Source: an uncultured Granulosicoccus sp. (GTDB taxonomy: Bacteria > Pseudomonadota > Gammaproteobacteria > Granulosicoccales > Granulosicoccaceae). Taken from it: a stretch of DNA of 38,192 bases. The notes below the pieces were generated by a model that saw only the letters and a list, made by a program, of their open reading frames with translations, made no database searches and was not told the DNA's origin. The DNA is taken from assembly GCA_938003775.1 (NCBI GenBank), contig CALKXZ010000290.1, positions 1 through 38,192 on the forward strand. The letters are read 5' to 3'. The first letter of the stretch is position 1, and every line of letters starts with the position of its first letter. Positions 1 through 38,192 of this stretch are shown piece by piece. A program made the translations under genes and the position numbers.

Positions 1-2256
1 GGAAATGAAGATACCACCACCTACGTTTTGAATTGAACTGGTTCCAAGTAGATCGGTTCCAATTAAGTTACCACGAAGTACATTGAAATCCACACCTGCA
101 CCAGAGATGACAATGCCGTGGCTGGCGTTGCCAGACACAAGATTGCCCTCACCAGACACGCCCGTACCAATATAGTTAGATGACGCACCAATCCGAATAT
201 TAATACCATAGCTACCATTGGAAATGGACGATGTACCGAGCGCATTTGTACCGATCTTATTACCCGCAAAAACGTTGCCTGTCGTACCTGACGAACTTAT
301 GTAGACGCCTTCCGAAATATTCCCAGAGATCACATTACCCCCAAGACCCGCACCACCTACAATGTTATCTTGTGCACCCGCAGTAATCTGTAGCCCCTGC
401 CCAGCGTTATGCAACGCCAATGTGCCATCCGAATCAAGGCCAATAATATTTCCCTGAATAATATTTTGATCAGTACCGGAATCAGAGATGAATATGCCAT
501 CAGAGCCATTACCGGATATAACATTTCCCTGATCAATAAGTGACCCACCGATTAAGTTATTCGATGCACCTCCAGTCAGACGTACACCGGTAGAGGCATT
601 CTGTAAACGTGCGTCACCATCACCATTAATACCAATATAGTTGCCTTGTAGCGTGTTTCCAGTCGTATTATTCCCATCGATAGTGACACCGGTATTACCA
701 TTGCCAGAGATCAGATTTCCATCCGCTATGCCGGAACCACCAATGAAATTGCCTGACGAGCCACTATTAATCAACACTCCGTGAGAGGCATTATCCAGTG
801 ATAATGTTCCGTCCGCATTGGTTCCAATTCGATTACCCAGAACATAGTTGCCGCTTGTTGATGCGCCTTCAATCAAGACACCGACGCTGGCGTGGCCAGA
901 GATAAGGTTGTTAGAGATTGTGTTGTTACTTGCACCATTGGTAAGCAACACTCCGTGAAGGCCATTCGCCAATGCGTTGTCGCCGTTTGTATCTGTGCCG
1001 ATATGATTGTTATCGACGATATTACCTGTGGACAAGGACCCTGAAATCACCACATTAGTGCCATCATTACGACTGATGAGATTTTGCGTCGAAAGGGAAA
1101 TGTCACCGATTTTAGAATTTGATACGTTAATAAAGGTAATGCCTGTTTGATCGTTAGAGCCAGTTCTTCCAATAACGTTATCAACAATGGTTAAGTTAGA
1201 TGTGTTCTCGGCGTATATACCTGACCCCGGAAAATTACGAATATCAAAAGAGCTTAAGGTGCTACCATCACTGCCTGCGATAAAATTCAATCCATTCACA
1301 ACACCAGACAAAAGAGTACCGTTAAGACGAATGTCATTTCCGATCATCTCAACTTGAGTTTCAATAGCTGGGAGAGCGGTCAAGGGACGAATGGCTGCAA
1401 TAACACTGGGGCTAACGTTTATGATATGAGGTCCTGAACCAGCCGCCGCATTCACATCAAGAATGGCCTGCCTGAGAGAGTCTGCCCCGGAGTCGTTGTT
1501 GTTGGTCACATTGAATGTTGCAAATGACCCCACGTAGTCATTGAGCACCTGTGCACCAAGCGCTGCATTGGCCTCAATTTGCCCCACACGGTGCTCCAGT
1601 CGCCAGTCGCCCCCAAGAGCTGCTGCCCCGGTTGTATTTTGCGAAGCTGCAATATCAGCACGGGTTAATTGACCGAGCAGATTAGCGAATACGACACCGT
1701 TGGTCGAACTAGCCAGGTCGCAACCATACAAAAGAATATCAGCATCGGCACCCAACGAACCGGCCCAGCCAGTAATCTGTTCAGCACGACTCATCAACGT
1801 TTCGAGTGTTACAGTTGTATTACCCAGCAATAACTCCGCATCCTGACCATGCGAGAACAAATGCACGCTAGCTATGTTTTCATACTGTGCCAGTGCAATG
1901 CTTATCTGGTCCAAACCATCTTGGTCTGCTTGCAGAAACACGATCTCTTGGTTGGTTAAACCCGCGCGACTAAACTGTTCAGCAATCCAATCAGCGTTGT
2001 CTACAGAAAGGTCAATAATGATAAGCTCCAGACCTGGGCTTTCCGCCTTAGAAACTGCAGAATCCTGACTGGGTGTTTGGCTTAACGTTGACTGCCATTG
2101 CACCGATGACAGTGTATCAACGACTGGGTCAGGTAATAACAGAGTGCTCCCTATCGCACTAATTGAATCAGCCGAAAATAGTAGGCGTGGCTCAAGTGTC
2201 TCCAATATAAAGGAGTCTTTTACTGGCGGTTTTTTCTGACGCTTAGAAAATCGCAT
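1..2256 (-). CDS. LEPR-XLL / DUF4347 / beta-helix giant surface protein, N-terminal part (runs off the window)
   Basis: Open frame of 752 codons with no stop, starting at ATG 2256 and leaving the window at base 1, so the C-terminus is missing. A basic N-terminus (MRFSKRQKK) is followed by the LEPR-XLL motif LEPRLLFSA at residues 21-29. There is no hydrophobic Sec signal peptide. Residues about 75-240 match DUF4347, with SHG at 135-137 and YGCD at 177-180. From about residue 245 the protein is beta-helical. From about 410 it has at least five units of about 64 residues, each built on GNxIxGNxIGT and SNxIGG...GNxISGN turns, typical of NosD-like right-handed beta-helices. LEPR-XLL proteins are usually very large exported proteins. 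I infer export to the cell surface by the system encoded just upstream (2497-9168). An AAGG at about 11 bases upstream is the only ribosome-site candidate. Confidence 0.9.
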   Translation of the reverse strand, partial: MRFSKRQKKPPVKDSFILETLEPRLLFSADSISAIGSTLLLPDPVVDTLSSVQWQSTLSQTPSQDSAVSKAESPGLELIIIDLSVDNADWIAEQFSRAGLTNQEIVFLQADQDGLDQISIALAQYENIASVHLFSHGQDAELLLGNTTVTLETLMSRAEQITGWAGSLGADADILLYGCDLASSTNGVVFANLLGQLTRADIAASQNTTGAAALGGDWRLEHRVGQIEANAALGAQVLNDYVGSFATFNVTNNNDSGADSLRQAILDVNAAAGSGPHIINVSPSVIAAIRPLTALPAIETQVEMIGNDIRLNGTLLSGVVNGLNFIAGSDGSTLSSFDIRNFPGSGIYAENTSNLTIVDNVIGRTGSNDQTGITFINVSNSKIGDISLSTQNLISRNDGTNVVISGSLSTGNIVDNNHIGTDTNGDNALANGLHGVLLTNGASNNTISNNLISGHASVGVLIEGASTSGNYVLGNRIGTNADGTLSLDNASHGVLINSGSSGNFIGGSGIADGNLISGNGNTGVTIDGNNTTGNTLQGNYIGINGDGDARLQNASTGVRLTGGASNNLIGGSLIDQGNVISGNGSDGIFISDSGTDQNIIQGNIIGLDSDGTLALHNAGQGLQITAGAQDNIVGGAGLGGNVISGNISEGVYISSSGTTGNVFAGNKIGTNALGTSSISNGSYGINIRIGASSNYIGTGVSGEGNLVSGNASHGIVISGAGVDFNVLRGNLIGTDLLGTSSIQNVGGGIFIS

Positions 2257-2496
2257 AGTATCGCCTTAATTGGAAGTCCAATCCCTCCATTCGCTCATTT
2301 GCGGACAGTCGGACGGCCCGACCAATAGGTCGTGCACAAGACGCGCCGTCTTAACAAATCTATGCCGTAGTCTCCCGACGCTGTAGGTAATTGAGCAGTA
2401 ATCAACAGTGATTCTGTGCCGCAGATCTCATTTGACAATCTATCTTCGTGGCGCACAACGAAAGAAGCCGGATAACTTTGGCTATTTATCAGCGAA
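2257..2496 (-). promoter_or_regulatory. Leader region of the LEPR-XLL gene with two adjacent hairpins
   Basis: This 240-bp gap separates the exporter operon from the giant-protein gene. It contains two back-to-back inverted repeats: CGACC-aata-GGTCG (2319-2332) and AAGACG-CGC-CGTCTT (2338-2352). Neither is followed by a T-run on the minus strand, so they do not look like intrinsic terminators. They could structure the 5' leader of the giant-protein mRNA or bind a regulator. No convincing -35/-10 pair was found. Confidence 0.35.
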
Positions 2497-3468
2497 TCAG
2501 CGTGGTTCTCGGAAGTTATAAGGCTCCACCGCTGCGCCTAGCTCTGGTGCCTGCACGCCTGCGTTGTCAGTATTTTTACGTGCCGGAATAAAGGACCCAG
2601 CATTGTCGACAGCATTAAAACTAACGCGGCATTTTTGACCCGCCGGTACCAATAACTCTGCATTTGGCAACAACAAACGCACACCGAACGTACCACTGCG
2701 TGCATCGAGTAGCGGATCAACCACTTCCACCCGAGCTTCCATCGGGTTTCCACTTTCTAGCTCGGGAAATATTCGTGCCGTATCGCCAGGTTCTACCGTC
2801 CCAAACAATCGTGCGGGAAGTACAACTTCAACGCGTAGTGGATCAAGCTGAGCGATGGTCATGACTGGATTGTCGAAGACGAGTTCACCTGGATACACCA
2901 ATTGACTAACGACGACGCCGTCAACAGGGCTCCGGATTGTACGCTGCTCCAGTGCGCGTCTAGTACGTTTCAACTCAAGCAGCTGGAGTTGACGATTCTC
3001 CAGAGCCTGAACCAGTGCAGCATTAGCGATCTGCTCTCGCGCTACAGCCTCATCACGTTGTTGAGCCGGTGCTAGTTTTTGAGAGTGCAGATCAATAAAC
3101 CGTTTGCTATCGAGCCGCGCAAGAGACAGATCTGCTTCACGTGTAGCCACTTCACCTTGCATGTCCGCTCGGGCTTCAGCCTGTTCGATAACCGCCTGCT
3201 CGATGCTGGACTCCAGTTCCACAACCGGCTGACCGCGAGTCACTTGCGCGCCTCGGTCTACCATCAGACGAGCAACGATTCCCTGAGTCGGGCTACCAAC
3301 ATCGGTGAGCACCAGCGGTTCGATCAGGCAGTCGTGAGCGGTATCGGGCACAACACTGTCTTGTTGGGCAAAAACTTGTGACGGCACCAAAGCGGTAGCA
3401 GCGCACAAGGCTATTGCTAAATACCGATTCAAGGGTGTTTTAGTATCATTGAAAATCTTAATATTCAT
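2497..3468 (-). CDS. Periplasmic adaptor (HlyD/RND membrane-fusion family)
   Basis: A 323-residue protein with an N-terminal signal peptide (hydrophobic 15-30, likely cleavage after VFA at 34). It then shows the adaptor layout: first lipoyl half-motif about 55-88, an alpha-helical coiled coil about 90-175 rich in Glu, Ala, Gln and Arg, second lipoyl half (RSPVDGVVVSQLVYPGEL) about 179-197, and a beta-barrel to about 290. Unlike classical HlyD it has no N-terminal anchor, so it should be fully periplasmic, as in RND adaptors that contact an outer-membrane channel. Its start overlaps the SecA-like stop by 4 bp (ATGA), indicating translational coupling. It is the last gene of the four-gene operon and lies directly upstream of the LEPR-XLL gene. 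I infer that it bridges the inner-membrane parts to an outer-membrane channel not encoded in this window. Confidence 0.85.
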   Translation of the reverse strand: MNIKIFNDTKTPLNRYLAIALCAATALVPSQVFAQQDSVVPDTAHDCLIEPLVLTDVGSPTQGIVARLMVDRGAQVTRGQPVVELESSIEQAVIEQAEARADMQGEVATREADLSLARLDSKRFIDLHSQKLAPAQQRDEAVAREQIANAALVQALENRQLQLLELKRTRRALEQRTIRSPVDGVVVSQLVYPGELVFDNPVMTIAQLDPLRVEVVLPARLFGTVEPGDTARIFPELESGNPMEARVEVVDPLLDARSGTFGVRLLLPNAELLVPAGQKCRVSFNAVDNAGSFIPARKNTDNAGVQAPELGAAVEPYNFREPR

Positions 3469-5516
3469 GCTGGATGCTCAGGATGACCTCCAAAGGCGAC
3501 ATGACGGGCTATCTGATTGCGAGTGGTCAGTGCTGCGCGACGTTCTGCGGCATGTCTCCACTCAATACGGCGCTGTGTGAGTTTGACGACACACAACGTG
3601 AACGCAAGACCGATGCCGGATGGATCACCGTGTCCGAGAACACGGCGTGTTAGTGCCAGAAAAAATCGAGGTAGCCTAGCCACAAGGATAGGTTCATCCA
3701 GTGTCCAGAGTTGTCGAAATGAACCGGGTTCGCCCTGGCGTGCGGTCCTCCCGACCAGTTGGCGATCAACGCGACGGGAATCATTGAATGCCAGCGAGAC
3801 AAGATGCAGTCCTCCCCTGTCTGCCACACCAATTCCAAGTGGTATATCGGTACCGCGTCCAGCCATGTTGGTGGCGACCGTAACCTGTCCAGCACGACCA
3901 GCTTTAGCAACAAGTGCTGCCTCGTCCACGCTTTGGCTGGCATCCAGTACTTGGTGGCAGATTCTATGCGCAGTTAGCATTGCGCTGATGGCGCGCGAAT
4001 GTTCAACACTACGGGTACCGATCAGTGTGGGCCGATTACACGCCAAAGCGCGCCGTACTTCTTCGATCAGGGCATCCAACTGTTCAGCTCGTGATTGAAA
4101 TACAAGCGTTGGAAGAACAGTCAAGCGCGACGGTTTCGCAGGTGCTACCTGCACTAGTGATGCATCGTAGACACGTGCAAGTTCCGCTCTGGACTCGCTC
4201 AGCGTACCGCTAGTGCCTACTAGTTTTTTGTATCGTAAGAAAAAATTTTGACAAGCGATCGACGCTACAGTCTCACTATCCGCGCTCTGTAAGCACTGCT
4301 CCTTCAGCTCTAATAAGCCATGCAGTCCATGCTGCAGTCGCCGATCAGGCATCGCTCTTCCGGTTTGTTGGTCAACAAGAAGAACCCGACCATCACGCAC
4401 GACATAGTCATGATCTCGCTCCCACAGATGCAATGCGGCTAATGCTTGGCGTACACGCTCATTACGAAAGCGGGTAGATTTCCACACACCGGGTACGCGC
4501 TGCGCCAGGTTGGCAAGCGTGACTGATCCAACTTCAGTGAGTGTGACCTGGCGCTGTTCCAAGCGCATCTGATAATCACGAACTGGACACAATAGTTGCG
4601 CCAGAGACAGTGCAATACTCCCCTCGTTGGTTATTTTCCCCGATGCCTGCGGTGCCGCGAGAACCAACGGTATACGCGCCTCATCGATAAGTAGACTGTC
4701 TGCCTCATCGAGAATGGCAGCACACAGCCCTCGCTGCAACGGTGTGGGTTTGTCACTAGAGCGTGGACGCGTCAATGCCCTTAATCGAGCAACCAGTGAG
4801 CCGGCGTCGGGCCCTAATGCTAGTGCATCTCGCATCCAGTCAAAACCAGATTGTTTACCGGTCAAATGAACGACATTGCAACTATAAGCATGCCGCCTGT
4901 CATCATCATCCATGGTTGGCAATACACAAGCGCATGAGAGACCGAGCGCGCTGTACAGTGGAGCCAAACGCGTTGTGTCTCTCTGAGCCAGATAATCATT
5001 GGCCGTCAATACATGTACTGGCGTACCATCTAGCGCTGTAACAGCTGCACAAAGTGCGGTTGTGAGTGTTTTGCCCTCACCGGTAGGCATTTCCACAAAG
5101 CGACCCAACAGTAACGCTACCGCGGCTCTGCACTGCCCGTCTCGAGGTATTAGATTCAGCGTGTATTCTGCAACCACACACGCATGCGCTAATGCATCAA
5201 GCAGCGTACTCTGGTTGTACCTGTTTACACACAACCGCTGCCGTAGATGCGATAAAGCGTTGGCCTGCTCATCACGCGACAGTACCCTAAGTTGATCAAT
5301 GCGCGCCGCAAGCTCAAGCAGTTGCTTGTTCATCTCTCGCCTCTCTAAACGGCGGCTCAGTGGTTCAAGAGAGTGCTTTATATAGCGATCAAAATTGTTA
5401 ATACGCGTCTGCGAAGGAGAGCGTTCAGGTGCCGGTCCATGACGCGCCCCAGGCCTGTGGCGTGCGAACGGTGAATTGTCCATGTCGCCAGAGAAATTAT
5501 GCATCAGACTCTTCAT
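3465..5516 (-). CDS. Divergent, C-terminally shortened SecA-like translocase ATPase
   Basis: A 683-residue protein with the full SecA motor signature: Walker A MPTGEGKT at 143-150, LDEADSLLIDEAR at 269-281, the segment VDQQTGRAMPDRR at 381-393 that follows the preprotein cross-linking domain, GTSGTL at 434-439, NMAGRGTD at 550-557 and the arginine-finger region GRTARQGEPGS at 589-599. Housekeeping SecA is about 850-900 residues. Here only about 84 residues follow the arginine finger, so the helical wing, the two-helix finger and the zinc/SecB-binding tail appear to be missing or reduced. The first 40 residues are Pro/Arg-rich and unlike SecA. Both ends overlap neighbours by 4 bp (ATGA), so it is part of the exporter operon. 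I infer a dedicated motor for the LEPR-XLL substrate and not the general SecA. Confidence 0.9.
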   Translation of the reverse strand: MKSLMHNFSGDMDNSPFARHRPGARHGPAPERSPSQTRINNFDRYIKHSLEPLSRRLERREMNKQLLELAARIDQLRVLSRDEQANALSHLRQRLCVNRYNQSTLLDALAHACVVAEYTLNLIPRDGQCRAAVALLLGRFVEMPTGEGKTLTTALCAAVTALDGTPVHVLTANDYLAQRDTTRLAPLYSALGLSCACVLPTMDDDDRRHAYSCNVVHLTGKQSGFDWMRDALALGPDAGSLVARLRALTRPRSSDKPTPLQRGLCAAILDEADSLLIDEARIPLVLAAPQASGKITNEGSIALSLAQLLCPVRDYQMRLEQRQVTLTEVGSVTLANLAQRVPGVWKSTRFRNERVRQALAALHLWERDHDYVVRDGRVLLVDQQTGRAMPDRRLQHGLHGLLELKEQCLQSADSETVASIACQNFFLRYKKLVGTSGTLSESRAELARVYDASLVQVAPAKPSRLTVLPTLVFQSRAEQLDALIEEVRRALACNRPTLIGTRSVEHSRAISAMLTAHRICHQVLDASQSVDEAALVAKAGRAGQVTVATNMAGRGTDIPLGIGVADRGGLHLVSLAFNDSRRVDRQLVGRTARQGEPGSFRQLWTLDEPILVARLPRFFLALTRRVLGHGDPSGIGLAFTLCVVKLTQRRIEWRHAAERRAALTTRNQIARHVAFGGHPEHPA

Positions 5517-7678
5517 ACACGTGTTCGCTCATCGAATGCTCGGCGTAATACGTCGATTAATCGAGTACCTAGCGGTGTGGGTGTATGAACAAACCTTACA
5601 TCGACGTGGGCGCCAATGGGTGCAGGGCCCGCATCACTTGGCCAAGCAAGTTCAATATCTATAACCGGTTCCATGACTTGTCGACCATCTCCTTGTGGAT
5701 CTGCCCGGTGCTCGCCACCACCCGCGGTGCTGAGCGCGGCACTGGGGACATCACGACTTGCGCGCGGTGTACGGGCAACAATCGAGGTACGATGTACCGT
5801 TGGACCCTGTTTCTCAGAACCGACACGAACCTCTACACGCCTCAGACCAATATCAAGCTCACCAGCTACTCGCTCTGCAATCGCAACCCTCACAGTGCGT
5901 AACGAAGAAGGGACCACGTAACCTGCAATATCGCCACGCACCAGTGCACGACCCTCCAAGGCAGCTGTGCCAGGTGCATCAAACAATCCATCAAAAGCGG
6001 CAACACGACTCCCAGCATCGATACGATGACGCATATCAGCCAGTGCTGCCTGGTTGACCACACGCTCAGATTCAAGCCGTGAGCGCTCCGACGAATCATC
6101 CAGCGCAAATCCTGCAAGACGTGCATCAAGTTCGTCCTCTAGGGCCATAAGCTCACGCACTCGCGGACTCAATTCAGGATCAACACAATCAAACAGTGCC
6201 TGACCCACTGACACCTGCTGACCCGGACTTACAGATGCCACGGTAATTTCGCATTCACTTTCAGCGCGAATAATGGCCTCATCCGGTAGCCAGACCACGC
6301 CACGTGTCACGTTGGAATGGGGTAACGGCATCCACAAAAGCAATGCCCCAATCAGCATAGGAATACCGCTGATGAGCAATACTGGTCGGCTAGCATGCAA
6401 AGACGGATCGCGTGCAACGGCTCGAATGCCCCGACACAGTGGCACGATAATACTAGTGGTTATTGCGTAGACAGCCAGTGCCACGCCAAATAAGGGCAAG
6501 CGTTCACTGAGCCACCATGCAATCCAGAGCATAAGCCCGGTACGGTAGATCGCTGAGGCGACGCCATAGCCTAATAGCCAGCGTTGCTCGGCGTTATCAC
6601 TGGAGGGTTCAGTCTGATCAGCATCGCCACTGAGCCATGCGCGCAGGCGTGTCAGCACTGCGCGACGCGACCGCATTCCCAGGTTAGGAATCTCGAGAAA
6701 ATCAGCCAGCAGATAATAACCGTCAAAACGCAATAAAGGGTTACCGTTGACGAGCAAAGTGGACACACCACCAACGAGCAAGAGCGCTAGTCCAATTTCG
6801 GCAAACAAACCTGAGCTACCCGCAAACAGCAGTGCACCAAGCGCCGCAAAGGCCAGTTCAAACCCGATACCCGCTGCCGCAACTAGCATACGGTCATACT
6901 TATTTGGAAAGGCAGCGCTGGCACTGGCATCAACATAAGGTAGTGGTACCAACACCATTAAGGCTAACCCAATCTCATGCACCTCTCCACCGCATCGTTT
7001 AATAGCCAGAGCATGACCTAGCTCATGCAGGAGCTTCAACGGTGGATACAGCAGCAACATCAACAGTGCCGTTCGCGGCGAGGGAAAGTCACCAGCTGTC
7101 AACGTGGACGCCAGATTAGCGCCTCCAATCAACAACGCAATCATCCCCGCAAGCACAAGGATCAACCAAAGTACAAGAGCGGTCCGCGAAAACAACGCAT
7201 CAGCAAGCGGCTTAAGCCGCGTTAACCAAGCGTCTGGATCATGAAGGGCAAAGCGAAGGAAAAGTGGATTTAAACGTCGGGCACGACGCTCTCTAGAGCG
7301 GCGTTCATGCCGACGCTCAAACAGTTGCTGCGGCGAAACACGCTGATCCACCTGCAGTAGTTCGGCCGATTGCAGGCTTGCCAACAACGCAATCCATTCA
7401 TCTTGTGTGGGCGCAGATTTATCACGCTCAACCAGCACGCGTTCCCAAACCTCACGCACTGATGTATGCCCATCGAGTTGATCGATCAACGCGAAAGCGT
7501 TGCTATCCAGTCGATGAAATTCACCCGTTGCGCGACGCTGCAAAACCCACGAAGCTCGACCACGATAAACATGGCGAATAATCGACACATCATCCGCAAG
7601 ACGGGGACGCACGTCGCACACGCGGTGCCAGTGTTCGCTGAACAGCCGATCTTGGTTCAACTTGACAGTCTCCACCAA
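5513..7678 (-). CDS. PqqD-like / M50 zinc metallopeptidase / HlyD-like fusion membrane protein
   Basis: A 721-residue multi-domain protein. Residues about 15-115 resemble a PqqD-type winged-helix peptide-binding domain (DSNAFALIDQLDGHTSVREVW). Residues about 165-425 are multi-membrane-spanning and carry the M50 site-2-protease motifs HELGH at 218-222 and NGNPLLRFDGYY at 311-322, the latter supplying the third metal ligand. A further membrane helix at about 433-452 is followed by a lipoyl-like segment (SVSPGQQVSVGQALFDCVDPEL), a short helical hairpin and a beta-barrel-like end, as in HlyD adaptors. All predicted metal ligands are present, so it may be active. It overlaps the upstream gene by 22 bp and the SecA-like gene by 4 bp. 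Its role is inferred: substrate recognition, processing or gating at the inner membrane during export of the LEPR-XLL protein. Confidence 0.88.
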   Translation of the reverse strand: MVETVKLNQDRLFSEHWHRVCDVRPRLADDVSIIRHVYRGRASWVLQRRATGEFHRLDSNAFALIDQLDGHTSVREVWERVLVERDKSAPTQDEWIALLASLQSAELLQVDQRVSPQQLFERRHERRSRERRARRLNPLFLRFALHDPDAWLTRLKPLADALFSRTALVLWLILVLAGMIALLIGGANLASTLTAGDFPSPRTALLMLLLYPPLKLLHELGHALAIKRCGGEVHEIGLALMVLVPLPYVDASASAAFPNKYDRMLVAAAGIGFELAFAALGALLFAGSSGLFAEIGLALLLVGGVSTLLVNGNPLLRFDGYYLLADFLEIPNLGMRSRRAVLTRLRAWLSGDADQTEPSSDNAEQRWLLGYGVASAIYRTGLMLWIAWWLSERLPLFGVALAVYAITTSIIVPLCRGIRAVARDPSLHASRPVLLISGIPMLIGALLLWMPLPHSNVTRGVVWLPDEAIIRAESECEITVASVSPGQQVSVGQALFDCVDPELSPRVRELMALEDELDARLAGFALDDSSERSRLESERVVNQAALADMRHRIDAGSRVAAFDGLFDAPGTAALEGRALVRGDIAGYVVPSSLRTVRVAIAERVAGELDIGLRRVEVRVGSEKQGPTVHRTSIVARTPRASRDVPSAALSTAGGGEHRADPQGDGRQVMEPVIDIELAWPSDAGPAPIGAHVDVRFVHTPTPLGTRLIDVLRRAFDERTRV

Positions 7679-9168
7679 AGCTCACTGAGGTGCTGCAGGA
7701 GCGTTTGCCCCCACCGACGTGCCAGACTTACACGATCTGTGTTGAGACTCGCGATACCACTCTCGCCAGGGCGTGGTGTTATGCCAGGTGGAACATCAAG
7801 CGCTGCGCGGACGCGAAAACGGCTGGCACCATCAGCACTCTCGGCAACGGGGTGAATGGCACGAACAATAAACGGCATCGCCTCACTTGGACGCGAACGC
7901 AGAGACAACGAACCTACCTGCCCTTCCTGCACTTCTCGAATGTGACGCTCATGCACCATCAGGTGGACTTCAAATCCATCCGCCCGCGCGATTTCGAACA
8001 GCGCCTCACCACGGGTCACTGGTGTGCCAATAGCGTCTGCAGGATCTCCACTGACTATCAGACCATCTATTGGCGCTCGCAGCTCAATTCTGTCTAACCT
8101 TTGACTGACCAATGCACGCAAAGCCCGCTCACGATCTAACTTGGCCCTGGCAATTGCCGTCGCCTGACGATCATAGCTGGCCATCGCGGCCCGGAATTCG
8201 GATTCAGCACTGGCGATCTCACCATCGCGTCTGGTCAATTCCAGTTCTAACTCCACGGAATCCAGACGTGCCAATAGTTGCCCAGCTGACACAGCCTCAC
8301 CAGGCTTTACCACCACTTGTTCAACAAAGCCATCAAAGGGTGCGGCGATCAGCCGACGCTCACTTGGAACCAACTCGGCATCGGCAGGAACACTGTGTGG
8401 CAATGGCACCATGGCAACAAAAACCAACGCTGCCAATGACAAAACCAGCAGCAGTCGCGCGCCGTGACGCTGTGCCCCGAAACGCTGGCTAAAGAACGCG
8501 TGCATGGCGTGTCGCAAACGTGCGAATGTACCGAGTTCAGCCTCACAACGAACAGCGATCAACGGCGCTGTTACCAGTGCAACGTGTTCTAGCAAATCAA
8601 GCGTATCTGCCACAAATGGCTCGGCGTCAAGACGCTCCAGTAGCAATACACCCACAGGCTCCGCATGACGAAATAACGGCACGCTGACCAAATTGTTTCT
8701 GTCATGTCGTGAGTACAGCGCTCTATGGGCGGTCAGTACCTCGAGTCCAGCATCCGATGATGGAAAACAAACCAGTTGCTCATAGTCGATACATTCCTCC
8801 ATCACTTCCGTCAACAATCTGGCCTCGTCCGAGGCAACATCAACAGTTGCTTGCTGTGAGATTGCGTTTAACGCGATTACCCCATCCTCTTGGACCAATC
8901 CAATGGCGACTCTGGTGGCAGCAAACTGCTGCTGAAGTGCACCTGCAAAGGCGTCTACCGCTCGCTCCAGATCCGTAGGTGCAAGTAATTCTGCCAACAA
9001 TGCAAGTACGCTCGCTTGCTGATCAGCGAGCGATTCTGCTTTTTCGGCTCGATCCAGTACTAGCGCGTCCTTTGCCGCACCGTTAGGCACGCGCTCACCA
9101 TTACCCGGCAGTGACTCAGAGTCCACGCCGGGTTGTGTCGCTTCTTGATAACGATGAGTTGCGCGCAT
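7657..9168 (-). CDS. GAF-domain HlyD-family membrane fusion protein
   Basis: A 503-residue protein. The cytoplasmic N-terminal half holds a GAF-like domain at about 65-205 (VAIGLVQEDG, VSVPLFRHAEPVGVLLLERL). A single membrane helix at about 237-255 follows. The periplasmic part has the HlyD layout: lipoyl half (IAAPFDGFVEQVVVKPGEAVSAGQ split around the coil) about 273-303, helical hairpin about 305-350, second lipoyl half about 358-390 and a barrel to about 475. A GAF domain fused to an adaptor suggests that a cytoplasmic ligand is sensed by the export complex; the ligand is unknown. This is the first gene of the operon. Its ATG has no clear Shine-Dalgarno sequence, so a slightly different start is possible. 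Confidence 0.87.
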   Translation of the reverse strand: MRATHRYQEATQPGVDSESLPGNGERVPNGAAKDALVLDRAEKAESLADQQASVLALLAELLAPTDLERAVDAFAGALQQQFAATRVAIGLVQEDGVIALNAISQQATVDVASDEARLLTEVMEECIDYEQLVCFPSSDAGLEVLTAHRALYSRHDRNNLVSVPLFRHAEPVGVLLLERLDAEPFVADTLDLLEHVALVTAPLIAVRCEAELGTFARLRHAMHAFFSQRFGAQRHGARLLLVLSLAALVFVAMVPLPHSVPADAELVPSERRLIAAPFDGFVEQVVVKPGEAVSAGQLLARLDSVELELELTRRDGEIASAESEFRAAMASYDRQATAIARAKLDRERALRALVSQRLDRIELRAPIDGLIVSGDPADAIGTPVTRGEALFEIARADGFEVHLMVHERHIREVQEGQVGSLSLRSRPSEAMPFIVRAIHPVAESADGASRFRVRAALDVPPGITPRPGESGIASLNTDRVSLARRWGQTLLQHLSELWWRLSS

Positions 9169-9479
9169 GAATTAAACAGTAGGTTGACAGCAGTCACTAG
9201 GATTTTTGCGTCCTTTCAAGGTTTCGAAGTAACCGACCTAGGCTCTTGCAACCGTTGGTCCAATTAACCCACCGGGGCCATCAACTACTGCCGATACACG
9301 CAAACCGCACATTGCCACTGCCTAAAATGAGGGTCTGTTCACGTTTCCCAGGTCGCTCAACCAACCAACTTTTACGCGCACGTAACCCTGTGGAAACGAT
9401 TTAGGGGACCAGTTGAGCTTCGTGAAATACGCGCAGAGCAAAGCACGCATAGCTTGTGTAACCTTGCTATTATCATGAT
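9169..9479. promoter_or_regulatory. Divergent intergenic region between the exporter operon and the sulfur module
   Basis: About 310 bp between two diverging transcription units. On the minus strand 9205-9225 reads GAAACC-tt-GAAA-GGACGCAAA, resembling the most conserved core of the cyclic-di-GMP-I (GEMM) riboswitch. The rest of that fold was not convincingly reconstructed. CGTTTCC (9342-9348) and GGAAACG (9392-9398) form a widely spaced inverted repeat. An extended -10 element lies at the plus-strand end, next to the soxS-like start codon. Confidence 0.4.
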
Positions 9480-9480
9480 A
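9465..9480 (+). promoter_or_regulatory. Extended -10 promoter placing transcription at the soxS-like start codon
   Basis: TGCTATTAT at 9465-9473 is an extended -10 element (TGn + TATTAT). It lies 6 bases before the ATG at 9480, so transcription would begin at or next to the start codon, giving a leaderless mRNA. No Shine-Dalgarno sequence precedes the ATG, which agrees. The perfect palindrome TATCATGATA (9471-9480) overlaps the -10 end and the start, and could be an operator. No good -35 hexamer is visible. Confidence 0.45.
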
Positions 9481-9839
9481 TGCGGCTATTTGAATATTTA
9501 ATCGGACTGAGCGCACTTTGGCTGGTGCTAGCAACGGCCAGCGCGACGACGACCGGGGCAGAATTATTGATCGTTGAACAGGATCACTGCCCGTATTGTG
9601 AGAAATTCAACCGTGAAATTGCTCAAACTTACCCCAAAACGGTTGAAGGCAGTCGAGCGCCTCTGGTGCGGCTTGATATTCACAAACCTTGGCCAAATCA
9701 GTACGGTTCGATTCATCCAGCCTCCGTTACGCCAACATTTATTTTGATTAGTGATGGCGCTGAGATCGACCGTTTAGTCGGCTACCCAGGCGATGAACAT
9801 TTTTGGTTTTTAATTGGCCAAATGCTGGACAAGCTATAA
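9480..9839 (+). CDS. soxS: SoxS-like periplasmic thioredoxin-fold protein
   Basis: A 119-residue protein with a signal peptide (hydrophobic 5-21) and a thioredoxin-fold segment carrying the CPYC redox pair at Cys37 and Cys40. The surrounding pattern EQDHCPYCEKFNREI...YPKTVEG...APLVRLDI is typical of SoxS, which keeps periplasmic Sox proteins, notably the SoxY cysteine, in an active reduced state. The cis-Pro region SVTPTFILISDG is also present. It sits 3 bp upstream of the ArsR-type regulator, in one transcription unit with the transporter. Its mRNA may be leaderless. Confidence 0.82.
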   Translation: MRLFEYLIGLSALWLVLATASATTTGAELLIVEQDHCPYCEKFNREIAQTYPKTVEGSRAPLVRLDIHKPWPNQYGSIHPASVTPTFILISDGAEIDRLVGYPGDEHFWFLIGQMLDKL

Positions 9840-9842
9840 ATC

Positions 9843-10190
9843 ATGGCACTTCCAAAACTCACCGATAATGCCAGCACGAGTGAAGTGGATGCGCTGCTGG
9901 TGCAAGCTCGCAAAGCCAGCGAACTACTCAAGGCCTTGTCGCATGAAACACGGTTGATAATTATCTGCTTGCTAGCCGAAGGGGAGATGTCGGTATCCGA
10001 GATTGAAAAAATTATAAAGCTGCCACAAGCCTCTGTTTCACAGCAATTGGCTCGTCTACGTTTGGATAGATTGGTGACGACACGTCGTGAGGGTCGGCTG
10101 GTTTATTACCGCATTGCCGACAGTGACGTGGCCTCTATTGTCGAATCTCTCTACGACATGTTCTGCAAACCGGTTAGACACAAACCTTAG
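9843..10190 (+). CDS. ArsR-family persulfide-sensing repressor (BigR/SqrR type)
   Basis: A 115-residue winged-helix protein. Residues 25-95 hold the ArsR fold: ALSHETRLIIICLL, then recognition helix LPQASVSQQLARLR, then beta-wing RREGRLVYYRI. Two cysteines, Cys42 in the ICLLAEG segment and Cys108 near the C-terminus (YDMFCKP), fall at the same numbering as the sensor cysteines of BigR, which form a disulfide or polysulfide bridge on exposure to sulfane sulfur and release DNA. The ArsR metal-binding CVC motif is absent. The neighbours (SoxS-like protein, thiosulfate-type transporter, sox operon 17 kb away) support a role as repressor of sulfur-oxidation genes. It could equally be called SoxR of the ArsR type. 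Confidence 0.85.
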   Translation: MALPKLTDNASTSEVDALLVQARKASELLKALSHETRLIIICLLAEGEMSVSEIEKIIKLPQASVSQQLARLRLDRLVTTRREGRLVYYRIADSDVASIVESLYDMFCKPVRHKP

Positions 10191-10256
10191 GTCATTGCCT
10201 TATGCCACTGAACTGCTACCACACTATCTCAACACTGCTTATCGAACTGAATTGCC

Positions 10257-11327
10257 GTGGGTGATTCTGACTGGCTCTTACCAGCTGCAGGATTAATATG
10301 CGGGATTGTGTTGGGTGGTGCCGCGCGCTGGACGCACTTCTGCACCCTGTCCTCACTAGAACGATATTGGTACGCGGACGATAGTCGCGGTTTACGTACC
10401 TGGGTGTTGGCCAGCGCAGTTGCGCTTACCGGTACCCAGGCTATGATTGCGCTGGGTTGGCTTGACATCAGTGAAACGTTCTATCTGGACAATCGCTTAA
10501 GTTGGCTCGGTGCGATTCTTGGCGGACTATTATTCGGGTTGGGCATGGCGCTGGTCGGCACCTGTTCGTTTGGCGCATTAGTACGTTTGGGTAGTGGAAG
10601 TCTTCGCTCGCTAATAGTAGTAATAGCAATTGGACTTGCTGCCCTGACCACGCAACGTGGATTGACAGGACGATGGCGCATGTCGCAAATTGAACCTCTG
10701 GCACTGGACTTGTCAGCTTTCAGCAGTCAATCCATAGGAGATCTAATTAGCGAGTTGATCGGCTTGTCGGTATCTCCATTGGTCGCGTTAATGTTTGCCA
10801 TTGCCTTGTTCTACTGGGTTTTCCGAGAACCGTCGTATCGCTGTGAAACACGCAGTATTGTAACCGGCACCATTGTAGGCCTATGCGTCTGCTTTGGCTG
10901 GTTTGCCACGAGCTATCTGGGCACACAGGTGTACAGCGTGGTGCCAGTGGAGTCTGCATCGTTTGTGCGTCCACCGGGCGATTTACTGCTCACCTTCATT
11001 GCAGCAACTCCCATTATTCCAGACTACGGTGTCGGGCTACTCCTTGGTGTTGTCGCTGGCTCCGCGCTTGTAGCGCGAGCCAGCCGCGATATGCACTGGG
11101 AGGCTTGTGATGATGCCAGAGAGTTAGGGCGTCATCTGCTTGGCGCATTTTTTATGGGAACAGGCGGTGTATTGGCAGCCGGGTGCACGGTCGGTCAGGG
11201 AATCAGTGGACTATCCACCATGGCACTATCTGCACCCATCGTGGTTATCAGCATTTACGTAGGTGCACGAACTGGTCTAGCCTGGTTAATTGAGGGACGA
11301 CCTTTTGCCATGCTACATAGCGGCTAA
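10257..11327 (+). CDS. YeeE/YedE-family thiosulfate-type transporter (TsuA/SoxT-like)
   Basis: A 356-residue inner-membrane protein with many hydrophobic helices, the length of full two-repeat YeeE/TsuA proteins. The three cysteines thought to relay thiosulfate in TsuA are present in their usual contexts: RWTHFCTLSS (Cys29), GTCSFGAL (Cys103) and AAGCTVGQG (Cys310). The start is a GTG at 10257. An in-frame stop lies just upstream and no earlier Met is available, so GTG is the best choice despite no clear ribosome site. It lies 66 bp after the repressor, probably in the same transcript, and may import thiosulfate or another sulfane-sulfur compound. Confidence 0.85.
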   Translation: MGDSDWLLPAAGLICGIVLGGAARWTHFCTLSSLERYWYADDSRGLRTWVLASAVALTGTQAMIALGWLDISETFYLDNRLSWLGAILGGLLFGLGMALVGTCSFGALVRLGSGSLRSLIVVIAIGLAALTTQRGLTGRWRMSQIEPLALDLSAFSSQSIGDLISELIGLSVSPLVALMFAIALFYWVFREPSYRCETRSIVTGTIVGLCVCFGWFATSYLGTQVYSVVPVESASFVRPPGDLLLTFIAATPIIPDYGVGLLLGVVAGSALVARASRDMHWEACDDARELGRHLLGAFFMGTGGVLAAGCTVGQGISGLSTMALSAPIVVISIYVGARTGLAWLIEGRPFAMLHSG

Positions 11328-11555
11328 GGCGCTGGTAGAGAGTTTAAAATCACTTTAGGCGTAGCAGTTTTTTTTGGCACAGATTTACCGCGTTATTTAT
11401 TATTCAGTGCATGGCTGCATGACCCTCTGGGATTCATTTTAGGCGCGTAAGCTTGGCTATGTATTCTGCTTATCGCCAACCCGCGGTACAGTGCTTGCCA
11501 GTAGCTGTTTACAAGCCTTTTGCCGTTAGTAACCACCGCCACCAGTCACTATTTA

Positions 11556-12869
11556 TTATCTCAGTTCGCTGACCACTGGCCGGGTCATCGCCAGTAACGC
11601 CGGGAATAACGCTAAAAGTGACACACTGCTGAGAAACAACGCAGCGCTATGCCATTCAGGCCATCCGATAGACGCCTGCACCAGTATATTAGTCTGCTGG
11701 GAAATATAGGTCGAGACCTGGCCAGTCAGTGCAATCGCCATCACGAGCCCGACAACAGTGCCTAGTAATACAAGACCGGCACAGTAACACCACAGCACAC
11801 ACAACACGAAGCGGCTCGGTGCACCCACCGCTCTGAGCATAGCAAGTTGACGAGCGAACAATCGTGTCACCAGGATCAGGGCTGCCAGCACACTCAATGC
11901 GACCAAAATTTGAGTCACAGAGGCCATTATTGACATGACTTGACGTACATCACCGAGCACCTTATGCAAGCGTGTGAGCACTGCACCTGGAAAAAAAGCC
12001 ATAGTATCGTTGCGGCTAAATTCACTTCGTAAGCCGTAATTACCCGCTAATGAGGTAGCGCGCACCACAATTGAACTGACCCCAGGATGGTTCTTTGCAT
12101 CAAACGGTGGACCCAGCTGGTTGGTGGAACCCGGTTCATGACCATTACCCAGACCGTGCAATTGCCAAACCGCTTCGATGGGAATGAGCACCGCTTTGTC
12201 CCAAGGGCTCCCCGTCGGCTGAAGCCTGCCAGTAACAGTGAACTGTTGATGGGCATGAACCAGAACACCGTCATGCTCAGCGTTAAAGTGTTCGCCTACT
12301 CTCAACGCAGATCGGGCACCAATCACGGCATCGAACGTAGATTCAAAATGTTGACCCTCCGCCAATTCCGCAGACAGGTGTTGTACCAGGGCGCTGATAG
12401 TCCCGACCATCGGTTCACCAGCGACAACATCGCCTAAGACCACGGGCGCCGCGAAATCCACAGCCTTATGATGGGTAAGCTCGTCCAGTACCGTAGACGG
12501 CAAAAGAGGTGCGGAACCGGGCTGCAAGTACACGGTGTTCAGCAGGCGATCTACTTCACTGCCGGGGGTGGTCACAATTAGGTCAAATTTTGATGCTGAT
12601 TCGGCGCTGCCGACACGTAGGGCACGCTCCTGAGCTAACAACCCGACGCCTAAACCCACCGACACACCGATAACAAGAACGAACACAACATTGGTCCAGA
12701 AATAACGGCGCAATAGAGAGCTGACAAGTGGTGCTGGCCCATAACCAAACACCAGTACGGTAGCAAGAACCAAAACCGGCAACACGATTACCACGAGCAA
12801 GGATACATCCTGAGCAAATGCCGACAGTAAATCCCAGCGACTCAAGAAAAACTCCATAATACTAATCAT
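11556..12869 (-). CDS. FtsX/MacB-type ABC transporter permease
   Basis: A 437-residue protein with hydrophobic helices at about 22-42 and 58-78, a large extracytoplasmic domain at about 80-320 (MacB-PCD-like, FDLIVTTPGSEVDRLL and following), and three C-terminal helices at about 325-345, 365-390 and 405-425. The FtsX signature region RQLAMLRAVGAPSRFVL lies between two of these. The C-terminal topology fits mechanotransmission or lipoprotein-release exporters, with an extra helix near the start. It overlaps the ATPase stop by 8 bp and so forms a transporter with it. The substrate is unknown; the neighbouring secreted protein may be its partner. An alternative start is the ATG at 12857. Confidence 0.85.
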   Translation of the reverse strand: MISIMEFFLSRWDLLSAFAQDVSLLVVIVLPVLVLATVLVFGYGPAPLVSSLLRRYFWTNVVFVLVIGVSVGLGVGLLAQERALRVGSAESASKFDLIVTTPGSEVDRLLNTVYLQPGSAPLLPSTVLDELTHHKAVDFAAPVVLGDVVAGEPMVGTISALVQHLSAELAEGQHFESTFDAVIGARSALRVGEHFNAEHDGVLVHAHQQFTVTGRLQPTGSPWDKAVLIPIEAVWQLHGLGNGHEPGSTNQLGPPFDAKNHPGVSSIVVRATSLAGNYGLRSEFSRNDTMAFFPGAVLTRLHKVLGDVRQVMSIMASVTQILVALSVLAALILVTRLFARQLAMLRAVGAPSRFVLCVLWCYCAGLVLLGTVVGLVMAIALTGQVSTYISQQTNILVQASIGWPEWHSAALFLSSVSLLALFPALLAMTRPVVSELR

Positions 12870-13608
12870 CTAGCGCAGCGCTGGATGTGTCATCACAATG
12901 GATTATGTCTCGCCCATACTCATCAGCCTCTGGGAACTGATCCGCACCGATCTCTCGCCCATCGACAAGACGGACAATGCGATCCATATGTGCAAGCAAT
13001 TGCTCGTCGTGGCTAACCACAAACAAGCTTTTGCCTGTGTCACGCACTACTGTCAATAGATCGTTGACTAGCTCATCCGCTGTTGCCCGATCAAGACTTG
13101 CTGTGGGTTCATCGGCCAGAATGATGTCAGGATCACTTGCCAATGCACGCGCCACAGCGACACGTTGCCGCTCTCCACCGGAATAGCTACGCACGGGCCG
13201 ATGATAATCGCGAATACCGAGATCCATGAGCAGTGTTTGTGCTCGTTGATCGATAGCCAAACGATTTGAGCGAGGTGTAAAGCCTTTGGACAATTGCACA
13301 TTTTGCAATGCGCTGAGTTCTTCGAAAAGGAGAATATCTTGAAACACCTGACCAACATGCTGCCGACGAAATTCGCCTCGTTGGCTGGAGCCAGCCTCGA
13401 GTAGGTTGTAATCATTCCACCGGATTTGTCCGGTAGCGTGTTCTGCCAGGCCGGCCAATGCGAATAACAATGTGGATTTACCTGCGCCAGATGGACCGGC
13501 TATGCCAACACATGATCCACCCTGTACGGTTAATTGATCGATAGACAGAAGTGTTCGACTGTCGGTGCCAAAAACCTGCAATTGGTCCACTACTAGGGTT
13601 AGCGACAC
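12862..13608 (-). CDS. ABC transporter ATPase (LolD/MacB type)
   Basis: A 248-residue nucleotide-binding subunit with Walker A GPSGAGKST (38-46), Q-loop VFQD (88-91), signature SGGERQ (143-148), Walker B IILADEP (162-168) and switch His200 (VVSHDE). Its size and motif spacing fit the LolD/MacB class that pairs with FtsX-like permeases. Translation starts at GTG 13608, 3 bp after the stop of the upstream small secreted protein, and overlaps the permease gene by 8 bp. It energises the permease at 11556-12869. Confidence 0.9.
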   Translation of the reverse strand: MSLTLVVDQLQVFGTDSRTLLSIDQLTVQGGSCVGIAGPSGAGKSTLLFALAGLAEHATGQIRWNDYNLLEAGSSQRGEFRRQHVGQVFQDILLFEELSALQNVQLSKGFTPRSNRLAIDQRAQTLLMDLGIRDYHRPVRSYSGGERQRVAVARALASDPDIILADEPTASLDRATADELVNDLLTVVRDTGKSLFVVSHDEQLLAHMDRIVRLVDGREIGADQFPEADEYGRDIIHCDDTSSAALDD

Positions 13609-13611
13609 AGC

Positions 13612-14082
13612 TTATGCGCCACGCCGATACGTCGCCTCAGTTAACCTCACTTTGCTGTAGAACCCATTTTCAGCATCTTTGACACCACCTAGCTGTAACA
13701 CACCGTTGACGGTCATCTTCGCATTGTAAGGCAACACCTTAACGATACGCTTGGTGTACACCGCTAGAATATCGTCTGGCCAGTCTGCATCGGACTCACA
13801 AAACGGGCATACAGCCATGGGTCGCTTGGTTAGGACAAAGAATCTGGACTCAGCTTTTAACGGTGGTGCCATGTAACCTGTAACTGATAGGCGTTTTCCT
13901 TCGGAACTCAGGGCACGATCCGAAAAACTGAGGTCTTTATTATACAGATCGCGTAACAGGACGATATCGTTACTAGCAGACTCCCTGGCCAGCGTACGCA
14001 AACTAACAGTGCCGGATATCACCGCAAGCATCAGCCCACGGCGATCCAAGTCTAATACTGCCTTACTCGACCGTTGCCGCAT
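13612..14082 (-). CDS. Small secreted protein of unknown function linked to the ABC transporter
   Basis: A 156-residue protein with an RR-containing hydrophobic N-terminus (DRRGLMLAVISGTVSL) that could be a Tat- or Sec-type signal or an anchor. The mature part has a VTGYMAPP segment and a CPFCES pair of cysteines (about 92-95), followed by KMTVNGVLQLG. This looks like an OB-fold-like domain and is loosely reminiscent of DUF3299, but I do not claim membership. It overlaps the alkaline phosphatase stop by 20 bp and precedes the ATPase by 3 bp, so the four genes are probably one operon. The CxxC pair could bind a metal or be redox-active; this is inference. Confidence 0.72.
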   Translation of the reverse strand: MRQRSSKAVLDLDRRGLMLAVISGTVSLRTLARESASNDIVLLRDLYNKDLSFSDRALSSEGKRLSVTGYMAPPLKAESRFFVLTKRPMAVCPFCESDADWPDDILAVYTKRIVKVLPYNAKMTVNGVLQLGGVKDAENGFYSKVRLTEATYRRGA

Positions 14083-15748
14083 GGTGCATCACATGGAAGA
14101 TAAAATTTTGCTCTACCGTGCCATCAAACAAGTGCGCCCACGGACCCTGTGCATAGATGGCCACATCCTCTCCAGAGTGTGTCTCAGATGATCGGGGTAT
14201 GAGCGCCTGTTGTATGTAGTCTGGGTCAGTGGCCTCTTCTTGAGTCAGTGCTGTTCGTGAACCTATCCATAATCCCTCACCTTCGGCCAGCTCGGCGTCG
14301 TCGCCTGTTTCGGTTTTAGCCAGTTCTTCTCTTGCCGCCGCCACTTGACCGGCAAATGTGATCTTCCAGGTGTCATCCATATTGCCATCATCAGCACTGG
14401 CTACATTGACACCTGACATTTCTTGTCCAGCTGCATGTAACCGCTCGATAGCATGTGACGTTTCATCGATCGCTTCCTGCTTGATGACAGAACCCGCACC
14501 ATTAAGATACCCGACAACGGTGTACGGCAGACCATCGTCAGCCAATTCAGGTACACCGGTGTGCGTAGTACCTGCGTTATCGATGCCGTAACACAGCCCG
14601 GTAATTGGATTTCCGCGACCGCAATAACCATTGAAAGCAATAGCATGTTCGTGGTCTGCTGTCGCTATGATCAGTGTATCTTCTGTGTTGGTAAGTTCAA
14701 CTGCCTTAGCCACCGCTTCGTGAAACGCAACGCCGTCTGTCACCGTGCGGTGCAAATTACCATCATGATTGGCGTGATCAACACGACCCGCTTCGACCTG
14801 TAGAAAGAACCCATCTTCGTCATTTTGCAACACAGTGATTGCGGCCATCACCATCTCAGCAAGCGACGGTTCGCCGGTTCTATCAAACTCATATTTCATG
14901 TGAGATGACTCGAACAAACCCAGAATCGGCTCTCCGGCTGACAGATCCAGTGCAGCAAACGTCTCGTCATTCCACACATACCTTGCGCCGAGTGTTGCCG
15001 CTTCCTCAATCAGATTGCGTCCGTCTGTGCGTCGACCCGTCTTATTCTCATCGTCAATGACATCATCGGGAAGGAAGTGTCGTCGACCGCCACCCAAAAC
15101 AACATCAATAACCCCAGACTCTAAGCGATCAAACAACTGAGAGGCAATATCAGGCGCGGTACAGCCTTCAGGTAATTGGGAATCATCTTCATAGTTGCGA
15201 TCAGCGCTGAATGCGTAGGCTGATGCTGGCGTAGCGTGAGTGATTCGCGCCGTGGAAACAATACCCACAGATTTACCTGCGTCAGCGACTATATCAACAA
15301 TAGAGCTCACTTTACCCGCTTCGGCAGCCTGACAATCGCCACGTGCTACTGTGTCATTCACACCGACAACACCCGCTTTTGTCTTGATACCAGCCATCAT
15401 TGCGGTTGCAGTTCCGGATGAGTCTGGAGTTTGCGCATTTGTGTTGTACGTTTTAGACAGTGCAAGATGCGGAAATGCCTCGTACGACAGTACGTTCTCT
15501 TCGCCTAACATACCATTTTGTTGACCTTGCCAAATACGGGTGGCCAGGTTAGTGCCGACGCCATTGCCATCAGCCACCAACAAAATAATATTTTTTGCCC
15601 GATTAGTGTTTGGAGTGCGCAATAACCGCTGTTGTAGCTCAGATTGCGCGTCTGTAAACCAAGGGTTCTGCTGTTGCGGTAAGTCCTGGGCTGAAGCGCT
15701 GGTGGACGACAGTGCAACAGCGATGGCTGCATGGACAATCTTCATCAT
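14063..15748 (-). CDS. Alkaline phosphatase, PhoA family
   Basis: A 561-residue secreted phosphomonoesterase. I chose ATG 15748, 16 codons inside the longest frame, because GGAGT at 15759-15763 precedes it at good spacing and a clean signal peptide follows (MMKIVHAAIAVALSSTSASA|Q). Family motifs are KNIILLVADGNGVG (metal Asp), QTPDSSGTATAMMAGIKT with the nucleophile Ser109 in the DSS triplet, the HANHDG metal site and the IIATADHEHA motif. Metal-dependent hydrolysis of phosphate esters in the periplasm is expected. It is first in a run with a small secreted protein and an ABC exporter, which is unusual company for a phosphatase. No Pho box was recognised upstream. Confidence 0.92.
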   Translation of the reverse strand: MMKIVHAAIAVALSSTSASAQDLPQQQNPWFTDAQSELQQRLLRTPNTNRAKNIILLVADGNGVGTNLATRIWQGQQNGMLGEENVLSYEAFPHLALSKTYNTNAQTPDSSGTATAMMAGIKTKAGVVGVNDTVARGDCQAAEAGKVSSIVDIVADAGKSVGIVSTARITHATPASAYAFSADRNYEDDSQLPEGCTAPDIASQLFDRLESGVIDVVLGGGRRHFLPDDVIDDENKTGRRTDGRNLIEEAATLGARYVWNDETFAALDLSAGEPILGLFESSHMKYEFDRTGEPSLAEMVMAAITVLQNDEDGFFLQVEAGRVDHANHDGNLHRTVTDGVAFHEAVAKAVELTNTEDTLIIATADHEHAIAFNGYCGRGNPITGLCYGIDNAGTTHTGVPELADDGLPYTVVGYLNGAGSVIKQEAIDETSHAIERLHAAGQEMSGVNVASADDGNMDDTWKITFAGQVAAAREELAKTETGDDAELAEGEGLWIGSRTALTQEEATDPDYIQQALIPRSSETHSGEDVAIYAQGPWAHLFDGTVEQNFIFHVMHHAATVE

Positions 15749-16092
15749 GTTGAATGACACTCCGTGATGGGCTGGTAAGTTTGATTTACATAACAACTAA
15801 TAGACGCTTATGACGTTCACCCAAGTATGTCAACGCTTGAAGCACGCCATGTTGAAAATTGAACTTAGCCTGTTAGTGTGATGCTGACACTGCATTATTT
15901 CATGCGTATGACGACCAGGCATGCGCTTAGCAAAATGTACACTCGAAGCACTCTACCTAAGCGTCATTACTCACGATTAAACTAGCATGTAGTTCCAGCA
16001 GAAATCTACCTGTACATGAATACTTATCAATTACCAACTTGTCACAAGCCAATGTAACCCTCAGTAACCAACACCAACCAATCATTCTCTGC
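15749..16092. other. Intergenic region upstream of the alkaline phosphatase
   Basis: A stretch of 344 bp between the end of the rhodanese-MBL gene and the phosphatase start, both on the minus strand. It holds a perfect minus-strand -35 TTGACA (15828-15833), with only a weak -10 (TAAGCG) 17 bp downstream. This is the best promoter candidate for the phosphatase operon. No hairpin plus T-run terminator for the sox operon was found, and no coding potential was seen. Confidence 0.4.
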
Positions 16093-17418
16093 CTACTCAA
16101 ATTCCATAGCGCGGAAAATACGATCAGCGTTTAGTCCGGCGAGTTCATCAAATGTGTCAAGATGTGCAAAGGCTGACTGATCAATTTTGTACGCATCAAT
16201 CAACGAACCACCTGTATCTAATAATTCAGCAATTTCTGAACGCATGAATTTCAGATAATCGACGGTCCAAATTTTGACCTCGGCAACCGTGGTGGGGTGC
16301 CCGTGCCCCGGCACGACAACTGTCGGTGACAGCGCTTCAAAGTGATGCCAAGATTCCAGCCAACCGACTGTATCAGTGTCTTCAAAAACAGGCAGTAGCC
16401 GCTCATGAAAAGCCATATCACCAGCAATGACTGTTTGCCTGTCTGGAATATGGACAACAATATCTCCGGGGCTATGGGCTGGACCGAGATATAACACTTC
16501 GATTTTAGTATCGCCCAGCTCAATGTCGTAACGCTCGTCAAACGTGATATCGGGCATCGATAACACAGTTCCCATTGCCTTATCCCGATTTCGCAATTGC
16601 ATGCGTTGGAGAACAGTTTCACCTCTTTCAGCAATGACATCGGCAGCATCAACATGGGCTATTACCTCAGCGCCCTGCTCCTGCCAGTAGTTCATGCCTA
16701 ACATGGCATGGCCCTGACCATTTTCAAGCACCACAAATTTGACGGCTTGATCGGTTATCGCTTTGATCTCCTGATGCAGTGCAGCAGCGAGCAAGTAATT
16801 GTCACCTGCATTTACAACAACAACACCTTCGCTAGTGACAATGAACGACAAATTATTATTGTGTCCAGAATTCTCGAAAGTTGGCGGCGCCGTTGCACCA
16901 ATCGCTGACCACACACCATCAACCACAGCAGACGGTTTGTCAAACAACATGGACCCTACTGCCAGATCACTACGTTTGACGGGTAAGTTGGCTTGTTGCC
17001 ACGCTCCAAATCCATCCTGATAATTATAAACGTGTGTGTAACCTATTCTCTGCAACGTATCAGCTGCCAATGGACTCCGACGATTAGTCCCGCAATAGAC
17101 CACAATAGGTGTGGACAAATCAGGAATGGCATCACGCACCTGAAATTCCAGCCATCCCCTCACTATGTTGTGGGTACGTTTACCAGCGCTGATAATTCCA
17201 CCACTACGCGCCGCCTCGTCCGGTGTTCTTACATCCAAAAACTCAAGTGATGGCGTCTTTTCGATGAGGGCGCTGAGCTTAGCGGTATCTACATGTTGAA
17301 TGCGCCCCTCTAGCTGCTGCAACCAGTCTTCGCCACTGAGCAATGGCTCTGCTGCAAGACGTGTGGCGCTGAACACGCCTAAGATTGTAATAACTAGAAC
17401 GTGATCTAAACGATACAT
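16093..17418 (-). CDS. Rhodanese / metallo-beta-lactamase-fold fusion with a degenerate first metal motif
   Basis: A 441-residue periplasmic protein (signal peptide about 1-23). Residues about 45-145 form a rhodanese domain with active-site loop CGTNRRS (Cys109), suited to carrying a persulfide. Residues about 160-435 form an MBL-fold domain in the SoxH-like class: LENGQGHAMLG at 231-241, GPAHSPGD with His315, AGDMAF with Asp334 and VPGHGHP at 370-375. The canonical HxHxDH motif is replaced by NGQGHA, so at least two usual zinc ligands are gone, while later ligands persist. A strong AGGAG precedes the ATG. It is last in the sox cluster after the second MBL gene. Sulfur transfer or persulfide handling is the inferred role. 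Confidence 0.85.
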   Translation of the reverse strand: MYRLDHVLVITILGVFSATRLAAEPLLSGEDWLQQLEGRIQHVDTAKLSALIEKTPSLEFLDVRTPDEAARSGGIISAGKRTHNIVRGWLEFQVRDAIPDLSTPIVVYCGTNRRSPLAADTLQRIGYTHVYNYQDGFGAWQQANLPVKRSDLAVGSMLFDKPSAVVDGVWSAIGATAPPTFENSGHNNNLSFIVTSEGVVVVNAGDNYLLAAALHQEIKAITDQAVKFVVLENGQGHAMLGMNYWQEQGAEVIAHVDAADVIAERGETVLQRMQLRNRDKAMGTVLSMPDITFDERYDIELGDTKIEVLYLGPAHSPGDIVVHIPDRQTVIAGDMAFHERLLPVFEDTDTVGWLESWHHFEALSPTVVVPGHGHPTTVAEVKIWTVDYLKFMRSEIAELLDTGGSLIDAYKIDQSAFAHLDTFDELAGLNADRIFRAMEFE

Positions 17419-17538
17419 AATGACTCCTAAGTCTAAACCCCCACCTGACTCACTGGCATTTTAAGTCGTTTGCTTTCCCGCTCTCCCACTGATTCTTTCT
17501 CTAAGCAGTAACTGCAGTGAATCAATGGATTGTCATAC

Positions 17539-18507
17539 TCATTCAACAATAAATCGGTAGCCTTGGCGTGTTTTATCCACTTGACCCAGTCCCGGATAAG
17601 GGAGATGAAATGCGAGCAGCTTTAGATTCTCGTTATAAGATCGTTCTAGCAACATCTGGCGCGTAGCTGCACCAGCTACAGGGTCTAAATCTGCACTAAT
17701 CAACCACTTCGGCTGCTCAAACGACAACGCAATATGTGTCAGCGCATCCCCCGCCACTAACACCGTGTTATCACCGTTATGAATTGCAAATGATGTATGA
17801 CCTGGGGTGTGACCGTGCGTATCAATCGCCTCAACCCCTGCCACAACTTCGTCTCCCCAGTTGTAAAACTGAAGTTGCTCCTGCAGTCGTGGTAGCCGAT
17901 TCTGTGCACCTATGACAAATGTTTTCCGATTCTCCGCCGTGCCAGAAAGCGTTTTGTCGTCCATCCAGTAGTCATACTCAAATTGATGTATATGGTGGGT
18001 TGCATTGGCGCACAGTAGCTCATCAAAATTATCCAGTACTCCCCACAGGTGATCCGGATGCGCATGTGTAAAAATGACATCTGTTACATCGAGCGGATCA
18101 ATGCCCACTGTTTCGAGTTGTGTAGGCAACAGACCCGTGGTGTTCATAAAATTGGCACCCGAACCAATATCAAACAGAATTAACTTATCTTTATTGCGCA
18201 ATACCGTGATATTGCAATCGGGTTGATTGATGTGCGGATCAAGCTGATAGCGGTCGAATAGACCCTGCCACTGAGACATTTCAATGCGAGTATCGTACGG
18301 CTTGCGTGGCGGTAGATCCAAGTGCCCATCCGATAACACACTTAACTCACCGCCGCTAGCCATGTGTATGGTGGGGCTAGCAGCAGCGCGAACCAATGAA
18401 GGTAGTGTCGTACTCAGAGTCGTGGTGGCCGCTAGGTACCCCAGCAATCGACGACGACTCCAATCTGGACGTACATCACGGGTGTACATGTCATCCAGCC
18501 ATGTCAT
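17539..18507 (-). CDS. Tat-exported MBL-fold metallohydrolase of the sox cluster
   Basis: A 322-residue protein with a twin-arginine signal (WSRRRLLGYLAA, Arg18-20, followed by a hydrophobic run to about 42). The metallo-beta-lactamase domain has a complete first motif THAHPDH (148-153), a second ligand in HGHTPGHTSF and Asp in VAGDALTH. It is therefore likely a folded, metal-loaded periplasmic hydrolase. Its ATG overlaps the fccB stop by 4 bp, so it is co-translated with flavocytochrome c. The substrate is not known. The context suggests a role in sulfur-oxidation intermediates, in contrast to the degenerate MBL in the next gene. Confidence 0.87.
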   Translation of the reverse strand: MTWLDDMYTRDVRPDWSRRRLLGYLAATTTLSTTLPSLVRAAASPTIHMASGGELSVLSDGHLDLPPRKPYDTRIEMSQWQGLFDRYQLDPHINQPDCNITVLRNKDKLILFDIGSGANFMNTTGLLPTQLETVGIDPLDVTDVIFTHAHPDHLWGVLDNFDELLCANATHHIHQFEYDYWMDDKTLSGTAENRKTFVIGAQNRLPRLQEQLQFYNWGDEVVAGVEAIDTHGHTPGHTSFAIHNGDNTVLVAGDALTHIALSFEQPKWLISADLDPVAGAATRQMLLERSYNENLKLLAFHLPYPGLGQVDKTRQGYRFIVE

Positions 18508-19781
18508 CCAAACATGTCAGCTGTGATTGAAGCGTACCAGCCTACAGATTCTTCATAAGTGGTTTTACGCAGTGCCGCATCTTCACCGGTTTGACTAATA
18601 AATGTAGACGTGGAGACGATCTGACCGGCGTCATCTGCTTCATACTGCGCCCCAACTTTCACGCCATTGTCAGCAGCAATGAGACTCCAGCAGGTGTTCG
18701 AGTACTTGGCCGCAAACACACGCGAGTCCAGTAAATCTCCCAAAACATTCATGGCGGCTACCTTTGCTTGGCTATTGGCAGAGAAGCCTGATTTGGGCAT
18801 GGCTCCGGCAATACTAGCATCACCAATGACGTATATTTTCTCGTCCGCAGATGAACGCATTGAGTGTCCATCAACCGGACAGAATCCGCTGTCATCACTC
18901 AACCCTGCACTAACAGCAATAGCGCCAGCCTGTTGTGCCGGTATGATATTGAGAACCGCGGCTTCAAACGTATCCAGGTCAGTTTCTACGGTACCCGAAT
19001 TGGCGTCCACCGACAGGATGCCACCGTGTATTTCAGGTGAAATCCACTCGATAATATCGCCATAGTGGGTTTCCCACCCCTCAGTAAACAAGCCTTGTTT
19101 AGAGAATTTCGGTTTGACATCCAGTATAGTGACCTTACTATCGGTGAACCCCTTAGACTGAATAAGATGCGCCATCATGGATGCCCGCTCGTATGGTCCT
19201 GGTGGGCAGCGGTAAGGGTTTGGTGGCGCTACCATCACAATGTTTTCACCATTTTCTAGAGCATCAAGCTTTTCTTTTAGAATTTGTGTTTGTGATCCGC
19301 CTTGCCAGGCATGAGGTGCAATTTGCGATGCCGCTTCACTGTAACCGGGTACCGATTCATATTGTATATCTATACCTGGGGCAACAACCAGTGCATCGTA
19401 GGCAAGCTTAGTTCCGTCTTCGAGCATAACCATTTGTTGGCTGCGATCTATTTCCTTTGCATAACCATTGACAATAGTAATGTCATGGTCCGCTGCCAAT
19501 TTATCGTATGAATGCGTTATAGAGTCAAAATTTCTAAAATCACCCAGAAATAGATTCGAATAGAAACACGTTGTGTACTGTGTAGAGCTTTCCACCAGTG
19601 TTACATCTATTGCGCCTTTAGCGCCTTGAGACAGGTAACGGGCAGCAGTGGCTCCGCCGGCACCACCACCAATGACCACAACCTTTGGTTTAGCTTGCCC
19701 GAGCAACGTAATAGGCGTTGCTAACGCTGCCGTACCCAATCCCAATAGTGCCGTAAATTCTCGTCTCGTCAGATTCTTCAT
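18504..19781 (-). CDS. fccB: Flavocytochrome c sulfide dehydrogenase, flavoprotein subunit (FccB/SoxF)
   Basis: A 425-residue FAD protein with a Tat signal (LTRREFTALLGLGTAALATP). The dinucleotide-binding motif VVVIGGGAGGATAARYL lies at 34-50. Cys72 in QYTTCFYSNLFLG matches the cysteine that covalently binds FAD in FccB. Cys192 (YRCPPGPYERA) and Cys363 (NTCWSLIA) match the redox-active disulfide pair that receives sulfide. A second FAD motif IYVIGDAS is at 315-322. It would oxidise sulfide to zero-valent sulfur and pass electrons to the cytochrome encoded just upstream. AGGAG lies at good spacing before the ATG. Confidence 0.92.
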   Translation of the reverse strand: MKNLTRREFTALLGLGTAALATPITLLGQAKPKVVVIGGGAGGATAARYLSQGAKGAIDVTLVESSTQYTTCFYSNLFLGDFRNFDSITHSYDKLAADHDITIVNGYAKEIDRSQQMVMLEDGTKLAYDALVVAPGIDIQYESVPGYSEAASQIAPHAWQGGSQTQILKEKLDALENGENIVMVAPPNPYRCPPGPYERASMMAHLIQSKGFTDSKVTILDVKPKFSKQGLFTEGWETHYGDIIEWISPEIHGGILSVDANSGTVETDLDTFEAAVLNIIPAQQAGAIAVSAGLSDDSGFCPVDGHSMRSSADEKIYVIGDASIAGAMPKSGFSANSQAKVAAMNVLGDLLDSRVFAAKYSNTCWSLIAADNGVKVGAQYEADDAGQIVSTSTFISQTGEDAALRKTTYEESVGWYASITADMFG

Positions 19782-19888
19782 TGTTTACGCTCCTGATTTG
19801 GCCAACAATTGCAGTTAGCATCTCTTGTTGTTCGGTTATTTTCTTTACTTTTCATAGCCACGCGTACACTTAATTGTTAGCTCCTGTG

Positions 19889-20284
19889 TTAACACGCTGA
19901 GCTTGAAGTGCTCTCACCACACACATATTCAGTTTTAGATAGATAGAACACCAGTGCTGCTATCTCAGCGGCATTTAGCGCTTCAGCCACACTTTGCATT
20001 GTTGGATTTTTGCGCGCACCCATTTGAAATGCTAACAACATGGCGGTCAGGGTCTCAGGGGGCTTTCCATATATCATTGGAATCGAATCAGAGGCGTCGG
20101 CTGTTCGACTGTGACAAGCTATACACTCACCCGCCAGATATTCGCCATACGCATCGTCCGCTCCCAACGCCAATATCTGTTCAACTTTTTGAGTCATGTT
20201 TTCTGCCGACGCTGGTGTTGCAACCAACAACATGATAACCAGCAGCGAACTGCCAATCGACGGATTAATCCACAGTCGGTGCAT
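19889..20284 (-). CDS. fccA: Mono-heme cytochrome c subunit of sulfide dehydrogenase (FccA/SoxE)
   Basis: A 131-residue periplasmic cytochrome. I chose ATG 20284 and not the longer frame from 20314, because AGAGG (20291-20295) sits 6 bases upstream and a clean signal peptide follows (cleavage near ASA|EN at 27). One heme site, CIACH at 54-58, with a likely Met96 axial ligand in NPTMQSVAEAL. The fold is cytochrome c553-like. Two additional C-terminal cysteines (122 and 131) are unusual. It overlaps the soxD stop by 20 bp and precedes fccB. It should accept electrons from FccB. Confidence 0.85.
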   Translation of the reverse strand: MHRLWINPSIGSSLLVIMLLVATPASAENMTQKVEQILALGADDAYGEYLAGECIACHSRTADASDSIPMIYGKPPETLTAMLLAFQMGARKNPTMQSVAEALNAAEIAALVFYLSKTEYVCGESTSSSAC

Positions 20285-21392
20285 CGCTTGCCTCTTCTGC
20301 ATCAGGTGTGACATTTAATATCTGCGCTCTATTGATTACTTTGACTATTCCCGGTAAGCAGTTCTGCATACAAGGTTCCCCAACAATCTGATGAGTTGGT
20401 TCTTCGTCACGAGTATCACTCATAAAATTATTTTCATTAGGCAAGCGAATATCTGTGAAATTCTGATCAGATAGCTCGAATTCCTCATCCACTAGGTCAT
20501 TGAGGTAAAGCAGATACGCGGTTAGTGCATAAACATCATCATCACTGAGAGACCGCGCGTTACCAAAAGGCATGGCCCGTCGGATGTAATCGTATACAGT
20601 GGACAAATACGGCCAATAGGAACCAATAGTCTTCTCAGGTCGATCATCTACTAACGAATCCTGACCACCAGCCAGTATCGGCCAACGACCTTCTCCCTCG
20701 CCAAAGACTCCATGACAGCTGGCACATTGTTCATCATAGAGTTCTCCACCGGTGATCACATCACCACTGCCACTGGGTAATCCAACACCGTCTGGTCGTA
20801 TGTCAATATCCCAGGCAATGACTTCAGCATCCAGCGCTGGGCGGCCTAGATGTAACAGACCATGTTCCGGAATGGGTATATCTCGCGCAAGAGATCGTTG
20901 TTGCCCATCGCTGGTTTGTGATGTTTTTTCCGGCTTGGTCGCCGCAGGTTCGGGCAGTTGACCGCTACTGTCAATAGACGCTAGGTAAGCAATAACAGAT
21001 GCCCTGTCATCCGCATTGCTTAGACCTTGATAGGCCATTTTGGTACCTGGCATATAACTCATCGGTGCTTGTAAAAATGCATCTAATTTTGCGGTGTCCC
21101 ATACCGATTCGGTATCAATCGAGTTTTCAAACGCCTCTGAATAAGCATAGTTTTCAGCGCTACCTGCGGCGCGTTGCATGACGCCATTGAGATGTGGCCC
21201 AAACTGATTCTTTGCGTTGGGCCCTATGGCATGGCACGATGTACATTGCTTAAAAACAGTCGCTCCTGCGCCTAAGTCTTGTGCATATGTTGGATGTGTG
21301 TGAAAAAATACGATTACACTGAGCACAACTGGTAGTGATCGATCAATAAATTGTCGCTTCAAGCTGGCATTAGCCACAGCCACAATACGCAT
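20265..21392 (-). CDS. soxD: SoxD, diheme cytochrome c subunit of sulfane dehydrogenase
   Basis: A 375-residue periplasmic protein with a signal peptide (about 18-37). It has a class-I cytochrome domain at about 40-140 with CTSCH (50-54) and Met119 (MPGTKMAY), a Pro/Ser/Lys linker of about 30 residues, and a SoxD-type domain from DIPIPEHGLLHLGRPAL (171-187) with CASCHG at 223-228, GRWPIL and RAMPFGNA. It transfers electrons from the SoxC molybdenum centre to the respiratory chain. Its ATG shares one base with the soxC TGA (TGATG), so the two are tightly coupled. Cysteines near the C-terminus (GEPCMQNC) are an extra feature. Confidence 0.92.
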   Translation of the reverse strand: MRIVAVANASLKRQFIDRSLPVVLSVIVFFHTHPTYAQDLGAGATVFKQCTSCHAIGPNAKNQFGPHLNGVMQRAAGSAENYAYSEAFENSIDTESVWDTAKLDAFLQAPMSYMPGTKMAYQGLSNADDRASVIAYLASIDSSGQLPEPAATKPEKTSQTSDGQQRSLARDIPIPEHGLLHLGRPALDAEVIAWDIDIRPDGVGLPSGSGDVITGGELYDEQCASCHGVFGEGEGRWPILAGGQDSLVDDRPEKTIGSYWPYLSTVYDYIRRAMPFGNARSLSDDDVYALTAYLLYLNDLVDEEFELSDQNFTDIRLPNENNFMSDTRDEEPTHQIVGEPCMQNCLPGIVKVINRAQILNVTPDAEEASDAPTVD

Positions 21393-22714
21393 CAGGATAC
21401 CTCCACATTCTCAGCAGAACCGTCGGCGCGAACATGCCATGTCTGAATCCCATTGTTATGGTAGATCGAATTTTCACCTCGTGCAGCCCGCAGTGCATCT
21501 TTAGTGGGTTGCAAGTTTCGTGATTCATCAATAGCACGACTTTGCAGAAACAGTTCCTGACCCTGCCAATTGAATTCATAATAAAAACGGTGCACAGACT
21601 TATTCAAACTTTCACCATCTAGACGAGCAGTGTGCCAATGACGCCCTCCATCAATGGACACGTCTACACGTTTTATACGGCCGTGACCTGACCAGGCCAA
21701 ACCCGATAGAACAGTCTGACCCTGTCCGTGTGTTATCGGCGCTTGTGGACTGGGGTTGGTGATAACCGATTTAACATCCATGGTCCAGGTAAAACGACGG
21801 GCCTGACCATCTGCCAGAAGGTCAGTGTATTTGGAAGTCTCTTCACGTTGGTGCCAGGGCTGATCCCCTACCTCTATACGACGCAGCCACTTCACCCACA
21901 TATTGCCTTCCCAACCAGGAACGACCAGTCGTAACGGATAACCCTGTTCAGGTCTTAGCGCTTCGCCATTCATCTTAAACGCTATCAGACAATCATCCAT
22001 GGCTTTTTCCATCGGAATAGAACGCGTCATATGCGCCGCATCGCCACCTTCTGGAAGGATCCATTTCCCTTTGGGAGATACCCCGGCTTCCGCCAATACA
22101 TCTCGCAGACGAACACCGGTGTACATGACGTTATGTACCATACCGTGCGTGAACTGACATCCGTTAAGCTGAGCACCACGCCACTCCATGCCGGTGTTAG
22201 CCGCACATTCAAGAAAGTACACATGATTTTCACGAGGAAACCTGCTGATATCTTCCATAGTAAATATCAATGGTGTCTTAACCAGTCCATTGATCATTAA
22301 TCGATGGTCGGCTGGTGAAATGTCTGCAACGCCGCCATGATGCCGCTCAAAGCACAAACCGTTAGGTGTAATAATGCCATCCAGCTTGTGCAGCGGCGTA
22401 AAGTTCACAGAGGACTTTGCATCAGCTGTTAACCAGGCGACATCTCTACGCACGGCATCGGCTTCGTGCACAGACGGTTGCCCATAGGGTTTAGCATCTA
22501 CCCCAGGTCCAAGGTACCGGTTCCAATCTTGTACCTCGGTTATCAATTTTTCAGGTGCTGTTGAAGCTGCCAAACTCGAAGTTGCTGCACCCAGACCAGT
22601 GGCAAGACCACCTAGCGCCACACTGGATTTTAATAACTGACGACGTTGGCCAGCATTCTTGTCAAGAAACTCAGCACCTGCAGTTGAACCACTGGCCTTG
22701 TTTTTAGCACGCAT
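21392..22714 (-). CDS. soxC: SoxC, molybdenum sulfane dehydrogenase
   Basis: A 440-residue protein of the sulfite-oxidase family. I preferred ATG 22714 to the upstream GTG at 22747, because AAAGG lies 8 bases before it and an RR-containing Tat-like signal follows (GQRRQLLKSSVALGGLATGLG). The molybdopterin ligand Cys170 is in FLECAANTGMEW. Conserved stretches include GVRLRDVL, PLRLVVPGWEGNMWVKWL and the C-terminal dimerisation domain (VDVSIDGGRHW). With SoxD it removes six electrons from the SoxY-bound sulfane sulfur, so thiosulfate can be oxidised completely to sulfate without sulfur globules. Confidence 0.94.
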   Translation of the reverse strand: MRAKNKASGSTAGAEFLDKNAGQRRQLLKSSVALGGLATGLGAATSSLAASTAPEKLITEVQDWNRYLGPGVDAKPYGQPSVHEADAVRRDVAWLTADAKSSVNFTPLHKLDGIITPNGLCFERHHGGVADISPADHRLMINGLVKTPLIFTMEDISRFPRENHVYFLECAANTGMEWRGAQLNGCQFTHGMVHNVMYTGVRLRDVLAEAGVSPKGKWILPEGGDAAHMTRSIPMEKAMDDCLIAFKMNGEALRPEQGYPLRLVVPGWEGNMWVKWLRRIEVGDQPWHQREETSKYTDLLADGQARRFTWTMDVKSVITNPSPQAPITHGQGQTVLSGLAWSGHGRIKRVDVSIDGGRHWHTARLDGESLNKSVHRFYYEFNWQGQELFLQSRAIDESRNLQPTKDALRAARGENSIYHNNGIQTWHVRADGSAENVEVS

Positions 22715-22810
22715 AACGACGCCTTTTAAATGGGTGAAATTGCTCACAGTTTATATTCACTAAATACTATGTATTATTTCGCACTGACTCTGAAACTAGG
22801 GTATTCACAA

Positions 22811-24505
22811 TTAATCTATAACGTTAACTGCTTGATTAGGCAAAACAGATATCGTGGACTGACTGTCGAAGTACTCTTCCATTACATCGTAAATTGCCGG
22901 ACCTTCGACGGCTTCATTTACCGATGCCCAACCAGCTACAACATAGCTTTTATCGGGGTCAACCGCTTCACCGGTGTCTAGATTTATCATGTTAGTGATA
23001 CGAGACCCAATGGCAGACGATGGTGACACGGTATACCCCATCCCGCCTACTCGCACCATGTCGCCACCTTGTTGAAAAAAAGGATCTGGATTAAACAGGT
23101 TATCGCAGACATCTTCGAGTATCTCGTGTATCTGCGCACCAGTAAATTCCAGTCTGTACACAGCGGGGTACGTCATTGCTGTCTGTGTATAAAGATCTTC
23201 AATGGTTATGTCATCACCTGGTAACAGGGTCGTGCCCCAGCGAAATCCCGGACTGAATGCAAACTCAGCATCTCGCACAGCCATCATGCCTTCGCACAGT
23301 AAATCGTCCCATGTGCCGTTAAAATTTCCGCGCCGGTACAACAATGAATCTGTCTTACCGATCACGCGCCCCAGTTCTTCCTCATACGGAGCTCGTACCC
23401 TATCGATTTCGGCACTCATCTGGTTATCCGGAGTTATGACATCAGCAAACACCGGGATCAACTTTGACGTATGGCCAACTACTTTGCCTTGACGCACCTC
23501 CAGGTCAACACGCCCTAAGTATTTTCCGTGAGAGCCACTGGACAGTATAATTGTGGACCCCACGGTAACAGCCTCTGGTATCGCATCGTGCGTGTGCCCG
23601 GTCAGTATGACATCGATACCAGGCACGGTAGCAGCCAGTTTTCTGTCGACATCGAACCCATTGTGAGACAGTAGAACAACCACATCGGCACCCTGTGCAC
23701 GCGCTGCTTTAATATTGGCAGCCAGCAATTGCGTGCGTAAACCAAATGACCAATTAGGAAACATCCAGCGCGGGTTGGCAATAGGTGTATAGGGCATTGC
23801 CTGTCCTATTACAGCCACCCTTGATTCGCCCACATCATGAAAGAGCGTACTATCAAATACGGGTTCTTCCCAGTCATTATCAACAATATTGCTAGCAAGA
23901 AACGGATAATCCAGGGCTTCAACAAGCTCTAGCAAACGCTCTTCACCCAGTGTGAATTCCCAATGACCGACCATTGCAGCAGGCGCTAGCAATCGCATGC
24001 AATCAACCATATCCTGAGCACCTGTTTTTAGTGCGGTGTAAGATCCTTGCCACGTGTCTCCACCATCGAGTAACAACACATTATTGTCACCACGCTCCGC
24101 ACGAATGGCTTTCACCAGCGTTGCAGTTCGATCCAACCCACCTAGGCGGCCATAGGTACGGGCCATGTTGACATAATCCACCATGGTATGTGCGTAGGCT
24201 AAGGCACTACCCCGTTCTAGTCCGAAGTGTTTTAGAAAATCATCCCCTACTAAATGTGGAGGGATACCCGCATAATCACCAACGCCTATGTTTTCTGACG
24301 GCGGCCTAAAATACAGCGGTTTTAATTGCGCATGGATGTCAGTGATATGCAGCAGCGTCAGTTTACCGGTAGACTTAAATGACAGTAAGTCATCTTGAGA
24401 CAACGACTGCTGTGCCGCTACCTTGGTCAAACTGCCGCTAAATGCTGTGGCAGCCGCCGTAACGGTTGCCATTTGCAGGAAATCGCGTCGAGAAAACATG
24501 CTCAT
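22811..24505 (-). CDS. soxB: SoxB, sulfate thiol esterase (thiosulfohydrolase)
   Basis: A 564-residue protein of the 5'-nucleotidase/metallophosphoesterase family. ATG 24505 (or 24499) gives a Tat signal (MFSRRDFLQMATVTAAATAFSG) directly at the N-terminus. The longer frame would start at TTG 24541. Dimanganese-site motifs are HITDIHAQ at 53-60, GGDTWQGS at 148-155, GHWEFTLG at 180-187 (GHWEF is characteristic of SoxB) and LTGHTHD further on. It hydrolyses the terminal sulfone from SoxY-bound S-sulfonate to release sulfate. The ribosome site is weak, so coupling with soxA 43-80 bp upstream is possible. Confidence 0.94.
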   Translation of the reverse strand: MSMFSRRDFLQMATVTAAATAFSGSLTKVAAQQSLSQDDLLSFKSTGKLTLLHITDIHAQLKPLYFRPPSENIGVGDYAGIPPHLVGDDFLKHFGLERGSALAYAHTMVDYVNMARTYGRLGGLDRTATLVKAIRAERGDNNVLLLDGGDTWQGSYTALKTGAQDMVDCMRLLAPAAMVGHWEFTLGEERLLELVEALDYPFLASNIVDNDWEEPVFDSTLFHDVGESRVAVIGQAMPYTPIANPRWMFPNWSFGLRTQLLAANIKAARAQGADVVVLLSHNGFDVDRKLAATVPGIDVILTGHTHDAIPEAVTVGSTIILSSGSHGKYLGRVDLEVRQGKVVGHTSKLIPVFADVITPDNQMSAEIDRVRAPYEEELGRVIGKTDSLLYRRGNFNGTWDDLLCEGMMAVRDAEFAFSPGFRWGTTLLPGDDITIEDLYTQTAMTYPAVYRLEFTGAQIHEILEDVCDNLFNPDPFFQQGGDMVRVGGMGYTVSPSSAIGSRITNMINLDTGEAVDPDKSYVVAGWASVNEAVEGPAIYDVMEEYFDSQSTISVLPNQAVNVID

Positions 24506-24584
24506 TACTGCGTTCAGGTCCAGGTAGCGAAATAGTGACAAAACACGGGTATTGGTATTGATGCAGCAGCTTTAGTTGTACCTG

Positions 24585-25445
24585 TTATTGACGAACAGCT
24601 GGTGTTTCTACAGACAGACCTTCACTGCGCCACGTGGTGTAGACCTCTAGCGCCATCAAGTCATCTGAAAATGCAGCCGGGAATTCGGCACGTGTGTCAC
24701 GGATGCAACCCCGAAAACGATTATGCAACGAGATGAGCTTACCTTGCTTAAGCCGATAAGTAGGAAACCCATTAACGTTGCCTTGACTGAGATGATCAGC
24801 CCGTATGTATTTGCCATTGTTCTTCTCATGACATGATGCACAGGATAGATTCAACTGACCCGTTCGCGAGTAATAAAGCTCTTGACCTTTATCCCACCAC
24901 TGCTGCATATCACCTTCTGCCAGATTGACTTTGACAGGCTCACCAAGTGACTGATGCTTGATATACGCTGTTAGTGGCTTTTGACCACCCTTATCAAATG
25001 GATAAGCTTCTGCGCCCATGTTATCGACACGACATCGATTAATGCGCAGCTCAACATTGATAGGCTTGCCGGTTATCTCATCCCATTTGGGATATCTTGC
25101 GCCCACGTTAACCATGGACTGTGCCGCATCGTCATGGCATGAAGCACATGATTTACCAACGCTGCCCTCTACGGTATTCCACAGTTGTTCACCCTGCTCC
25201 ACTTCTAACATACCTGGGTTTTGAAAACTGTCGGCTTCGAGTGCGCGAGTGGACTCTGTACGAAAGTGCCAACCTGAGATGACTTCCGGCAAAGGATGGC
25301 CGTCAGCGGATTGCGTGCGGGTCGTCATTTCTATTTCATCGTCTATCACGAGGCGCTCATCAACAGGACCCGACCAAGCGCCACTACTCACGAGTACTAA
25401 GACAGCACCACAAATCCCTACAACACAACCGTTGTTGCCTCTCAT
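24585..25445 (-). CDS. soxA: SoxA, diheme cytochrome c of the SoxXA complex
   Basis: A 286-residue periplasmic protein with a signal peptide (about 1-25). Two heme sites, CASCH at 100-104 and 202-206, are both kept; many SoxA have lost the first. Cys247 in RFRGCIRDTRAEFP is the conserved catalytic heme-ligand cysteine that becomes persulfidated. Cys138 (NRCRV) is also conserved. With SoxX it couples thiosulfate oxidatively to the SoxY carrier cysteine. AGGAG (25452-25456) lies upstream. Confidence 0.94.
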   Translation of the reverse strand: MRGNNGCVVGICGAVLVLVSSGAWSGPVDERLVIDDEIEMTTRTQSADGHPLPEVISGWHFRTESTRALEADSFQNPGMLEVEQGEQLWNTVEGSVGKSCASCHDDAAQSMVNVGARYPKWDEITGKPINVELRINRCRVDNMGAEAYPFDKGGQKPLTAYIKHQSLGEPVKVNLAEGDMQQWWDKGQELYYSRTGQLNLSCASCHEKNNGKYIRADHLSQGNVNGFPTYRLKQGKLISLHNRFRGCIRDTRAEFPAAFSDDLMALEVYTTWRSEGLSVETPAVRQ

Positions 25446-25583
25446 GCCTATGCTCCTGTTTTTTTAATGAGTAGTTGGCAACTCGAGTTGGACGTTGCTC
25501 AAACTACCGCGCGTTTTGACTGCCCCGTATCCATGGACCCAAAAGGGGTCGACACTATCTAAGGTAGTGATGAAAGCTTGTGA

Positions 25584-25907
25584 CTAAGCGACAGCGATAT
25601 CCTTAGTTGCTTCGATCACCTCACCGTCATCATCGGTCCAGCTAAATTTGAACGTACCGGCCTCACTAACCAGTGCCTTGAATTCAAAATACGGATTGGC
25701 TGAGATTGCAGGGTCCAGATCACAGGAGAACACAGGTTTTCCGTTAAACTCGCAACTGAATGCATTAATAATTTTACGCGGGATTACGTTACCTTCCTTG
25801 TCCTTACGCTGCCCTGATTCCATCTTGTGGCTGATTAAGGACTTGATGGTAATGATGTCGCCAACTGCTGCTTTTTTTGGAACCTTAATTCTTGGTTTAC
25901 TTGCCAT
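25584..25907 (-). CDS. soxZ: SoxZ, carrier complex subunit
   Basis: A 107-residue protein with the SoxZ immunoglobulin-like fold: PRIKVPKKAAVGDIITIKSLISHKMESG at the start, FSCEFNGKPVFSCDLDPAISANPYFEF in the middle and KFSWTDDDGEVIEA near the end. It forms the SoxYZ heterodimer that carries sulfur intermediates. It has no signal peptide and is expected to be exported bound to SoxY by Tat. A good ribosome site (CGGAGAG) precedes it, 12 bp after soxY. Confidence 0.95.
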   Translation of the reverse strand: MASKPRIKVPKKAAVGDIITIKSLISHKMESGQRKDKEGNVIPRKIINAFSCEFNGKPVFSCDLDPAISANPYFEFKALVSEAGTFKFSWTDDDGEVIEATKDIAVA

Positions 25908-25919
25908 GTGTACTCTCCG

Positions 25920-26372
25920 TTAGCCGCCGCAGCCGCCAATTGTCACTTTTATATTGTTACTGGCTGAATGAAAAGCACCGCTACTCATTTTCGCCACAGC
26001 CACTACATTCTGAGTTTGAGCTAATCTCATGCGAGTTGATGCACTCGCTTGCCCACTGTGTGGCGTGAAATGGAATGTAGCGATCTCAGGGTTTGGGTTA
26101 TCTTCAGCCAGTAGCATGACGGATACCACGTGATCGTCTTCAGTCATCGGGCTGTCCACCGACACAGCAATCGGTACGCTGTTACCGTTTTCAGCAATTT
26201 CAGGTGTTGTAAGCGTAATGACACCCGAATCAGGTGTCACACCTTTTGTAAAGGCATCAATAGCTGCGGTGACTTCATCAACGCTGGCAAAAGCTGACTG
26301 CTGACCAAAGAAAGCGGCAGTAGCCAAACCTGCTGTGCGCGTTAACAGTGTTCTGCGTTTTACATTTATCAT
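25920..26372 (-). CDS. soxY: SoxY, sulfur-carrier protein
   Basis: A 150-residue protein with a Tat signal (KRRTLLTRTAGLATAAFFG). It ends in GGCGG, the flexible C-terminal arm whose Cys148 carries thiosulfate-derived sulfur through the Sox cycle. The body has the expected beta-rich fold (ITLTTPEIAENGNSVPIAVSVDS). GAGG lies about 8 bases upstream. It is 13 bp downstream of soxX and 12 bp upstream of soxZ. Confidence 0.95.
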   Translation of the reverse strand: MINVKRRTLLTRTAGLATAAFFGQQSAFASVDEVTAAIDAFTKGVTPDSGVITLTTPEIAENGNSVPIAVSVDSPMTEDDHVVSVMLLAEDNPNPEIATFHFTPHSGQASASTRMRLAQTQNVVAVAKMSSGAFHSASNNIKVTIGGCGG

Positions 26373-26385
26373 GGTGATTCCTCGC

Positions 26386-26844
26386 CTATTTCAGCGTACT
26401 GAGGTAAGCAACAACATCTTCAACTTGTTGCGCCGTCAGGATAGTCTTTCCAACAAGATCTTTACGCACGTTCTTGCCAACATCAAGAGAGTAAAAACCG
26501 GGCATAACTGTGTTGTCAGTAAATACGGCTTTGGCGTTGACAACAATAGTTCTAAGCTGGGCTTGTTCCCAACGACCCGCTACCCCATCCAATGATGGGC
26601 CAACTTCGCCATGAAATAACTGATCTGCCATATCGTTATTAGCGTGGCAAGCCAGGCAATTGCCCAGTTTTCGATTAGCGAAAACCTTCCGGCCCTCTGC
26701 AGCGTTTCCCGCCTCACCAGAAACTGATGCGGCAATTCCTAAATTCTCAATGGTGATGTCACCAGGTGCCGTGATATCGGCCAATGCCGTTGTAAGGCCT
26801 GCAAGACCCAACAACACTGAACTGACAGTGGCGGGTATTTTCAT
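26386..26844 (-). CDS. soxX: SoxX, mono-heme cytochrome c of the SoxXA complex
   Basis: A 152-residue periplasmic protein. ATG 26844 is preferred over an upstream start, because AAGGAG (26851-26856) sits 6 bases before it and a signal peptide follows (cleavage near ALA at 20-22). One heme site, CLACH at 63-67, and an axial Met114 in NTVMPGFY. With SoxA it starts the Sox cycle. It is the first gene of the operon, so the region upstream should hold the sox promoter. Confidence 0.93.
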   Translation of the reverse strand: MKIPATVSSVLLGLAGLTTALADITAPGDITIENLGIAASVSGEAGNAAEGRKVFANRKLGNCLACHANNDMADQLFHGEVGPSLDGVAGRWEQAQLRTIVVNAKAVFTDNTVMPGFYSLDVGKNVRKDLVGKTILTAQQVEDVVAYLSTLK

Positions 26845-27389
26845 CCAGTTCTCCTTGTGATTGTCGTCAGGCTGGTTGCTGCCGTACCGCCTTGTAATAA
26901 CGATAGCTAGATCTGCCTCAACAATCAATAGATAAATTCATATATTTGCATATTATGTCTTGGCAGTTGTAGATACAGTGGATTTCATGCCGAGTTTTGA
27001 ATCTACTAGGGCAATATCCAGAAATATTTACCCTATTTGGCACCTGACAGTCACTGAAACGCTGTCTGTGCTACCTGTGATAGGCAACCGTGTATTGGGC
27101 ACATGGGTTTGTCCAGTTTGAACCGCATCGCCCAGTGTGTATGACCCATTTACTGCCTGGTTGCTTGCAATGATCACCAGAAACGCCAACGAAAAGCTCG
27201 TCAGTAGAATTGCCACTGGATCGGAATTCTTTTTCTATATTGCGAGGCATTAGAATAATACGCGGCAAGATCCAAGGCCCGAGAATGCCCCTCGTCTGCA
27301 GTTAGACCCCAATGAATAATTTACAACACTGCGAGCTATTAACTACTGCGTGAAAGAACTTGCAGCGTCTGCCCACCAGTATGTCAGGG
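26845..27389. promoter_or_regulatory. sox operon upstream region with AT-rich operator candidate
   Basis: A stretch of 545 bp between soxX and the convergent-side end of the kinase gene. The AT-rich stretch at 26935-26957 contains ATAT-ttgc-ATAT (26942-26953), a short inverted repeat about 100 bp before soxX. It is a candidate site for the BigR-type repressor encoded at 9843-10190. A 62-codon GTG frame with one hydrophobic segment (27028-27216, minus) is the only coding candidate and is weak. Nothing else was recognised. Confidence 0.35.
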
Positions 27390-29084
27390 CTATGAATAAT
27401 CCAAGCTAGGCAATCGCTCACAAATGGGCTCCTTGATCATTTCGATGACTCGCTTACTAACAACATCAAAAACCTGATCAATGGATCCAGACGTAGTTAC
27501 TTTGCTCCACGTGATAGATCCAGAATCTGTCATTACTTGCTTGTTCAATACTGCCACAGTGGCATCTGATGCATCACCGCATCGACTTGAAACACGTTCT
27601 TCTAGTATTTCGACAGGGGCCTGTAGCCAAATACCAACAAAAGGTATTTTTCGATCATGTGCCACCTTCTCAATAGCCTTACGTTGCTCTTGATCGAGAA
27701 AAACCGCATCGACAATAACCGATTGACCAGCATCTAGCGCCAGCTTTGCTTTTCTTAATACGCGTTGATAATTTGTGTGCGAAGTATCGGCTGTGTAAAG
27801 TTCTGCTGACAATCGTGATGTCTCATTAACACCCAGTGCAGCTTTACGTTCAGCATCGCTGCGTATCAAAATCGCACCAGGTGTACAACATATCTCGGGG
27901 GCTAGACGGGCCGACACTGTTGATTTACCGCTACCTGAGAGACCGCCCACGGCAACTAGCGCTGGTGGCTGCCTGCCAAGATAATCTAACGCCAATTCTA
28001 AATACTGTCTGGCCTCATGGCGTAATACCGCCGAGCGGCATTGACTTTGTCTTGACGCCTGCGCAGTTGTCATTGCCCGAATGCCAGCTCTACAAAAAAG
28101 AAACAATGGAAGCAAGCGCAGAGCGTTTAGATTCGCTTCATCGGAGTGCAGCAAATACTGATTGAACGCCGCATTGCACTGTAGGGCCAACCCGCGATGA
28201 TCCAGATCCATTAACAGAAAAGCCAAGTCATACAATATATCCGTGGTGGCCATTCTCTCATCGAACTCAAGTGCATCGAATGGTAACGGCACCGCATGAT
28301 GCATCACGATATTGCGTAAATGTAAATCACCATGACACCGCCTAACAAATCCCGATATAGCTCGCTGATTCAACAATGTTCTATATTGTTGCAATTCAGT
28401 TCTGCCCTTCACCACGAATTGATCCAACAGTGCAATGGGAAACAAACAGTCCAGATCGGTTAACTCAGTGATCAATTCAAGCACTACCTCTTCAATTCGC
28501 TGGAAGCCGTCACTGACAAATTCACTGTTCAGCGTTGCGTGGTACTTGGCAATGGATTGACCAACCTGACCAGCGATACTGCAGCTGAGCTGATTATTCT
28601 GAGCCAAGTTGTCCAGAACATCGCGCTCACGGAAGCGCTTCATATGCAATGCCCACTCAACAGGCTCACCTGAGCCGTTGATTTTTAGCCTACCGTCCGA
28701 TTCGGTTGTGATAGGCACTACCTCGAGATAGATATCAGGTAATGTATCCTTATTCAGCACAAACTCGCGCTCACACAGCTTTTTCCGAGAATCAAGTGCC
28801 GACATATCCAAATATGTGTAGGTCACAGCGCGCTTTATCTTGTAGACATCCTGCCCACTCATAAAAACATGAGCGCAATGTGTACTTTTTTGTTGGATCT
28901 GATTCGAAAAAGAACAGCTGGGCGCTATCTGTCTTTCACATTGCTCACTTTTGTATCGATTTCTCTTGCTTGCTTTAGCCAGCTGTTGTTCGCCATAAGT
29001 TGCAACCTGTGAGAGAAAGTGAATCACCGCTTTCTGACTAGATTCGTTATTCATTCTAGTTTCTGCTGGCGTTTGAGTCGACAT
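27390..29084 (-). CDS. Bifunctional aminoglycoside-phosphotransferase-like / P-loop kinase protein
   Basis: A 564-residue fusion. The first half has the phosphotransferase-family signature HGDLHLRNIV (about 251-260) and DALEFDE (about 270-276), which are the catalytic Asp and metal site of the APH/choline-kinase fold. The second half has P-loop GLSGSGKST (about 381-389), GAILIRSDAERKAALG and VIVDAVFLDQEQR, typical of gluconate-kinase-like or zeta-toxin-like small-molecule kinases. This pairing is a known bacterial architecture without an assigned substrate. Starts at ATG 29084 or TTG 29111; no clear ribosome site. An FNR-type box lies 85-98 bp upstream with a matching -10, so low-oxygen activation is likely. 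Confidence 0.85.
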   Translation of the reverse strand: MSTQTPAETRMNNESSQKAVIHFLSQVATYGEQQLAKASKRNRYKSEQCERQIAPSCSFSNQIQQKSTHCAHVFMSGQDVYKIKRAVTYTYLDMSALDSRKKLCEREFVLNKDTLPDIYLEVVPITTESDGRLKINGSGEPVEWALHMKRFRERDVLDNLAQNNQLSCSIAGQVGQSIAKYHATLNSEFVSDGFQRIEEVVLELITELTDLDCLFPIALLDQFVVKGRTELQQYRTLLNQRAISGFVRRCHGDLHLRNIVMHHAVPLPFDALEFDERMATTDILYDLAFLLMDLDHRGLALQCNAAFNQYLLHSDEANLNALRLLPLFLFCRAGIRAMTTAQASRQSQCRSAVLRHEARQYLELALDYLGRQPPALVAVGGLSGSGKSTVSARLAPEICCTPGAILIRSDAERKAALGVNETSRLSAELYTADTSHTNYQRVLRKAKLALDAGQSVIVDAVFLDQEQRKAIEKVAHDRKIPFVGIWLQAPVEILEERVSSRCGDASDATVAVLNKQVMTDSGSITWSKVTTSGSIDQVFDVVSKRVIEMIKEPICERLPSLDYS

Positions 29085-29133
29085 AGGCAGTGTTACTGAC
29101 GAAGTCACCAATTTTGATGAATTGACTCTATAT

Positions 29134-29182
29134 GATCTTTAATATGATGGTTAGTTCAGCCCTAGAGTTTGATACAGATCAA
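29134..29182 (-). promoter_or_regulatory. FNR/Anr-type class II promoter of the phosphotransferase-kinase gene
   Basis: TTGAT-acag-ATCAA at 29169-29182 is a perfect FNR/Anr half-site pair. On the minus strand CATATT (29146-29141) is placed so that a start at about 29134 puts the box centre near -41.5, the class II activator position. No matching -10 is seen for the plus-strand gene at 29343, so the box probably serves the minus-strand gene. Confidence 0.6.
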
Positions 29183-29342
29183 GACGCCACAGCACTTGAA
29201 CGGCAAGCACGGATTTTCACCTGACCATAAAATACAACTGTGACAATTTCACGCTTAACATGACTTTCATAGGCACATTAAATACACAGCAATTTACGTA
29301 TATAGTGCCCTTTCACACCTCACACACTAATTGATCTCATTC

Positions 29343-30362
29343 ATGAAACCGGTCGTTTTGCTTGACCCCACCCCGCGAACTGCACAAGAGATATTCACAC
29401 CTGATGCGCAGGCGCGACTCCATCGCGATTTTACTGTCATCTCACGTGGTGACACAGATATGCACACGTTCTTGCAGCAGCATCTGCCGCACGCGAGTTT
29501 CGTTATTGGCCAGCCAGCCATCGACTCAGCAATGATTGAGGCAGCCCCAAAACTACGCGCAATAATCAATGTGGAGGGTAACTTCCTTCAAAATATGGAC
29601 TACAAAGCATGCTTTGCCCAGCAAGTACGGGTCCTGACCATCAGTCCGGTGTTCGCACAACCAGTTGCCGAACTCGCACTCGGCCTAACATTAGCGCTGG
29701 CTCGGGATATTCCAAACGCCCATCAATCCGTCATCGAAGGTAGAGAACGGTACGGTCTTGCAGGGAATCGCCGGGCGCGACTATTGGAGCGTAGCAACTT
29801 GGGATTTGTCGGCTTCGGAGATCTTGGCCGCGCAATACTTAACGTATTCTCAGGATTCAATTGTCAAGTTCGTATCTATGACCCTTGGCTATCACCAGAG
29901 GCGCTGCACCGAGAAGGTCTTATACCTGCCAGTCTCGATGAGGTCATGAGTAACAGCGATATCGTTCAGGTCGTTGCGTCTGTAACAGACGAAAGTACGC
30001 AGCTCATCGGTGCACGTGAGTTGGGATTGATGCGTGAAGGTGCGCTGTTCCTGTTACTCAGCCGCGCAGATGTAGTCAATTTCGATGCATTAATTCACGC
30101 TTGTCAAGCTGACCGTATACGAGCTGCTACCGATGTTTTTCCGACCGAACCACTGCCTGCTGATCACCCATTACGCTCAACACCAAATCTTATCTTGTCC
30201 GCTCATCGGGCTGGCGCTTTGTGTTCTGCATTGTTTGACATTGGCGATCGGGTGCTTGCCGACCTAACGCTAATGGCATGCGGTCTGCCACCTCAAAATT
30301 GTAAGCGTGCTGAGCCAGAGTTGGTTAGCAGGATGCGCAGTAAACCTGTTGACAGAAGTTAA
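29343..30362 (+). CDS. D-2-hydroxyacid dehydrogenase family protein
   Basis: A 339-residue NAD-dependent oxidoreductase. ATG 29343 is preferred to the TTG at 29331. The nucleotide-binding motif is LGFVGFGDLGRAIL (about 153-166). The catalytic triad is visible: Arg241 (LLLSRADVVN), Glu269 (DVFPTEPLP) and His288 (LSAHRAGA). The catalytic His context is HRAGA, where HxGG is common, so the substrate may differ from phosphoglycerate or lactate. The upstream region is shared with the divergent kinase gene. No Shine-Dalgarno sequence is evident. Confidence 0.86.
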   Translation: MKPVVLLDPTPRTAQEIFTPDAQARLHRDFTVISRGDTDMHTFLQQHLPHASFVIGQPAIDSAMIEAAPKLRAIINVEGNFLQNMDYKACFAQQVRVLTISPVFAQPVAELALGLTLALARDIPNAHQSVIEGRERYGLAGNRRARLLERSNLGFVGFGDLGRAILNVFSGFNCQVRIYDPWLSPEALHREGLIPASLDEVMSNSDIVQVVASVTDESTQLIGARELGLMREGALFLLLSRADVVNFDALIHACQADRIRAATDVFPTEPLPADHPLRSTPNLILSAHRAGALCSALFDIGDRVLADLTLMACGLPPQNCKRAEPELVSRMRSKPVDRS

Positions 30363-30776
30363 CGGCAATTTAAACCAAGCGAGGAATTGCCACACAGACT
30401 AGTGGCCACAGAATGAATGAATGTGTAAAACCGCCATAGTTGATATACGCAGAACTTTTACGACTTCCAACCCATCGGGCCCCAATAGCAGACTGTGCAC
30501 GTTGAGTAAACGCATTGTAGTTGGTGAACAGTGTCTTTTTTTTTAGTGGCTTCGTACCCTAGAACTGGTGTATTTTTTAGTGTATTAACCATTCTCTATT
30601 AGATTCTGTATTGTTTACGAAAATTGATTTCTATCAATTATAAAAATTGTCATTCACGATATTTATTACCCAATACAGCGCTACTAATGACCGAGTTTCC
30701 AACGAACGTCTGGTTAATCTGCAACGCTACATCAGAGCCACGTGATAGAAAACGGCATAACAGAATTATTTCGGTA
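30363..30776 (+). promoter_or_regulatory. Intergenic region with hairpin and a second FNR/Anr-type promoter
   Basis: GGCAATT/AATTGCC (30364-30391) forms a hairpin just after the dehydrogenase stop, without a T-run. TTGAT-ttct-ATCAA at 30624-30637 is a perfect FNR/Anr box, extended to AATTGAT/ATCAATT. A -10-like GATATT (30659-30664) would give a start near 30671, again with the box centred near -41. The leader to the GyrI-like ATG would be about 105 nt. A T-run at about 30532-30542 has no clear stem. Confidence 0.55.
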
Positions 30777-31247
30777 ATGAACAATAAATATAAAATTGAA
30801 CAGGTCGATGAATCACCGTACTTATATGTTGAAAGAACCTGCTCAATAGAAACAGATGATAAATTCCACGCTATCAATAAAGCGTTAAGTGATGTATTAG
30901 CATTTACAAAAGAGCAGCGATTTATCGATTTGGGACACGCACTATCGGTTTACTACAGCTATCAGCCAGCCATCATGGTACTTAGAGCAGGCTTTTTCAT
31001 AACCCTAGCTGACGTAGAAAAAGCCAGCAAGAACATACACGCAGATGTCACACCGACAGGCAAAGTGCTCAAAGCAATTCATTGTGGGTCGTATAGAAAT
31101 CTCACTGACACTTACACAGATATGGCCGCATATATGAAATCAGAGGGAATAACGATCAACTCGCCATCTTGGGAGGTCTACCTAAACAGTCCAGAGACCA
31201 CCGCGGAAGAGAACCTAAAAACAGAAATATCCATCTGTATCGCTTAA
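30777..31247 (+). CDS. GyrI-like small-molecule-binding domain protein
   Basis: A 156-residue protein. I start at ATG 30777 because homologous sequence begins at MNNKYKIEQVDESPYLYVER; the longer upstream frame is uncharacteristic. The layout (QVDESPYLYVERTCSI, an internal symmetric repeat, then AIHCGSYRNLTDTYTDMAAYMKSEGI and SWEVYLNSPE) fits the GyrI/SOUL-like effector-binding domain found alone or at the end of AraC- and MerR-type regulators. No DNA-binding domain is present, so it probably binds or hydrolyses a small ligand. It lies downstream of a perfect FNR box. Confidence 0.8.
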   Translation: MNNKYKIEQVDESPYLYVERTCSIETDDKFHAINKALSDVLAFTKEQRFIDLGHALSVYYSYQPAIMVLRAGFFITLADVEKASKNIHADVTPTGKVLKAIHCGSYRNLTDTYTDMAAYMKSEGITINSPSWEVYLNSPETTAEENLKTEISICIA

Positions 31248-31382
31248 CCACTGTTACATCATGTTACACACGGACTAACAGTTGGCTGACTAGAGAGCGG
31301 AACAGCATGTCTTCGTGTTTGGACACAATGAATTGGACAGGTTCGAAGTGCAGCACAACTATTCAAGGCATTGACACAATAA

Positions 31383-31439
31383 TCGGTCTTTAGATTGATG
31401 CTATACGTGAAATACGGTGTTTGTTAAAATCTAGACCGA
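31383..31439. repeat. Long inverted repeat between convergent genes
   Basis: TCGGTCT-tt-AGATT (31383-31396) pairs with AATCT-AGACCGA (31428-31439). This gives 12 bp of stem with a 2-nt bulge and a 31-nt loop, just past the stop of the MFS gene and 136 bp past the GyrI-like gene. It has no T-run, so it is not a standard terminator, but it could stop or stabilise transcripts from either side. Confidence 0.5.
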
Positions 31440-31451
31440 CAACACCCTCGC

Positions 31452-32699
31452 TCAACGCACCGACGTTTCAAAAACCAGGGCAATACGACGTGACCAAAAA
31501 TACAGTATAGCCAACGCCACTGTGCCTGTCACAGCAGCAGATGCCAGAACCTGCGACAAGGCAGACCAATTCAGCACCTGATTACCCACCACAAGAACTG
31601 ACAGCACTAACAATACTACGGAAAACGTTGCACGACCGGCCAAACTCAGCACAGAAAGAAATGTGGCCCGCTGTGCGCTCGGAACATGGGGCGCAATTGC
31701 GCCAAGCATTGGCCCATGCACCAAAGACATGGAGAAGTTTCGAAACATCACGAGAATCAGCAAAGCCGGATGCAATAACAGCGACAGACCAGCAACAATA
31801 ACCAGTTGAATGGAAACACTTACGAGCAACAGAGCACGTATACCAACTTTATCAATCAGCCTTTGGCTAACAGCCGCACCTACAGCACCCCCAAACATTG
31901 AGATACTTATAACCACACCCGATACCATCGGCGCAGAGCCTGTTGCCAGCCACCCTGTTATAGCACTTTCACCTAATAGCTTTAGATAAGGCTGGTAGAA
32001 CTCATAGGGAACGTGCTCAAGTGAATATCCAGTGATGTAAAATGCCAGTATCCAGCCCAATAGCGGATGGGTAAAGTGACCCAGCGTATCGCGCATTTGC
32101 ACGATAAACCCAGTCGCATGTGCATCGTCCTCTACTGTCGGCTCCATGTAATTGACGCACACAACAACCGATACCATTGCAGCGAACAGCGCCACAACAT
32201 ACGCCAAGCGTAAATCAACCATGCCCAGACCACCACCCACAAGGCACGAACAGGCCAGGGCCGTCATGCTCCATTTCTGCGCAACCGTTTCACGCTCCGT
32301 GTATTCGTTTTCTCGACCCAAAGTACTCAATGAATCATATAACAAGGCGCTATCGCTGCCGGATTGGAACGCGATACCAGCTGCTAACAACACTTGCGCC
32401 ACTAACAAAAAAGCAAAGGCCTCTGCCACCACAAACGTAGCACAGGCCAATACGCTCATGATGGAGGCTACAATCAGAGTGGGCCGACGACCAAAACGAT
32501 CGGAGCAATACCCGGAAGGTACCTCCAGAACGAAGACCGAAAAATAGTAGGCCGAGCCCAATAGAATGGCATCGTTGAGGGGAATTCGCTCAAGAAAGAA
32601 TAGAAAGAACACCGGCAGCCATGGCAACACGCTACTGGCGGCCTTGTGGTACTGAAACAGTTTTAGATTGCGCTCCAGACCTAAATGTGTTTCGGACAT
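31452..32699 (-). CDS. Major facilitator superfamily transporter
   Basis: A 415-residue protein with about 12 hydrophobic helices. The MFS motif A is clear between the second and third helices: GYCSDRFGRRP at 63-73. A partial equivalent lies in the second half (GAVGAAVSQRLIDKVGIRAL). The substrate is not predictable. The start codon is preceded by GAAGGATC at a somewhat long distance. Upstream lies a -35 TTGACA embedded in an inverted repeat. Confidence 0.85.
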   Translation of the reverse strand: MSETHLGLERNLKLFQYHKAASSVLPWLPVFFLFFLERIPLNDAILLGSAYYFSVFVLEVPSGYCSDRFGRRPTLIVASIMSVLACATFVVAEAFAFLLVAQVLLAAGIAFQSGSDSALLYDSLSTLGRENEYTERETVAQKWSMTALACSCLVGGGLGMVDLRLAYVVALFAAMVSVVVCVNYMEPTVEDDAHATGFIVQMRDTLGHFTHPLLGWILAFYITGYSLEHVPYEFYQPYLKLLGESAITGWLATGSAPMVSGVVISISMFGGAVGAAVSQRLIDKVGIRALLLVSVSIQLVIVAGLSLLLHPALLILVMFRNFSMSLVHGPMLGAIAPHVPSAQRATFLSVLSLAGRATFSVVLLVLSVLVVGNQVLNWSALSQVLASAAVTGTVALAILYFWSRRIALVFETSVR

Positions 32700-32880
32700 A
32701 TAGATTGAGATCCTTCGCTACTTTTAACTTGCAGTAATGTCAATACTGTACCGCGAATTAAATAACGCGGCGACAGCGACTAGCTTACAACACCAGATCT
32801 TTTCATGACTGCACGATAGCGGTGCTTAATGACTTCATGGGGTCTGTGTCAGCCACCAGCTACAAGTTAGCACTCTGCCG

Positions 32881-32950
32881 ACTAAGCACTAAGCACTAAG
32901 CACTAAGCACTAAGCACTAAGCACCAGGCACCAGGCACCAGGCACCAGAC
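32881..32950. repeat. 7-bp tandem array: ACTAAGC x6 then ACCAGGC x3
   Basis: Six exact ACTAAGC copies (32881-32922) run directly into three exact ACCAGGC copies (32923-32943) and one ACCAGAC. The two blocks differ at two positions, as if a variant unit was amplified after the first. It lies 180-250 bp upstream of the MFS start. Confidence 0.95.
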
Positions 32951-33012
32951 GATTATCGCGTGCAACAAGGTCGTGTGCAGTGATGTATCGTCACGACTAG
33001 TTACCATCGAGG

Positions 33013-33066
33013 TCATCGGGTCATCGGGTCATCGGGTCATCGGGTCATCGGGTCATCGGCCGATGA
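33013..33066. repeat. 8-bp tandem array TCATCGGG x5 plus terminal palindrome
   Basis: Five exact TCATCGGG copies (33013-33052) and a sixth ending in C. The sixth copy is the left half of the perfect 14-bp palindrome TCATCGGCCGATGA (33053-33066). It lies about 85 bp past the stop of the multiheme cytochrome gene. Confidence 0.95.
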
Positions 33067-33150
33067 TCGTATGGACCCCGTTCAATGGCGCCGCCTTAAC
33101 CTCGATGCTCAATCAACCGGTGACGGCTCTACTAAGCTCAACACCTGCAA

Positions 33151-34956
33151 TTAGGGCAAAAGTGCGTTAGCAACTCCCAGCACCTCTGCCTTTAGATCAG
33201 CCGCTTCATGAAAAGCCTTGAAAGACTGTACTTCTGGACTTTGCGACGAGCGAAACAGGTCGAGCAAGTGCCCATAGGCCAGTGGCTGGTAAATTAGCTC
33301 AGCGGTGACCGAATACTCGCCGTTGTCTGGTAGCGCCACCCGATACTGCAGTGAATCGCCACCTGCATCGAAGTCAATATCCGTGGTCGCTGCACCCGCC
33401 ACTGCAATTTCAGTGGGTGCCGAGGCTTTATCAAGGCCAACTGGCAACAGTCGATTGTCTTTTCGATAATCTATCGCCCGCACTAATGAATGCGTGACAC
33501 CACCGCTATTGTCATTCATCACGGCCTCGTACACTTGCACCTGCTCTGGCGATGTAATTACGTCATAGTGTGATTCAACAGCCATCGGATCGAGATCGGA
33601 ATCGACACCAACAATACTGCCGTCATCGTTCAGACGACCCGATTCAAACAGTATCTGACCTTGAGCGTTTCGAACGACAAAATGTACAAACACGCGCCGC
33701 GAAATAAAACCACTGGGTAACTTGTGGCCAGACCCATGGGTAATATCCAATGTTGCTACGAGCTCATCAGCTTCACGAGTCAGCGATCGAATGGACACCG
33801 ACGCAGAGCTTTGCATAAATGCCCGACTACGTTCTATAGCGCGATCAAACGACTCAGCAGGTACCAAGATACCCAGCTCTTGCCGATTATCTCGCAACAT
33901 GGCCTGCATGACCGTGTTAGCACCGACGAAGGTATGGCGGGCAAAATTCTCACGCGGAACACCACCGCCACGAGTTGCCAGTTGAACAGCGCCGGGTACC
34001 TGTGGCATGTGGCAATCTTGACACCGTTGTTCCTCGGCACTACCGGGCACCGCGTAGGCGCTGTTACGCCACTCGGTAAAGATCATCTGCTCGGGAAAGA
34101 ACGCTGCGCCCTCACCGTCCACAAAACTACCCTGCGCATCCACGACCGGCGTACGAAGATCATGACAAGCACCGCAACTGGCTGAAGTACTCAGGTGCGC
34201 TCCAAGCTGAGGATTGAATTGAGCCTGGGCTTGCATCACCGCACCAACTGGGTCACTGTACTGACCGTAGGCTGGACGCTCAGAACGACTGGCAACCTCA
34301 GCCACTGAAAAATTGCCCGAGGTACCTTCAGGCGTCCCCAGTTTGCCATCGTCTTCTACCTGATGGCACAGCGTGCAACTGACACCATCCATGGCACGAT
34401 CATGGTAAGGGTTGGTCGCTGAGAGCACACCGTCTGGACCGAGTATCGATTGCGGCTGCGCGTCTTTAGTAGAGGCATCACTGGCCATCGGCACATGACA
34501 CACTGAGCAGGTTTGATTAAGTTCACCGCTAATGGTTGGGTTCAATTCCAGTTCATACGCAACCTTGGCAATCCAGTATGGATCACGTGCTGAATTGGCC
34601 ATCAGGCTGGCTGACCAGTCATCCACAATCGACACATCATTGCCTGCTTCATCGCTCAAGTTATTGTGACATGTAGAACATTCGGCTGCGCCCGAATAAC
34701 GCGCGGAGCGAAAGGCATCGTTGTGTGGTGTCAGTGGCAGTGTGCTGGCATCTGACACAGGCGCTAAGAGTTCAGAGTTGGTGTTACCGACGCGCACACC
34801 ACTGTCACCGCAGGCACTTAGCGCTATAAACAGCACCCCTGTAAGTATGCTTCGGCAACCGAATAGGTTGCGATACAGCTGAGCAACGCCAGACACAATA
34901 CGTATGGGGAGTTGATCAAGACTCGGCAAATCCACTCCGGGCAGACTCTCAGACAC
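33151..34956 (-). CDS. Penta-heme c-type cytochrome, probable lipoprotein
   Basis: A 601-residue protein with five CxxCH heme sites: CSTCH (93), CSVCH (150), CTLCH (194), CGACH (261) and CQDCH (312). A lipobox-like LSAC at 46-49 follows the hydrophobic run ILTGVLFIALSA, so the mature protein probably begins at Cys49 and is lipid-anchored. About 48 residues precede it, unusually long for a lipoprotein signal; the GTG codon at residue 21 is an alternative start. The C-terminal half (about 380-600) is heme-free and beta-rich (LVATLDITHGSGHKLPSGFISRRVFVHF). The annotated GTG start overlaps the upstream dehydrogenase stop by 8 bp. I infer that it takes electrons from the neighbouring PQQ-type dehydrogenase. 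Confidence 0.88.
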   Translation of the reverse strand: MSESLPGVDLPSLDQLPIRIVSGVAQLYRNLFGCRSILTGVLFIALSACGDSGVRVGNTNSELLAPVSDASTLPLTPHNDAFRSARYSGAAECSTCHNNLSDEAGNDVSIVDDWSASLMANSARDPYWIAKVAYELELNPTISGELNQTCSVCHVPMASDASTKDAQPQSILGPDGVLSATNPYHDRAMDGVSCTLCHQVEDDGKLGTPEGTSGNFSVAEVASRSERPAYGQYSDPVGAVMQAQAQFNPQLGAHLSTSASCGACHDLRTPVVDAQGSFVDGEGAAFFPEQMIFTEWRNSAYAVPGSAEEQRCQDCHMPQVPGAVQLATRGGGVPRENFARHTFVGANTVMQAMLRDNRQELGILVPAESFDRAIERSRAFMQSSASVSIRSLTREADELVATLDITHGSGHKLPSGFISRRVFVHFVVRNAQGQILFESGRLNDDGSIVGVDSDLDPMAVESHYDVITSPEQVQVYEAVMNDNSGGVTHSLVRAIDYRKDNRLLPVGLDKASAPTEIAVAGAATTDIDFDAGGDSLQYRVALPDNGEYSVTAELIYQPLAYGHLLDLFRSSQSPEVQSFKAFHEAADLKAEVLGVANALLP

Positions 34957-36658
34957 GACCCATCCGACCCATCCGACCCATCCGACCCACGATTCGTCGC
35001 CACCCGATCAATGTTGCTGCGATGACCAACCACCCATACCCCAGCGTACCACCTCCAGTACTGACCAATGGCGTGTCAGTCGCACCACCGCCACCTGTAG
35101 TCGTGCTACCAGTACTTCCATCAGAATTTCCATCGGTATTCCCGCCAGTGTTTCCATCGGTATTTCCGCCGGTGTTTCCACCTGTCTCGCCACTCGTCTC
35201 ACCACCTGTCTCACCAACGAAGCGGATACGACGTATATCGTTGGTTACGATGCTGGCGTAGTACAGTGCGCCATCGGCGCCAGTAGTGATTTGGGTCAGC
35301 GGTGGTACCTCAGTGGCAAAATCTGTGGACTGCACGTTAGCGCGGTCACTGATATCAACATAGCGCATCCAGCCTTGTACAAAATCTGCGTAAAAGAGCT
35401 TGCCTTGGTAGTTTGCTGGGAATTGTGAACCGGTGTAGAAGTCGCCAGCCATCGCTGCGGCTCCACCATTCCAAGGCCAGCTTACTAAGGGTTCGGCAAT
35501 GACATCACTTGACTGGTAATACGACTGACACAGCGCCAGGTCCTCAAAGAATGGACTTCGTTGTCTTATGCTAGTGGCGGTGGCACCCAGGTAACAGGGC
35601 CAGCCAAAATTCTGATTAAAACCGCCATTAATTTCTTCAAAGTACTCAAAACCAACATCGCCAACAAAGGGCTCACCGGTCTCCGGGTGAATGGCCAGGC
35701 TGTACGGGTTACGTAAGCCATGTGCAATAACCTTTGAACGGTTGCTTTGTGGATTACCATCAAAATGTGGATTGCTCGCTAAGCCACCGCCGGTCTGGGC
35801 ATCGATGCGAAAAATTTTGCCACGCATACTGTCAATATCCAGAGACATAAATGAGAGTTCTTCCACACTCTGATAACTCGCCCCATCCCCATTGGTCACA
35901 TACAAACTGCCATCTGGCGCAAACGCCACTGCACCGACGGTGTGCGACAGTTCGTCAGCTGGCAGACAATCCTGCGTTGGGTTACCAATCGGACCACATG
36001 ACGGAATGCGCGTATCAAAGCGACCTTCTGGTTCACCGATATTGTCAAAAGTGCTGTTACTACCCATCAGTATCCGTTCGCTACCCGGCAGTGCCACATT
36101 GAAATTTTTTGTGGCGTCAGCGGTGTAGCGAACCAGACGGGCGACTCGGTTCCCACTGCCATCTTGACGACCGGGACCGGTGAAGCCATTGGTTACCAAT
36201 TCAGGTGGGTCAAACGCATAGAGCACGTAAACATACGGGGTAGCCGGAAATTGCGGGTGCAATGCCAAATCCATCATACCGCGATCAACTCGGTCGTTCA
36301 CTATGTCACTGATGTCCAAAAAGGGTTCAGCTAACACCGTACCATTCACAGCAACCCTGATGATTCCTGCTTTCTCGCTCAAAAAAACCCGCCCAGTGTC
36401 GGCAAACTCGAAACCTGTAACCTGACCGGGAATCGCACTGATAAAGGCTTCATCAACAAAACCTTCGGGTAGAACGATGGCAGAGCCAATTGCAGGTATA
36501 CCCAAACCAATCGTGATGGCAATAGCAGGCATTAGGCCAGCGAGCGGTACACGGGTTGAGGAGCACGCGCGCAAGACTGTGCTCGGATCACTTGTAGATC
36601 CGTGGTGATTCAAATTGCTGCGACGGAAAATGTCAATAAAGGAGGTCAAGGTCGGCAT
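34949..36658 (-). CDS. PQQ-type glucose/sorbosone dehydrogenase-like protein with GlyGly-CTERM-like tail
   Basis: A 569-residue exported protein. A hydrophobic stretch at 38-60 is the likely signal, after an unusually long N-terminus. Residues about 62-480 form a six-bladed propeller of the GSDH family, with RGMMDLALHPQF (126-137), AHGLRNPYSLAI (312-323) and ITTGADGALYYAS near the end. Residues 482-530 are a Gly/Thr/Asn/Glu-rich linker of GETGG and GNTDG type repeats. Residues 535-555 (GGG, short hydrophobic helix, WRR) resemble the GlyGly-CTERM signal cut by rhombosortase. After it comes GRMGRMGRMGRV, encoded by a 9-bp tandem repeat. No heme site is present; electrons could go to the adjacent cytochrome. 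Confidence 0.87.
   Translation of the reverse strand: MPTLTSFIDIFRRSNLNHHGSTSDPSTVLRACSSTRVPLAGLMPAIAITIGLGIPAIGSAIVLPEGFVDEAFISAIPGQVTGFEFADTGRVFLSEKAGIIRVAVNGTVLAEPFLDISDIVNDRVDRGMMDLALHPQFPATPYVYVLYAFDPPELVTNGFTGPGRQDGSGNRVARLVRYTADATKNFNVALPGSERILMGSNSTFDNIGEPEGRFDTRIPSCGPIGNPTQDCLPADELSHTVGAVAFAPDGSLYVTNGDGASYQSVEELSFMSLDIDSMRGKIFRIDAQTGGGLASNPHFDGNPQSNRSKVIAHGLRNPYSLAIHPETGEPFVGDVGFEYFEEINGGFNQNFGWPCYLGATATSIRQRSPFFEDLALCQSYYQSSDVIAEPLVSWPWNGGAAAMAGDFYTGSQFPANYQGKLFYADFVQGWMRYVDISDRANVQSTDFATEVPPLTQITTGADGALYYASIVTNDIRRIRFVGETGGETSGETGGNTGGNTDGNTGGNTDGNSDGSTGSTTTGGGGATDTPLVSTGGGTLGYGWLVIAATLIGWRRIVGRMGRMGRMGRV
34955..34990. repeat. 9-bp tandem array spanning the gene junction
   Basis: Four copies of a 9-bp unit (CCGACCCAT on the plus strand, end copies each with one variant base). 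On the minus strand it encodes the Gly-Arg-Met tail of the dehydrogenase, and its last unit contains the GTG start of the cytochrome. Changes of copy number would stay in frame. Confidence 0.9.
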
Positions 36659-37329
36659 ATAACAGGGTCAATGATTATCGTTGGTAATATCCAGCTAGCG
36701 GATATTTTCGCACATCACAGGTAGCCAGAACGTGCAACTGCCTGGGTTCAGTGCAAGAATTCGCACTGTTCTACTCAGAATGGCAAATTAGGAGAAAAAT
36801 GTACGCTACGCACGATCGGTATTATTCCCGCACCGTAGTATCAGACATCGGCTAATAGCGCGTTTTTTGTAGTCCCACCTGCTGAGGGGCACGCGCCCAG
36901 CTTCGACTCGTAGCCCGGATAATCGTTCGAACCGGTAAACGCATTAAGAATCACTGAGGCTGGCTAAAAATCGCAATCTGCATGAGAAACCTCCATCAAT
37001 CACCTGCACTGACTCTGCCGGGGATATTGAGAGAAACCTCTGCGAATTACCTGCATTGACACTGCCAAGCAAATGGGCAAAGGACAGAGAATTTCCCGGC
37101 ACCGCCCAAACAGCGGCTGAATTCATGGTCGTTGTCGTTCTGAGTCAGCCTTAAGCTCGTTAGCACTCGAGCAGAATCGGGCAGTATCGGGCGCTATTGG
37201 ATGCTATCGGGCGCTGTACCAATCTGTGCTTGCTCACCCATCACACATTCTCGCCAGTGTGGGGCCTCTGGCAGTAGAAAAAGAAATTGGGTGGCTACCG
37301 AGGCAACAATTGCGCCCGCACTTCCAAAA
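36659..37329. other. 671-bp non-coding stretch with operator, hairpin, possible micro-ORF and degenerate repeats
   Basis: AATATCC-agctagc-GGATATT (36686-36706) is a perfect inverted repeat 28 bp before the dehydrogenase start, a likely operator. CAGTGC/GCACTG (36749-36768) is a hairpin. AGGAG followed by ATG 36799 opens an 18-codon frame (36799-36855, plus). A 36-bp unit occurs twice with a 47-bp period (36984-37019 and 37031-37066, about 80 percent identical). TATCGGGCGCT occurs twice between 37175 and 37215. A 60-codon minus-strand frame (36944-37126) has no ribosome site and looks accidental. Confidence 0.45.
36686..36706. promoter_or_regulatory. Operator-like inverted repeat upstream of the PQQ-type dehydrogenase
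   Basis: Perfect 7-bp arms AATATCC and GGATATT with a 7-bp spacer that is itself nearly palindromic (AGCTAGC). It is 28 bp upstream of the start codon, a usual position for a repressor site. The cognate regulator is not identifiable here. Confidence 0.5.
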
Positions 37330-37785
37330 TCACAGGGAGCGGACTGCTAATTGATAGTTTTGTACCGTGCGATAGCTACAATAGTTACGTTGATTACTGT
37401 AAGCGTGTCGTCCGCTAATTCTGTAGCGTGCAATTGTCGCAATTGAAAATGAGTAAACCCCTTGTGATGTGGCAGTGCCCTCGAACAATACGCGTCTATT
37501 ATTCTCGTAGAGCACAATACCCGGTGGGAGAACACCACTAAATTCTAACCGGTACTCATAACTACCGACGTGCCAATCATTATCAAAATAAAGCCTCACT
37601 TGATCAGCATATTCCTGATTCAAAACAGGACGACTCAGGGAAATACGATCAAATCGTGGACCATCATAATATTGACAGTCTGTGTACTCGAAATACACGT
37701 GGTCACAACCACTAGCCCCTAACAGAGCGACCAGCGCAAAAGCCATCGTTTTTACTCGCAAACCTATACTAATGTTCTTCACCAT
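37330..37785 (-). CDS. Small lipoprotein with an Ig-like (putative-Ig) domain
   Basis: A 151-residue protein with an N-terminal lipoprotein signal (MAFALVALLGASGC, lipid Cys27). The mature part is beta-rich; LPPGIVLYENNRRVLFEGTATSQGVYSFSI has the pattern of putative-Ig/cadherin-like domains (LPxGLxl...GxitGTPtxaGtysftv). Three more cysteines may form disulfides. No enzyme motif is seen and I do not assign a function. It stands alone, with long non-coding flanks. A start at the internal Met14 is possible. Confidence 0.72.
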   Translation of the reverse strand: MVKNISIGLRVKTMAFALVALLGASGCDHVYFEYTDCQYYDGPRFDRISLSRPVLNQEYADQVRLYFDNDWHVGSYEYRLEFSGVLPPGIVLYENNRRVLFEGTATSQGVYSFSIATIARYRISGRHAYSNQRNYCSYRTVQNYQLAVRSL

Positions 37786-38177
37786 CGAAACCCGTTTAGA
37801 CGAGACCGCTCTTCACGTTACGTCATCGTGTTTAACGCCATTCCATCAATTTTATTGCGAACACAGTTGAGCCATGTATTTCACCGTCGAACGCGTGCTC
37901 CGGCCCAACTTATTGGGCCATCCTCTATTAAACATAATTTTGAACACGCATCAAGGGTGATTTCGATACTTGGGTAGACCCTCGTGTGGCCGCCACGCGG
38001 TGGCTGCAGGCCTATGGGAATGTAATGCAGTGCACCGCGTGGACCAATGACATACAAATATTTTTGCAGCGAACGCGATAGATTATGATGCGATCATAAT
38101 TGTGCAAAATCAAAGATCTTCTGCGCACTAGATTGAATAATGGGTGTCAACAGTGTTATTGCTGTTTGAGGTTACCA
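37786..38177. promoter_or_regulatory. Intergenic region with long hairpin and palindromic operator
   Basis: CCACGCGGTG (37993-38002) and CACCGCGTGG (38033-38042) are perfect inverted arms with a 30-nt loop; flanking TGCA tetramers extend the pairing. ATTATGATgcgATCATAAT (38082-38100) is a perfect 8-bp inverted repeat with a 3-bp spacer, 78 bp before the start of the plus-strand gene at 38178, and looks like a dimeric regulator site. Confidence 0.5.
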
Positions 38178-38192
38178 ATGACAATGACCCAT
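38178..38192 (+). CDS. Start of a gene running off the right edge
   Basis: ATG 38178 is preceded by GAGG (38168-38171) at 6 bases, the best ribosome site on the plus strand here. Only five codons (MTMTH) are inside the window, so the product cannot be named. The palindrome at 38082-38100 probably belongs to its promoter. Confidence 0.4.

Follow-up and report, generated by a model that had tools for sequence, protein, structure and literature searches.

A conserved gene set linked to LEPR-XLL giant proteins is a candidate leader-guided export system of the Gram-negative envelope

A recurrent module of genes for a GAF-HlyD protein, an M50 metallopeptidase-HlyD fusion, a SecA-like ATPase and a periplasmic adaptor is tied to LEPR-XLL giant proteins, as an earlier note on this DNA had proposed, by a co-occurrence survey and by linkage far beyond chance. 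We give a probability of roughly 0.6 to the reading that LEPR-XLL giant surface proteins have an envelope export system of their own in this module, one that is guided by a leader.

Gene layout and association with LEPR-XLL giants

The window, a stretch of 38,192 nucleotides on contig CALKXZ010000290.1 from an uncultured Granulosicoccus sp., carries the module on the minus strand, as it does all features located below. The four genes encode a GAF-HlyD protein of 503 residues (7657..9168), comprising a GAF domain (residues 66-201, 8566..8973; Pfam match), one membrane segment and a HlyD part; the M50-HlyD fusion of 721 residues (5513..7678), with an N-terminal RRE domain; the SecA-like ATPase of 683 residues (3465..5516), identified by Pfam and alignment; and an adaptor of the HlyD/RND membrane-fusion type (2497..3468). 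GAF-HlyD and M50-HlyD overlap by 22 bp, M50-HlyD and SecA-like by 4 bp, and SecA-like and adaptor by 4 bp. Across a 240-bp gap, the four-gene set lies upstream of a gene for an LEPR-XLL/DUF4347/beta-helix protein (1..2256); coordinates and domain matches agree with the arrangement described earlier. Because this gene leaves the contig at base 1 after its N-terminal 752 residues, the giant size of the window copy is taken from relatives; proteins of 5,000-15,000 residues that start with LEPR-XLL are known from numerous Proteobacteria and from other phyla. Promoter- or terminator-like sites showed no enrichment across the module region. Further upstream on the same strand are ABC genes (11556-13608) with a LolD/DevA-like ATPase that scores below all cut-offs; they were rejected as module members since they do not occur in the module of other genomes.

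The M50-HlyD protein is encoded at at least 585 loci among 84,980 species genomes, and the order GAF-HlyD, M50-HlyD, SecA-like, adaptor recurs in most of the 80 closest loci. The same gene order across phyla makes this an arrangement far beyond chance. An LEPR-XLL protein, usually exactly one, is present in 33 of 35 module genomes. Outside the window's genus, the distance between giant and module is at most 10 kb in 27 genomes, and in most of these the two are directly adjacent, with frames of up to 15,161 codons. Among 370 Gammaproteobacteria, M50-HlyD is found in 27 of the 29 genomes with LEPR (p=1e-24; 3e-23 when the window's genus is left out), and the SecA-like protein is confined to M50-HlyD genomes (20/20); in G142 and G271, LEPR is present and M50-HlyD was absent at the threshold used. 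Five Gammaproteobacteria have the SecA-like protein and no LEPR match. Four of these apparent exceptions have an adjoining giant gene, whole or in part, and in the fifth the contig ends; the four genes are therefore not widespread without LEPR-XLL, the outcome that the earlier note had named as fatal to its proposal.

The SecA-like ATPase

SecA_DEAD, P-loop_SecA and SecA_PP_bind all match the SecA-like protein over their Pfam cut-offs, and it consists of NBD1, the preprotein cross-linking domain, NBD2 and the start of the helical scaffold. The motor motifs are all kept across the alignment of the SecA-like family, TGEGKT of the Walker A (MPTGEGKT, residues 143-150, 5067..5090) being invariant, and the protein thus combines an intact DEAD motor with a preprotein cross-linking domain. 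Aligned to Bacillus subtilis SecA (841 residues), the protein matches up to about residue 600 and stops soon after. The C-terminal part of SecA holds the two-helix finger and the wing domain; this C-terminal third is missing here, and with it a full helical scaffold bearing the two-helix finger and the helical wing domain. None of the curated SecA/SecA2 cut-offs was reached (418 vs 862, 413 vs 814, 375 vs 1085 and 359 vs 930 bits). In the tree, the SecA-like proteins form a clade distinct from canonical SecA of the same class with support of 100; two rows labelled canonical SecA, which sat on a very long branch within the SecA-like group and were judged to be wrong-strand ORFs, were excluded. 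The accessory Sec system is similar: there too, the housekeeping SecA is accompanied by a second, diverged SecA, which lies next to a large special cargo. In contrast to SecA2, the module protein lies far under the curated cut-offs, lacks the C-terminal third and occurs in Gram-negative HlyD/TolC loci.

Where present, the SecA-like gene comes straight after M50-HlyD in almost every locus, or else flanks the same giant; at L250/L251 and L252 it stands apart from M50-HlyD yet flanks the same giant/kinase locus. It is absent from many LEPR/M50-HlyD loci and from whole genomes, including relatives that are 97-99% complete, from the second LEPR/M50-HlyD locus of the window's own genome, and from the subtype with the order TolC-HlyD-HlyD-M50. 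Nothing resembling a SecY partner was noticed among the loci mapped. The earlier note had cast the SecA-like ATPase as the motor of the system; its motifs are intact, but the loss of the C-terminal third and the many loci without the gene do not sustain that claim. Since the gene is optional, a motor role is one that we infer for the loci that have it, and it is not a universal motor. The same observations, together with the canonical SecA also encoded in the window's own genome (G000:C443), would suit an alternative in which the module exports the giant while the SecA-like protein, as a regulator, chaperone or unfoldase, holds the giant's nascent chain in an open state, and in which the drive comes from the proton motive force, from folding outside the cell or from the housekeeping SecA/SecYEG. 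We regard this as unlikely, though as a serious contender, given that the family keeps every SecA ATPase motif and that the gene holds its place beside M50-HlyD or the giant.

The giant cargo and the envelope conduit

The window's LEPR-XLL protein is matched by the LEPR-8K profile (NF012209) at 24.3 bits (cut-off 17), and DUF4347 (4e-46) and Beta_helix are both over cut-off. Its LEPR-XLL segment (residues 16-32, containing FILETLEPRLLFSAD; 2161..2211) is the proposed leader and is conserved across the 44 N-termini compared, with the consensus FxLExLExR[ILV]L[FYL]SAD. Some giants share a C-terminal AGLxGW-like patch; the N-terminal leader is common to the giants. That LEPR-XLL is constant while DUF4347 is optional, being absent in L215, fits the sorting signal proposed earlier, with sorting itself a further, presumptive step. 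The N-terminus has no hydrophobic segment, which bears out the earlier statement that the protein lacks a Sec signal peptide. DUF4347 (residues 78-243, 1528..2025) is modelled as a caspase-fold (clan CD) cysteine peptidase. From among the best-ranked chains listed, the fold comparison gave Z scores of 13.7 to Tce1, 10.7 to a CHAT protein and 8-9 to legumain and caspases, and the His-Gly and Cys dyad is present as His136 and Cys179, both kept in 90% or more of 12 sequences. RTX repeats occur in the giants and, together with LysM, towards their C-terminus. A Vibrio LEPR-XLL protein of about 8,000 residues with RTX and serralysin domains is mentioned in PMC10868602.

HlyD domains of the kind found in type I adaptors are present in the adaptor, in GAF-HlyD and in relatives of M50-HlyD. 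In the window's GAF-HlyD protein, GAF and HlyD are both over cut-off. The adaptor has a hydrophobic N-terminal signal segment (residues 16-34) and scores 112.8 bits against the RND adaptor family TIGR01730 (cut-off 94.9), although the window's module contains no RND pump. TolC-type OEP genes are linked to the module in L183, L188, L193, L261, L116, L117 and L121; in the window and most loci there is no linked TolC gene, and an unlinked TolC could serve.

The module resembles type I secretion in its HlyD adaptors, the TolC-type channel of some loci and a giant RTX cargo without a Sec signal. It differs in that the ABC transporter of type I systems has no counterpart in the module, whose ATPase is SecA-like or absent, in the N-terminal position of the cargo signal (LEPR-XLL) and in its inner membrane part, an RRE-M50-HlyD fusion. 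Based on three curated families, LssB, PrtD and HlyB, no type I ABC ATPase over cut-off is encoded in the module or in the window's own genome, in agreement with what had been noted for the module. It could still be that an unlinked type I system exports the giants as ordinary substrates of RTX type, with the module only processing or regulating them, for example by leader removal or surface retention. The RTX repeats and LysM near their C-terminus are consistent with this, as are an LssB-type ABC over cut-off in 19 of 39 module genomes and a PrtD-type ABC in 10 of the 16 without an LssB-type one. However, the own genome, Desulfoluna limicola (G067), G017 and G089 all have module and giant and none of the three families over cut-off, and HlyD proteins and, in several loci, a TolC come with the module itself. 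In D. limicola the chromosome is complete and a giant of about 9,000 residues lies beside the module; a type I ABC of these families simply located elsewhere was rejected as an explanation, as it fails in at least one complete genome. We therefore consider the unlinked type I route improbable.

The GAF domain, like the GGDEF/EAL or kinase genes linked to the module, suggests that its use is controlled by signals. In Granulosicoccus, some modules are followed by GGDEF/EAL genes with no giant there. Giant repeat proteins with linked GGDEF/EAL genes recall the LapA/LapD-type c-di-GMP control of giant RTX adhesins; unlike that system, the module has no LapBCE-type secretion genes, and its link to GGDEF/EAL is one of gene neighbourhood alone.

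The RRE-M50-HlyD fusion and a possible mechanism of export

The M50 profile is weak on the window's M50-HlyD protein (23.5 bits, cut-off 27.2) and matches 32 of 34 relatives. As in M50 site-2 proteases, an HExxH motif and an NPxxxFDG-type motif lie in membrane helices: the HELGH zinc site (residues 218-222, 7013..7027; H218, E219 and H222 invariant) and the second active-site motif NPLLRFDG (residues 313-320, 6719..6742; N313, P314 and D319 invariant), with HExxH and NPLLxFDG invariant or nearly so among relatives. The C-terminal part (residues 451-702, 5573..6328) is HlyD-like and periplasmic, its fold matching EmrA, MexA and MacA and HlyD_3 being found in 26 of 34 relatives. The N-terminus (residues 23-110, 7349..7612) is a PqqD/RRE domain by sequence and fold, built of a three-stranded sheet and three helices. 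Pfam PqqD is found there in 23 of 25 (best 6e-9), PqqD is the only match of the RRE profile against the PDB (3.7e-4), and, among the best-ranked chains listed, the fold matches lasso B1 proteins solved with leader peptide at Z 10.0 (84/85 residues) and 9.9 (86/88). Fold and gene neighbourhood suggest that it binds a leader peptide. The RRE domain supports the earlier idea of the M50 protein as a receptor or processing unit, in which binding and cleavage themselves would be presumed. Leader divergence follows that of the M50 domain (Mantel r 0.785; 0.39 with the HlyD part removed), and there is no RRE-specific signal in leader-RRE co-divergence (partial r 0.09 after removal of the HlyD part).

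Among curated families, the M50 part comes closest to the daptide HExxH metalloprotease NF041824, at 170.3 bits (cut-off 300). The daptide and epipeptide M50 metalloproteases (NF041824, NF058609) are alike in their intramembrane HExxH peptidase and, in the daptide model, an RRE-like N-terminus, whereas the module protein is HlyD-fused and below both cut-offs. That affinity and an RRE domain typical of RiPP enzymes could indicate maturation of a small peptide, with giants as neighbours for other reasons, a reading made very improbable by the sub-threshold daptide score and by giants with a conserved leader recurring as neighbours across phyla. The module may also be likened to peptidase-containing ABC exporters and RiPP leader processing (PqqD/RRE, C39 or M50), where a leader-binding domain, a leader peptidase and an exporter are likewise combined; its cargo, however, runs to thousands of residues, its peptidase is M50 and not C39, and it has no ABC unit.

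The RRE domain at the N-terminus of M50-HlyD suggests a division of roles within the export system, with RRE as receptor, M50 as cutter, the HlyD proteins (and linked TolC in some loci) as conduit, and the SecA-like protein as ATPase. We infer the following course for leader binding, cleavage, energy source, conduit assembly and export itself. The N-terminal FxLExLExR[ILV]L[FYL]SAD segment of the giant would act as the leader; the RRE domain would bind it in the cytoplasm, and the M50 site in the membrane would cut at or near it during engagement of the chain. To form the conduit, the M50 and GAF proteins, through their HlyD parts, and the separate adaptor would dock to a TolC-type outer membrane channel; in loci of the SecA subtype, the SecA-like ATPase in its truncated form would feed the chain in. 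After export, the RTX repeats would fold with calcium and the caspase-fold DUF4347 may cut once more, the whole being used under signal control through GAF and the linked GGDEF/EAL or kinase genes. In its most far-reaching form, this would be a new Gram-negative secretion type in which a SecA-derived motor, with no ABC, pushes giants through a HlyD/TolC conduit after RRE-M50 has bound and cut the LEPR-XLL leader, and in which SecA-less variants of the core use another motor; we put this forward tentatively, at somewhat less than even odds. The earlier picture lacked the RRE domain, the TolC and SapC partners, the c-di-GMP genes and the peptidase fold of DUF4347.

We found no description of this system in the open literature searched, nor of the route by which LEPR-XLL giants leave the cell. 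The survey connects these giants with a single conserved set of genes and assigns every part a role that can be tested. If the reading is true, this previously undescribed machine, which would recognise, trim and export a giant, would add a new kind to the protein secretion systems, and two membranes would be crossed in a new way, by a SecA-type motor joined to a HlyD/TolC conduit. Additionally, an RRE domain used on a giant protein would extend leader recognition past peptide natural products.

Gene order and linkage to the giant proteins

In the window, the four module genes and the LEPR-XLL protein gene lie exactly where the earlier note placed them, all on the minus strand of contig C290 and all matched by curated libraries. 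The GAF-HlyD gene (9168-7657), the M50-HlyD gene (7678-5513), the SecA-like gene (5516-3465) and the adaptor gene (3468-2497) overlap successively by 22, 4 and 4 bp, and a spacer of 240 bp separates the adaptor from the LEPR-XLL/DUF4347/beta-helix gene, which runs from 2256 past the contig end. The M50 match is weak in the window copy and present in 32 of 34 relatives. Judged by its nearest named relatives, the window derives from a Granulosicoccus-like gammaproteobacterium. The same genome (G000) also carries a canonical SecA on contig C443 and a second LEPR locus on contig C27, where a GAF-HlyD-type protein, an M50-HlyD protein and an adaptor are encoded, with no SecA-like gene, ahead of a hybrid kinase and a GGDEF- and EAL-domain response regulator. 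Elsewhere in the window, a sulfur-oxidation gene cluster (18507-26928) encodes SoxC over its cut-off, SoxY, a SoxA-like cytochrome, a 5'-nucleotidase/metallophosphatase, cytochromes c and a sulfide quinone reductase-like protein, and is accompanied by a YeeE/TsuA-like gene (10257-11327); at 33154-36658, a multiheme cytochrome-like protein with an MtrC/MtrF-like domain adjoins a glucose/sorbosone dehydrogenase-like protein.

The genome survey called for in the earlier note bears out the association of the module with LEPR-XLL proteins. Among 370 evenly drawn Gammaproteobacteria, 51 encode M50-HlyD and 29 a LEPR-XLL protein, and 27 of these 29 encode both (Fisher p=1e-24). The two exceptions at the threshold used are G271, whose LEPR-XLL match (C57:21725-21784) lies in a large ORF close to a gene of RND appearance, and G142, whose match is an FG-GAP/RTX protein encoded on a contig of 3 kb (C348). 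M50-HlyD copies scoring below about 480 bits are mostly found without LEPR and appear to form a subfamily of their own. LEPR-XLL proteins above the curated cut-off turned up in 33 of the 35 module genomes searched, as a rule a single one per genome. In each of the 27 genomes where the giant was mapped relative to the module, it lay within 10 kb, mostly directly adjacent with gaps below about 1 kb and on the same strand in 21 genomes; these frames mostly span 4,600 to 15,161 codons.

The SecA-like gene was present in 20 of the 370 genomes, always together with M50-HlyD and in 15 cases with LEPR-XLL. As for the remaining five, a DUF4347 giant adjoins the module in G017, G317 and G403, two of these giants showing a degenerate leader (LESQERRILFSAD and MEPRVLFSDG); G240 has a partial repeat protein beside the module, and in G318 the contig ends. 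The SecA-like gene is separated from M50-HlyD in G360 and G146, yet adjoins a kinase and giant cluster of the same type, on the same contig in G360.

When 84,980 species genomes were scanned by pattern, M50-HlyD relatives appeared at no fewer than 585 loci, the best 80 of which fall in Alpha-, Beta- and Gammaproteobacteria, Desulfobacterota, Nitrospirota, Rokubacteria and Myxococcota, usually in the order GAF-HlyD, M50-HlyD, SecA-like, adaptor. The SecA-like gene occurs at 72 of these 80 (two copies degenerate or broken), a share biased upward because the loci were chosen by similarity to the window M50-HlyD; of the eight loci without it, three run into a contig end just past M50-HlyD. SapC-family genes (PF07277), a family described in the S-layer locus of Campylobacter fetus, are inserted into the module or adjoin it at L191:10245-11027, L197, L224:10224-11075, L227, L231, L259:18597-19313 and L263:13899-14675. 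Most of these loci are alphaproteobacterial, and in several alphaproteobacteria the SapC-type gene separates M50-HlyD from the SecA-like gene; in two gammaproteobacteria SapC genes flank the module. Many Granulosicoccus-family loci continue past the adaptor, with or without an intervening giant, into a gene for a membrane GGDEF/EAL-type protein or into a pair of hybrid histidine kinase and response regulator-GGDEF-EAL (L102, L104, L105, L108, L123-L126, L131; L113, L120, L129, L133; Pfam scan of L102, L109 and L113). These neighbours suggest c-di-GMP control.

Leader, putative receptor and giant body

Across 44 non-identical N-termini, the leader follows the consensus FxLExLEPR[VLI]L[FYL]SAD, in which R and A are invariant and L, E, L, S and D almost invariant. 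In this set it lies 15 to 77 residues after the called start, and in L114/L115 only 5-6. No hydrophobic signal segment was found in the window protein. Residues 23-110 of M50-HlyD are modelled with a mean pLDDT of 85.6 and match, across the whole domain, lasso-peptide B1 proteins solved with leader peptides (6jx3_B, Z 10.0, rmsd 2.6, 84/85 residues; 5v1v_A, Z 9.9, rmsd 2.7, 86/88 residues). A profile of this region retrieved only PqqD proteins from the PDB (best 3.7e-4), and 23 of 25 M50-HlyD members match Pfam PqqD (best 6e-9). The region is read as an RRE domain, a type known to bind leader peptides. The remainder of the protein carries HELGH and NPLLRFDG motifs, both conserved among relatives, and its C-terminal part is of HlyD type, matching EmrA, MexA and MacA. 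Leader distance correlates with that of the linked M50 domain (Mantel r 0.785), HlyD part (0.749) and RRE (0.658); with the HlyD part removed, the values are 0.39 for M50 and 0.09 for the RRE, so co-divergence does not single out the RRE.

DUF4347, a family whose name still denotes unknown function, follows the leader in most giants, although L215 keeps the leader without it. In the window protein (P0001) it covers residues 78-243 (1528-2025), and its model matches the T6SS effector Tce1 (Z 13.7), a CHAT protein (10.7), and legumain and caspases (8-9). The domain thus models as caspase-type, with a conserved His136/Cys179 dyad of which both residues are lost in L155, and self-processing of the giant after export is a plausible candidate step. 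Upstream-encoded giants (L157, L165, L167, L171, L202, L222 and L233) repeatedly carry, near the C-terminus, a short hydrophobic patch rich in Gly and Ala (AGLxGW-like), and another conserved end, FVDPLPVLGSL..DDDESLESMV, is shared by L113, L115 and L119.

An optional SecA-like ATPase

The SecA-like protein can be aligned to B. subtilis SecA (841 residues) from about residue 14 to about residue 600, and its Walker and helicase motifs are kept in 28 diverse members. The portion beyond about residue 600, which in SecA comprises the wing domain and two-helix finger, is missing. The SecA-like protein scores far under every curated SecA and SecA2 cut-off, and its family forms one clade, set apart from the canonical SecA found in that class. 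The gene is optional: complete or nearly complete relatives, among them G001, G015 and G029, encode M50-HlyD and LEPR proteins with canonical SecA only. The motor role proposed in the earlier note may therefore be inferred for the SecA-containing subtype only.

A proposed leader-guided export system

Type I ABC transporters of the LssB, PrtD and HlyB families are rejected as the general route, since none of the three was found over cut-off in the complete chromosome of Desulfoluna limicola, the window's own genome, G017 or G089. We favour, with a probability of roughly 0.6, a module that serves as a leader-guided export system for LEPR-XLL giants. The RRE would bind the leader, the M50 domain would trim it, and the HlyD parts would form the export path with TolC; in one subtype a SecA-derived ATPase would drive the chain. 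GAF-HlyD has one membrane segment and the adaptor a signal segment, and linked TolC-type genes occur in Nitrospira, a Desulfobacteraceae MAG, the gammaproteobacterium L261 and a distant subtype (L116, L117, L121). The latter has the order TolC, HlyD, HlyD, M50-HlyD, giant, with no ATPase gene and the motif LEPRIMLDAA (LEARIMLDGA in L121). The full version, with the SecA-like protein as motor, is more tentative, at somewhat under even odds. A search of open-access literature turned up no description of such a system; papers beyond that literature could exist.

The giants share RTX repeats near the C-terminus with type I substrates, but the module has no ABC transporter, a defining feature of type I secretion, and the view that this is not a standard type I system stands. 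It is likewise set apart from accessory Sec systems by a SecA-like protein that falls below their cut-offs and lacks the C-terminal third. The proposed system would work like a blend of type I and accessory Sec secretion, to which RiPP-type leader recognition has been added.

Follow-up and report, generated by a model that had tools for sequence, protein, structure and literature searches.

The last gene of a sox cluster (16093–17418, minus strand) in the window, i.e. the whole 38,192-nucleotide stretch of DNA from an uncultured Granulosicoccus sp. that was analysed, encodes a 441-residue fusion of a rhodanese and an MBL domain that is almost certainly SoxH, a long-known protein whose job is unknown and whose identity had been overlooked in the initial annotation. 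True SoxH, that of Paracoccus included, lacks the zinc motif HxHxDH and has another set of residues instead, which is strictly conserved. According to the explanation favored here, the SoxH family would have given up metal site 1 (His116 replaced by Asn, His118 by Gln) and rebuilt site 2 around His237 (the old Asp120), Asp334, and His372, with His315 near; a single metal would be held in a His/His/Asp(/His) setting instead of the usual zinc pair. SoxH, putatively periplasmic, would act on the sulfur at the cysteine arm of SoxYZ by release or transfer of a persulfide or S-sulfonate end, and Cys109 of the fused rhodanese would take up or hand over the sulfane sulfur. For this explanation as a whole we estimate a probability of roughly 0.4. 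The old unknown is turned into a short list of questions: which metal is bound, which SoxYZ-bound species is the target, and what the rhodanese contributes.

Protein architecture and sox gene cluster

The reading frame starts with ATG and is intact. Residues 46–142 (16993–17283, minus strand) form a rhodanese domain (Pfam PF00581; 46.1 bits, cut-off 22.2) with putative sulfurtransferase activity, whose active-site loop CGTNRRS with Cys109 is indeed intact, as initially claimed. The SoxH-type MBL domain (residues 160–441; 16096–16941, minus strand) was recognized by Pfam PF00753 (Lactamase_B; 39.4 bits, cut-off 22.7), by structural matches, and by a tblastn match to SoxH. The N-terminus of the protein is hydrophobic by eye and contains a helix at residues 4–20 in the AlphaFold model (mean pLDDT 95.7, pTM 0.88); over residues 151–441 the predicted model matches MBL structures, among them 8d2z (Z 34.0), 6uxu (Z 31.9), and the B2 enzymes CphA and Sfh-I (Z approximately 27). 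By position and alignments, E232-N-G-Q-G-H-A238 (16705–16725, minus strand) replaces the canonical T-HxHxDH; the reported loss of the first MBL motif is thus borne out, residues 233–238 reading NGQGHA in place of the HxHxDH of di-zinc MBL proteins. The equivalents of His196, Asp/Cys221, and His263 are present as His315 (in AHSPGD), Asp334 (in AGDMAF), and His372 (in PGHGHP, which also holds residue 374).

On the minus strand, the cluster comprises a cytochrome c gene at the place of soxX (26386–26928), soxY (25920–26372; C-terminus GGCGG), soxZ (25584–25907), soxA (24585–25445; profile match), soxB (22811–24541; 810 bits to TIGR04486, cut-off 550), soxC (21392–22747; 616 bits to TIGR04555, cut-off 420), and genes for a SoxD-like diheme cytochrome c (20265–21392; profile matches), a small c-type cytochrome-like protein in the soxE position (19889–20314; CIACH, by eye), a SoxF-like flavocytochrome c sulfide dehydrogenase (FCSD) flavoprotein (18504–19781; profile matches), and a SoxG-like MBL protein of 322 residues with intact HAHPDH (17539–18507; AidB-lactonase-like profile, N-terminal twin-Arg by eye, comparison with Paracoccus SoxG), followed by the rhodanese-SoxH gene as the last one. 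The initial description of a gene that ends a sox cluster with a complete MBL protein was therefore correct. In four Granulosicoccaceae loci (L031–L034), sox genes run up to the same final gene. A YeeE/YedE-type, SoxT-like sulfur transporter (Pfam PF04143) is encoded at 10257–11327 on the plus strand of the window, and a YeeE gene also adjoins soxH of Paracoccus and Ruegeria.

Other minus-strand genes of the window are recorded here as separate observations: a possible export unit after an alkaline phosphatase gene (11556–14082), made up of a 156-residue protein that matches no Pfam family, an ABC ATPase, and a weakly matching FtsX-like permease; a protein in which a GAF domain is combined with membrane-fusion parts of the HlyD type (7657–9168); and a phosphotransferase-like (APH) part combined with an AAA kinase-like part in one protein (27390–29111).

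Identity as SoxH

The MBL half (residues 156–441) shares 54.4% and 54.7% identity with the product of the last sox-cluster gene of P. pantotrophus and P. ferrooxidans, respectively (tblastn against plasmid records). The annotated gene order of P. ferrooxidans is soxX, Y, Z, A, B, C, cytochrome, cytochrome, flavoprotein, MBL, MBL; the last of these we take to be SoxH by position, the letters D to H being transferred from the published Paracoccus cluster since only soxX to soxC carry names in the record. Both Paracoccus proteins are approximately 313 residues long and read INENGQGHAMLGN at the first motif. The common position after SoxG, the 54% identity across the full MBL domain, and the common motif ENGQGHAMLG identify the window gene as soxH with a rhodanese in front; the Paracoccus protein differs by the absence of a rhodanese domain (Pfam, P. 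ferrooxidans), a separate rhodanese gene adjoining on the other strand. In a quick tree of 62 rows picked for diversity, in which two long branches meet and from which the motif columns were omitted, 24 SoxH rows including Paracoccus form a clade with a support of 97; the first motif of the SoxH clade is NxQxHA throughout.

Conservation of the altered first motif

The change of the first motif is, to near certainty, a conserved feature and no decay. Among 228 distinct homologues (235 extracted proteins minus 7 duplicates), 118 contained NxQxHA, 54 HxHxDH, and 38 GxQxHR. A search of 57 genomes of relatives revealed copies of at least 55% identity in the window and nine other genomes, with N233, Q235, G236, H237, and A238 the same in all ten aligned proteins. 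The best 80 of 549 loci from a scan of species genomes, including Chromatiaceae, Thiothrix, Thiobacillus, Thioalkalivibrio, and the Solemya velum symbiont, held the N, Q, H, and A positions in all 79 readable cases, a count that is not independent because the motif itself was one of the two scan patterns. Outside this pattern scan, 150 distinct homologues were distributed over HxHxDH (53), NxQxHA (41), GxQxHR (38), and rarer states (18); this set consists of the loci of the relatives, class, and phylum searches, six plasmid loci, and 60 places picked from the matches listed (E values of about 1e-60 to 1e-29); the window's own gene is part of it, and it does not comprise every match. Position 203 in the preceding strand, usually Asp, is Asn in 117 of the 118 NxQxHA proteins (one gap) and Asp in 38/38 GxQxHR and 53/54 HxHxDH proteins (one gap); the rewritten positions therefore move as one package in SoxH.

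We found no description of the NxQxHA motif of SoxH in the accessible passages on SoxH, on rhodanese-MBL fusions, and on altered HxHxDH motifs. The GxQxHR proteins are another MBL family with an altered motif, and their neighbors at one locus are linked to thiols: on a Pseudosulfitobacter plasmid (L114:5326-9137), the gene stands in a row with those for ArsR, a permease, thioredoxin, and OsmC, and genes annotated as arsenate reductase (azurin) lie close by.

A putative reorganised metal site

The register of the first motif is ungapped between a canonical relative (INTHMHPDHIFGN, L115), Paracoccus SoxH, and CphA (phmmer alignment), so that Asn233, Gln235, His237, and Ala238 stand for His116, His118, Asp120, and His/Arg121, respectively, if the class-B numbering is applied as we assume. 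His237 hence occupies the place of Asp120 in other MBL proteins and may serve as a metal ligand. Residues 237/315/334/372 read His-His-Asp-His in 164 of 169 proteins (125 of the N class, 44 of the G class), the five exceptions being HYPH (two), HHDD, AHDH, and LYDH; the quartet is Asp-His-Asp-His in all 54 canonical relatives. In these proteins only the first motif was rewritten, with a His fixed at the usual Asp120 position. Over the 169 proteins, 19 of 282 columns reach 97%, among them Q235, H237, H315, D334, R340, H372, and Y388. Of the residues initially listed as retained, His315, Asp334, and His372 stand, but His374 is no conserved residue: across the 118 NxQxHA proteins this position varies (Gly, Glu, His, Asp, Thr, and others), and the family residue is His372.

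Since a metal-free fold would not be expected to hold His237, His315, Asp334, and His372 together down to approximately 25–30% identity, the retained quartet seems to speak for a reorganised site with one metal and less for a dead fold, and such a single site in SoxH is the somewhat more probable state of affairs. The sequence and structure matches yielded neither a solved structure nor a metal analysis for any NxQxHA or GxQxHR protein. Action on SoxYZ-bound sulfur with the rhodanese as relay is a more tentative proposal. Broader still, and rather doubtful, is the suggestion that SoxH and its GxQxHR sisters might form a distinct class of MBL-fold metalloenzymes with Asp120 changed to His and a single-metal centre, possibly not zinc, which would act on protein-bound sulfane sulfur (SoxYZ, thioredoxin/OsmC-type partners) with the rhodanese as a built-in relay; if true, SoxH would thereby gain a function, and its label as a zinc hydrolase would be corrected.

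Rhodanese and other fusions

The rhodanese is, judging from the proteins compared, an optional add-on outside the SoxH core: a profile built from close fusions detected it in 85 of the 118 NxQxHA proteins and not in 31, two being cut by contig ends (outside the pattern scan: 13 of 41). The same search found no rhodanese in the HxHxDH (0/54) and GxQxHR (0/38) proteins, four of each being cut by contig ends. One tree clade of 14 rows (support 95) carries it in 13, and the rhodanese therefore probably joined SoxH once. Of 75 aligned fusions, 70 have Cys, three Ser, and two Asp at position 109.

Three other SoxH proteins possess a different N-terminal domain; in the two that were tested, Pfam assigns it to dienelactone hydrolase (PF01738 in place of the rhodanese; L122:1343-3133 and L124:577-2379). 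In Thiothrix lacustris (L045:8915-11227), a 771-residue chain combines a canonical MBL domain (HYHADH) with a rhodanese and with SoxH of the NxQxHA type; at locus L054 a canonical MBL protein of this kind is encoded by a separate gene just upstream. A fusion of SoxH with a cytochrome, suspected from N-terminal sequences, was dismissed, as none of the 235 extracted proteins contained CxxCH.

Genomic company of SoxH

SoxH occurs almost only together with SoxB. When genomes with a SoxH match at E 1e-75 or better are considered (24 among 369 sampled), SoxB is present in 23 of the 24, compared with 151 of all 369 (Fisher p 6e-9). SoxC accompanies SoxH in only 11 of the 24 genomes; SoxH thus serves truncated as well as complete Sox systems and is not confined to those with the full cycle. 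A dependence on SoxCD was considered and rejected on this count; fused and unfused proteins show no clear split either, SoxC occurring with two of seven fused and nine of 16 unfused or DLH-fused proteins (the truncated one of genome G318 left out). To our knowledge, soxFGH of Paracoccus are not required for thiosulfate oxidation in vitro.

Sox genes were detected near SoxH in 16 of 80 pattern-scan loci (tblastn with the window proteins), a count that distant sox genes may escape and in which short contigs appear as misses. Outside sox clusters no constant partner was found, the largest neighbor clusters holding at most 10 of 79 loci. A common SoxYZ-type partner is the simplest link: quinoprotein relay metallohydrolase 2, which is the nearest relative with a name, adjoins a SoxYZ-like carrier, and with such a partner the rhodanese would fit as a sulfur relay. 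According to PMC12997753, Pseudomonas putida repeatedly groups a SoxH-like protein with a rhodanese and a SoxYZ-like carrier.

Alternative explanations

The initial annotation had suggested that the altered MBL domain might bind a different metal or none and act as a persulfide-binding scaffold; the metal may be a different one. As a pseudoenzyme, the metal-free domain would dock SoxYZ or a persulfide and leave the chemistry to the rhodanese or to SoxG; this is possible, yet less likely than a rebuilt metal site, and we regard it as unlikely overall. The replacement of all four metal-binding letters of the first motif would agree with it, as would the Thiothrix chain and the canonical MBL gene within 6 kb of SoxH in 14 of 79 loci (the fused Thiothrix one included), as an active/inactive pair might be arranged; a canonical MBL protein was, however, not found nearby in the other 65 loci, and those near SoxH are of at least three kinds by eye, so that a conserved pairing is not general. 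The purely structural role is weakened by the joint retention of His315, Asp334, and His372 with the new, near-invariant His237 in 164/169 proteins. Real loss of the site has another look: in a GxE side-lineage (L183, L184, L196; Gln235 changed to Glu), which looks like a truly dead site from its residues, His315 is lost in three of three and Asp334 in two of three proteins.

That SoxH might be a mononuclear non-haem iron enzyme with a 2-His-1-Asp centre (His237, His372, Asp334) and persulfide chemistry appears improbable. Its candidate residues are likewise two or three His and one Asp, but the first His of HxHxDH, which we take to be an iron ligand in dioxygenases of the ETHE1/CstB type, is Asn233 in SoxH; moreover, SoxH looks exported, which would be a less usual place for Fe(II). 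Persulfide dioxygenases bind iron by two His and one Asp (H57/H113/D130, PMC6060420) within an MBL fold, though at other positions of this fold, and as far as the available text of PMC6060420 and PMC12856154 goes, their fusions (CstB, PpPDO/PRF) resemble the window protein in combining this fold with a rhodanese in one chain, with persulfide chemistry as their task, but carry the rhodanese at the C-terminus, whereas it is N-terminal in the SoxH fusion.

Marginally less probable again is a zinc metallohydrolase of the ordinary kind, which would release sulfate from SoxY in the way proposed for proteins called SoxH. Such a role is given in the accessible parts of PMC10045233 (for Sulfurovum) and PMC11237559, and soxG and soxH are described as thiosulfate-induced periplasmic zinc metallohydrolases in that of PMC10221251; the exact function of SoxH is unknown according to PMC4891895, and PMC11582611 uses the name for a gene near PQQ-linked genes. 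Paracoccus SoxH, however, lacks the zinc motif that SoxG and the PQQ relay protein retain, and SoxB, thought to perform the hydrolysis, is present in nearly all SoxH genomes. The missing motif is not mentioned in the accessible portions of PMC10045233, PMC4891895, PMC10221251, and PMC11582611. As the name SoxH spans proteins with and without zinc motif, published roles may not transfer, and given a family-wide rebuilt site the zinc-hydrolase label of SoxH needs testing.

Decay of this one copy, finally, which would have made the change unique to this genome, is refuted by the motif shared by 118 of 228 homologues and present in Paracoccus SoxH, by the intact frame, and by the 29 columns that reach at least 97% in the N class.

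Comparison with known systems

The best curated profiles for the window protein are those of quinoprotein relay system zinc metallohydrolases 1 and 2 (TIGR04558 and TIGR04559, "SoxH-related"; 113 and 138 bits), which have a SoxYZ-like carrier as partner; the scores stay below the cut-offs of 300 and 280 (137.6 bits to TIGR04559, approximately 137 for both the window protein and P. ferrooxidans SoxH), whereas a true member (L115) attains 414 bits and keeps HMHPDH. Among the matches listed, no NCBIfam model was passed by either protein. The closest solved fold, the Burkholderia cenocepacia MBL protein 8d2z (rmsd 2.2, 272 residues), has an altered first motif as well (HxHxVR in the alignment), but keeps the first two His and replaces Asp/His by Val/Arg. 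MBL proteins with HxHxVR like that of 8d2z are also encoded at loci L022, L025, L027, and L028, another altered-motif family in the genus of the window. Subclass B2 (CphA, Sfh-I) resembles the window protein in Asn116 (CphA alignment), in its single-zinc form (PDB titles), and in fold; it differs in that CphA and Sfh-I keep His118 and Asp120, where the window protein has Gln and His. As far as the aligned residues tell, CphA with its Asn116 and single zinc is the nearest known arrangement to the putative site of SoxH.
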